Shown piece by piece: positions 1 to 43,960 of a DNA stretch of 43,960 bases. Position 1 is the stretch's first letter. The number at the start of each line of letters is the position of its first letter. Source of the DNA: an uncultured Verrucomicrobiota bacterium (lineage in GTDB: Bacteria; Verrucomicrobiota; Verrucomicrobiia; Opitutales; Seribacteraceae); the NCBI GenBank assembly GCA_902618175.1, contig CACMZN010000016.1:1-43960 (forward strand). Direction: 5' to 3'. Below the pieces are notes generated by a model, which was not told where the DNA came from, ran no database searches, and was given only the letters and a program-made list of their open reading frames with translations. A program made the position numbers and the translations under genes.

Positions 1-2
1 TC

Positions 3-539
3 CTACCCCTCTTATCTCTACTCGTTTCATGCGGTGATAAGGACATCGAGCAGGAAGCGAGGGAAATGCTTGAAAAAAACAATTCGATCCAATCATCAAA
101 AAAGGATGAGAATGTCCTCAAAGGCTTGACCCGCTCCGTCGACGGTCTTCAGTTCAAGAGACAGAAAGAGGGGAACACACAGGAATCAATCGGGTTTTCA
201 GAAACCGGAAAAGTCTCCTACCTTGGAGACTTTAAGGATGGGAAACCCGAAGGCATATGGACCACTTTTTTTCCGGACGGGAAGCCTCGCTGGAAAGGAA
301 GGAAGAAAAACGGACTTAATGACGGTGAATTCACGCTTTGGTATCCGGATGGGAGAAGAAAAATGGAAGGATTTTACAAGGAAGGAAAAAAACAAGGCCG
401 GTCTGTTTCCTGGCATCCAAATGGTGAAAAATGGCAGGAACAATGGCACCAGAACGGTACTCCCTCCGGAGTTTGGAAAACCTGGAATGCAGAGGGTGTT
501 TTGATCAAGGAGGAGATACGGTCTGCAAACCTTGACTAG
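3..539 (+). CDS. MORN-repeat (YwqK-like) lipoprotein, 5' end cut by window edge
   Basis: The reading frame is open from the window edge, and its first visible codons read LPLLSLLVSCGDKD. This is the end of a lipoprotein signal peptide with lipobox LVSC, so the real start lies upstream and the ATG at 66 is internal. The mature part has four to five MORN_2-type repeats, including GDFKDGKPEGIW, GRKKNGLNDGEFTLWYPDG and GFYKEGKKQGRSVSWHPNG. Such repeats build beta-hairpin surfaces; members are often named after the YwqK antitoxin but their function is generally unknown. Export to the periplasm or outer membrane is inferred from the lipobox. Three relatives lie further along on the minus strand. 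Nothing here indicates a toxin partner. Confidence 0.85.
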   Translation, partial: LPLLSLLVSCGDKDIEQEAREMLEKNNSIQSSKKDENVLKGLTRSVDGLQFKRQKEGNTQESIGFSETGKVSYLGDFKDGKPEGIWTTFFPDGKPRWKGRKKNGLNDGEFTLWYPDGRRKMEGFYKEGKKQGRSVSWHPNGEKWQEQWHQNGTPSGVWKTWNAEGVLIKEEIRSANLD

Positions 540-616
540 AAATTCCTTTGGTCCAACTTATTGCGTTTCCTCTTTTACCTTGCTCCTGTACGATCTGACT
601 TTAACCAAAGAAGTGT

Positions 617-1879
617 ATGGAACCAGTATGGATAACGGGGATGGGATTAATCACCAGCATCGGAAACGATCAGAGCGCAGTCGTCCGCAACCTGCTCGAT
701 CTTCGTCACGGGATTGAAAACCCGCCTGAACTCCAAGTCGACTCATCACCCGTCAAGGTTGCCGGTACCGTCAAGGACTTCTGCCTGGAGTCCGCTGATC
801 CCGAAGACTGGACTTATCCGGATCAATACTCCGTGCCCAGGGCAACCATCAGGAGCTTTTCCCCACACGTACTCTACGGATGGTGCGCCCTTCGACAAGC
901 CATTGAGGATGCTGCATTGTCGGAAGAAGACTTGCAAGATCCGGATGCTGGTCTGTACTCCTCTTCAGGTGGATCCATGCGCTCCATTCACAAGCACTTT
1001 ATGAAAATGGACCAGCGCGGAGTCATGGCCTGCAATCCGCTCGCCATCGTCGCATCCATCGCCGGCACCCTGACCTTCAACCTCGTGGCTGCTCTGGGAA
1101 TCCGCGGATCCTCAACCGGTTTGGTATCCGCCTGCGCCTCCTCCGGTCATGCCCTTGGCATGGCTCTCGACGAAATCCGACTGGGACGCCAGAAACGCAT
1201 GCTTGTGGTAGGAGCGGAAGATTGCAACTTCGAGAGCATCGTTCCCTTTTGTGGAATGCGCGCTCTCTCTCTTGAGACCAATCCCGATCTTGCCTCCCGT
1301 CCCTTTGACCGAAAGAGAAATGGATTCGTGGGAACGGGTGGGGCCGTTTGCCTGGTATTGGAAAAGAAATCGGAAGCGCTTCGAAGAGGAGCCCGTCCCT
1401 ACGCCTGTTTTTCCGGCTGGGGACAGGCATCCGACGGACACAACGTCGCTATTTCCCACCCGGAAGGCAGAGGACTCAAGGACGCAATGAAGAAGGCTCT
1501 CAAAGACGCCTCCGCGGAAGCCTCCTCAATCGAATACGTCAATGCCCATGCCCCCTCGACTCCGATCGGGGATGCTTCCGAGATCAAGGCCTTGAAACAG
1601 GTCTTCCCCCTACCTCAAGCCATATCCGTTTCCAGCACCAAGGCCCTTACAGGTCATGGACTGTCCCTTTCCAGCATCATGGAAACTGCTTTTTGCTGCC
1701 TGGGTTTGAAAAATGGATTCGTTCCCGGTTCGGCTCACGTCACCGAACCTGATCCCGAACTTGATCATCTGCGCTTGCTCCGCGTCACTGAGAATCGACA
1801 AGTCGATCGCATGCTCAGCAACAGCAGCGGCTTCGGCGGAGCCAACGTCAGCGTGATTCTGGACCGGGCACACGCCTGA
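617..1879 (+). CDS. Beta-ketoacyl-ACP synthase (KAS I/II type, FabF/FabB-like)
   Basis: The 420-aa length is normal for KAS I/II condensing enzymes, which elongate acyl-ACP with malonyl-ACP. The N-terminus WITGMGLITSIGN is typical. The Cys-His-His triad is present: Cys173 in SACASSGHA, His311 in NAHAPSTPIGD and His347 in TKALTGHG, with Lys342 before it. The usual NAHGTSTP loop is altered to NAHAPSTP. No acpP, fabG or fabD is adjacent, so this is a stand-alone enzyme, possibly for a specialised lipid or secondary product rather than housekeeping synthesis. The nitroreductase gene follows after 5 bases, suggesting cotranscription. The ATG at 617 matches the usual KAS N-terminus. Confidence 0.9.
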   Translation: MEPVWITGMGLITSIGNDQSAVVRNLLDLRHGIENPPELQVDSSPVKVAGTVKDFCLESADPEDWTYPDQYSVPRATIRSFSPHVLYGWCALRQAIEDAALSEEDLQDPDAGLYSSSGGSMRSIHKHFMKMDQRGVMACNPLAIVASIAGTLTFNLVAALGIRGSSTGLVSACASSGHALGMALDEIRLGRQKRMLVVGAEDCNFESIVPFCGMRALSLETNPDLASRPFDRKRNGFVGTGGAVCLVLEKKSEALRRGARPYACFSGWGQASDGHNVAISHPEGRGLKDAMKKALKDASAEASSIEYVNAHAPSTPIGDASEIKALKQVFPLPQAISVSSTKALTGHGLSLSSIMETAFCCLGLKNGFVPGSAHVTEPDPELDHLRLLRVTENRQVDRMLSNSSGFGGANVSVILDRAHA

Positions 1880-1884
1880 CCGAC

Positions 1885-2496
1885 ATGGACCCGCATCTTC
1901 TCAAGAATCTCATCCTTCGCCGAAGAACGCGCAAGCCCGCCCTCTTCGAAGATTCCAGTCCAACGCAGGAAACCATACGGGGGCTCATCGAAATTGCCCG
2001 ACATGCGCCAAATCATCACCGCACGGAACCCGCCCGGTTCTATCTGCTTGATTCCAGAAGGATTGAACAAATTGCAAAACTTTACGGAGAGGTGGTCGCC
2101 GGGGACGGTTCGGATCCACAACTGGTGGAGAGGGGAAGAAAAAAGAGCATCGAATGGGCCAAGGTTCCCGGATTGCTCGTGGTAACCTGTCTGACCGATC
2201 GGACATCCGATCTTGTACGAAAAAAACCTGCCGTCATCGAGGAAGATTACGCCACCTGCTGCTGCATATGCCAGAATCTTCTACTCCTCTTTGAAGCAGA
2301 AGGGATCGCCTGCAAATGGAGCACCGGACCGGTTTGGGAACATCCTCGTTTTCCAGATGCTCTGGGCATGGAAAACGCAACCCATGAACGCGTGGTGGCC
2401 CTGCTCTTCTATGGATATTCCCAGCAGACTCCTCCCAATCGTTCGATGCTGCCCTTGGATCGAGTTTTGAGAACCAATGAAGAATCTGCAGGCTAG
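1885..2496 (+). CDS. Nitroreductase-family protein
   Basis: This 203-aa protein begins LLKNLILRRRTRKP and continues with IEIARHAPNHHRTEPARFYLLD, the usual N-terminal signature of FMN-dependent nitroreductases: an Arg-rich start and an APN..H motif contacting FMN phosphate. Later blocks (EDYATCCCICQNLLLLFEAEG, KWSTGP) fit the family core. Members reduce nitro compounds, quinones or flavins with NAD(P)H; the substrate cannot be predicted. It starts 5 bases after the KAS stop, so the two are probably one transcription unit. Codon use is GC-rich like the KAS gene and unlike the island that follows. Confidence 0.88.
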   Translation: MDPHLLKNLILRRRTRKPALFEDSSPTQETIRGLIEIARHAPNHHRTEPARFYLLDSRRIEQIAKLYGEVVAGDGSDPQLVERGRKKSIEWAKVPGLLVVTCLTDRTSDLVRKKPAVIEEDYATCCCICQNLLLLFEAEGIACKWSTGPVWEHPRFPDALGMENATHERVVALLFYGYSQQTPPNRSMLPLDRVLRTNEESAG

Positions 2497-2561
2497 TCGC
2501 CTGCATCTTTCTCATTTGACCAATCACAGGAATTTTGCATGTTGTGTGATTTTGGTGAGTT

Positions 2562-2637
<76 letters not shown>

Positions 2638-2645
2638 CTTTTTTT

Positions 2646-2688
2646 ACACCTCAGACCACTAAACATCAAGGGTCTGGGGTGTTTTTTT
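2646..2688 (+). terminator. Rho-independent terminator after tRNA-Phe
   Basis: ACACCTCAGACC (2646-2657) pairs with GGTCTGGGGTGT (2671-2682), and a run of T follows at 2682-2688. The near-perfect 12-bp stem and the T tract fit a strong intrinsic terminator for the tRNA transcript. Confidence 0.85.
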
Positions 2689-2714
2689 ATGTTGACTAGT
2701 GTAAAAAAGTTATG

Positions 2715-2785
2715 CGAAAAATCTGTCACCCATTTGTCACCCAAGGGGGTTTTTCGTAAAATCTGTCACCCATTTTGTCACCCAA
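2715..2785 (+). repeat. Tandem 30-bp direct repeat with four GTCACCC sites
   Basis: Two near-identical units, 2715-2744 and 2755-2785, each carry two GTCACCC heptamers (2725-2731, 2736-2742, 2765-2771, 2777-2783). They lie directly upstream of the integrase start. Similar GTCAC motifs recur just after the integrase. By position they could be arm-type binding sites for the integrase or an excisionase, or autoregulatory operators. Confidence 0.8.
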
Positions 2786-2788
2786 AAA

Positions 2789-3793
2789 TTGAATATTAGA
2801 GTCTACATTGATCAAAAAAAACGAGCATTTGGTAAAAGCTCGTGGTGTGTCGATATAAATATTGGGAAAAGAAAGCGTAAATATTTTAAAACTCGAACTG
2901 AAGCATATGCTTATAAAAAGGAGTTTCTTCGACCTATGTTGGAAGGAACAGACGAAAAGGCACATCCTAGCGACATGTTATTGTCCACCGCCCTAATTAA
3001 GCACATCAAAAATTTAAAGAATCGAGGAGCTAGAGAAGAAACAATAACATCTCGCCAAACCAAGTGTGTTCACTTCGTTAGACACATGAATGATCCTCGA
3101 TTATCTAAAGTTACCCGTCAGAATTTCAAAGAATACATTCTTACAAAACAGAAGGAAACAACTAGGAAAACCACCCGCTCTGAAGTTGGAGGGTTCTTGA
3201 ACTGGTGTCACGAAAATGATCTTACTCCAACCCATTTCTACAAAGTCAAATGGGAATATAACCTAGAAGATGAAAAGCTTGTCGAGTGCTTAGATCCGAA
3301 TGAAACCGAGCAACTGATAAATGAAATGCCTGACGGCTACAAAGTTGCAATGGCAATGTGTTTCTTTGCGGGTATCAGACCCTATGAAGTGCCACGGATT
3401 AAATGGGATTATGTTTACCCTGAAAAGGGCTTAATCATCATTGAGGGAAAATCAGCGAAAACTAGGAAAGTTAGGAAACTGACCGACATACCAGATAATC
3501 TTTGGGCATGGATTAAAAAATACAAAAAACATTCCATGGGAGATATTGGTCCAATAAACAGGTACAGAATGCTCGCCAAGCATCGTGCAAAAGCATGCAT
3601 GAGGTTAGGCATAATATACCCACATGACGGAGCTAGGCACTCCTTCGGCTCATATGGGTATTGGTTTGGAGGAAAGTCGTGGACAATGAGGTTAATGGGA
3701 CACGACAACGAAAAAGTTTTCAACAAGCATTACCTAGATACGGGCATCGGTAAGAAAGATGCCGAAAGATACTTTAAAGTGTCACCCCCGTGA
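2789..3793 (+). CDS. Tyrosine recombinase/phage-type integrase
   Basis: This 334-aa protein has an N-terminal AP2-like part (about 1-45), a SAM-like core-binding domain (about 60-155) and a catalytic domain. Catalytic residues visible are Arg197 in FFAGIRPYEV, a Lys around 221-224 (GKSAKTR), Arg283 in DGARHSFGSY, His305 in LMGHDN and the nucleophile Tyr315 in FNKHYLD. The usual HxxR box is shifted: His279 sits one residue early and Asp280 takes the normal place. The start is uncertain. TTG at 2789 is the first recognised start, but the frame is open back to 2705 without ATG. The gene is AT-rich, sits next to tRNA-Phe, and probably catalysed integration there. Confidence 0.9.
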   Translation: MNIRVYIDQKKRAFGKSSWCVDINIGKRKRKYFKTRTEAYAYKKEFLRPMLEGTDEKAHPSDMLLSTALIKHIKNLKNRGAREETITSRQTKCVHFVRHMNDPRLSKVTRQNFKEYILTKQKETTRKTTRSEVGGFLNWCHENDLTPTHFYKVKWEYNLEDEKLVECLDPNETEQLINEMPDGYKVAMAMCFFAGIRPYEVPRIKWDYVYPEKGLIIIEGKSAKTRKVRKLTDIPDNLWAWIKKYKKHSMGDIGPINRYRMLAKHRAKACMRLGIIYPHDGARHSFGSYGYWFGGKSWTMRLMGHDNEKVFNKHYLDTGIGKKDAERYFKVSPP

Positions 3794-3830
3794 CATCCAG
3801 GTGTCACGAGGGTATCATTGGGGTGTCACC
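3781..3830 (+). repeat. GTGTCAC repeats overlapping the integrase 3' end
   Basis: GTCACCC at 3781-3787, an inverted TGTCAC at 3790-3795, GTGTCAC at 3801-3807 and GTGTCACC at 3823-3830 echo the sites upstream of the integrase. The stop codon (3791-3793) lies inside the array. A short, very GC-rich alternating stretch follows at about 3839-3862, in contrast to the AT-rich surroundings. Confidence 0.7.
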
Positions 3831-3864
3831 ACAGTCGCCCATCGTGCGCGCGCGGGCGGGCGGA

Positions 3865-4215
3865 TTAAACCTTGACCGACTTAGGTTTTGACTGCTCATA
3901 CTCTTCCCTAGCCTGTTTTATTGCCTCAGCAGGATTTTTCCCCTCTGCCATTAATTGCTTTGCCCGATCTTTATATTTCGAAGTATGTTTGTAGAAACTA
4001 ACAGGAAGCCACATAACAGAAATCCAACCCGCAAACCAAAACATCATACACATCCAATAAAGTATAGGAGAGTCATCATCCGAATATTTTCGAGCAGATT
4101 CGGGCGTATACTCATTTACGGCAGGGTTGAATACAGATCGAGTTTTATAACCATCATAAAGGATGTATGTAAAAAAGCCAAAGCTAATCAACGAAAACAT
4201 TAATATAAATTTCAT
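3865..4215 (-). CDS. Hypothetical two-helix membrane protein (island cargo)
   Basis: This 116-aa protein has a hydrophobic N-terminal helix (FILMFSLISFGFFTYILY, about 3-20) and a second helix rich in Trp, Met and Phe (about 51-76). A charged C-terminal tail follows, with KQLMAEGKNPAEAIKQAREE likely helical. I do not recognise a family. It converges on the integrase and is AT-rich like it, so it probably belongs to the integrated element. Location in the inner membrane is inferred. No partner gene is visible beside it. Confidence 0.6.
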   Translation of the reverse strand: MKFILMFSLISFGFFTYILYDGYKTRSVFNPAVNEYTPESARKYSDDDSPILYWMCMMFWFAGWISVMWLPVSFYKHTSKYKDRAKQLMAEGKNPAEAIKQAREEYEQSKPKSVKV

Positions 4216-5057
4216 AATTATATTATCATTATGAGATTCTAATTATCGTATAAATTATAAGATAATTGCAAATACTGAATGATTATTTGTTAATAACGAG
4301 CGATAACCATTTAAGCTTCAGACGGGTACGTAGTTCAAATGAAAAAGGAAAAGGTAGGATAGAACGATCCGAAACAACAATTTCAGCGGGGGACTACTGC
4401 CCAATGTCATACAGAGCCTGCACTTAGTCGGCGGATAAGGCGCGGTCGTAGAAGATGGAGCGGTATTTTTGTAAGTTTGATCTGATGAAAGATTAGCAGT
4501 CAATGCTCATTTGTGGGCAAAGTAACCCTCAACATCATGTCTATTGGCATCAGATATTTCATCGGCAATCATCACAAACTTCGCAACCTCGCACTAAGAT
4601 TTCACGCCAGTTAAAGCACCAGACTGTTGAGAACATCAGTACATATGATAAGAAATTGGCATATTTTGGAATTTTCATAAAAAAAAGTTAGTTTTCTACC
4701 GTAATTTCATCCAATGGCATACCATTCAGTTTACATTGTTTTAGGGTTGTTTGGTGAAAATACTAATGAACATTAAGAAAATTGCATTAGTATATTGGAG
4801 GTAAATGCTGGCAGACTATAGTGTACGGGACATTCGCACCATACAATCGGACTTCTAACTTCTTTCATATTTCGTTTGTAATACACAGCGATAAATTTTT
4901 TGAAGAAAAGTTGATCCAAACTTTAAATTTTGTCGATATTCTCAACATGCTTAATGATAAACAATGTTACAGAATTATTGGCTTCATGGTCGCAGTTATT
5001 ACAACATTTGCCTCCACCTGCCTAACCATCATCAACACCACAAACTGATTTTGTTGC
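4216..5057. other. AT-rich stretch without a supported gene
   Basis: Short open frames exist here, but none has a convincing start, composition or recognisable motif. The block at about 4320-4470 is more GC-rich than its surroundings and could be a decayed fragment of something mobile; I could not identify it. The stretch lies between the integrase-side gene and a small candidate gene and fits a degraded island interior. Confidence 0.5.
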
Positions 5058-5243
5058 ATGAAGAGCGAATCACAGTTGTGTATCGATCTCGGCGTTGAAA
5101 AAAAAGTTGTGGTGGGAATCCGAAAAAAACTTCTACCGAGGTCTTCCTGGTACAGAGACAAAAAAAATGTGTACTACTCTGACAAAGCGGAACACAGGCT
5201 GAGAAACGAGTTGCAAAAAATTCTTCTCGCCTCTTGTAGTTAA
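5058..5243 (+). CDS. Small candidate DNA-binding protein (HTH/excisionase-like)
   Basis: This 61-aa frame reads as an N-terminal helix-turn-helix-like unit (SQLCIDLGVEKKVVVGIRKK), then a short basic beta-like part (SSWYRDKKNVYYSDKAEH) and a terminal helix. The order 'LGV..., Trp-Tyr-Arg, V-Y-Y-S, helix' resembles small winged-helix-like proteins common on integrated elements, where some act as excisionases or regulators. It starts at ATG 5058, has no evident Shine-Dalgarno sequence, and lies in otherwise gene-poor DNA. It is the only frame between 4.2 and 5.6 kb that I would keep. Confidence 0.4.
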   Translation: MKSESQLCIDLGVEKKVVVGIRKKLLPRSSWYRDKKNVYYSDKAEHRLRNELQKILLASCS

Positions 5244-5652
5244 AAATAATCCGTATCTTTTCGTTCAATTGGTTGTAACATATTCATTACTACAACCCCC
5301 AATGCATCACGAATAATTGGCAACCTGCAAAATGCTCAGGTTTGATGGATCACTATCGGGTTACATTCAGTGTACTTAAGAACATCAGATGTTAGACCAA
5401 TTTGTCACCTTCCATTACATGTTTTGCTTAGAATTTAAGAATAGAATCATTTGCGGATCATTTGAATAATTTGCTTGATACGAACAAAACAGTTTTCATT
5501 TCTTACTCAGAAAAAAAATCTCCTTCGTAATCCGAAGTTAAGACTTCTCGGAAAACTTTCTTACAAAAGGCTTTGAATAGTTTTCCAGCGTACAGGTGGA
5601 ATTCTCTTTCTCCAAAGATCAAAAAAAAGCAAACTGAACTGCCGTGATCCAA
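5244..5652. other. Intergenic, right edge of the island region
   Basis: I see no gene here. The stretch contains one more GTCACC (5404-5409) and, near its right end, a small hairpin with an adjacent A-tract that could end the minus-strand MORN gene transcript. No copy of the tRNA-Phe 3' end was found, so the right attachment site is not located. Confidence 0.5.
5511..5537 (-). terminator. Possible terminator for the minus-strand MORN/LRR/cyclophilin genes
   Basis: On the minus strand, CTTCG (5537-5533) pairs with CGAAG (5527-5523), and eight T follow (5518-5511). The stem has only five pairs, so the call is weak, but it sits about 115 bases after the MORN gene stop. Confidence 0.35.
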
Positions 5653-6279
5653 CTAGTCCAGCACGTAAAAACCGTCTCTGTAATTTGATCGCCAGTCTTC
5701 GCTTCCGTCCTGTTTGTATCGGACCCAGAGACCATTCCCTTCCACGAGGTTGGTCAGTAGACATCTCTCCCCGTTTGGCTTCCACACCACGATGGAGATG
5801 ATTCTCCCGTCTTTGTAAATACATTCGTCCTTTATCTTTCCATTTTCATACCATCTTCTGGCAGGACCGTCCAATTTGCCGGAGTTGAGGGTTTGTTCCA
5901 ACTGCTTTTGACCATTTGCATACCAACTAGTCCAGAGTCCATGTGCCTTGTCTTTCTGATAGTTGATTTCCTGACTTTTCATTCCGTTTCGCGACCAATA
6001 ATGGTAGAGTCCATCTTTTTTTCCTTGCTTGTATTGTTTCAAAAAACGAACCCTTCCATTATCCCAATATTGCTTATGCCATCCCGAAAAGGGAATCTTC
6101 TCTTGTGGAATAAATTTCAATCCGAAACCACCGGGTCCATCCCTCTCCTCCAGTTTCTGAACGGCAGAAATGAGAATTTCTGCTATATCTTTCTCGTCTT
6201 GGGAGGGATTCCCTTGCTTGGCTAAGGAGGCAGTGACGATGAGGTGAACAAGGAAGCAGGAAATGAAAAGAGTCTTCAT
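5653..6279 (-). CDS. Secreted MORN-repeat protein (copy A)
   Basis: This 208-aa protein carries a signal peptide (MKTLFISCFLVHLIVTASLA) and no lipobox. At least five MORN-like units follow: FSGWHKQYWDNG, KQYKQGKKDGLYHYWSRNG, NYQKDKAHGLWTSWYANG, GKLDGPARRWYENG and a final WKPNGERCLL..VEGNGLWVRYKQDG. The ATG at 6279 is preferred over the TTG at 6291 because it gives a clean signal peptide. It is a clear paralogue of the 10206-10682 gene: both end in a VVWKP(N/T)GE(R/K)CL(L/V)T block and an RDG-containing tail. It follows the LRR gene by 68 bases on the same strand. Its function is unknown; a periplasmic or surface binding role is inferred. Confidence 0.88.
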   Translation of the reverse strand: MKTLFISCFLVHLIVTASLAKQGNPSQDEKDIAEILISAVQKLEERDGPGGFGLKFIPQEKIPFSGWHKQYWDNGRVRFLKQYKQGKKDGLYHYWSRNGMKSQEINYQKDKAHGLWTSWYANGQKQLEQTLNSGKLDGPARRWYENGKIKDECIYKDGRIISIVVWKPNGERCLLTNLVEGNGLWVRYKQDGSEDWRSNYRDGFYVLD

Positions 6280-6347
6280 AGCTAGAAACAAGATTTACCT
6301 GCAAACTCCTCCCCAGAGGAATTCTTGGCTATGAATGAGAAAAAAGA

Positions 6348-7217
6348 TCAATTCCATCTGACGTTAGTGAATGGCAATGCGGCTTCCAGCATCTCTTTTT
6401 GCGAGTCCATGATGGAATTTTCCTGTAATCTCAAATACCAAAGGTTGGAAAGTCCGATGAGGGGAGACGGATCGCTGATTTGATTTGAAGAGAGATACAG
6501 GTGAGTCAAATTCCCTAGCTTGGCAAGGGGAGAAACATCTGAGACGACGTTGTCTGAAAGGGTGAGCGAGACCAGATTCTTCAAACCGGCGAGCGAAGAC
6601 AAGTCTTCGATCCGGTTCCCTACGCTCAGCTCCTGCAAATTCGTCAAGCCAGCAAGGGGAGTCAAATCGGAGATTTGATTATGTGTGAGTTTGAGGGTGG
6701 TTAAGTTGGTCAAACCGGAAAGGGGTGACAAGTCGACGATCTCATTGTCTTCCATTATGAGAGTTCTCAAATTGGTCATGCCTGCAAGCGGAGACAAATC
6801 CGTTATTTGGTTATACGAAAGACCCAGTTGCTCCAGATTATCCAGCCCGGCAAGAGGAGCCAAGTTGGTGATGTTACTGTTCCAAAGACTGAGTTCCGTT
6901 GAGTTCAGGTCTCTCGCCTCCCTGATGATTGCAAGAACTTCCACGCCTCCGTAGGGCTGAGGCATCTGGATCCATTCCTCGTATAGTTGTTCCCAAGAAT
7001 GCTCTTCCTGATGCAGAATTTCTTCCGTCTCGAAGAGACGCCAGGTCTTGTCCGTGAAACTGTATGCCAAGAGTTCATGTTGCGAAGGATACAGATAAAA
7101 CCAATTTTCTTCCTTTTCGGAATATACCCATGGATAATGGTCAAACCACAACCATCCTTTTTTTGCAAAGCCCAATGAGCAAAAGGACAAGCATGCGATC
7201 AAAAAGACAAACTTCAT
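6348..7217 (-). CDS. Secreted Trp-rich plus leucine-rich-repeat protein (copy A)
   Basis: This 289-aa protein has a signal peptide (MKFVFLIACLSFCSLGFA) and a Trp-rich domain of about 45 residues beginning GWLWFDHYPWVYSE and ending KTWRLF. A linker PYGGVEVLAIIREARDL leads to about eight 22-residue internalin/SDS22-type LRRs (for example LTTLKLTHNQISDLTPLAGL). The unit LQELSVGNRIEDLSSLAGL is one residue short. The ATG at 7217 is chosen because upstream codons would precede the signal peptide. The LRR solenoid predicts protein-protein binding outside the cytoplasm. It lies between a cyclophilin gene and MORN copy A; the same LRR-MORN order recurs at 11.6-10.2 kb. Confidence 0.9.
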   Translation of the reverse strand: MKFVFLIACLSFCSLGFAKKGWLWFDHYPWVYSEKEENWFYLYPSQHELLAYSFTDKTWRLFETEEILHQEEHSWEQLYEEWIQMPQPYGGVEVLAIIREARDLNSTELSLWNSNITNLAPLAGLDNLEQLGLSYNQITDLSPLAGMTNLRTLIMEDNEIVDLSPLSGLTNLTTLKLTHNQISDLTPLAGLTNLQELSVGNRIEDLSSLAGLKNLVSLTLSDNVVSDVSPLAKLGNLTHLYLSSNQISDPSPLIGLSNLWYLRLQENSIMDSQKEMLEAALPFTNVRWN

Positions 7218-7305
7218 CTGCCGACCAAAGTTGCGATTTCCGTAAGCATCGTCAAGCACAGTGCTTGAAGGCTTAATGAAAGCTGAAGATTCCAAAGAGT
7301 AAAAA

Positions 7306-8088
7306 CTATCTTACCGACATCCACTTTTTGAATCCGTAGTGATAAAATCGAGGTTTTTCATTACCGGATTGAAAATACATCCAGTTTTTTGTGGCCAAGT
7401 CGAAAAAGTACGGAAAACACGAGCTTGTGGTGTAGAGCCAACCAGAAATTTCTTCATGCTCAAGTTGGCGAATGCGTACTGTTTTCATAAAATCCGGATC
7501 CTCAACTTTTCCATTCTCTGATTCATTCCCTTTTTTGATGGAATCAACGTATTCCATACCTCTTACGACTTGTCCCCAGACCGTATATTGGCGATCAAGA
7601 AATGTTGAGTTTTCCAAACAAATGAAAAATTGACTGTTTGCGCTGTCGGGTGCCATGGATCGAGCCATGGAACAAGTCCCTCGCAGATGGATTCGTTCAT
7701 TGAACTCGCTCCGTAGATCCGGATAACCGGAACCACCCGTTCCCACCAAAGACGAATTGAAAGATTCCCTCTTGCCAAACTGAACGTCACCCGTCTGAAC
7801 CATGAATCCTTCGATCACCCGGTGAAATGCGACTCCATCAAAGCTTCCGTTGTTGGCCAATTCCTTTATCCGGGCGACGTGATTGGGAGAATCTTCGGCA
7901 AAAAGTTCAATCCAAACTTCTCCATAATCCAACTCAATTACCAAACACTCCTCGAGTGAGCGATCCAAACCCGGAATATAAAACCATCCATCCGCATGGG
8001 GAGAGGCATTGTCATCCCCAAAAGTGGTTGCCGAAAGAAACGCCATTTGGATGAATATGATGATGAGAATGGAAGAGAAACTTTTCAT
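7306..8088 (-). CDS. Exported cyclophilin-type peptidyl-prolyl isomerase with Trp-rich tail
   Basis: This 260-aa protein has a signal peptide (about 1-24). Its cyclophilin domain (about 40-205) has the conserved FHRVIEGFMVQTGD motif, then GTCSMARSMAPDSANSQFFICL, the active-site block. The first of these holds the catalytic Arg. The Trp121 position typical of the cyclosporin site is not conserved in the block I can see. The last 45 residues (GWLYTTSSCFPYFFDLATKNW onward) form a Trp/Tyr-rich motif resembling the N-terminal domain of the neighbouring LRR protein. A short related GWFYIPG precedes the catalytic domain. Role: proline isomerisation during folding of exported proteins. It probably heads the cyclophilin-LRR-MORN unit. 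Confidence 0.92.
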   Translation of the reverse strand: MKSFSSILIIIFIQMAFLSATTFGDDNASPHADGWFYIPGLDRSLEECLVIELDYGEVWIELFAEDSPNHVARIKELANNGSFDGVAFHRVIEGFMVQTGDVQFGKRESFNSSLVGTGGSGYPDLRSEFNERIHLRGTCSMARSMAPDSANSQFFICLENSTFLDRQYTVWGQVVRGMEYVDSIKKGNESENGKVEDPDFMKTVRIRQLEHEEISGWLYTTSSCFPYFFDLATKNWMYFQSGNEKPRFYHYGFKKWMSVR

Positions 8089-8336
8089 TTTATGAGAAAC
8101 ACAACTTTTTGTGCATTCGTCAAGGATCCTGATTTTTTCTTCAGGGGTAAAATTTGCGCCTTCTTTTTTTTCCTTTTTTCCAAGACGAAAAGTTACAAAA
8201 CTTCATCAGTCTTTGCTCATGCTCTTTTTCTCAGGAACACTTGAACTTGACTTGAATTCAGATAATGCCTGCAACAAATCAAAAAGTATCCGTCAGGGGC
8301 ACCGAGAATGACCTTGGTCCGTAAATGTACTATTAT
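8089..8336. other. Divergent intergenic region
   Basis: This is the left part of a 362-base gap between the minus-strand cyclophilin gene and the plus-strand binding-protein gene. It is rich in T and C runs near 8160-8240. I see no gene. Promoters for both directions should lie here; the plus-strand side has the two Fur-like boxes listed separately. Confidence 0.5.
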
Positions 8337-8351
8337 TGAGAATGAGTCTCA
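8337..8351 (+). promoter_or_regulatory. Fur-like box 1
   Basis: TGAGAATGAGTCTCA is a 7-1-7 inverted repeat with one mismatch to perfect symmetry. It closely matches the Fur-type half-site pattern TGAGAAT-N-ATTCTCA. It lies 100 bases before the binding-protein ATG. Confidence 0.55.
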
Positions 8352-8388
8352 GGAAAGCTTGACCCGTGGAAAATGAGATATAGTTTAT

Positions 8389-8403
8389 TGAGATTGATTC
8401 TCA
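8389..8403 (+). promoter_or_regulatory. Fur-like box 2
   Basis: TGAGATTGATTCTCA, a second 7-1-7 inverted repeat with one mismatch, lies 38 bases after box 1. It sits between an upstream in-frame ATG (8373) and the preferred ATG (8451). That supports the later start, since the box would otherwise be inside the coding region. Confidence 0.55.
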
Positions 8404-8450
8404 AAAAGTTTTCATCTCTGTATTTTCATTACCATCTCATCACGAAAAAA

Positions 8451-9401
8451 ATGAAAGTCTTCTTTAATTTTCATTCCATTCCATTCTCAATCCAAATAAT
8501 TCCCCTTCTTCTCCTGATTCTCTCCTGTTCTACTGAAGTCGAGGAAAATCAAGCAAACTCAGAAGGGGGTCTGAGCATCAAAAAGTTGGTGGTTGCACTC
8601 AAGGCAAACAAAAACCCCCAGATGATGCTTGAGCAAAAGAATCATTTGGAAGAGTATCTCTCAAATAAACTCAATCGTACCGTTGAGGTAATTATTCCAT
8701 CTGACTCCTCGATCGTCGTGGAATCTTTTCGCAATGGAACTCTGGACGTCGGATATCTCAGTTCCACTGACGCAGCCAGAAATCTGGAACAGAAAACTGC
8801 TTCCGTTTTTCTCGTACACCTGAAGAATGGAAAAACTTTTTACGAAAGCGTGTGGTTGAGCCTGAAGGAAAAATCCTTTGAATCCATTGCCGATCTGAAG
8901 CAGAAACCCATTGCATTCGCCAGTCGATCGAGCACTTCAGGCTATCTCATTCCGGTCTGGGACCTGGTTGAGAAGGGCCTGGTCAAGGGGGATGGTTCTT
9001 TAAAAGACTTTTTTTCCGAGGTAATTTATGGTTCCGGGTACGTATCAGCGGTTGAAAAAGTCTTGAGTGGAGAAGTAGAGGCAGCAGCCGTAAGCGACTA
9101 CGTATACAAGGGTGATTATTCATACTTGAAGCCATCTCAGAAATCCAAATTAAAAATAGTTCAGTCACAAGGCCCTGTTCCTGCTCACACTCTTTGCATC
9201 CGCTCAAGCATTTCTGATGAAGACAAGAAAATACTGCTGAATGCTTTTCTTGGAATGAACGAAGACAATCCTGAACTGAGAGACGAGCTTTTCAACGGCA
9301 AACTTATAACCGTGGATCAGGATGAACATCTTGAAATTCTGAAGAAAGCTTTTTATGCGGAACAGAATCTGAAGTCCACTTCGGGCAATCCGCCTTCTTG
9401 A
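8451..9401 (+). CDS. PhnD-like ABC transporter substrate-binding lipoprotein, probably Fur-regulated
   Basis: This 316-aa protein begins MKVFFNF and has a signal peptide ending in lipobox LILSC. It is followed by a periplasmic-binding fold of the phosphate/phosphonate-binding (PhnD, PF12974-like) type: KLVVALKANKNPQMMLEQKN, then LDVGYLSSTDAARN, then IAFASRSSTSGYLIP, then AAAVSDY. The SRSSTSGYLIP block is typical for ligand-anion binding. No permease or ATPase is adjacent, so it is an orphan or works with a distant transporter. Two Fur-like boxes upstream suggest iron control; the ligand could be an iron complex or an oxyanion released under iron stress. The start at 8451 is preferred to ATG 8373 because it places the signal peptide at the N-terminus. 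Confidence 0.85.
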   Translation: MKVFFNFHSIPFSIQIIPLLLLILSCSTEVEENQANSEGGLSIKKLVVALKANKNPQMMLEQKNHLEEYLSNKLNRTVEVIIPSDSSIVVESFRNGTLDVGYLSSTDAARNLEQKTASVFLVHLKNGKTFYESVWLSLKEKSFESIADLKQKPIAFASRSSTSGYLIPVWDLVEKGLVKGDGSLKDFFSEVIYGSGYVSAVEKVLSGEVEAAAVSDYVYKGDYSYLKPSQKSKLKIVQSQGPVPAHTLCIRSSISDEDKKILLNAFLGMNEDNPELRDELFNGKLITVDQDEHLEILKKAFYAEQNLKSTSGNPPS

Positions 9402-9546
9402 ACCATAACATTCGGCTGTCATTGCACTGGCAGTCTAAAATCGTATTTCAACCTAAGGGCTTTCCGTCTTTTCGCCGAGCTTAATGAGTTTTCTTCATGG
9501 ATGCTTTGAGTTGGCATCCGTCTAAGCCTTTCTACATAGATAAGTA

Positions 9547-9762
9547 ATGAATTTCCTTAAATACTTCAGTGCCTTTACGATTCTCACTGCAATTTGTCTG
9601 CATTCGCTCAATATCCATCCTTACAATGTCATTGTTCACTTGATCGGAGCCACCACTTGGAGTGTGGTTGGCTTTGCATGGAAGGAAAACAGCATCATAC
9701 TCAATTTTCTTCCACAGGTCTTCATTTTGGGCGGAGGTCTCGTCTACCAGAACTTGTTGTAA
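9547..9762 (+). CDS. Small conserved-looking membrane protein, 71 aa
   Basis: This 71-aa protein has about three hydrophobic segments (AFTILTAICLHSLN, VIVHLIGATTWSVVGFAW, SIILNFLPQVFILGGGLVY). The pattern 'MNF.KY..A.TI.TA, S.NI.PYN, W..VG..W...S...N' recalls a family of small uncharacterised inner-membrane proteins of marine bacteria. I recall no function for it. The ATG at 9547 fits. A longer minus-strand frame overlaps it fully but lacks a family resemblance and is taken as a shadow. Confidence 0.7.
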   Translation: MNFLKYFSAFTILTAICLHSLNIHPYNVIVHLIGATTWSVVGFAWKENSIILNFLPQVFILGGGLVYQNLL

Positions 9763-10205
9763 GGTGATTTTGTTTTGGTCTAAAATCTTCTTCAGGCAAG
9801 CAAATGAAGGGTCATCCATTTTTTCTCCCCTGCAGACGGGGCCTATTCATTGCCTACCCGCCATATACCTAGATAATTGACGTCATCGAACCAGTGGATG
9901 GTTCTCTCTCAGTCCAACAGACCTGGAAAAATTCGCTGGAATCAAAGACCAAGCTGATGGATTTCCACACCTCTTTTAGGACCGAATTGGTCAAAGGGAT
10001 GAAAAACGAACTTGTTGTCCACCAGAGGTACTCGAATGACTACGGACCGGAATAAAACCTGATGCTTTTTTTTCTTCTGCGAAACTGGATAGACCAAAGC
10101 GAACAAATCAATGAATTTCGAAAGAAAATTGAATGAATCAAGGCAGACTGCGCCGTTTTGAAATATGGAGGGGTGAGAACTTGCTAAGAATTCCTGCAAA
10201 CGGAA
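9763..10205. other. 443-base gap with a possible gene remnant
   Basis: No complete gene is supported. On the plus strand a frame open from 9873 to a stop at 10053-10055 encodes a protein-like stretch (QQTWKNSLESKTKLMDFHTS, then TELVKGMKNELVVHQRYSN) with no good start. It may be the 3' remnant of a decayed gene. A minus-strand frame at 9942-10199 is its mirror image and looks less natural. Confidence 0.35.
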
Positions 10206-10682
10206 TCAATTTAAAGAAACCACCCCATCCCTCACCTTGATGCGTAGATTTTCAGAACCGTTGTGATCATAAATCAGGATGATTCCCTTACCTTCAACGA
10301 CTTGAGTGACCAAGCATTTCTCACCGGTCGGTTTCCATACAACTGCATTCATTATCCGATCCGATTCATAGAGTAATTCCTCCCTTTTGTTTCCGTTTTG
10401 ATACCAGGAAGTCGTTCTGCCATGATGTTTGCCTTCTTGGTATGCAAATAGGGATTTGATTTCCCCGTTCGGAAAATGACTCTTGCTCCATCCACTGAAG
10501 AGAGTTTTTGAGTCTGGATGATAGCTCAAGGAATCAGGTTGAATTCCTTTGGTTTGTATTTCTTCCAGTTTGACTGCGCCTGCAATGATTTCATCCAAAG
10601 AAATTTCCTTATCCGAATCCTTGCCACCACATCCAAAAAGAATGAAAAGAATCAAACCCGGCAGGAAAGACTCCGTCTTCAA
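10206..10682 (-). CDS. MORN-repeat lipoprotein (copy B)
   Basis: This 158-aa paralogue of copy A begins with TTG at 10682, giving MKTESFLPGLILFILFGC with lipobox LFGC, so unlike copy A it should be lipid-anchored. Matching blocks are LFSGWSKSHFPNG, FAYQEGKHHGRTTSWYQNG and AVVWKPTGEKCLVTQVVEG. Copy B has about two fewer MORN units than copy A. The frame is open further upstream to 10820, but that would overlap the LRR gene by 70 bases and lack a signal peptide at the start. It follows LRR copy B on the same strand. Function unknown. Confidence 0.8.
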   Translation of the reverse strand: MKTESFLPGLILFILFGCGGKDSDKEISLDEIIAGAVKLEEIQTKGIQPDSLSYHPDSKTLFSGWSKSHFPNGEIKSLFAYQEGKHHGRTTSWYQNGNKREELLYESDRIMNAVVWKPTGEKCLVTQVVEGKGIILIYDHNGSENLRIKVRDGVVSLN

Positions 10683-10749
10683 AGGGAAGAAGTTCCCTGT
10701 GTTCGCTGTCTTGAACTTCAGAGTCAGGAATGAGAGTAAAACGCATTCT

Positions 10750-11568
10750 TTAAGGAAGTTCCTCACCGAGGGTGGAAATAAATGCATCGTACTCCCCTTT
10801 TCCATAGTACATGCCCGCAATTAATTGAACCACTTCCAAAGTCAATGCCTCAACTTCTTGAGAAGATAAAGCGAATGCGCTTCCATCCATCGAAATCAAT
10901 TCATTTGTTTCGCTGCCGAACCTCAAGTCGGTATGAAAAAAATATCGCAGAACAAACGAGCATGAATAGGACGTCTCTGGGTATTGTAAGAGAAAATCTG
11001 ATGGAGTGTTGGACGAGAGACGCAGAGTACGTACACCATTTCCCAAAGAAGCGCCCTCATTGCTGCGAAGCGCGGGTAAATCAAGATCGATCGGAAAATC
11101 AACGGTTGCTTCAGGCAGAACCGAACGAAGTTGTTCAACTTGAGAAAGCAGCAAAGGATTTCCCATCAGAAAAACCTCCTTCAGTTCAGTCAGGTACATC
11201 AAGGGTGAAAGATCGCTCAATCCCATGTTCTCCAAATACAAAGTCTTCATCTCCTGCTCTTTTGTCTCTTTGATTAATTGCAAAACCTCGACACCCCCAT
11301 AAGACTCTGAATTCTCCAACCAATTCAAATAACCAGCTTCCCAGCTTGATTCATGCGAGTTTTCTATTTTAGCCCCCCAAGCTTCCCATGATTTTTCCTT
11401 AACCACGTAGGCAAGCATTTCTTGGTCTTTGGGCAAAAGATAAACCCAACTTTGATCCTCATTTGAGTATACCCAAGGATAATGCTCGAACCACATCCAA
11501 CCACGATTTCCCATAACCATTGCATGGAAGCAAAAAAAGAAAAAAAGCACGCAGTAAGTCTTATGCAT
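10750..11568 (-). CDS. Secreted Trp-rich LRR-like protein (copy B) with a divergent C-terminus
   Basis: This 272-aa protein has a signal peptide (MHKTYCVLFFFFCFHAMVMG). Its Trp-rich domain GWMWFEHYPWVYSNEDQSWV closely matches copy A, and the linker SYGGVEVLQLIKETKE matches PYGGVEVLAIIREARD of copy A. Only about two LRR-like units follow (TLYLENMGLSDLSPLMYLTE, KEVFLMGNPLLLSQ). The last 130 residues are not LRR; they contain beta-like text and a terminal helix (SQEVEALTLEVVQLIAGMYY) and match nothing I recognise. The ATG at 11568 is chosen over 11592 for the signal peptide. It precedes MORN copy B, repeating the copy A gene order. Confidence 0.85.
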   Translation of the reverse strand: MHKTYCVLFFFFCFHAMVMGNRGWMWFEHYPWVYSNEDQSWVYLLPKDQEMLAYVVKEKSWEAWGAKIENSHESSWEAGYLNWLENSESYGGVEVLQLIKETKEQEMKTLYLENMGLSDLSPLMYLTELKEVFLMGNPLLLSQVEQLRSVLPEATVDFPIDLDLPALRSNEGASLGNGVRTLRLSSNTPSDFLLQYPETSYSCSFVLRYFFHTDLRFGSETNELISMDGSAFALSSQEVEALTLEVVQLIAGMYYGKGEYDAFISTLGEELP

Positions 11569-11772
11569 ACAAAATCCAATCAACCTAAGCAAAATGGGAA
11601 AAATATTCTTTTCACCGGTCTTTCAGTCACTGACAACTTTTCTCCTTCATAGTTTCCGATTACAAGTCGTTGTTCGATTTGCAATTCTTATCTTATCCAA
11701 GTTGGATTTTAATTTCATTTTTTCAGTCATCTCCAACCGCTTGGAATCAGACTATAATCCATAATCAGAATT

Positions 11773-11988
11773 TCAATCACCCAGAAAAGCACCCAATATA
11801 CCCAATCGACCAAGAGACCATCCCAACCACATGACCACTAACAAATAGGCCGTAGTCCAACCTTTCGCCAGTGGAAAGACCCTGTGCAAACCAGGAAATT
11901 TGTCGGCATACCAATCGCAACCAATCCAGCTTAAAAAGAAACAACCCAGTGCATCCAAGGCGATCAAATAGAAAAAGAGAGCTTCCAT
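11773..11988 (-). CDS. Small membrane protein, 71 aa
   Basis: The protein from ATG 11988 begins MEALFFYLIALDALGCFFLS and has a second hydrophobic segment TTAYLLVVMWLGWSLGRL. Between them lies WIGCDWYADKFPGLHRVFPL. Two membrane helices with a Trp-rich loop give a natural composition. I recall broadly similar small inner-membrane proteins without assigned function. It stands alone between gaps of about 200 and 140 bases; no operon partner is evident. Confidence 0.65.
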   Translation of the reverse strand: MEALFFYLIALDALGCFFLSWIGCDWYADKFPGLHRVFPLAKGWTTAYLLVVMWLGWSLGRLGILGAFLGD

Positions 11989-12131
11989 ATACAAAAACAA
12001 TCAAAAAGAAAAGAAATTCCAATATGGAGATTCGTGATTTGTAATCAACCCTGATCAAGTCCCAAATCTTAATTCAGGGACTTACCGCTGATGCAATGGT
12101 CAATTCTCCTAATCCCCGTTGAGAGCTGGAC

Positions 12132-12884
12132 TCAAGCAGACGCCATGCGGATTGCCTCGCTTATCATTTTTTCATGAGCCTGAGCACGGATGTCCAAGTC
12201 CATTTCGGAGGGCGTTTCAATGGTGAAGGTGGGACAATGGTGAGTGAGATAAAGATGAAGAGCCTCCGGCATGCCGTCGGCTGGCGGTTTGTGAGGGCGG
12301 GGACGAATAATGCCGTTTCGGCACTTTCTGCCCTCGATTGATTTTCGCTGATCGCGCGGGATCAGCAATTCAGCTGAGAGTAAAATGCGTTCCGCCCATT
12401 CGCCTGGTCTTCCTCCAGTACTTGGTTCGTAGAGATAAATGCCCTGCCCGTCGTAGTCTTCATGCAAATTCAGAACAAGTTTCAGGGATAACTTGTTGGT
12501 TTGGTCAATGATGGGTCCAATCAGAGGATGGTTGAATTGATCCCAGACGCGATTAAGATCAATGCCTTGAGAGTCGAAACGCGAATTGTTCTTCAATCCC
12601 CATGGATTAAGACAAGGAAAAATAAGAAGCGGGAGAGAATTCAGTTGAAGTTGGCTGCTCTCCGCCCACCGCAGCAATCCTTCGGTAGCACCGGACTCAT
12701 CCCCATGCACACCTGCTGAAAGATAAATCATCTTTACATCGGATTCAATCAAAGGACTGAAGACTACGTATACGAACGGATCAGAAATCTCGCTCACTCG
12801 ATGCATTCGAAGTCCGTTTGAACGGCAAACCTGTCTCCATCTGGCAATCAGTTTTCGATAATCGTGGGAAAGATTTCTTTTCAA
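12132..12884 (-). CDS. M14-family zinc carboxypeptidase/deacylase-like protein
   Basis: This 250-aa protein has the zinc-binding motif of M14 / succinylglutamate desuccinylase-type enzymes: His60 and Glu63 in SAGVHGDESG, and the second His141 with Glu142 in LNLHEDYDG. The substrate-binding pair NR lies in GIDLNRVWDQ (111-112), and a catalytic Glu223 in FTIETPSE. Family members remove C-terminal residues, trim murein peptides or deacylate amino acids. There is no signal peptide, so a cytoplasmic role is likely; an MpaA-like murein-peptide amidase is one possibility. The start is TTG at 12884, as no in-frame ATG is nearby. It lies 224 bases downstream of a MORN lipoprotein gene. Confidence 0.88.
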   Translation of the reverse strand: MKRNLSHDYRKLIARWRQVCRSNGLRMHRVSEISDPFVYVVFSPLIESDVKMIYLSAGVHGDESGATEGLLRWAESSQLQLNSLPLLIFPCLNPWGLKNNSRFDSQGIDLNRVWDQFNHPLIGPIIDQTNKLSLKLVLNLHEDYDGQGIYLYEPSTGGRPGEWAERILLSAELLIPRDQRKSIEGRKCRNGIIRPRPHKPPADGMPEALHLYLTHHCPTFTIETPSEMDLDIRAQAHEKMISEAIRMASA

Positions 12885-13108
12885 AATTTTGGAATCCTAG
12901 GAATTGGAAATGGGATCGTGAATACCAGTGAAAAATTCACTATCTTGGATTTGATCGGTTTTCTTTGTCCGAGACTGATGGAAAGAAAACGAAACCACAG
13001 ATTTGAAGTAGCAGGAGAAAACAGTTCCATCCGAACCGAGGTCAAAAGTCGACGGGAATGTGAAAAGTTTCATTTGAATCAGTTGAATTGCAACCCACTC
13101 AACCGGAG

Positions 13109-13747
13109 TCATTCAAATACTTCTTCCAAGAGTTCTCCTTCAAGATAGACGATTCTATCCCAAACAGTTCCATCTTCGTTGAAATACAACCAAGGACCAT
13201 CTTCCTTTCCGTTTCGAAAAGAACCGGTCTCGGATCGTTTTCCATCTTCATACCACTTGGTAAAGGTACCGGTTTCCAACCCATTTCGATAACTCGATTG
13301 TTGAGCCTTTCTTCCGTTTTCGTACCACCATTCGTAAGATCCGTGAAGTTTTCCTTCCCGAAAGCATGATTTCTTCCTAAGCTTGCCATTTTCATACCAT
13401 TGCAGGGAGGGTCCATGGCGTTTGCCGTTGAGAATTGAAAATCTGGTTTTTGAGCCACCATCCGGATATTTTTCCTCTGCTCCTCCAGTGTAGGGGGCGC
13501 TGTTTCCTTCGAGGAAGAAAAGGTCCTCGTTTCCTTTCTCTGCGAGGTCCCGAAGATCAACATATGCGATTGCATTCATATCCACCCTCACCTCCTCAAT
13601 CGGAAGCTCAACCTCTTGATCATTCTTCAATTCCAGGGAGAGTGGCTGAAAGGGAGAAGGTTCTGACGTTGAATCGGATTCTCTCAGCGATTCTCTTTCG
13701 CATGAAAACAAAAAAAGGAATGAGAAAAAACAAACCAATCTGAACAT
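13109..13747 (-). CDS. MORN-repeat lipoprotein (fourth member)
   Basis: This 212-aa protein starts at ATG 13747 with signal MFRLVCFFSFLFLFSC, lipobox LFSC. After a 75-residue acidic linker come five regular MORN_2 units: YTGGAEEKYPDGG, GKRHGPSLQWYENGK, GKLHGSYEWWYENGRK, GLETGTFTKWYEDGK and GKEDGPWLYFNEDG. The repeats are more regular than in copies A and B. It lies 101 bases after the exporter ATPase gene on the same strand and might be cotranscribed with the exporter. A role at the outer membrane is inferred; the ligand is unknown. Confidence 0.88.
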   Translation of the reverse strand: MFRLVCFFSFLFLFSCERESLRESDSTSEPSPFQPLSLELKNDQEVELPIEEVRVDMNAIAYVDLRDLAEKGNEDLFFLEGNSAPYTGGAEEKYPDGGSKTRFSILNGKRHGPSLQWYENGKLRKKSCFREGKLHGSYEWWYENGRKAQQSSYRNGLETGTFTKWYEDGKRSETGSFRNGKEDGPWLYFNEDGTVWDRIVYLEGELLEEVFE

Positions 13748-13848
13748 AAATCTTATCCAAATAAACACTACGCTTGAGTCAAGCGATCTGAGTTTCAAAA
13801 AAATTCTGGGAATCAAATCCAAAACAACTTGGTTACAAAACTTTTGGG

Positions 13849-14544
13849 CTAAGACAATTCACCATCGCGCATCCTGAGACAGCGATGACAATTCTGAGCA
13901 ATTTCCAAATTGTGAGTAACCAAGAGAACCGCGATGTTTTCCGCCAAGGCAAACTCCTTGAGTAATTCGAACACTTTCTGGGAGTTTTGCGTGTCTAGGT
14001 TTCCAGTTGGTTCGTCAGCCAACAACAAAGCGGGAGAATTCACCAAGGCACGTGCGATCGCAACCCGTTGTTGCTCACCTCCTGACAATTTGTTGACAAA
14101 TCGGTCGACTTTGTCTTCCAAGCCTAACCTTGCAAGGATAACATCTGCTTTTGCCAGGGCTTCCTTACGCTCCGTACCAGATTTTCTCAATGGTAAGGCG
14201 ACGTTTTCACGCGCAGTTAATTCCTTGATCAGAAAATGAAACTGAAACACAAATCCAATTTTTTGATTTCGTAGTCTGGTTCTTGTTGCTTCATTTGAAT
14301 GAGCGACTGGATTCCCATTAAAAAACACCTCTCCTGATTCAGGTTGGTCCAAAAGTCCAAGAAGATAGAGCAAAGTACTTTTTCCGCACCCTGAGGGACC
14401 GACGACTGCAGTGACCTCACCCGAGTGAGCCTCAAAGGAAATCCTTTTGAGAGCCCTTACCTGAGTAGAGCCAGTGTGAAAGGTGTGGTTCAGATTCTCC
14501 ACTCTGAGAATAGGATCGATCTTATTTGGAGAAGTCGTCATCAA
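13849..14544 (-). CDS. ABC transporter ATPase, LolD/MacB type
   Basis: This 231-aa nucleotide-binding subunit has Walker [10 protein letters not shown] (49-57), Q-loop [11 protein letters not shown] signature [15 protein letters not shown], Walker [13 protein letters not shown] and switch histidine [10 protein letters not shown]. The FQFHFL(I/L)xELTA..NV context is typical for LolD/MacB/FtsE-like ATPases, which drive mechanotransmission rather than direct transport. It is translationally coupled to the upstream permease gene by an ATGA overlap. It powers the exporter encoded by the three preceding genes. Confidence 0.95.
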
Positions 14545-15803
14545 AGTGTTTCCCTTATGATCTTGGCAGGTTGGATCTTTGCCGCCCTTTTAGCAGGAAT
14601 CCAACAGGCCAGACAGACGAAAAAGGCCGCGATTAGAATGGCCCAAAAATAATGATTCGGATCCCAAGTAACCACAAAACTATCCGTTGTAAAAATACCT
14701 CGAATGCGAAGGGGAATCTTGGAAATTGCATAAGTTCCGAGAAAGCCCAATAAGCAACCCAAAACGCTTCCGACAAGCAGTACCAAGGCACCCTGCCATA
14801 GAAAAATGGAGGAAATTTCTCGCTCACTCAATCCAATCGATCGCAGGATGGCGATGTCTCGCGTTTTTTCGATGACCATAATGGCAAAGACATTAAAGAT
14901 GCCGAGTCCAGCCAACAGCAAGATGCTTGAAACCGTAATTGCAGAGGAGATGCTCAATGCCCTGAAGACGTCGAGCCACACTTTTTCTCTCTCTTGCCAG
15001 CTGACCACTCTATGGCCCAGAGTTTCCTGCATTTGCGCGGCCACCTCCCTGGCTCTGTCTGGATCGGTCATGGACAATTGAAAAACACTTCCACCCGAAG
15101 GCATGCCAAGGAAAGACCGAGCGGTTGAAAGATCCAAGTAAATCCGATTCTTGTCGATTTGACTGACTCCCGTTTCAAAGATACCGGAAACCTGTAATTT
15201 CATTTCTTCTTTGCCTCCTATCAAATTAACTCGGTCTCCGGGTTCCAACCGGAGACGCTGAGCAATGCGAACTCCCACGAAAACTCCTGATTTATTGTCT
15301 TTGAAATCATTGATTCCACCTAGAATGATTTGTCTTTCCAAATCGGACACCATGAGATGATTCTCAAGTTTGATACCATGCAAATGAACGGGATGTTTGC
15401 GCGAACCGGAATCCAAAGAAGCCGCTCCTTCCAAAACTTCGGATATTCCTGCTATTGAGGGAAAAAGAGCAAGGGCTTCTCTTAACTTTGATGGATATTC
15501 GATCCCTTCGACGTATCTTGCATCTTCTCTGGAACGGAAAACAAAACGAAGTTTTCCATCTTCCGAAACCTTGCTCACCGTACCATCCAAATCCTGAAAA
15601 CGATCGGATATTCTTATGGCTCCATTTGTTCCAAGAATTGTACGAATGAAAAAAGCCTCAAATCCGGAGGTTTGAGCCTGGGTTATAATGAAAAAAGATA
15701 TGCCTAAAACAATGCCGGTCAAACCCATGACCATGGCGCGGCGACGAGATAAAATATACCGATAGGCAAGTTCTAAAGGCAGAGAATCCACAAGATTCTT
15801 CAA
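14541..15803 (-). CDS. ABC transporter permease, MacB/LolC-E (FtsX) family
   Basis: This 420-aa protein has one N-terminal membrane helix (about 22-43, MVMGLTGIVLGISFFIITQA), a long periplasmic MacB_PCD domain and three C-terminal helices in an FtsX domain. The EKTRDIAILRSIGLSEREISSIFLWQG motif is diagnostic of that domain. It is coupled by ATGA overlap to both the upstream adaptor and the downstream ATPase genes. With an adaptor and TolC present, the assembly resembles MacAB-TolC (export of peptides, lipids or antibiotics) more than the lipoprotein-sorting LolCDE. The substrate is unknown. Confidence 0.93.
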   Translation of the reverse strand: MKNLVDSLPLELAYRYILSRRRAMVMGLTGIVLGISFFIITQAQTSGFEAFFIRTILGTNGAIRISDRFQDLDGTVSKVSEDGKLRFVFRSREDARYVEGIEYPSKLREALALFPSIAGISEVLEGAASLDSGSRKHPVHLHGIKLENHLMVSDLERQIILGGINDFKDNKSGVFVGVRIAQRLRLEPGDRVNLIGGKEEMKLQVSGIFETGVSQIDKNRIYLDLSTARSFLGMPSGGSVFQLSMTDPDRAREVAAQMQETLGHRVVSWQEREKVWLDVFRALSISSAITVSSILLLAGLGIFNVFAIMVIEKTRDIAILRSIGLSEREISSIFLWQGALVLLVGSVLGCLLGFLGTYAISKIPLRIRGIFTTDSFVVTWDPNHYFWAILIAAFFVCLACWIPAKRAAKIQPAKIIRETL

Positions 15804-16927
15804 TCAATGACGGAATACGACTTGACGGAAACGCGTTGTCCATCACGAAACAGATGAGGAGTCTCCACGATGACCAATTCTTCTTCGGACAAACCTTCCA
15901 GTATTTCAGCAGTCATCAAATTCCGAGCGCCAACCTGGACCTTCCTATATTTGACGATACCTTTTTCTACCACGAAGACGGCTTCTCCCAACAATGCCTT
16001 GCGAGGTACAAAAAGGCTGTTGGTTCTTATGGATTTGATGATCTCCGCATGCCCACTGGCTCCAATGGGAAACTTTTTCGGCTGCTTCACCCGTAGAAAT
16101 AACTTTCTTCTGCCGGTGGATCCGTCCACCCTTGGCATAATCACCGAGACGTTTGCATCGAAAACCTGCTGGCCAAACGCAAACAAGGACAAAGCAGCCG
16201 GCAACCCAACTGATATACCAGAAAAATCTTCCTCATTCAAAGATACTTCGACCATCCTTCCAACCGATGCGACTTCCCCTAGAGCATCCCCTGCAAAAAC
16301 CATTTTCCCGGGTGCGACCAAGCAAGAAATGAATTCACCCTCGATTGGACTTCGAACAGATAATTTATCTCGCATACTATGGAGGTTTTCCAAATTTGCC
16401 TTATGACCAACGCTCATTTCATCCCAGCTGATCTTCTCCTGCAATACTTGCATCTTCAACTTTTCCACGACGTTTCTCTTTTTTTCCAAATCTAGAGGAG
16501 ATACTTGTTTTTTCTCACCAAGGATTTCGAAGGATTCCAATTCCTTTTCATGAATTTTCAGTTCCGTCTCCAAATGGGAACCGACCTCCACTCTTTTGCG
16601 ATGGTGAAACTGAGCATCTTCAGCCAGCCTTATGGAACGATTCAGATCGTCTAAAACGAATTGAATCAAAGTTTCATTTTTGGCCACTTTCACAACTTCA
16701 CCAAGCGGAACCAATCGAACCCAATCCACAACTCCCTGGGATTGAGCCCTGAGTTGATAAGAAGCTTCAGCGAGAACCTTGACGTTTCCCGTCACCGTAT
16801 CTCTGATTTGTCCCTTTCGAACAGGTAACACCACGACCTCCTCCTTGAGAAAGTGAGCGCCAATGAAATAAATTCCGCAGAGGGCAACGAAGCATACAAG
16901 TAGAATCCGCGAAGAATTGAATTTCAT
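15800..16927 (-). CDS. Periplasmic adaptor (membrane fusion protein, HlyD/MacA-like)
   Basis: This 375-aa protein has one N-terminal anchor (RILLVCFVALCGIYFIGAHF). A split lipoyl/barrel-sandwich domain follows (QLRAQSQGVVDWVRLVPLGEVVKVAKNE; VRSPIEGEFISCLVAPGKMV), with an alpha-helical coiled-coil hairpin (about 90-180) and beta-barrel/membrane-proximal parts. The start ATG 16927 is preferred; ATG 16951 would overlap the TolC gene by 14 bases. It bridges the permease to the outer-membrane channel. Its stop overlaps the permease start (ATGA). Confidence 0.92.
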   Translation of the reverse strand: MKFNSSRILLVCFVALCGIYFIGAHFLKEEVVVLPVRKGQIRDTVTGNVKVLAEASYQLRAQSQGVVDWVRLVPLGEVVKVAKNETLIQFVLDDLNRSIRLAEDAQFHHRKRVEVGSHLETELKIHEKELESFEILGEKKQVSPLDLEKKRNVVEKLKMQVLQEKISWDEMSVGHKANLENLHSMRDKLSVRSPIEGEFISCLVAPGKMVFAGDALGEVASVGRMVEVSLNEEDFSGISVGLPAALSLFAFGQQVFDANVSVIMPRVDGSTGRRKLFLRVKQPKKFPIGASGHAEIIKSIRTNSLFVPRKALLGEAVFVVEKGIVKYRKVQVGARNLMTAEILEGLSEEELVIVETPHLFRDGQRVSVKSYSVID

Positions 16928-16937
16928 ATTCCGAAAG

Positions 16938-18236
16938 TCACTCCGAAGCATAGTTCAGCATTTGCAGGTATCGATCACGAATCTTCAAATGGTTGATTAC
17001 CGATTGAGTGCGAGAAATTTTTGCTTGATTCAAGGCAATCATAGCCTGATCCAGTTCATATGCGGTGATGTTGTTCTCATCAAATTGAATAAGACTCTTT
17101 TCATATCTCTTGATTGCAACTTCCACTAATTTTCGATTCAATTCGATCATCCGAGTTAGATTGGTCAATTCCTTGTATAGATTCGTAACATTCATTCGTA
17201 ATTCCTCAAGGTGTCTTTTGACCTCCAAGCGATATTTTCTCTTTCTTGATTGAGCAGATTCCTTTTGACCTTTGCTCAGATGAGAATCCCACAAAGACCA
17301 ATTCGCTTCCAACCCAACTATGAGGTTGTTGCGATTCACCTTGTCATTGAAATCAACTGAGGGAATTTGATCCTGATAAGCAATTCCAACCAGATCAAAC
17401 TTAGGCAGACGGGCAGAATTGGCAACTTTCAGATTCTGCTCCTCGATCCGTATCTGAAGTCTGATACGATCAATTTCGGCTGAAGACAGTTTCGAAATGA
17501 GTTGAGGCTTGGAGCTTTGGAAGGAATGGTTTTGACACAGTTCGATGAAAGAAGACGTTTGGTTGCAGTCCAGTTTCTCATCGGAATTGGTTAAGTGTGA
17601 AAACATGGCAATTTCGTAATCAAAGGTTCTACGCAAGTCAGCCAAACTAATCTCATGTTGGATTCGAACCGCCGTTGCCTCAGCCACCGCCAAGTCAGTG
17701 ACCAAGCCCAAAGTCAAACGACTGACGCAGTTTGCCTCTCCTTTCTTTGCGTTTTTCAAGGATTCGAAAGCCAATTTCATCTGAAACTTTCTCAAAACCA
17801 AGTCGAGATATTTTACCCGCAGTTCACTTCTAACTTGCTTCCTGAAAACAGACAGATTCAGTTCGGCCTGCTCACTCGCAATCTGACTTTTTCTCTGCTC
17901 TGCTTTCAAGGCACCCCAGTGGAACAGAGGTTTCCTTACAAGCAAAGCGCTGAAGAAACGCTCATGAGACTGGAACTCGTAAGAAGGACGATCCTCTTGA
18001 ACAGATTGACCCTGAAAGTTAAAACCCGCTTTGATTCCTGCCATGGATGATGCAATCAATTGATTTGCCTTGGCTTCTTGCACTTGTTCCCTTCTCTCTG
18101 CCAAGAGCGGAGAATCAAGATCCACCTTGCTCAAGACTGAGGCTAATTCAGGGAAATAAAACTCTGCCAATTCACTTTCTGCAAAAACCTGAGGCAACCC
18201 ATAGGAAACCAAAAGAAACCGAACAAGAAAAGGCAT
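16938..18236 (-). CDS. TolC-family outer-membrane efflux protein
   Basis: This 432-aa protein has a signal peptide (MPFLVRFLLVSYGLPQVFA) and long amphipathic helices typical of outer membrane efflux proteins (OEP). Two repeated halves contain LSVFRKQVRSELRVKYLDLVL and NVTNLYKELTNLTRMIELNR, and AYELDQAMIALNQAKIS lies near the end. It forms the trimeric channel of the exporter and is the first gene of the four-gene operon. The ATG 18236 is chosen; TTG 18254 would place the start inside a hairpin (18243-18276). No separate transporter partner is needed, since adaptor, permease and ATPase follow directly. Confidence 0.92.
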   Translation of the reverse strand: MPFLVRFLLVSYGLPQVFAESELAEFYFPELASVLSKVDLDSPLLAERREQVQEAKANQLIASSMAGIKAGFNFQGQSVQEDRPSYEFQSHERFFSALLVRKPLFHWGALKAEQRKSQIASEQAELNLSVFRKQVRSELRVKYLDLVLRKFQMKLAFESLKNAKKGEANCVSRLTLGLVTDLAVAEATAVRIQHEISLADLRRTFDYEIAMFSHLTNSDEKLDCNQTSSFIELCQNHSFQSSKPQLISKLSSAEIDRIRLQIRIEEQNLKVANSARLPKFDLVGIAYQDQIPSVDFNDKVNRNNLIVGLEANWSLWDSHLSKGQKESAQSRKRKYRLEVKRHLEELRMNVTNLYKELTNLTRMIELNRKLVEVAIKRYEKSLIQFDENNITAYELDQAMIALNQAKISRTQSVINHLKIRDRYLQMLNYASE

Positions 18237-18242
18237 ATAAAT

Positions 18243-18276
18243 AAAGTCTCTCAAAGGACATGAGAATAGAGACTTT
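18243..18276 (-). repeat. Inverted repeat before the exporter operon
   Basis: AAAGTCTCT (18243-18251) and AGAGACTTT (18268-18276) are perfect complements separated by 16 bases. The element lies between the cytochrome c stop (18317) and the TolC start (18236). No T-run follows, so it is not a clear terminator. It could be a regulator-binding palindrome or an RNA hairpin covering the ribosome-binding region. Confidence 0.5.
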
Positions 18277-18316
18277 CAGGTTTGTAATTCAACCCGAATA
18301 TGAGCAATGACAAAGA

Positions 18317-18985
18317 TTACTCCGCAAAAACGGCTGGATACATATCCACCAATTGATCTCCGGTCCACTGGTCAACTTGGTCTTTGGACTCTTCTCTGAA
18401 CTGAGCTACCTCAGATTCAAGAATCTCACCAGCTTGGTTGCCCCAAGCTTGCCTAACGTAGGTGGTTACGTTGGCAATCTCGCGGTCATCAATGGCAACC
18501 GCCGCCATGTTGACGGCAGCAGAAGTGCCGTATACTTTACCCATCACCTCAATCTCACCCTTCAGACCCTTGAGGATTATTTGGGAGATCAGGGATGGTT
18601 CGGTGGTCACCCAGCGTGAACCCGCCAAGGGTGGATATTGTCCTTCGATCCCAAGGCCATTTGCCTGGTGGCAAGAGGCGCAGCGCACCCCAAAGATTTT
18701 TTTTCCCGATTCTATTTTTCGTTCCAATCGAAGAGCATCCTTCTCTTCGTCCGACAACTCAACGATTTCCCTAGGCGGATGAAGTTGAAATTGATTGGTG
18801 GAGTGAGCAAGTTGAATGGAGCAAACGAAAATGAGACAACCAAAAACGAAGACAAAGATTAAGGGCGCGGAAAGAAAGCCCTTGGTGGGAGGATGTTTTT
18901 CATGATTCAGTTTGGAATGGATTTCAACCATTTCCTCGTCCGACATGAACTCGCTCGATTGATTTCTGTTATTTTCGTCACTCAT
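18317..18985 (-). CDS. Membrane-anchored monohaem cytochrome c (CcoP-like), last gene of the respiratory operon
   Basis: This 222-aa protein has one membrane helix (FLSAPLIFVFVFGCLIFVCSI, about 37-57) and a class I cytochrome c domain with haem motif CASCH. The order Q.NG.G..GQ.PPLAGS, then an axial Met candidate near NMAAV, then EIANVTTYVRQAWGN is typical. A tail with EVAQFR and WTGDQL resembles that of the preceding fusion protein, so the two cytochrome domains are likely duplicates. The ATG at 18985 is preferred; a TTG lies just before. It starts 4 bases after the preceding stop. Role: electron transfer at the periplasmic face, to or from the CcoN-like unit. Confidence 0.9.
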   Translation of the reverse strand: MSDENNRNQSSEFMSDEEMVEIHSKLNHEKHPPTKGFLSAPLIFVFVFGCLIFVCSIQLAHSTNQFQLHPPREIVELSDEEKDALRLERKIESGKKIFGVRCASCHQANGLGIEGQYPPLAGSRWVTTEPSLISQIILKGLKGEIEVMGKVYGTSAAVNMAAVAIDDREIANVTTYVRQAWGNQAGEILESEVAQFREESKDQVDQWTGDQLVDMYPAVFAE

Positions 18986-18989
18986 CAAA

Positions 18990-20150
18990 TTAATTGTTGG
19001 AAGGACTTTGGGGAATGGAAGCGGATGCGCTCAATTCATCAGCCGTCCACATCTGCATGGGTGCGCGTCCCGCTAATGAGGAACGTACCGTAGCCACTTC
19101 ACCCGGAGATACCGCCGATGCCGAGTTGCCCCATTCGTTGCGAATGTAAGTGAGTACGTCTGCAATCTGCTGATCGGTCAGAGATCCAGGCGGAATGCCG
19201 GGTGGCGCCATGACGTTGTTGTAAGTTATGCCGTTTACCTGAATTTCACCCATCAATCCATAGATGGAGATCTTAATGAGTCTCTCCTTATCGCCCAGAA
19301 CCCAGTCGGAGTTTGCAAGAGGAGGGAACTGACCTGCCAGACCTTCACCGTTAGTCTGGTGACAAGTGTAACACAAACCACCTCCAGGCGCGGCCTTCAT
19401 GTAAATTTCCTTGCCTGAATCAATTTGATTCTGAAGCCATTGGGGAACAGTTGTTGAGACTTCAGTGGTTTGCTCGAGTGGAATCGAGTCTTCCTCAGCC
19501 AACTCGACTTCTTCAGATTCAACAAAAGCCATTTCAGGAAGTTCGTAATCTTGTTTGAGAGCCTTTAGGTATGCAACGATACGATCGGCCCGCAGAGAAG
19601 GTTTGATGTACCTCTTGATGGACAAATCGTCTGCATTTACGATTTCAAGATATCCTTCCTTGGGTTCCTTATTGGTCTCGTAAAGAAAAGGACTTGGCGG
19701 ACACACAGATTCAGGGACTAAAGACTGAGGTTCGAAAAGGTGTTGATGAAGCCATTCGTCCGAATATTCTCTCAATCCGATATTAGCCAGATCCGGACCA
19801 ACTCGAGTATTCCCAAGAAGCACATATTCCTGAAGAACGTAATCACGGGCCACCGATGGACGTTTGCCCCAGCCTCTTTCCACGTCAAAACCAGCCTCTA
19901 CCATCCTTACCTGCTGAGTATGACAAGTTGCGCAACCCAAGGATAGATATTCCTTCGCTCCGAGTTCGGCTATCCCAGGCAAAGCATGTGGATACAGATC
20001 CGCATCTATTGGAATGGAACCGTCTTCATTCAATACTTCCGCCGTGGGAGCCAAGTCACCGAACTGACTTCGGGCACCAACCACGAAAGCTAACCAGGCA
20101 AAACCCAGAGTAAGAAATATGCTACAAGTGAATTTAAAGAGATTGTTCAT
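18990..20150 (-). CDS. CcoO-like cytochrome c fused to a second cytochrome c domain
   Basis: In this 386-aa protein the N-terminal 200 residues resemble CcoO. There is an anchor helix (CSIFLTLGFAWLAFVVGA), haem motif CATCHTQQVR and the following VGPDLANIGLREYSDEWL, where canonical CcoO has TGPDLA. An acidic linker (about 207-243) leads to a class I cytochrome c with motif CYTCH, GQFPPLANSDW and a likely axial Met in NNVMAPPGIPPG. Canonical CcoO is monohaem; this is a dihaem fusion. It overlaps the CcoN-like stop by ATGA, so the two are translationally coupled and probably one complex. It is paralogous in its C-terminal half to the next gene. Confidence 0.92.
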   Translation of the reverse strand: MNNLFKFTCSIFLTLGFAWLAFVVGARSQFGDLAPTAEVLNEDGSIPIDADLYPHALPGIAELGAKEYLSLGCATCHTQQVRMVEAGFDVERGWGKRPSVARDYVLQEYVLLGNTRVGPDLANIGLREYSDEWLHQHLFEPQSLVPESVCPPSPFLYETNKEPKEGYLEIVNADDLSIKRYIKPSLRADRIVAYLKALKQDYELPEMAFVESEEVELAEEDSIPLEQTTEVSTTVPQWLQNQIDSGKEIYMKAAPGGGLCYTCHQTNGEGLAGQFPPLANSDWVLGDKERLIKISIYGLMGEIQVNGITYNNVMAPPGIPPGSLTDQQIADVLTYIRNEWGNSASAVSPGEVATVRSSLAGRAPMQMWTADELSASASIPQSPSNN

Positions 20151-21559
20151 GCGGATGCTTCCTTCTTCGAATCCATTACTTTGGAAAAAAGCAAATCGAA
20201 AGGATTAGGAAAAATAACCTTCCAGACATTGATTACGAAAACGAGCTGAGAAAATCCAAGCATGATAAAGGCAATCTTGGTAATCAAAAAATAAGGTTGT
20301 ACGGAAGAAATCACGGATGAACCCCATTCCAAGGAAGGTTGCTGCGCCAAAACTCCATGAGTCAGTCCTCCAATCAGGTAGGCGAGAAGCAAAACCAACA
20401 CACCAAATGCAGATGTCCAGAAATGAAAGGATTTCGCCGCCTTACCAATTTCCTTCCCTGTTATCTTGGGGAGCATGTAATAGACGACTCCAAAGATGAT
20501 CATGCTGAAGAACCCATAGACTCTTTGGTTAAAATGGAATTCATTAATGATGGAAAATTGGGTGATCTTCGCTACTGCAGGAAGGGAAAAGACTACGCCG
20601 ATGTAACTTGATATGGTGTAGGACAAGGTTCCAAAGATGACAAAACGCAAAGGTAAACTGTTCCAAACCTTACCAATATCCTCGAAAGCAGTGGAATGAA
20701 AATTAGTCGAAGCAACGGCAATGGGGAAAATCATGGCAATGCTCATGACTGTTCCAATGGCAGGTATCCACATGGGAACCGGACCACCTTCGAAATGATG
20801 AACTACGGACCAAGGAGCAAGAATGGCAATGCACCAAAATCCAAAAATAGCCAAGTAATACTTATCTATGGGCCTGCCAAGAATGGATGGGATCACATAA
20901 TAAGCTGCCCCTAAAGCAACTGGTGTCAGCCATAGCCAAATCAGATTTTGTCCAAACCACATGGAAAGAACACTTTGCAGGGTTCCTCTTGCAGGATTGA
21001 TTTCCAAACCATTCCATGCAATCAGAAAAAGGATCGGAAACCACAGAAGGGAGGCTAGTAAAAACCATTGAGGCGCGATGGTTTCCTTTACTTTCCGCGA
21101 ACTGTGAACAACTAAGATAAGGAAGGAAATGATGGAGTATGACAAGAGCAAAGCAGGCCAAACGACCGTAGGCATCTCAAGCATCTCATGGGCATTCATA
21201 TGACCGTCCATGATCCCCAAAATTCCAAAGGTTATGGACATATTCCAAAGAATCCCTCCGAAGAGCAAATAGTATCTTCCCCTGACCTCCGCTTGAGCCA
21301 GGCGAGAAATGATCCACAACGAAACTGCAAAGATGGAATTACCACCCCACCCGTAGACAAACGCATTGGCTTGGGCGATCTTGATTTTCCCGTATGAGAA
21401 AAATTCATAGGAGGACAAAAAGAAAGGATCGGTCAGCTTCAGGGCACCCACGTAGGCCAGCAAAGCCGCCGCGAGCAACCACATTCCAGCCGATGCTACA
21501 AAAAAACAAAGAGCGACTTTGCAGGATTTGTCTATAATTTGTTCAGAAGATTCCTTCAC
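20147..21559 (-). CDS. CcoN-like haem-copper oxidase subunit lacking canonical haem b and CuB ligands
   Basis: This 470-aa, roughly 12-helix protein shares with cbb3 CcoN the blocks ANAFVYGWGGNSIFA, NLIWLWLTPVALGAAYY(V/F)IP, PW..VHHFEGGPVP and YGFFSMIIFGVVYYMLPK. Against Pseudomonas stutzeri CcoN (recalled), low-spin haem ligand His60 is Gln63 (codon CAA, 21371-21373), the second low-spin His349 falls on Asn344 and CuB His207 on Gln204. The Tyr251 position is Ala248. His254-His255 and His342 remain and could match two CuB ligands and the haem b3 ligand. A three-residue insertion before His342 makes that alignment less firm. It sits between the 99-aa gene and the CcoO fusion. Oxygen reduction by the usual mechanism looks unlikely. 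Confidence 0.88.
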   Translation of the reverse strand: MKESSEQIIDKSCKVALCFFVASAGMWLLAAALLAYVGALKLTDPFFLSSYEFFSYGKIKIAQANAFVYGWGGNSIFAVSLWIISRLAQAEVRGRYYLLFGGILWNMSITFGILGIMDGHMNAHEMLEMPTVVWPALLLSYSIISFLILVVHSSRKVKETIAPQWFLLASLLWFPILFLIAWNGLEINPARGTLQSVLSMWFGQNLIWLWLTPVALGAAYYVIPSILGRPIDKYYLAIFGFWCIAILAPWSVVHHFEGGPVPMWIPAIGTVMSIAMIFPIAVASTNFHSTAFEDIGKVWNSLPLRFVIFGTLSYTISSYIGVVFSLPAVAKITQFSIINEFHFNQRVYGFFSMIIFGVVYYMLPKITGKEIGKAAKSFHFWTSAFGVLVLLLAYLIGGLTHGVLAQQPSLEWGSSVISSVQPYFLITKIAFIMLGFSQLVFVINVWKVIFPNPFDLLFSKVMDSKKEASA

Positions 21560-21567
21560 TGTTCAAA

Positions 21568-21867
21568 TCATTGGATAGGTTTTTTAGTCTTTTGATAATC
21601 CATTGTGACATTTTTCATGACTAATTGGAGGGACGAATTCAAATCGTTGTGACGAGAATCGATTCTAGACACATAGGCATCGTTTTCCAAATGATGTTCC
21701 CTGATTTTATTCATACGAGCATCATCAATTGCTTTGGTTGCCACATCCGGATCATCGGGTTGAAGAATTTCATGTAGGAAAACGAAACAAACCGCAGAAA
21801 GCGAAACCAATAGGAAAGTGAAAAAGATTTTGCACCCGTCTGCCGACTGTCTTTTTGGATCATTCAT
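21568..21867 (-). CDS. 99-aa single-helix membrane protein between ActF and the CcoN-like gene
   Basis: It has one membrane helix (IFFTFLLVSLSAVCFVFLHEIL, about 14-35), then a charged, helical periplasmic or cytoplasmic part (DDPDVATKAIDDARMNKIRE). Its start overlaps the ActF stop and it lies 8 bases before the CcoN-like start, so it is expressed with the complex. I do not recognise a family. By position it may replace a small ACIII subunit (ActG/ActH) or a CcoQ/assembly factor; this is inference only. Confidence 0.75.
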   Translation of the reverse strand: MNDPKRQSADGCKIFFTFLLVSLSAVCFVFLHEILQPDDPDVATKAIDDARMNKIREHHLENDAYVSRIDSRHNDLNSSLQLVMKNVTMDYQKTKKPIQ

Positions 21868-23164
21868 GGTGGTGTATGGAATCCAGTATGCGTGGATCCC
21901 GGATTGGTACGATTTCAGCCGCCTTGGATTGAAAACTCCTTATGACCGCCCAAACGCTGAGGCATCCGACTCCCAAGAAAGAAAAGACGCCCCAGAACAA
22001 ATGCGAGCCCAAAACGGAACGAGTTTCATAGCCGACCTTGGCACCTGGAATGATTTCTCGTCCAGGAATGATGTTCCAATAAAGATCGAGGGCATGAAAC
22101 GCTAGTATCCAACAGGCAATGAAAACGATTTGGCTTCTGTTCACTTTTCTGTGGTAAGAAAGAAGAAAAAGAAAAGGAAAGAAAAAATGACCAAAGATCA
22201 ATCCCATGCTTACCCAGAACCAACCCGATAAATTCCCGGTGTTTGGATCAATCTCTCGGATTGTATACCAAAAGGTTTCTTCGGGAATGTTAGCGCTGTA
22301 TATGAGAAAATACTGTGAGAAACTGATGTAAGCCCAAAAAACAGTGAATGCAAGTGACAGACAGCCCAAATCATACTGATGGGCTTGTTTGTAAAGACCT
22401 TTCAGGCGACCCTCTGCAGACATGTAGATACAGATGAGGATGGTTACGGCAAGAGAAGCCCTGATTGCAGAAGAAAAGAACCAAACACCATACATGGTCG
22501 AAAACCACTGGTATTCCAAACTCATAAACAAGTCGAAAGCGCCAAAGGTCAAGGCCAGAGCCGCCGCGGGAATACCGATTGCAGAAACTTTGAGACCTTT
22601 TCTAGTCCACTCGGGATTGCCGTCCAAGTCCTGAGAAAAGGAAACTTTTCTCAACCAATGGCTTAGTCCGCAAAATATACCGAAATAAAGAATCATGCGG
22701 AGACTGAAAAAATACAGATTCAAATATCCGGATTTTTTTTGATACAAAACATCTTCTCCAACTGTGATTTGCTTGATTGGATCAAAAGTCTCGTTCTGGG
22801 CATTAATCCATGACCATAGAATTCCAGATTGATCACCGCCAAACCATGCAATCAAGAGCAATGGCAAAAAACAAAGGCCAAGCCAGGGAAATGATGCGAG
22901 ACAATGTTCGAGTTGTCTTCTCACAACGGGAGTCCACCGGGAATTGAAGATGCGGAAGATCATAATCAGCATAAGCATTCCTATGGCGATGCTGAGCCAA
23001 AACGAACATCCCCAAAGCCAACCCAAAAAAGGGGACTTGTCCCCAATGGCGAGACCGGTGATGAGGCCAATCGAACCTACGCCCAAGCCTAAAATGGAAC
23101 CTGCGAGAAGCTTCGTCGACAGATCATACTTCCCGGTTACGGACAATACCTCTTCGCTATTCAT
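21860..23164 (-). CDS. actF: ACIII subunit ActF, quinol-interacting NrfD-like membrane protein
   Basis: This 434-aa, about ten-helix protein matches ActF: LLAGSILGLGVGSIGLITGL near the N-terminus, the ALTFGAFDLFMSLEYQWFSTMYGVW block typical of ActC/ActF, and FSQYFLIYSANIPEETFWY. ActF is the second NrfD-type subunit of alternative complex III, a quinol:cytochrome c (or oxidase) oxidoreductase. The start at ATG 23164 overlaps the ActE stop (ATGA); longer frames are not needed. The C-terminus ends in His-His-His-Glu, which is natural sequence here. Confidence 0.93.
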   Translation of the reverse strand: MNSEEVLSVTGKYDLSTKLLAGSILGLGVGSIGLITGLAIGDKSPFLGWLWGCSFWLSIAIGMLMLIMIFRIFNSRWTPVVRRQLEHCLASFPWLGLCFLPLLLIAWFGGDQSGILWSWINAQNETFDPIKQITVGEDVLYQKKSGYLNLYFFSLRMILYFGIFCGLSHWLRKVSFSQDLDGNPEWTRKGLKVSAIGIPAAALALTFGAFDLFMSLEYQWFSTMYGVWFFSSAIRASLAVTILICIYMSAEGRLKGLYKQAHQYDLGCLSLAFTVFWAYISFSQYFLIYSANIPEETFWYTIREIDPNTGNLSGWFWVSMGLIFGHFFFPFLFLLSYHRKVNRSQIVFIACWILAFHALDLYWNIIPGREIIPGAKVGYETRSVLGSHLFWGVFSFLGVGCLSVWAVIRSFQSKAAEIVPIRDPRILDSIHHHE

Positions 23165-23826
23165 GACCCACCTTGAACAACCTCCTCGTTGGCCTGGCCA
23201 ACATAACTTTGAAGAGCTCGAACATAGAGCACGATGGCCCATCTTTCCCTTGGAGTGAGTTTATCCTTCAAACCCAACATGATGCCGGAAGCGGAACCCA
23301 TAGAGATAGCATGAAAAATCTGTCCATCAGGCCAACGGGCGCCGGATTCAAGATAAGTCCCGGATTGGGAAGCGTCGGACAAATTCCTGGCAGCCAATCC
23401 AAATTGAGTGGTAACTCCCTTCCCGTTTCCGTACTGCCCGTGACATATAGAACAGTGAATGTCATACTTTTCCTTCCCCAAGCGCATCAAGGAAAGATCA
23501 ATGCCTGCTTCCGGAGGAATCTTATCAACCCAAGCGTCATTTTCATCCTTACCTGTCTTGTATCCAACTGAGTGGAATTCAGGAGATGAAGAGAAGACGT
23601 TTTCGTGAGTCAAGGCATTTCCTCGAAGTACGGTACCGGTTACCGGCAGACGATCCGCTTGGCGATCCGCAAAAAAGTTGTTGGCAGTTTGAGATTTGTA
23701 CTTCGCCTGTCTGTCCATATCGGGAAAAACTTCGATGGGAGTATTTTGGGAAAAATCACCCCTTCGACCCAGTATCGACAGCAAAATGAAAACAAGAACA
23801 AAAAATATTGGAATGAAATACCTCAT
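23161..23826 (-). CDS. actE: ACIII subunit ActE, monohaem cytochrome c
   Basis: This 221-aa protein has an N-terminal hydrophobic helix (YFIPIFFVLVFILLSILG) without a lipobox, then PVTGTVLRGN, a common ActE motif. Haem motif CSICHG follows YDIH, with GNGKG after it, and the axial Met lies probably within AISMGSASGIMLG. It terminates ACIII electron transfer at the periplasmic side. In some ACIII complexes ActE is a lipoprotein; here it appears helix-anchored instead. It overlaps ActD by one base (TAATG) and ActF by four. Confidence 0.92.
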   Translation of the reverse strand: MRYFIPIFFVLVFILLSILGRRGDFSQNTPIEVFPDMDRQAKYKSQTANNFFADRQADRLPVTGTVLRGNALTHENVFSSSPEFHSVGYKTGKDENDAWVDKIPPEAGIDLSLMRLGKEKYDIHCSICHGQYGNGKGVTTQFGLAARNLSDASQSGTYLESGARWPDGQIFHAISMGSASGIMLGLKDKLTPRERWAIVLYVRALQSYVGQANEEVVQGGS

Positions 23827-24368
23827 TAATTCATCACGGGTTCACGAATCATAGTGAGGGATTTCCCTCCTAACTCCTTGAGGAAAGATTTGGTTTCCTC
23901 GTCATCAAATTTCGGATCTTCAACCTCAATCACAACCAAGTACCTGTCATCTCCTGTTCGACCAAAATTAGGATGCTCGAAAACTGGGTGATTATGACGC
24001 GGCAATCCGTTAAGGAAGAACATACCAAAAAGCGTACCGAATGCAGCAAATAAAATCGTGAGTTCATAAAAAACCGGAAACGGATATATCGGACTGAAGT
24101 AAGGTTTGCCTCCGACAATAAGAGGATAATCAAATGAATTCATGTACCAAACGATGAGCATCCCCGTGAAAAACCCCGTAATGCCTCCAGCTAGGGTAAA
24201 TAAAGGAACCTTGGAACGACCCACACCCATTTGAGCATCCAATCCATGAACTGGAATCGGAGTGTAGCATTCCCAATTGGTGTAGCCTTCGGAACGAATT
24301 TTTCCCGCGGCATCATACAAATCCTTGGCGGAATTAAAAGTAGCGGACAAACCATATTTGATATCCAT
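23826..24368 (-). CDS. actD: ACIII subunit ActD (DUF3341-like membrane protein)
   Basis: This 180-aa protein begins YGLSATFNSAKDLYDAAGKIR and has TPIPVHGLDAQMG, followed by two helices (LFTLAGGITGFFTGMLIVWY and VFYELTILFAAFGTLFGMFF), then NGLPRHNHPVFEHPNF. This is the standard ActD layout. ActD has no cofactor and structurally supports the ActC/ActF membrane part. It lies 18 bases after the ActC stop and overlaps ActE by one base. Confidence 0.93.
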   Translation of the reverse strand: MDIKYGLSATFNSAKDLYDAAGKIRSEGYTNWECYTPIPVHGLDAQMGVGRSKVPLFTLAGGITGFFTGMLIVWYMNSFDYPLIVGGKPYFSPIYPFPVFYELTILFAAFGTLFGMFFLNGLPRHNHPVFEHPNFGRTGDDRYLVVIEVEDPKFDDEETKSFLKELGGKSLTMIREPVMN

Positions 24369-24386
24369 CTTAACGCTCCTTATTCG

Positions 24387-25811
24387 TCAGTGAACCTTGC
24401 CTCCATGAGGATCCGCCTGCGGCATGACCGATTTTACTTCGGCCATGGGCATGAGAGGTAAAAACCGTAAAAACAAAAGAAACAAAACGGAGAAAAAGCC
24501 AAAAGTTCCCGTAAAGGTGAAAATATCAACAATTGTGGGTGAGTAGTATCCCCAACTGGAGGGAAGAAAATCGCGGGACAAAGTCGTATTGGCGATGACG
24601 AAGCGCTCGAACCACATTCCAATGTTCACAAAAATCGAGATTATCCAGACCAAAGGGATATTTTCTCTTATTGCCCGAAACCAGAAAAGTTGTGGACAAA
24701 TAACATTGCAGGAAACCATTATCCAATAAGCCCACCAATAATTTCCAAAAGCACGGTTTACAAATGCGAAACCTTCATAGGAATTGGCTCCGTACCAAGC
24801 GATGAAAAATTCCATTGAATAGGCGTATCCAACCATGCTCCCGGTTGCGAGGGTTATCTTACACATGTTGTTTATGTGATTTTGCGTAATGAGATCATGA
24901 AGGCCGAACACGGCTCGAAGGGGAAGCAAAAGCGTCAACACCATCCCGAACCCGGAAAAAATCGCACCCGCCACAAAATAAGGAGGAAAAATGGTGGTGT
25001 GCCAACCAGGCAAATTGGCTACGGCAAAGTCAAAGGAAACGATCGTATGTACGGAAAGAACCAGAGGAGTGGAAAGACCGGCAAGAAGCAGATAGGCCAT
25101 CTCAAAGTTTCTCCAGTGATTGTTGGCATTACGCCAACCCATGGAAAAAATTCCATAAACCACTTTTCTCCAAGTTTGTGTCGCTCTGTCCCTCAAAACC
25201 GCCAGATCGGGAATCATCCCCATGTACCAGAATAAGATGGATACGGTTGCGTAGGTCGAAACGGCAAATACATCCCATTCCAAGGGACTTCTGAACTGCG
25301 GCCAGATTGCATTTGCATTGGGTAAGGGAAAAAGCCACCAGGCGTACCATACCCTACCCACGTGAAAAAGCGGAAAGATACCAGCACATAGAACCGCGAA
25401 AACAGTCATCGCTTCGGAAGCTCGGTTTATGGAAGTTCTCCATTTCTGTTTGAGCAGACAAAGTACTGCTGAAATGAGAGTTCCAGCATGACCAATTCCG
25501 ATCCAAAAAACGAAATTTACGATTGCCCATCCCCAGTTGACGGGATTGTTGTTTCCCCAAACTCCAACACCAGTTGAAACCAAATACAGCAAGCCCATCC
25601 CTGTGAAGCTTGCTACAAACAATGCTATTATGAAACACCACCACCACCAAATTGGAGTTTTGCCCTCGACGATTCCACAGATTTTCTCAGTTACCCAGTG
25701 AAAACTTCTTTTATTCAGAACAAGAGGCTCGTCGTGCCAAGGAGCGGGTTTGACCTTGGACATGATTTCCGGCTGCGCATCAATCTCTTTGGTTTCCGAT
25801 AGGGTAGCCAT
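24387..25811 (-). CDS. actC: ACIII subunit ActC, NrfD-like quinol-binding membrane protein
   Basis: This 474-aa protein begins [10 protein letters not shown] at ATG 25811, one base after the ActB stop; earlier codons in frame are overlap with ActB. It has about ten helices with [45 protein letters not shown] and [19 protein letters not shown]. These blocks are typical of ActC and related PsrC/NrfD subunits. The GHAG and HVGRVWYAW segments contain residues near the quinol site in known structures. Role: menaquinol oxidation and possible proton translocation. Confidence 0.95.
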
Positions 25812-25812
25812 G

Positions 25813-28800
25813 TCAATGTGCGTTTCCAGAATGCCCACCCGAGTGACCATCGTCGTGATGACTAGGATGGGATTTGTCGTGGTATTCACGGGAGGAGTGA
25901 GGAAAAGAAGAAAAATCCGGCATCCGCTCATTTGGATTTCTTACTTTTGCCAGAAAAGTGGTTCTAGGTCTGGTGTTCAAATAACCCAAAACGGAATAAT
26001 CGCGAGAATCACTTTTTAATTGACTGACTTTGCTTGAGGGATCGGAAAGATCTCCGAAAGAAATTCCGTCAGAGGGGCAAACTTGCTGGCAAGCGGTTTT
26101 CATTATTCCGTCCTTTACCTTCAAGTCTTCTTTTTTCAGGGTAATGTCAGAACCGTCCTTGCCGGTTGATAAAAGAGCGTGACGTTGGGCCGCTACCTTG
26201 ACGTTTATTTTCGCTTCCTGAATACGCTGAACACAGTAAGTGCATTTCTCCATCACTCCACGCATTCGGACAGTAACATCAGGATTTTTGCCCATGGCGG
26301 GCAAAGAATCATTCTTTTCTCCCAAAGGACCTTTGTAGACTTCGTCCTTATCTCTCTTGTTCCAATCGAAAAAATTGAATCTCCTGACTTTATATGGGCA
26401 ATTGTTGGCGCAATAGCGGGTACCAACGCAACGATTGTATGCCATGGCATTCAATCCCTCCTCATCATGCACGGTGGCATTCACCGGGCACACACTTTCG
26501 CATGGCGCGGTTTCGCAATGCATGCAGGAAATCCCTTGAAAGGAAACTTGCACATCAGATGGAATATCGGTCCCTTCGCGGGGTGCCGAACTATAGTACC
26601 TATCCAATCTAATCCAATGCATTTCTCTTCCTCTGAGGACTTGATCCTTGCCCACGACGGGGATGTTGTTTTCGCTTTGGCAAGCTACGACGCAGGCACT
26701 GCACCCGGTACATTGGTTGAGATCAATAACCATTCCCCACTGGTGCAAACCGTGAACTTCCGATTTCTCGTAGTTATGATCAGGATGTTCGTAAGATGAA
26801 TTACCCCGTGGAGTTGTCTGAGACTTTGAGGCAAGATCCATGTTCTGGTCTCTGCCCCAAACTGGAGGAGAGTGAGACTCAGCACCCATGCTTGTGGCGA
26901 AGGAATTATTCTCGACGTATTCGGATACGTTGGCTTCCCGAACAATTGCCCTACCTTCCATGGACCAGTGTTCTTGTACGTTTGCCAAAACCTGGAATTC
27001 ACCCGTGGGAGTGCAACTTACACCGGTTTGCACGCGTTTGCCCTCAGTATTCATGAAAGGTGATGAATCATAACCACAACCAGTTCCAACTCGGCCGGTT
27101 TGAGATCTACCCATCCCGATTGATGCAACTATTGTATAATCCGCCAGTCCAGGTTGAAGATAGAGGGGACCACGCAGTTTGGCTCCGTCGATCAAAAGTT
27201 CTACGATGGGCGCCGTTTGTTTTCCGTTTATGAAATTGGCGTTGTCAGGAGCTATCTCGCCAGTCTTGTTCAACAGGGCAGCTTTGGGCAACAGTCCCAA
27301 ATCCGGATACTTAGTCTGCAAATCCTTAGCAAATGCCGGACTGATCAGCAAGGCGTTGTCCCAGGTCAACTTGGTTATGGGATCAGGACATTCCTGCATC
27401 CATCCATTGTTGGCGAATCGTCCGTCCCAGCAATGAAAGTCAGGTACGAGAAGAATTTCAAGATTCTGATCACTGAGTCGTGGAGCGACTGGCGAAGACG
27501 CAAGGAGAAAAGATCTGAGTTCAGGGGATAAAAACTCCTTGCTTCCCGAAGCCATCTTTTCAGCAGAGGAAAACATTGAACCAGTAGGCTTGTATGGAGC
27601 TACTCCAAGTCTCAAAAAATCATCGAAAGAAACTTTATCCGATATCTTCTCGAAAAGGGATTTCGTCAAATTATGTGCATCTTCAGAATCACCCAGTATT
27701 CTGAGCAGACAGTCAACGTCGGATTTGGTGTCAAACAGAGGAGCAATCAAAGGTTGAACAGGAACCAAGGTTTCGTTGTCCCAAGTCAGTCCAAGATCCC
27801 ACGATTCAAGGTAATGAGATTGACCGATATGCAAATCACACCGCTCGGAGGATTCGTCGATCGAATAGCCAACACGGGCACTGTTGTCCAATTTGTCGAA
27901 TAATTTTTCCCAATCAATGAATTCTTTGGTGTGATAAATGGGATTCCCGCCTACGATGAGCAAAGAATCAACTTCTCCTGCATTAATCGAATCCACAAGC
28001 GATCCAACAGAAGAGGAAAGGGTTGGATCAACGGGTTTGTAGCGTATCGTTTTTCCAATTGCACCCAAAGCACGGTTGATTGCATATACTGCAACCTGAA
28101 CATCTTGCGGCAAATGATTTCCAGCAAGTACCAAGGAAGAGGAAGGATTCTCGCAGAGATCATCGACGCATGTGAGTATCCATTCGTTTTGGGCAGTTAA
28201 GATATCTTGTTCCTTTTCGAGATGGGACAACAAGGTTTCATCGGTACTTTTTAATTTTCTGAGAATTTGAGCCAGAATCAAATTTGCAAAGACAGACATT
28301 TTGGAACTCTCCAAACGAAGCCTGTGATCAGCGACCCCGCCGGTGATTGTAAGGTCGGATTCAACCGAATAAAGCCGATTCATAGATTTGGCATCCTCAG
28401 GTTTGTTTGGTCTGATGTGCCTTTTTTTCATGAACGAACGAGAATTTGCCTGATTGAAAGGTTCCCTGTTTCCAAGAAAATCGCAATCCAAGGACAAAAC
28501 TCTTTTGCATTTGTTGAAGTTTGGAATCGATCGTAGGGAGTTGTCAGCCTTTAATGCGGAAGCTAAGGATTTCTCAGGTTTAAGAAAGTCGATGGGGTCG
28601 TATTCAAACCATTTGATCCCCTGGGTAAGGTAATCATCCTTGATTTTGTTGACGACGACGGAGAAGGACGAATCGGAAAGCACAGCCATTTTTTTCTCTT
28701 TCGCCCACTTGCTGACTTCGAGAAGTAAAGTATCCGTAGGTTTTTTCTTCCATCTCATGAGAGTGGAACCTTGTGTCTTCTTAGAATCCTTCTTGAAAGA

Positions 28801-29256
28801 ACCACGCGATCGATCTGGATCATAAATTTCAAGAACCGAGGCTTGGGCATAAATATCAGTTCCGCCTCCAAACGGAAGATACGAGGGATTCCCTTCGATC
28901 TTAGTAGGTCTCCCTTCATGGGATTCGACAATCAGAGGATTGAATCCTTTGGAAGTGGGCATGGAGGTGGAGTAAAAACTTGGAATGCCCGGCACCAATT
29001 CCTCAGGACTTTGTCCGTAAGGGAGGATGGCGTGTTCGGGACGACGACAACTAGTCATGCCCAAGCCCGCCAAGCCGAAAGATGCAGCCATCATCTTCAT
29101 GAAGCCTCTTCTTTGCACTCCGTCTAGCATGCTTGCTCCGTCGGGAAATTCTTTTTCGATCCAAGATCGGAATCCAGGAGTCTCGGCAAGTCCATCCAAG
29201 CTTTTCCAGTAATGCCTACCCCTGCTTACCAGGTGGTCATCCTTTTCCATTATCAT
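25813..29256 (-). CDS. actB: ACIII subunit ActB, molybdopterin-like plus iron-sulfur fusion
   Basis: This 1147-aa protein has a Tat-type signal ([18 protein letters not shown]) ending near a Cys, then a degenerate molybdopterin-oxidoreductase domain (about 75-790) and a PsrB-like ferredoxin domain. Cys patterns for four clusters are visible: [35 protein letters not shown] and CTYC with CQQVC. In ACIII the first domain lacks molybdenum. The C-terminus is His-rich, with seven His in the last 22 residues. The start ATG 29256 overlaps the ActA stop (ATGA). Role: electron wire from the quinol site to the cytochromes. Confidence 0.95.
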
Positions 29257-29993
29257 CGGTGGCAGCCCGTACAACTCAAGGGAGGATTAACGCCCCAATT
29301 TTCCTTGATCTCCAATCCAGCGTGTATTTGAGCTAGATCCAAATCCTGTCCATCAGAAGTTGGAACGGTCCAATCAAGGTTGGTTACTTCCGTCATCGGA
29401 CGGAGAGATTCCTCTGGACGACGATGGCATTCCAAACAAAAGGACATGCTCAGATGCTTGGCATGATGAACGACTTTCATTTGATCAATTCTACCATGGC
29501 ATTCCACGCAACTTATACCCCTGTTCACGTGGATGGCATGGTTGAAGTATACATAGTCAGGGACTTTATGAATCCGTACCCATGGTACGGAAGGACCCGC
29601 AGTGAGCAGTCCGTCCTTGTTCAAGTCTTCTTCATCCGAAAGTCTGCCGTCTTTATCCGTGTCTTCTCCAAAATAGGAATTTCTAACTACTTCCAAAAGA
29701 GGAGAATTGGCCTTGATGTTTTTATGGCAAGACATACAGACATTGGCGGAAGGAACATTTGCATGGGAAGATTTGTCTACACCATGATGACAATACCTGC
29801 AGTCGAGGCCGAGTTGTCCGGAGTGAAAACTATGATCATAGGCTACAGGTTGCGTCGGTTTGTATCCAACTCGGGTATACTTAGGAGTCGCATAATAAGT
29901 GATGCCCGCTGTGACTGCTCCACCTATCAAGCCGAGACATATCACTAGCTTCAGGGGAATGTAGTTGGCCCACCTGGGGAAAAAATTTCTCAT
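29253..29993 (-). CDS. actA: ACIII subunit ActA, pentahaem cytochrome c with EF-hand-like loop
   Basis: This 246-aa protein has an N-terminal membrane anchor (LKLVICLGLIGGAVTAGITYY) and five CxxCH haem motifs at Cys65, 86, 162, 186 and 241 (CRYCH, CMSCH, CVECH, CLECH, CTGCH), the normal ActA count. Between haems 2 and 3 lies an insertion with a perfect EF-hand loop pattern at 111-122 (D.D.DG.L...E) and a partial second loop at 123-128 (D.N.DG). It is the first gene of the ten-gene operon and overlaps ActB by four bases. The promoter should lie in the 232-base divergent gap upstream. Confidence 0.95.
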   Translation of the reverse strand: MRNFFPRWANYIPLKLVICLGLIGGAVTAGITYYATPKYTRVGYKPTQPVAYDHSFHSGQLGLDCRYCHHGVDKSSHANVPSANVCMSCHKNIKANSPLLEVVRNSYFGEDTDKDGRLSDEEDLNKDGLLTAGPSVPWVRIHKVPDYVYFNHAIHVNRGISCVECHGRIDQMKVVHHAKHLSMSFCLECHRRPEESLRPMTEVTNLDWTVPTSDGQDLDLAQIHAGLEIKENWGVNPPLSCTGCHR

Positions 29994-30225
29994 ATGGAAT
30001 CAGATGGCGACAGCGACCGATTCAAATCGTGGATGGCAGCAGGACTTCAACGATTCAAAGATATTCTGAAGTTGTCGAGTAATCACCGATACTTTAGTTG
30101 ACAATGAATAAAAGAAAAGCACTTGATAACAACTATTGGCACAGACAAATAGGCACAATATAAAAAAATCTAAAGGCATACTATTAATAAAACTTAATGA
30201 ATTTCATTAGCATGCATTCAAAGAA
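29994..30225. promoter_or_regulatory. Divergent promoter region between actA and the FAD oxidoreductase
   Basis: The AT-rich 232-base gap must hold promoters for both directions. I see TTGACA on the plus strand near 30099 but no well-spaced -10 element, so no promoter is called precisely. No operator-like palindrome stands out. Confidence 0.4.
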
Positions 30226-32487
30226 TTGGATTTCGGTCAGGATTTCCATAAAAATGGTTTGATAAGACAAGTGCGAGCAACTTCACACAGGTGCGACGTC
30301 GTGGTTCTGGGAGGTGGACTTGCAGGCATGTGCGCGGCAGTGAGCGCGTCGAGAAAGGGAGTAAATGTTGCTTTGATTGAACGTAGAGATTGCTTGGGAG
30401 GAAAAGTTTCTTCGGAAGTAAAGTTTCCTTTTGATTCACGCGTTAATCCCAACTTCTTTTTTCAAAGGGAATCAGGTTTGTTAGACGAACTGCTTTCCGA
30501 AACCCTCTCGGAAAACGTGGAAGGCACCTATGCTGGTCAAGCACGCGCATTCAGGAAATGGGTAACAAGGGAGAAGCGGATTCGTCTTTTCCTCAAGACG
30601 CAAGCCTATGAAACCGAGATGAATGAGGGAGGAGACAAAATCATTTCACTCCAGGCAATTTCGCATTTGGAGGAAAGAAGGTATTTCTTTTTCGCTCGTT
30701 TCTTCGTTGATTGTTCGGGGATTGGAGCATTAGTCCAATTTTCAGGCGCACCTGGTGAGAGAGGAGAAGATTTGAGCGCATTAGAATCTGAAACTCATTC
30801 CATTTCTAGAGTTAGGAAAATCCAAGGATTGGTTTGCATGCGCGTTGGAAAATCCAACCGAAAAGTCCCCTACAGCTGTCCTGATTGGATAAGAATTAAA
30901 TGGGAAGACAACTCTTTGGCTGCAAGATTGGAATGGATTAAATCCCTAAATGATTCTCTGTTAGGTGATCACTTGCTCGAATGGTCCGCGCCTGCTGCTG
31001 AATCTCCCAAAGAAGGTGAAGAGATTGCTTGGGCGGCTTGGGACTACCTCAAGAATCGGTCTCCCATGAAAGATGCGGCGTCTAATCTCATAGTTGAAGA
31101 TGTTTCTTCCGGTTTCATAAGATCTGACGTTTTGAGAGGGAGGGGAGATTATGAACTTCAGCCTGAGGACCTTATAAATGGGGTTCGATTCCCCGATTCG
31201 ATTGCGGTGGGAAGATCCTTTCTGGACGGAGGTGATTCCCTTTTGTCCTCGGATGCGGGAAAAATTTGTTTGCCTTCTCCTTTTGAGATTCCGCTGCGTT
31301 GCCTCTATTCCCGAAAGGTTAAAAACTTATTCTGGGCCGGCGAACATGCTTCCTGCTCAAGCCGCTTGTGTTCAAGTTTGCGCCATCCCCCAACGGCTGC
31401 TCAAATGGGAGTGGCAGCCGGCTTCTGCGCCGCCACTTGCGTTGAAAAAAGAAGATTGCCCAGAACTATGGCTAAATTTGGATATGTGGATCAAATCAGG
31501 AGAGAACTGAGTAGACTCAATCATGCCGTTTCAGTGCAAACTATCGAGGACTTGGAAAATTTGTGCCAAGATGCGGCAATGACAGCTTCGTCTTGTTTAT
31601 CAACTTGGAACCTTCACGGAATGAATCGTCCTCTTCGAAACGTGATTTCCAATTCCTTCATTGTGCAATTCCCTGCATGCGAAACTAGAATTGAAAAGGT
31701 TGGAATCATGCTCGAATTCGAATGTTCATGCAAAGTGGATTTTCGATTACTGTTGGGATCCGGTCATTTTTGCAGTTTTCCGGGTAATTGCATATATTCC
31801 ACCACAATCAGCATAAGTCAATCCAGCAAAGGATGGTTCGAAATCAATCCAAATTGTGAAATCCGACGAAAAGGTTGGGTGTATTTAGAAATTTCCTCCT
31901 CGGCAGCCTTTTCCATCCCGCTGCAACCAAACAGCCCGCCTGGCATCCTTCTCAGTCGCAAAAAAGAAAATTGGGAAAAAACAATTGCCAATTCCTTTGG
32001 TGAACACCTGCCAATCCTCCCGAAATACCCTGGCCCAGCTTCTGGTCCGATCCTGGAAATCACTCCTCACCAACAAGCTTACGAACCAGCTTACGCCAAA
32101 AATCTAGAACATCGACCAACTAGTCTTCCTAACCTATGGATTTCTCAGCCCACTTCATTTCGTTATCCGGAATTTTTGGAATTGAAATGGCAAGAGGAGA
32201 AGGATATCAGCGTAATCGAAATCTGTTTTGATTCATCTTATGCGTTTTCATATGCGGATCTACCTGAACAATATGAAAATCGTACCATCTGTTCATTAGT
32301 GAAAGAATATAAATTGTACTATCTGGATGGTATTGGACGATATCATCAATTGGCGCATGAGGTAGAAAACATTCAGTCTTTTCGTCATCATTCCTTTGCC
32401 ATGTTTAAAGCCCATGGATTGGAACTTGAGATATTGTCTACAAATGGAATCGATCGTGCTCAAGTTCACGAAATCCGAGTCTATTAA
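30226..32487 (+). CDS. FAD-dependent oxidoreductase (PF12831-type) with C-terminal beta domain
   Basis: This 753-aa protein has an FAD-binding Rossmann motif VVVLGGGLAGMCAAVSASRK (about 25-44), then ALIERRDCLGGKV, characteristic of the FAD_oxidored family common in Planctomycetes and Verrucomicrobia. The second FAD segment is NLFWAGEHASCSSRLCSSLR with PPTAAQMGVAAG. The last 250 residues look like a beta-rich, possibly carbohydrate-binding module. No signal peptide is apparent. The substrate is unknown; sugars or sugar alcohols are plausible for the family. The start is uncertain: TTG 30226 is the longest, and TTG 30259 or GTG 30271 are alternatives close to the FAD motif. It is transcribed away from the ACIII operon. 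Confidence 0.85.
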   Translation: MDFGQDFHKNGLIRQVRATSHRCDVVVLGGGLAGMCAAVSASRKGVNVALIERRDCLGGKVSSEVKFPFDSRVNPNFFFQRESGLLDELLSETLSENVEGTYAGQARAFRKWVTREKRIRLFLKTQAYETEMNEGGDKIISLQAISHLEERRYFFFARFFVDCSGIGALVQFSGAPGERGEDLSALESETHSISRVRKIQGLVCMRVGKSNRKVPYSCPDWIRIKWEDNSLAARLEWIKSLNDSLLGDHLLEWSAPAAESPKEGEEIAWAAWDYLKNRSPMKDAASNLIVEDVSSGFIRSDVLRGRGDYELQPEDLINGVRFPDSIAVGRSFLDGGDSLLSSDAGKICLPSPFEIPLRCLYSRKVKNLFWAGEHASCSSRLCSSLRHPPTAAQMGVAAGFCAATCVEKRRLPRTMAKFGYVDQIRRELSRLNHAVSVQTIEDLENLCQDAAMTASSCLSTWNLHGMNRPLRNVISNSFIVQFPACETRIEKVGIMLEFECSCKVDFRLLLGSGHFCSFPGNCIYSTTISISQSSKGWFEINPNCEIRRKGWVYLEISSSAAFSIPLQPNSPPGILLSRKKENWEKTIANSFGEHLPILPKYPGPASGPILEITPHQQAYEPAYAKNLEHRPTSLPNLWISQPTSFRYPEFLELKWQEEKDISVIEICFDSSYAFSYADLPEQYENRTICSLVKEYKLYYLDGIGRYHQLAHEVENIQSFRHHSFAMFKAHGLELEILSTNGIDRAQVHEIRVY

Positions 32488-32558
32488 AGACTGAAAAAAA
32501 TAATCCTATTGCCTAACCCAATATTTGAGATCATGTTAGACACCACACTTACAATCCC

Positions 32559-33914
32559 ATGAATGCTCTCGCCACCATCTTTCGTCTGCTAAGCCTTCTA
32601 TCAGTTGCGGGACTTGCAGGTTTTTTGTGGTTCAAACTGGACAAGTCCAGAACCATGGATGCTTCCTTTCTCGATGAAGTGGTGGATGGGGCGTATTTCA
32701 TCCTCCAATCAGAGAAAGAAGCGCAGTGGAAAGATATCTCTGTCAAGAAAACGGAGTTCATGGAAATTTTTGACGCTAATGAGCAAATTGACAGAGATGA
32801 TGAAAACCCTCTTCTGGAAGCGGCAGATTCTCTCCGCGCATCCGAAGATGCAATCTTTCGGAATTCCGACTACCGGGAGAGTTTGGATCTGTTTACCTTG
32901 GAATTCGGGGCCGAGGCATTGGTGTGGGATTCAGAAAGCAAAAAATGGAAACCCAACCCAGCGATCAATCTCACTCCCCCAGCCAACTTTATGGATCCTT
33001 TCGAAGATGAGATGAAATTTCCAAAAGAAAACCTCAAGAAAAAAGATGGTACTTTAGTGAAGGCGGTTCCCCGAGCAAATCGTCTCAGGACTGTGATTGG
33101 GATGTTTTACAAAGACAGGCATGATAAGTACAATGAGATTTCCAAGCTCAGGGATATGATCGTTGAGCGTGACGAAGAGCTCAGAGAATACCAGAATCTT
33201 TTTTCAGATGAAAAGGAAGAAAGAAATAGATTAGAGGAGGAAAAGGCGGATCTTACTATAACTTGGCGAAATTTAAGTGCCGATTTCAACCAGTCGAAAA
33301 TTGACAGACAAGCTGAAAAAGAAGCATTGGAGACTGAAGTTTCTCAATATAAGACTCGAAATTCTCAACTCGAGTTAGACCGAGCCAATGACAAGAAATC
33401 TCACGAAGCTGAAATAACTGCAATGCTCGATACCCACAAGAAAGAATTGGAAGCCAAAAGAGAAGAAGTCAGGCTGGCTGAAGCCGCAGGTTACAAAAAG
33501 GGAATCGAGGAAATGCTGTCGAAACAACAAGGTGGTGAAATTGCAGCTTCCGAAATTTCAGAAGAAGTTAATCCTTTTATGCTGAAGGAGAAGGGTCCTC
33601 CCAAAATCACCAACGACCACTTGGTCGGAGCCGTCCAAAAATCCGCCATCTCTGAGAGCGGAACACCTTCTACAATTGCCAGAATCGATAGTTCTTCAGG
33701 AATGGTTTTGCTTCCTTTCGGTGAGGAGAGGGGAGTCAAGACTGGCACTGTATTCACAGTGTGGAAAGACAAAAGAGAAGCCGCCCGAATTCGTGTACAA
33801 AGTTCAAGACAGGGTTTTTTGCTCGCTTACATACTCCCCCAATTTGGTGAACCTAACACCCTCAGGCCCGGGGATTCCATTTTCATCATCCCGGAAAAAG
33901 AAGAGACTTTATAA
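32559..33914 (+). CDS. Membrane-anchored coiled-coil protein with C-terminal beta domain
   Basis: This 451-aa protein has one N-terminal helix (IFRLLSLLSVAGLAGFLWF). A long, highly charged coiled coil follows (about 185-325, for example KLRDMIVERDEELREYQNLF). A globular C-terminal end (about 365-445) with IARIDSSSGMVLLPFGEERG, GTVFTVWK and LRPGDSIFIIP resembles a small beta-barrel found at the end of many PVC-bacterial coiled-coil proteins. It is probably periplasmic and envelope-structural; no enzymatic motif is seen. The next gene starts 4 bases later, so the two may be cotranscribed. Confidence 0.85.
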   Translation: MNALATIFRLLSLLSVAGLAGFLWFKLDKSRTMDASFLDEVVDGAYFILQSEKEAQWKDISVKKTEFMEIFDANEQIDRDDENPLLEAADSLRASEDAIFRNSDYRESLDLFTLEFGAEALVWDSESKKWKPNPAINLTPPANFMDPFEDEMKFPKENLKKKDGTLVKAVPRANRLRTVIGMFYKDRHDKYNEISKLRDMIVERDEELREYQNLFSDEKEERNRLEEEKADLTITWRNLSADFNQSKIDRQAEKEALETEVSQYKTRNSQLELDRANDKKSHEAEITAMLDTHKKELEAKREEVRLAEAAGYKKGIEEMLSKQQGGEIAASEISEEVNPFMLKEKGPPKITNDHLVGAVQKSAISESGTPSTIARIDSSSGMVLLPFGEERGVKTGTVFTVWKDKREAARIRVQSSRQGFLLAYILPQFGEPNTLRPGDSIFIIPEKEETL

Positions 33915-33918
33915 ATTT

Positions 33919-34080
33919 ATGAAAAAAAGAATTTGGTTGATTCTACTATGCTCAATTTCCTTGTCCTGGAGCGGATGCTTCACCGCATCCCCAGACACTT
34001 CTCGGATGCCTCAGGGACGACCGGCAAGTTGGGAGTACAGTTTGCCGGGCGGATTTGACCGCGGTGGGTTTAACCGTTAG
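33919..34080 (+). CDS. Small lipoprotein, 53 aa
   Basis: MKKRIWLILLCSISLSWSGC is a clean signal peptide with lipobox WSGC. The mature peptide is only about 34 residues, with Gly-Arg-Phe text near the end (PGGFDRGGFNR). It starts 4 bases after the coiled-coil gene stop. The position and signal sequence make it likely real. The function is unknown; it could be a small outer-membrane anchor partner of the coiled-coil protein. Confidence 0.7.
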   Translation: MKKRIWLILLCSISLSWSGCFTASPDTSRMPQGRPASWEYSLPGGFDRGGFNR

Positions 34081-34118
34081 CAAAAGAAAGTCTTTTTTCC
34101 AAGTCTCATCACTTGGCA

Positions 34119-34832
34119 ATGGATAGTTCGAAAACAGGAGCAGGCAACCTTTACGTAGTTGCCACTCCAATTGGTAACCTGGATGACTTCACAGAGAGAG
34201 CCAAGAAAACCCTTAATCAATGTCAGGTAGTCGCTTGCGAAGATACTAGAATAACAGGTAAGTTGTTGTCCCATTTTTCGCTTTCTTCCAAATTGGTGTC
34301 CTATCGTGAGGAAAACGAAAGAACTAAATGTGCTGAAATTGCAGACCTTATTGAAGCAGGTACGGATGTTGCCTTGGTTTCAGATGCAGGGTATCCAACT
34401 CTGAGTGATCCGGGATTCCGTCTAGTTCGCGAATGTCAAGCCAGATCCCTTAAAGTAATTTCAATTCCTGGACCAAACGCTGCCATAACCGCATTGACCG
34501 CCTCTGGAATGCCAACACACCAGTTCCTTTATCTTGGTTTCTTTCCCAAAAAAAGCGCGGCAGTTGAAAAAATACTTGAGAAGTGGAAAGATTTTTCAGG
34601 ATCTTTGATTTTTTATGATTCCAGATACAAAATCGATAAGAACCTGCAGATCATCTGTGAAATTTTGGGGCAAGATAGATTCATATGTCTTGCAAGGGAG
34701 CTCACTAAATTACATGAGACCATTTTGTCCGGAAAGATCACGGACGTCATCTCTCAATTTGAAGCAGGAAGTTCCAAAGGTGAATTCACAATCATTATAG
34801 GACCCAAGGATTATTCCTTCGGCTTAAATTGA
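34119..34832 (+). CDS. rsmI: 16S rRNA 2'-O-ribose C1402 methyltransferase
   Basis: This 237-aa SPOUT-unrelated tetrapyrrole-methylase-fold enzyme has VATPIGNLDDFTERAKKTL, VVACEDTRITGKLL, LVSDAGYPTLSDPGFRLVRE and SIPGPNAAITALTASGMPTHQFLYLGFFP, all hallmarks of RsmI. It methylates C1402 of 16S rRNA with S-adenosylmethionine. The ATG at 34119 is preferred to TTG 34113. Its stop overlaps the start of the following Ppx/GppA gene (TGATG), implying coupling. Confidence 0.96.
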   Translation: MDSSKTGAGNLYVVATPIGNLDDFTERAKKTLNQCQVVACEDTRITGKLLSHFSLSSKLVSYREENERTKCAEIADLIEAGTDVALVSDAGYPTLSDPGFRLVRECQARSLKVISIPGPNAAITALTASGMPTHQFLYLGFFPKKSAAVEKILEKWKDFSGSLIFYDSRYKIDKNLQIICEILGQDRFICLARELTKLHETILSGKITDVISQFEAGSSKGEFTIIIGPKDYSFGLN

Positions 34833-35806
34833 TGAAGATTGGCATAATCGACATTGGATCCAACACTTCTAAGCTGTCTGTTTTTCAAAAAGGCAGTTCG
34901 GATTCCTTATGTATCGTTCATCAGCAAAGCCTTCCCGGAAGAATGATTTTCCAAACCCAAGAATCCGTTTGTTCACTTACTGCGGAATCAATTGAAAAAG
35001 TCTTTCAATCAGTTCAAATTCTTCATGATTCAGCCAGAAGATTTGATCTCAAGAATTTGATTGCGGTGGGAACTCATGGGCTAAGAAAGGCGGACAACGC
35101 CGGCAGTATAACCGACAAGGTTCACAAAATGGGTATTCCCCTCCATATTCTTTCAGGGAAGGAGGAAGCCAGATACGTTTCCTTAGCCTTGCTTTGCGAA
35201 CCCAAGATTCTAGGACTTAATGACTTCGTAGGTATCGACATCGGAGGTGGAAGCATCGAAATAATTGTGTTTCGATCCCAAAAGGCTAGTTCATTCGAAA
35301 GTCTGCCTCTGGGAGCAGTTGAACTGACCAATAGATTTTTTTCCAAACCAAGGAATCCGATCCCTCAAAACGAATGCAATAAACTGAAAAATTTTGTTCG
35401 GGAAACCTTGTCCAAATCATTTAATTCAATGGACCTCAGCAACAAAGCAATTGTGGGCACTGGTGGGGCTCTTGTGTTTGTTCAGAAGACGATCGCTGAA
35501 GCAAAAGGAATCAGTTTAAAAGAAAAGGGAATCATTCATCTCCATGATCTCTTGAACCTTCAGGAACAGATGGCAAAATTACCCATCTCAAAACGCATCA
35601 AAGAATTCCCACAGCTTGATGAAGAGAGAGCTGAAATCCTACTCGCCGGCCTCCTGGTTGTGACAGAATTAATGAATCTGACAAAGCTTTGCTCACTAAT
35701 CCACTCTTTTCGAAATCTTCGCTATGGACTGGCTCGGGAATTCTTTACTTACGGAAAGATTCTGAACGAAAAACCAAATACGAAAGCGGTCGCAGGCAAC
35801 CACTGA
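34832..35806 (+). CDS. Ppx/GppA-family phosphatase
   Basis: This 324-aa protein begins MKIGIIDIGSNTSKLSVF, the phosphate-1 motif of the ASKHA Ppx/GppA family, and has GIDIGGGSIEIIVF as the second nucleotide-binding motif and TGGALVFVQKTIAE near the hinge. Members hydrolyse polyphosphate or pppGpp; the short form lacking an HD domain suits either. It is coupled to rsmI by TGATG. Its last 62 bases overlap the end of the convergent GH13 gene. Confidence 0.92.
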   Translation: MKIGIIDIGSNTSKLSVFQKGSSDSLCIVHQQSLPGRMIFQTQESVCSLTAESIEKVFQSVQILHDSARRFDLKNLIAVGTHGLRKADNAGSITDKVHKMGIPLHILSGKEEARYVSLALLCEPKILGLNDFVGIDIGGGSIEIIVFRSQKASSFESLPLGAVELTNRFFSKPRNPIPQNECNKLKNFVRETLSKSFNSMDLSNKAIVGTGGALVFVQKTIAEAKGISLKEKGIIHLHDLLNLQEQMAKLPISKRIKEFPQLDEERAEILLAGLLVVTELMNLTKLCSLIHSFRNLRYGLAREFFTYGKILNEKPNTKAVAGNH

Positions 35807-38069
35807 GCCCAGCTCCTTCGACAAATACACCATCTTTGAGAACTGATAGGCTGCCATTATTTGTTTCGGGCAAAGAAAATTCTATTTTGCTCGGGGAGGC
35901 GTTTGCCAAAAGGTAGTATGCGTTCCCACTTTTCGAATGAAATATTTTCAAACCCAGGCAGCTTTCATTTGCGAAATCCAATTCTTGGTAATGACACTCG
36001 CCGAAATCATGAGGTCTAAGAAACTCACCTTGATCAGAAAGCCTGAATTTGATGAGGAAACGTATGTCTTGGGCAAGTTCCCGATACTTTTCAAACCTGG
36101 AATAATCGATTTTGTTCAAATTCCCCTTTCGGTAGGTATTTCTAATGCCCTGCTTATGCCGCATCAAATCTTGCCCTGCTGAAATCATTGGTACTCCTGG
36201 TGAGAGGAGAAGAAGGGCTAAGGCAAGCTTCACTTTCTGGATGGATTGCTGCTCGATGCCTTTCTTGATTTCTTCAATCGAACAAAAACGATCAACCAGA
36301 GAATAATCATCATGGGATTCAAGATAATTCAATGACTGCCAAGGGTATTTTTTTCCTAAGTCCAACTTGCCGCGCAAGAAGTTCAATGCATCTATCTTGT
36401 TTCCTTTTCCTTGAACAAATTGGAAAACTTTTTCCCTACACTCATCGCTCCAAAGAGAATAGTTGGTGCAATTCAAATTGGTAGGCAAGCGACCTCGAAA
36501 ACTCCACGGCTCAGCTATCAGAAGAATTCCAGGCTTGAGAAAATCCATTTTTTCTTGAATTTCTTCGAGTAAATCAAACCCCATCAATTCTCCAAGATCA
36601 AAGCGAAAACCATCGAGATCGAAGGTTTCCACTAGGTACTTCAAACTATCCAAAATTAGTTTCTTCACTGGTTCGGCCTCACATCTCAAATCGTTTCCGC
36701 ATCCACTGCAATTTTGCAACTTCCCACTATCCTCTGTACGAAAATAAAGATTTCTATCCAAATTCAACAAGTGATTGGGAATTCCCACATGGTTATAAAC
36801 GACATCAAGAATCACTGCGAGACCGCACTCATGTAATGCCTTGACCAGTTCTTTGAACTCCGAAATGGAAATTCCACTTTCCGGATCGCTTCCATAAGCG
36901 GATGCAGGAGCAAAAAAACTAACCGGCATGTATCCCCAGTGGTATTCCGACTTCTTATTCCCATCAAATTCCAAAATTGGTTGGATTTCAACGGCATTCA
37001 CTCCCAACTTGCGAAGATAACAATCGGGAGATTGCAACCATTTACTCAATCCTCGAAACTCCAACCGCTCATCGGAAGACAGATCAATGGGAGCGTTGGT
37101 CAATAGATCTCGAATATGGACTTCCACGATTACAAGATCCTTCATCTTGGGAATGGAAAAGCATTTTGAAGAATTCAAATGTGATTCCGGAACGGTAACC
37201 AAACCTGGACCATCTCTCCCCACCGCGGCCTTGGCATATGGATCGAGAATGATTTTTTCGATCCATTCCCCTTTTTTTCCTCTTTCTTGATGAAAAATTC
37301 CATATCGATAATAACAGTCCTCAAATTTGTTTTTACTTTGATAAACCCAAGATCCGTCCTCCTGTAGATTCATAGAGATTCGTATTTGCTTGTTACTTTC
37401 GGGCTTATGATAGATCAGCAAATCAACTTTTTCGGCTCTAGGAGCAAAAATTCTAAACTTCCCAAATCCTCCCTCTTGAAAATATCCAAACTTCCCCTTG
37501 GGTCTGAATTCAAACCAACCATGCCTCAAATTTTCATCGGACTGCTCCAGAATTTGAAAGTTAAATACATCTCTACCGCTTCTTCTGGGATCAAAGAGGT
37601 AATCTGTGGCGCCCGGATAAGTTTCCTTCACAAATGGAAAATTCGAGGGAGGATTTAACCAGATTCCATCTTCGGTGATGAATTTAAAACAAAACTCTCC
37701 GTGGCCAGCGAATTCCTTCCATGGAACTCGAAGAATATGAGAGTCACCGTCCAAGTTTAATCGCCAAGAATTATTTCCGGCGGCGGCATCCCAGTCACTG
37801 AATTCGGAAGCAACAAAAAGGGCTTTCCCATTCCTTTTGGAATCGATATGATCCGAAGATTCAAGAACGAAGACGAGATCTTCCCCACTTTTGCAATAAC
37901 CTCCCAATTTAGCTCTCTCCATAGATGGGAGTTGCTTGAAATGAACTCCCACCAAACCCATTTCTTCAACAAGATCGATTGGTAGACGGCTGTGGTCCCA
38001 GTCCGCCTCTAGAAAAACAAACCCGTTGCAATCCGATTCAATCCAAACTTTTCCGCCCCTATGATACAC
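35745..38069 (-). CDS. GH13 glycogen-debranching/pullulanase-type enzyme
   Basis: This 774-aa protein has a glycogen-binding CBM48/AMPK-like segment (LFVASEFSDWD, about 84-94), a second N-terminal beta domain (FGKFRIFAPRAEKVDLLIYH) and a GH13 barrel. Conserved regions are VVYNHVG (I), GFRFDLGEL with nucleophile Asp491 (II), LIAEPW with acid/base Glu520 (III) and ESHDDYSL with Asp587 (IV). The preceding domains and the YHWGYMP motif suit pullulanase/GlgX-like alpha-1,6 debranching. The start is GTG at 38069. No signal peptide is seen, so it is likely cytoplasmic, acting on glycogen. No other glg gene is in the window. Confidence 0.9.
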   Translation of the reverse strand: MYHRGGKVWIESDCNGFVFLEADWDHSRLPIDLVEEMGLVGVHFKQLPSMERAKLGGYCKSGEDLVFVLESSDHIDSKRNGKALFVASEFSDWDAAAGNNSWRLNLDGDSHILRVPWKEFAGHGEFCFKFITEDGIWLNPPSNFPFVKETYPGATDYLFDPRRSGRDVFNFQILEQSDENLRHGWFEFRPKGKFGYFQEGGFGKFRIFAPRAEKVDLLIYHKPESNKQIRISMNLQEDGSWVYQSKNKFEDCYYRYGIFHQERGKKGEWIEKIILDPYAKAAVGRDGPGLVTVPESHLNSSKCFSIPKMKDLVIVEVHIRDLLTNAPIDLSSDERLEFRGLSKWLQSPDCYLRKLGVNAVEIQPILEFDGNKKSEYHWGYMPVSFFAPASAYGSDPESGISISEFKELVKALHECGLAVILDVVYNHVGIPNHLLNLDRNLYFRTEDSGKLQNCSGCGNDLRCEAEPVKKLILDSLKYLVETFDLDGFRFDLGELMGFDLLEEIQEKMDFLKPGILLIAEPWSFRGRLPTNLNCTNYSLWSDECREKVFQFVQGKGNKIDALNFLRGKLDLGKKYPWQSLNYLESHDDYSLVDRFCSIEEIKKGIEQQSIQKVKLALALLLLSPGVPMISAGQDLMRHKQGIRNTYRKGNLNKIDYSRFEKYRELAQDIRFLIKFRLSDQGEFLRPHDFGECHYQELDFANESCLGLKIFHSKSGNAYYLLANASPSKIEFSLPETNNGSLSVLKDGVFVEGAGLSGCLRPLSYLVFRSESFRK

Positions 38070-38158
38070 AGCAGACGAACAAATCTGACCATTTCGCTTT
38101 AGCCAATAGAAAAATTTTGCCGATGAGCGCCGTCATGTCTAGGTTTGTCTAGTGGATC

Positions 38159-39277
38159 ATGGCAGGTTTAAGTGAAAAGATACTCGTCGCTCTTTCGGGA
38201 GGAGTGGATAGTGCCGTTTCAGCAGCACTTCTTGTCGATCAAGGACATGAGGTAGAAGCAATCTACGTACGAACTTGGGAGCATGAGAACGACTTGTTGG
38301 GTGATTGCCCAGGAGCTAAAGACTTGAAGGATGCGAAGAGAATCGCAGAACACTTGGGAATCCCCTTTCAAGTCTTGAATCTCGTGGACTTTTATCGACG
38401 AGAGGTGGTTCAACCAATGATTCGAGGTTATGCTTCAGGAACCACCCCAAATCCCGACATTCTTTGCAATCGCAATATGAAATTCGGAACTTTGCTTGAT
38501 TTTGCCATGAGGCAAGGCTTCGATGCATTGGCTACGGGTCATTACTGCCGCAGATTGATTGGTTGCGACGGGAATGCTCAGTTGTGGGAAGGAATGGACA
38601 AGACTAAAGACCAATCCTATTTTTTGGCCCGCCTTTCCCGTGATCAGTTGGAAAAAGTCCGATTTCCTCTGGGAGAAATCACCAAGCTTGAGGTAAGGAA
38701 GTTAGCACTAAAATGGAATCTGCATGTGGCAAATAAAAAAGACAGTCAAGGAATTTGCTTTTTGGGAAAAGTCAAAATTCCTGACTTTCTCTCAAACTTC
38801 ATCGATGACAACCCGGGAGAAATCGTCACCAAGAACGGGCAAGTCTTGGGTCAGCACAGAGGGCTTCACAAGTATACGCTCGGACAAAGAAGGGGTATCG
38901 GAATTCCATCCAACCAAGACCATGAGAATTATGTCGTGACTGGAAAAAATGAAGACAGAAACCAATTGATCGTGGCATTTGAACATCCTTCGGAATCCAC
39001 GCTTTGGAGTCGCCGCTTCAGGGTAGAGTCCCTTTCTTTTCTGAATTCCGATACTCCACTTGAACCAATCCGTGTTCTAGGCAGAGCCCGCTACAGAGAT
39101 CCTTCAACCAAGCTCGAACTTATCCCGCAGATGAATGAAAACGCCGAAATCTTTTTTGACTTACCACAAAGAGCACTGACTCCGGGGCAAATTTTAGCCC
39201 TCTATGAAGGGGAAAGACTAATTGGATCGGCTTATTATTCGAAGTCGGCTTTTGGCAGGGCCAGCCTTTCCGCTTGA
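38159..39277 (+). CDS. mnmA: tRNA-specific 2-thiouridylase
   Basis: This 372-aa protein has PP-loop SGGVDS (13-18), catalytic Cys103 in PNPDILCNRNMKFG, the second catalytic Cys200 in DSQGICFLG, and ATGHYCR and TLGQRRGIG blocks, all diagnostic of MnmA, which makes 2-thiouridine at tRNA wobble position 34. It is divergent from the GH13 gene, with a 90-base gap. The ATG at 38159 is at the expected place. Interaction with a sulfur relay is known for the family; no tus genes are adjacent. Confidence 0.96.
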   Translation: MAGLSEKILVALSGGVDSAVSAALLVDQGHEVEAIYVRTWEHENDLLGDCPGAKDLKDAKRIAEHLGIPFQVLNLVDFYRREVVQPMIRGYASGTTPNPDILCNRNMKFGTLLDFAMRQGFDALATGHYCRRLIGCDGNAQLWEGMDKTKDQSYFLARLSRDQLEKVRFPLGEITKLEVRKLALKWNLHVANKKDSQGICFLGKVKIPDFLSNFIDDNPGEIVTKNGQVLGQHRGLHKYTLGQRRGIGIPSNQDHENYVVTGKNEDRNQLIVAFEHPSESTLWSRRFRVESLSFLNSDTPLEPIRVLGRARYRDPSTKLELIPQMNENAEIFFDLPQRALTPGQILALYEGERLIGSAYYSKSAFGRASLSA

Positions 39278-39312
39278 TTAGAGCAGACCATTTCCGTTAT
39301 TTAAAAAGTTGT

Positions 39313-40014
39313 ATGCGACTTCGCTTATCAAAGACCACGCGGAAGAAATTACCAATAGGAGACGATGATGTTCCTTTGAAAACGAAGGAAAACTTGGAAG
39401 AATATCTGCAGTCAGCCATTTCTTTTCTTCAAACACAACATTCAGTTTTGGAGAAAACTCTTTCGATACTTGAGGAAATAGCCGAATTAGCTCTCACTAT
39501 GAAGGCAGACATTATTCGTTCTATAACTAAAGAACAAGAAATTCAATCAAGAGAAAAATTTAGGGAACTACGCAAAGAACTGGAAATGCTTTCGACTCTC
39601 CAATTCAATGACAAGCCCCTCTTTAGTCAAAATAGCTCCGACATCTCCTTTAAATTGTTTAAGGATGCGGGTCCCAATGCCCCAAAGATCAAGCAACCTG
39701 CAGCTCCTCACTATCTTGAATCATTGAAAAAATCAGATGATGAGGTTCATGATGATGCGATAAACAACTCCTTGCTGGCTTTGCAGGAGATGCTTGGACA
39801 AACCGATGCCACTGAATCGGACTTGCAGACCAGCTTTCTTGCCCTTGCATCCAATCCTGACTCCGAGAAAAGACTTCAGTTCATAGAAGAAAGAGTAAAA
39901 ACTTGGGTTTCCGAAGTAATTGAAGGACAAGATGGTTTAACTGTGCAAGCAAACTTGCTCACCCAAAGAGTGGACGGTTTGATGCGAGGCTTGCAAAGCT
40001 TGGCATCAGAATGA
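39313..40014 (+). CDS. Flagellin-like helical protein of unknown function
   Basis: This 233-aa, almost fully helical protein starts at ATG 39313; a TTG at 39274 overlapping mnmA is less likely. The stretch SFLQTQHSVLEKTLSILEEI, AELALTMKADIIRS and LRKELEMLSTLQFNDKPLFS resembles the N-terminal D0/D1 helices of flagellin, including the FN..(P)LF turn. The C-terminal part has another helix pair. There are no flagellar genes nearby and the N-terminal part is not a canonical flagellin start. It is followed by a zinc-ribbon gene overlapping by ATGA. A structural or filament-like role is possible; this is low-certainty inference. Confidence 0.75.
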   Translation: MRLRLSKTTRKKLPIGDDDVPLKTKENLEEYLQSAISFLQTQHSVLEKTLSILEEIAELALTMKADIIRSITKEQEIQSREKFRELRKELEMLSTLQFNDKPLFSQNSSDISFKLFKDAGPNAPKIKQPAAPHYLESLKKSDDEVHDDAINNSLLALQEMLGQTDATESDLQTSFLALASNPDSEKRLQFIEERVKTWVSEVIEGQDGLTVQANLLTQRVDGLMRGLQSLASE

Positions 40015-40226
40015 AAGCAGGATCACCCGCAAACCAACCCAAGGCTGGTCTTGATAAGTCCTTTTTAGGAATTCACTACATTCGTTGCGGAACCTATGGT
40101 AGAATTTATAAAAATAAAATTGGCGACGCATACGTCGGTCATTGTCCCCGGTGCATGCATCCAGTACGCATAAGAATTGGCCCGACAGGTACGGGGAATC
40201 GTTTCTTCAAATGCTTTTGTCCATGA
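40011..40226 (+). CDS. Small zinc-ribbon-like protein, 71 aa
   Basis: The protein carries Cys26, Cys45 and Cys48 (CPRC), and Cys68 and Cys70 (CFC at the C-terminus), which can form a zinc-binding unit: YIRCGTYGRIYKNKIGDAYV, GHCPRCMHPVRIRIGPTGTG, then FFKCFCP. It overlaps the flagellin-like gene by ATGA, so translation is coupled. I remember similar short proteins in Verrucomicrobia but no known function. Nucleic-acid binding is a guess based on basic residues around the cysteines. Confidence 0.8.
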   Translation: MKAGSPANQPKAGLDKSFLGIHYIRCGTYGRIYKNKIGDAYVGHCPRCMHPVRIRIGPTGTGNRFFKCFCP

Positions 40227-40763
40227 TTTTTTAACTAATGCAACATTATGCCATAGTTTTGCTTTGTCCTTGGAGAATAAAAAGTCAGCAAATTTCCAAG
40301 GTAAAAAACTTGTCTCTTTTTTCATGTTGAATACTTGCTCAAACAAAGAGATTCTGATCTTTTCAAAATGACTTGATTCACAATGCAATTTCAAAAATTG
40401 CTAAGCCCGAACTCTTTCACCCCATTACTTTTTTTGCCGTCCTTTGGCATTCGGTTCCTTTCTGTTTTGAATCCCATTTTTTTCCTACTTCGGTGGAGCA
40501 GTTAGAAAAGCAGAGGATTCTTGACATTAACCCATTTGGAGCCCTCATCGGCTGACTTTTCAGAAATTGTCAAATGGCAAGTAATGAAATGAAATCCATA
40601 GTTTTCATACTTGACCCTTGGATCAATAGAACAAGACATCCTTTCGAACAACGCAAAATCAAATTTCTTTAGTCAAAGCTAAGATTTCTCAATAAAATGA
40701 AAAGATGGTTAAATTCATTATCTTTTCCTTGTTATTGGTCCTTTTAACGAATACGAGATAAGA
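40227..40763. other. 537-base gap before sucA
   Basis: No supported gene. An AT-rich stretch with a TTGACA-like hexamer at about 40523, but no convincing -10 at proper spacing. A 60-codon frame at 40373-40555 has protein-like text but no conserved motif. The promoter for sucA-sucB should be here. Confidence 0.45.
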
Positions 40764-43529
40764 GTGACAAATATACACATGGAAAATCCCACTTTTGCCA
40801 CTCGTTGGAACATTGACGAGGTTGAAAACAACTACCTTTTATGGTTGAAGAATCCATCTTCTCTCGATTCGAAGTGGCAATGCTTCTTCGAAGGTTTTCA
40901 CCTCGGCAGCGATAACGGACAAGCAACTCCTCATTCCCACGGACAGAAGATCGAAAAGGATGATGATTCGATTGAAAAACATGCTCGTTTGTATGGAGCA
41001 ATTTACGCATTCAGGGACATTGGTCATACACAGGCAACTTTTGATCCACTCCGGGGAGAAATAGCCGAAAACCCTCGACTTTCCATGGAAAGACTAGGCT
41101 TCGGTCCAAACGATCTCTCAGAAGTCCACTTTTCAGGAAATTATTTGGGTGGAGTCAGAATGTCGATAGGGGAAATCTTTGATCGTCTAAACAAAACCTA
41201 CTGTAGAAACGTCGGGATCGAATATCTTCACATTCAGGCGACTGACAAACGGAGATGGATTCAATCAAAAATAGAACCAACACTCAATCAACCTACTTTC
41301 CTTCATGATGAAAAGGTTCGTATCCTACGCAAGATTGTGCAAGCTGAAGAATTTGAAAACTTTCTTCATACTCGTTACGTAGGTCAAAAAAGATTTTCTC
41401 TTGAAGGTGGGGAAACATTGATTACCGCACTAGATTCCATCTTTCAAAAATGTCCGGACGAAGGCGTGGAGGAAATCGTGATGGGAATGGCTCACAGAGG
41501 TCGTTTGAATGTTTTAGCCAACGTCATGGGCAAATCCCATGAATTCATTTTTCGTGAATTTTCTGAAAATTTTGTTCCCGATGGAGCACACGGCAGCGGT
41601 GACGTAAAGTACCATCTTGGCTACGAATCCATACGCACAACTTCAAGCGGCCAGCAGGTTGTGATTCATCTGTCCCCCAACCCCAGTCACTTGGAGGCGG
41701 TGAATGGAGTGGTTGAAGGCAAGGCTCGAGCCAGACAGCGACTGCGCGGTGATGAAGAACGCAAAAGAGTTTTACCCATACTGGTTCATGGTGATGCCGC
41801 AATGGCTGGGCAAGGGATAGTAGCCGAAGTATTCAATTTCTCCAAATTGCCAGGCTACCGCACTGGTGGAACCGTACATGTTGTGGTTAATAACCAAATT
41901 GGATTTACCACGGACCCCTCCGATGCTCGATCCAGTTTGTATTGTACTGATGTAGCCAAGGCAATTGAGGCGCCAATTTTTCACGTTAATGGAAATGACC
42001 CCCTTGCCGTGGCGATGGTTGCCGAAATCGCTTTGGCGTATCGGCAGAAATTCGGGGAAGATGTAGTGATCGACATAAATTGCTTTCGAAAACATGGGCA
42101 CAATGAAGCAGATGACCCCGCGTTTACCCAACCTTTACTATATAAAAAGATAAAATCCATGCCTCCCATTTCATCGATTCTTTCCGACCAACTTGTAGAG
42201 GAGGGTGATTTGGACGAGAAGGAATGCAATGAAATTCACCAAAGCCTGCGTAGGCATCTTGATGCATCCTTGGAAAAAGTCCGAACGGTTAAAAAATCCA
42301 GCACTTTCGAGGGTTCGGTAGCCGTCAGGCAGATACCATATGATTTTTCCAAGGTAAATACCTCGGTAGCCAAGAAAGACTTGGAAAAAGTAGTCAACGC
42401 TTTGACAACATGGCCTGAGGATTTCAACTTAAATTCCAAAATCAAGCGGCAAGTCGAGGCGAAGGCGAAGAATTTTAGATCTGGACAAGGCATTGACTGG
42501 GGATTGGCTGAACAACTTGCGTTTGGTTCTTTATTACTTGAAGGAACTCCTGTGCGGCTTTCCGGGCAGGACAGTGAGAGAGGTACTTTCAGTCACCGTC
42601 ATTCCGTATGGTATGATTCCAACGATCGGACCAGATACGTACCTCTTTTACATTTGGAGGACAGGCAAGGAATGTTTTGCGTTTACAATTCTCTCCTTTC
42701 GGAAGCAGCAGTGCTTGCCTTCGATTACGGATATTCTCTGGATTATCCCAGCATGCTCTCAATTTGGGAAGCCCAATTTGGTGATTTCGTCAACGGGGCT
42801 CAAGTCATCATTGATCAATTCATCATGAGTGCAGAAGACAAATGGGGAGCTGTCTCAGACCTAGTCATGCTTTTGCCTCATGGTTTTGAAGGACAAGGAC
42901 CTGAACACAGTTCCGCTCGACTTGAACGTTTTCTTCAAGGATGCGCCGAAGACAACGTCGTCGTCGTCAACATGACTACACCAGCTCAATATTTTCATGC
43001 ACTTCGTCGACAAAAGAAAAAAGAGTACGCCAAACCCTTGATCGTCATGGCTCCCAAAAGTCTACTTCGACACAAGTCTTGCGTGTCTTCTCTCAAAGAA
43101 TTCACTCATGATTCTTTCGAGGAATTTCTCGACGACCGCACGCCAGCGAACAAGACAGAAAGCTTGGTGTTTTGTTCGGGTAAAGTGTATTATGATCTTT
43201 TGGAGGCAAGGGAGTCATTAAGAGCACCGACTTCGACCATCATTAGAATAGAACAATTTTATCCTTTCAATAAGGATAAATTCACCAAGATTTGCAAAGC
43301 TTACGGCAAAGCCAAGAGAATCGTGTGGTGTCAAGAGGAGCCTAAGAACATGGGAGCATGGAATTTTCTTTGGCCTGTTTTGGAAGAGACTTTAGGTCGA
43401 CAAGTCGAATATGTTGGTCGTTCTTCCACGGCGAGTCCAGCCACTGGTTCTTTGACCCTTCACAAAAGGGAGCAAGCTCATCTAATTGCTCAGGCTCTTG
43501 GTCAATCCATTCCTACAGATAATTTTTAA
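40764..43529 (+). CDS. sucA: 2-oxoglutarate dehydrogenase E1 component
   Basis: This 921-aa length is normal for E1o. The N-terminal [19 protein letters not shown] is the E2-binding segment. [39 protein letters not shown] and [13 protein letters not shown] are the thiamine-diphosphate-binding core, and the C-terminal [20 protein letters not shown] is the transketolase-like part. It decarboxylates 2-oxoglutarate in the TCA cycle. Start: GTG 40764 or ATG 40779; neither has a strong ribosome site. sucB follows after 11 bases, making an operon. Confidence 0.97.
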
Positions 43530-43540
43530 TCCGTAATATT

Positions 43541-43960
43541 ATGTCTTCAGAAGTCATCATTCCCGCTCTCGGCGAATCCATTGCCACTGGCATTCTCTCT
43601 TCTTGGAAGGTTTCGGATGGTTCCTACGTAGAAATTGATCAACCCATTTACGAACTTGAGACCGACAAAATAACTCAGGAAGGGTTGGCTGAAGTTTCGG
43701 GTGTCATTGCTTTTCTTGCTCAAGAAGGTGACGAAGTTGAGATAGGAGCAACCATAGCGAAGATAGAGGAAACAGCTGAAAAAACCGTTCATGCACCTTC
43801 GGGAACAAATCCCACCATTGACGCCAAGCCAGTTGAAGAGATATTCACCTCTACACCTGTCGAGGATATTTCACCTGAAAAACCTACGACCGAATCCATT
43901 CTCTCAACTCCATCCCCATCCTCATCGAAAAGTCCTGAGAAGCAATCGCCTGCTGTAAGA
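43541..43960 (+). CDS. sucB: Dihydrolipoyl succinyltransferase (E2), 3' end cut by window edge
   Basis: The first 140 residues show a lipoyl domain: IIPALGESIATGILSSWKVS, then the lipoyl-lysine loop ELETDKITQE (Lys at the beta-turn) and VSGVIAFLAQEGDEVEIGAT. A Ser/Pro/Thr-rich linker follows, typical for E2o. The peripheral-subunit-binding and catalytic domains lie beyond the window. It starts at ATG 43541, 11 bases after the sucA stop, so E1 and E2 of the 2-oxoglutarate dehydrogenase complex are encoded together; lpd is not seen. Confidence 0.95.
   Translation, partial: MSSEVIIPALGESIATGILSSWKVSDGSYVEIDQPIYELETDKITQEGLAEVSGVIAFLAQEGDEVEIGATIAKIEETAEKTVHAPSGTNPTIDAKPVEEIFTSTPVEDISPEKPTTESILSTPSPSSSKSPEKQSPAVR

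Follow-up and report, generated by a model that had tools for sequence, protein, structure and literature searches.

The window, a stretch of 43,960 nucleotides from an uncultured bacterium of the Opitutales (Verrucomicrobiota), contains a run of ten minus-strand genes, several of which overlap their neighbours briefly. The run starts with ActA (29253..29993), a cytochrome c with five CxxCH motifs that is assigned through Pfam, NCBIfam and these motifs. It proceeds through ActB (25813..29274), a molybdopterin-oxidoreductase-like protein with 4Fe-4S (Pfam and NCBIfam), ActC (24387..25931), which is of the NrfD type (Pfam), ActD (23826..24368; PF11821, 1.4e-63) and ActE (23161..23826), a monohaem cytochrome c (Pfam and motif), to ActF (21860..23242), which has no Pfam match and is assigned by its position and its similarity across loci. 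There follows a 99-residue protein (21568..21867) with one membrane stretch, as judged by eye, in the slot that ccoS takes in intact relatives. This small protein has no Pfam match, and its kin among the fetched loci are confined to the family of the window, where they are absent from genus g3.

The eighth gene of the run (20147..21559) encodes a CcoN-like subunit I of the haem-copper oxidase type, apparently stripped of its cofactors, that is assigned from Pfam, alignment to CcoN, an AlphaFold model and the match of its fold to 3mk7. It shares four bases with the next gene (18990..20150), which encodes a fusion of CcoO (FixO domain) with a class I cytochrome c domain and has two CxxCH motifs, and the run closes with a CcoP-like monohaem cytochrome c (18317..18988) with one CxxCH; both are assigned through Pfam or NCBIfam and their motifs. 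With actABCDEF in order upstream of ccoN and two cytochrome c genes downstream, the locus has the composition of an alternative complex III (ACIII) cluster. Directly downstream, also on the minus strand, lies an exporter set (13849-18254) of MacB/FtsX-type permease, HlyD-type and outer-membrane efflux proteins (Pfam) together with an ATPase recognised by eye, and further along are leucine-rich-repeat proteins at 6348-7295 and 10750-11592 (minus strand), the latter a weak match.

The ccoN-like reading frame starts with GTG and encodes 470 amino acids without internal stops. It had been described earlier as intact, which holds for the minus strand; the plus-strand frame from 20147 has many stops. 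The protein matches the Pfam COX1 profile (4.5e-40, above the Pfam cut-off) and scores 113.7 bits against the NCBIfam ccoN model TIGR00780, well short of the cut-off of 583.

Ligand positions were located through phmmer alignments to the CcoN proteins of PDB entries 9g6b, 3mk7 and 8smr and were then verified by script. In Pseudomonas stutzeri numbering, we take His60 and His349 to hold the low-spin haem, His207, His257 and His258 to hold CuB, His347 to be the ligand of haem b3, and Tyr251 to be the active-site tyrosine on helix VII of cbb3 CcoN. The window protein has Gln63 at the position of His60 and Asn344 at that of His349, so that both low-spin haem b histidines are missing. The CuB triad is incomplete, with Gln204 (for His207) beside His254 and His255 (for His257 and His258), and Ala248 replaces Tyr251. 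The proximal haem b3 histidine is present as His342, the equivalent of His347. The four replacements and the persistence of His254-His255, all reported in an earlier note on this DNA, are thus confirmed, although its phrase that most haem b and CuB ligands are replaced is slightly strong, as the b3 histidine and two of the three CuB histidines remain. Other histidines at all the ligand positions were looked for in the CcoN alignment and were not found, and a search for close relatives that keep the ligands shows that they are gone from all 25 rows of the family of the window. The ligands are retained in other families of this order, which shows what was lost. Within the clade of the window protein, which comprises 23 distinct sequences, Gln63, Gln204, Ala248 and Asn344 are each found in 23 of 23, a fixation that rules out chance or sequencing error as the cause. 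The remaining histidines are nearly as constant (His255 and His342 in 23/23, His254 in 22/23), and 225 of the 455 columns of this clade are invariant.

To place these changes, 57 related genomes were searched, of which 42 gave some match, a few of these being other oxidases. The rows that were compared come from 30 loci of this search together with stretches from 18 of its genomes, from 80 named loci that ranked best among 355 candidates and from 60 stretches around ActD, mostly one per genus of the order of the window, in which 256 of 372 genomes have ActD. Removal of duplicates and partial proteins left 155 distinct homologues. All seven residues are kept in 80 of them and the other 75 are degenerate, with 41 different patterns. 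Among the degenerate rows His60 is kept in 1, Tyr251 in 1, His349 in 5, His207 in 11, His257 in 22, His347 in 26 (the haem b3 histidine being lost in the other 49) and His258 in 37, whilst no row has the full set of three CuB histidines. Glutamine often occurs at four of the seven positions. This preference might be read as the mark of an enzyme that still reduces oxygen or NO by means of unusual ligands, and known NO reductases do vary the non-haem site. Such an enzyme is nevertheless very improbable, for at least one low-spin ligand has gone in all 75 degenerate rows and both in 69, 24 rows have none of the seven residues left, the patterns number 41 and, as described below, ccoS is absent. 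No NO reductase family appears among the NCBIfam matches of the window protein up to 0.001 and its NO reductase fold matches are weaker than those to CcoN, so that identity as an NO reductase is rejected.

The degenerate rows are concentrated in one part of the phylum. By their kinship code 64 of the 75 come from the order of the window. The other 11 are named records, of which 10 are titled Opitutales, Opitutia, Opitutae or Puniceicoccaceae; the eleventh (L090), titled Verrucomicrobia only, sits inside the same clade of the ACIII-gene tree. Named rows of other groups, including Planctomycetota, Myxococcales, Acidobacteria and Chthoniobacterales, are intact in 26 of 26 cases. An ActF match is found at 69/80 intact and 74/75 degenerate loci, several of the loci that lack one being short, and the order act-ccoN-ccoO-cytochrome c is much alike in both kinds, with the exception of two rearranged loci (L095 and L118) and of several Planctomycete loci without an ActD match. 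The link of the CcoN-like gene to ACIII that had been proposed for the window is therefore supported by gene order. In genus g22 of family f19 (L038, L175, L177, L178 and L181-L185) an extra monohaem CcoO-like gene, encoding about 270-305 amino acids, lies between actF and ccoN.

A wider sample of the phylum was taken with a fully stripped relative (L053) as the query, which matched in 90 of 288 genomes, and 32 further loci, picked from the listing rather than at random, were read. ACIII-type neighbours are present at 26 of the 32, with ActF, the sole act gene sought, at 25; the remaining one (L245) has only CcoO- and cytochrome-type neighbours in its fetched stretch. Among these 26 loci ccoS is missing from 25, all of them degenerate, and present at the single intact one (L253). 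As L268 belongs to the order of the window, the count outside the order is 24 degenerate loci out of 25. The other six loci of the 32 are stand-alone intact CcoN genes with neither an ActF nor a ccoS match nearby. One genus with small genomes of 2.2-2.5 Mb (L242, L243, L245 and L247) has a very divergent degenerate CcoN with the pattern SESSHFV. To judge from these sequences, ACIII-linked CcoN relatives that appear to have no means to hold cofactors are a family found in many families of the class.

The clearest correlate of the ligand loss is ccoS. In the cbb3 oxidase of Rhodobacter capsulatus, CcoS is described as required for b-haem insertion (PMC10588857) and as essential for an active enzyme (PMC7558416), and ccoS mutants are reported to assemble cbb3 fully yet in an inactive form (PMC5742617). 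A Pfam FixS match directly precedes ccoN in 9 of 12 intact genomes, with one match scoring below the cut-off, and in 0 of 13 degenerate genomes. A ccoS profile built from these nine matches, all from intact loci, was used to scan as much as 1000 bases before each of the 155 genes; it matches at 79/80 intact loci, the lone exception being L099, and at 0/75 degenerate loci. Restricted to loci with at least 500 bases upstream, the figures are 76/77 and 0/73, a contrast that reaches far beyond the nine seed loci. On the ACIII-gene tree, which comprises 86 rows, all 10 of the independent pairs that lie on supported branches agree (sign test, p 0.002). The profile has no match at the window locus, and Pfam finds no ccoS in the 67% complete window genome, in a search that missed 3 of the 12 intact genomes. 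Two other candidate correlates were set aside: ccoG (9/12 intact against 3/13 degenerate genomes) is confounded by other oxidases, and for the loss of the axial methionine of CcoO, described below, the informative pairs are too few (median p 0.5). Joint loss of the ligands and of ccoS is the pattern expected where a protein has ceased to bind b haems. We therefore strongly infer from the sequences that degenerate CcoN proteins contain neither b haems nor copper, and the earlier view that the window protein is not a normal oxygen reductase gains support from both losses.

For the window protein itself a residual role might be envisaged, in which His342 would bind a single haem b3, perhaps with copper on His254, His255 and Gln204, and the protein would act as a gas-binding sensor for O2, NO or CO or have a slow side activity. 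The near-complete retention of these three histidines in the clade and the conserved fold are in keeping with such a role. It is unlikely, however, as a ccoS match is absent at these loci, the low-spin ligand pair that would feed the site is missing, and a sister genus in the same family (L045 and L050) has lost the equivalents of all three histidines. Moreover, because half of the columns of the clade are invariant, the retention of the three is weak evidence of function.

The outgroups are intact, which makes loss the likely direction of change, and the number of losses differs between trees. A quick CcoN tree, which placed nearly all degenerate rows together with two changes, was discarded as poorly searched once constrained trees were found to be better, by 50 lnL with the f24 rows together and by 36.5 lnL with the f19 rows together. 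A more careful CcoN tree of 60 of the 87 rows has three changes, at least three being forced; AU tests on this tree reject a group of the 18 f13 rows (p 0.013) as well as a pairing of L171 with L078 (p 0.0005) but do not reject the f19 grouping (p 0.09). The ACIII-gene tree has 15 changes, at least 10 of them forced, and the CcoO tree 10, at least three of them forced. Losses supported by CcoN are those of L097, which lies beside intact L148 (96/98), of L079, which lies inside an intact clade (100/94), and of the main cluster. The conflict between the trees could stem from the long degenerate branches or from swaps of ccoS-ccoN between operons. Taken together, the trees point to at least three independent losses, and perhaps to as many as 15.

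The degenerate ccoN genes are under purifying selection. Their dN/dS is defined for 14 of 20 pairs and amounts to 0.025-0.22 in these, against 0.025-0.31 for intact pairs; within the family of the window five pairs give 0.025-0.057, the pair with the window sequence itself being saturated. Simple decay toward a pseudogene, for which the loss of catalytic residues would speak, is hardly credible when dN/dS is well below 1 in all 14 pairs, the replacements are fixed throughout the clade and the gene order is conserved across families, and the earlier judgement that this is not decay stands on the low dN/dS and the conserved order. Since single open frames were what was admitted as rows, the presence of an open frame is in part a product of this choice; one split gene was seen (L161), with motifs of the intact type, and was left out.

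Intact CcoN proteins share 104 conserved columns. In 32 degenerate representatives the seven ligand columns among these are kept on average at 12.5% and the other 97 at 66% (Mann-Whitney p 9e-5). The ligand columns are among those most often lost, and some non-ligand columns go as often, whereas many fold glycines, prolines and aromatic residues are retained. The AlphaFold model of the window protein (pLDDT 94.2) matches 3mk7_A with a TM score of 0.89-0.90 at 22% identity, and that of L053, from which all seven residues are gone, reaches pLDDT 92.6 and TM 0.88-0.92. The best fold match of both is cbb3 CcoN, and the two degenerate proteins are thus predicted to keep the CcoN fold. One use of such a fold would be as a proton or ion conduit: the apo-protein, as an extra membrane subunit, would move protons, driven by redox-linked changes of conformation within ACIII, a mechanism already proposed for ActC and ActF. 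The polar residues Tyr220, Tyr234 and Asn286 remain conserved, but other polar residues are often lost (position 237 is kept in 16% and position 212 in 31% of the 32 representatives), which leaves the conduit only a small chance of being the main function.

The CxxCH motif of CcoO is retained at all 154 loci that have CcoO, whereas its axial methionine, present at 79/79 intact loci, is present at only 37/75 degenerate loci and lost at 38. The position is occupied by cysteine in all 25 rows of the family of the window, where it forms the motif SVCPP in the window protein, and by histidine in eight other degenerate rows, which suggests an unusual His/Cys or bis-His ligation of haem c in these proteins. 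CxxCH is also kept in the fused cytochrome c domain and in the CcoP-like protein of the window, and candidate methionine ligands can be picked out by eye. These partner motifs and the change of the CcoO methionine may be in keeping with electron flow that has moved to the outer haems. As the axial methionine is lost at half of the degenerate loci, CcoO is itself altered and is perhaps no simple conduit.

A second, intact terminal oxidase was found in the window genome. This further COX1 protein, encoded on contig C18, has all six histidines and an HPEVY motif and belongs to an A-type oxidase. A second haem-copper oxidase with all six histidines is present in 8 of 8 degenerate genomes checked, which had been picked among those with two COX1 matches. 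In four genomes with a single, high-scoring COX1, chosen after their scores looked intact, the ACIII-linked CcoN is intact (G045, G110 and G169 of genus g13, which are 97-99% complete, and G040, which is 80% complete). For eight drafts of the order, 50-93% complete, the match list as read by eye shows a single, low-scoring COX1 (G001, G052, G071, G201, G272, G275, G282 and G355). Six of these were searched again (L274-L279: G001, G201, G071, G272, G275 and G282); the sole COX1 detected is a degenerate CcoN without ccoS, and a bd oxidase (PF01654) was sought in them and not found. Either the other oxidase is missing from these drafts through incompleteness or some lineages truly have none, and the latter case would be at odds with a transfer of electrons to another haem-copper or bd oxidase. 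In G255, which is 99% complete and 4% contaminated, a degenerate CcoN (AYGVQQQ) is accompanied by a second, short COX1 fragment. Cytochrome b (PF00033) is present in the window genome and absent from four of seven degenerate genomes tested (G039, G054, G066 and G179, 97-100% complete), so that ACIII may be the only complex III of these four.

The window gene probably encodes a cofactor-free pseudo-oxidase that is kept as a membrane anchor for cytochromes c taking electrons from ACIII, a role that is the best of the several inferences considered here. The ancestral arrangement would have been actABCDEF-ccoS-ccoN-ccoO-cytochrome c, an ACIII-oxidase unit that is still found in relatives. The lineage of the window and many others would then have lost ccoS and most or all of the haem and copper ligands, with the membrane fold and the cytochrome c partners staying in place. 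The apo-CcoN would dock CcoO and the CcoP-like cytochrome to ACIII, and electrons would leave ACIII through the haems c to another oxidase, which in the window genome would be the A-type enzyme, instead of being spent inside CcoN. Of the electron-transfer, proton-handling or scaffold roles that the earlier note had offered, the scaffold is accordingly the favoured one, and electron transfer through CcoN itself is disfavoured because the haem ligands and ccoS have gone. Two further observations count against the anchor: His342, His254 and His255 are kept, so a haem b3 or a metal is compatible with the sequence, and the six stand-alone intact CcoN loci of the phylum sample also have no ccoS match nearby.

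Compared with the CcoN of a cbb3-type (C family) oxidase (3mk7), the window protein is alike in its predicted fold and in the CcoO-like and cytochrome c genes downstream. It differs in that the low-spin histidine pair, one CuB histidine and the tyrosine are missing, ccoS is not found at the locus, the gene adjoins ACIII genes and the CcoP-like partner has one haem motif. The R. capsulatus ccoS mutants, as described in PMC5742617, likewise form a cbb3-type complex without the b-haem insertion factor, but they are laboratory mutants of a normal oxidase, whereas here the condition is natural and the ligands have been lost too. ACIII gene clusters often precede oxidase genes, and supercomplexes of ACIII with an oxidase are described from Flavobacterium (aa3) and Rhodothermus (caa3) (PMC8552683, PMC5928083); in the window such an association is suggested by gene order, and the oxidase subunit that follows is without cofactor ligands. 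Other parts of ACIII are also related to redox enzymes. The ActB1 domain has lost its molybdopterin. ActF is described in PMC5928083 as having no cofactor nearby and as missing quinol-site residues. Neither the ActB1 domain nor ActF belongs to the haem-copper oxidase families. In a paper on Verruconatronum three genes right after the act genes are listed as a caa3 oxidase (PMC13274419). In the open-access literature searched, no description of a CcoN without cofactors in an ACIII cluster was noticed.

On a broader scale it is conceivable, at somewhat less than even odds, that ACIII across this bacterial class has taken in what was once a terminal oxidase as a subunit free of cofactors, in a complex of ActA-F, apo-CcoN, CcoO and cytochrome c that arose repeatedly from ACIII-cbb3 units. 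The subunit would anchor the exit of electrons and perhaps conduct protons. High-affinity oxidase genes are used as an indicator of microaerobic respiration (PMC8407424), and the standard Pfam COX1 profile here flags genes without the residues needed to hold the cofactors. Within one operon, oxidase subunits can here be followed along a natural series that runs from the intact to the fully stripped form, for which the absence of ccoS is a clean marker. This series makes it testable what the oxidase fold contributes to the supercomplex apart from catalysis, and how electrons leave ACIII.
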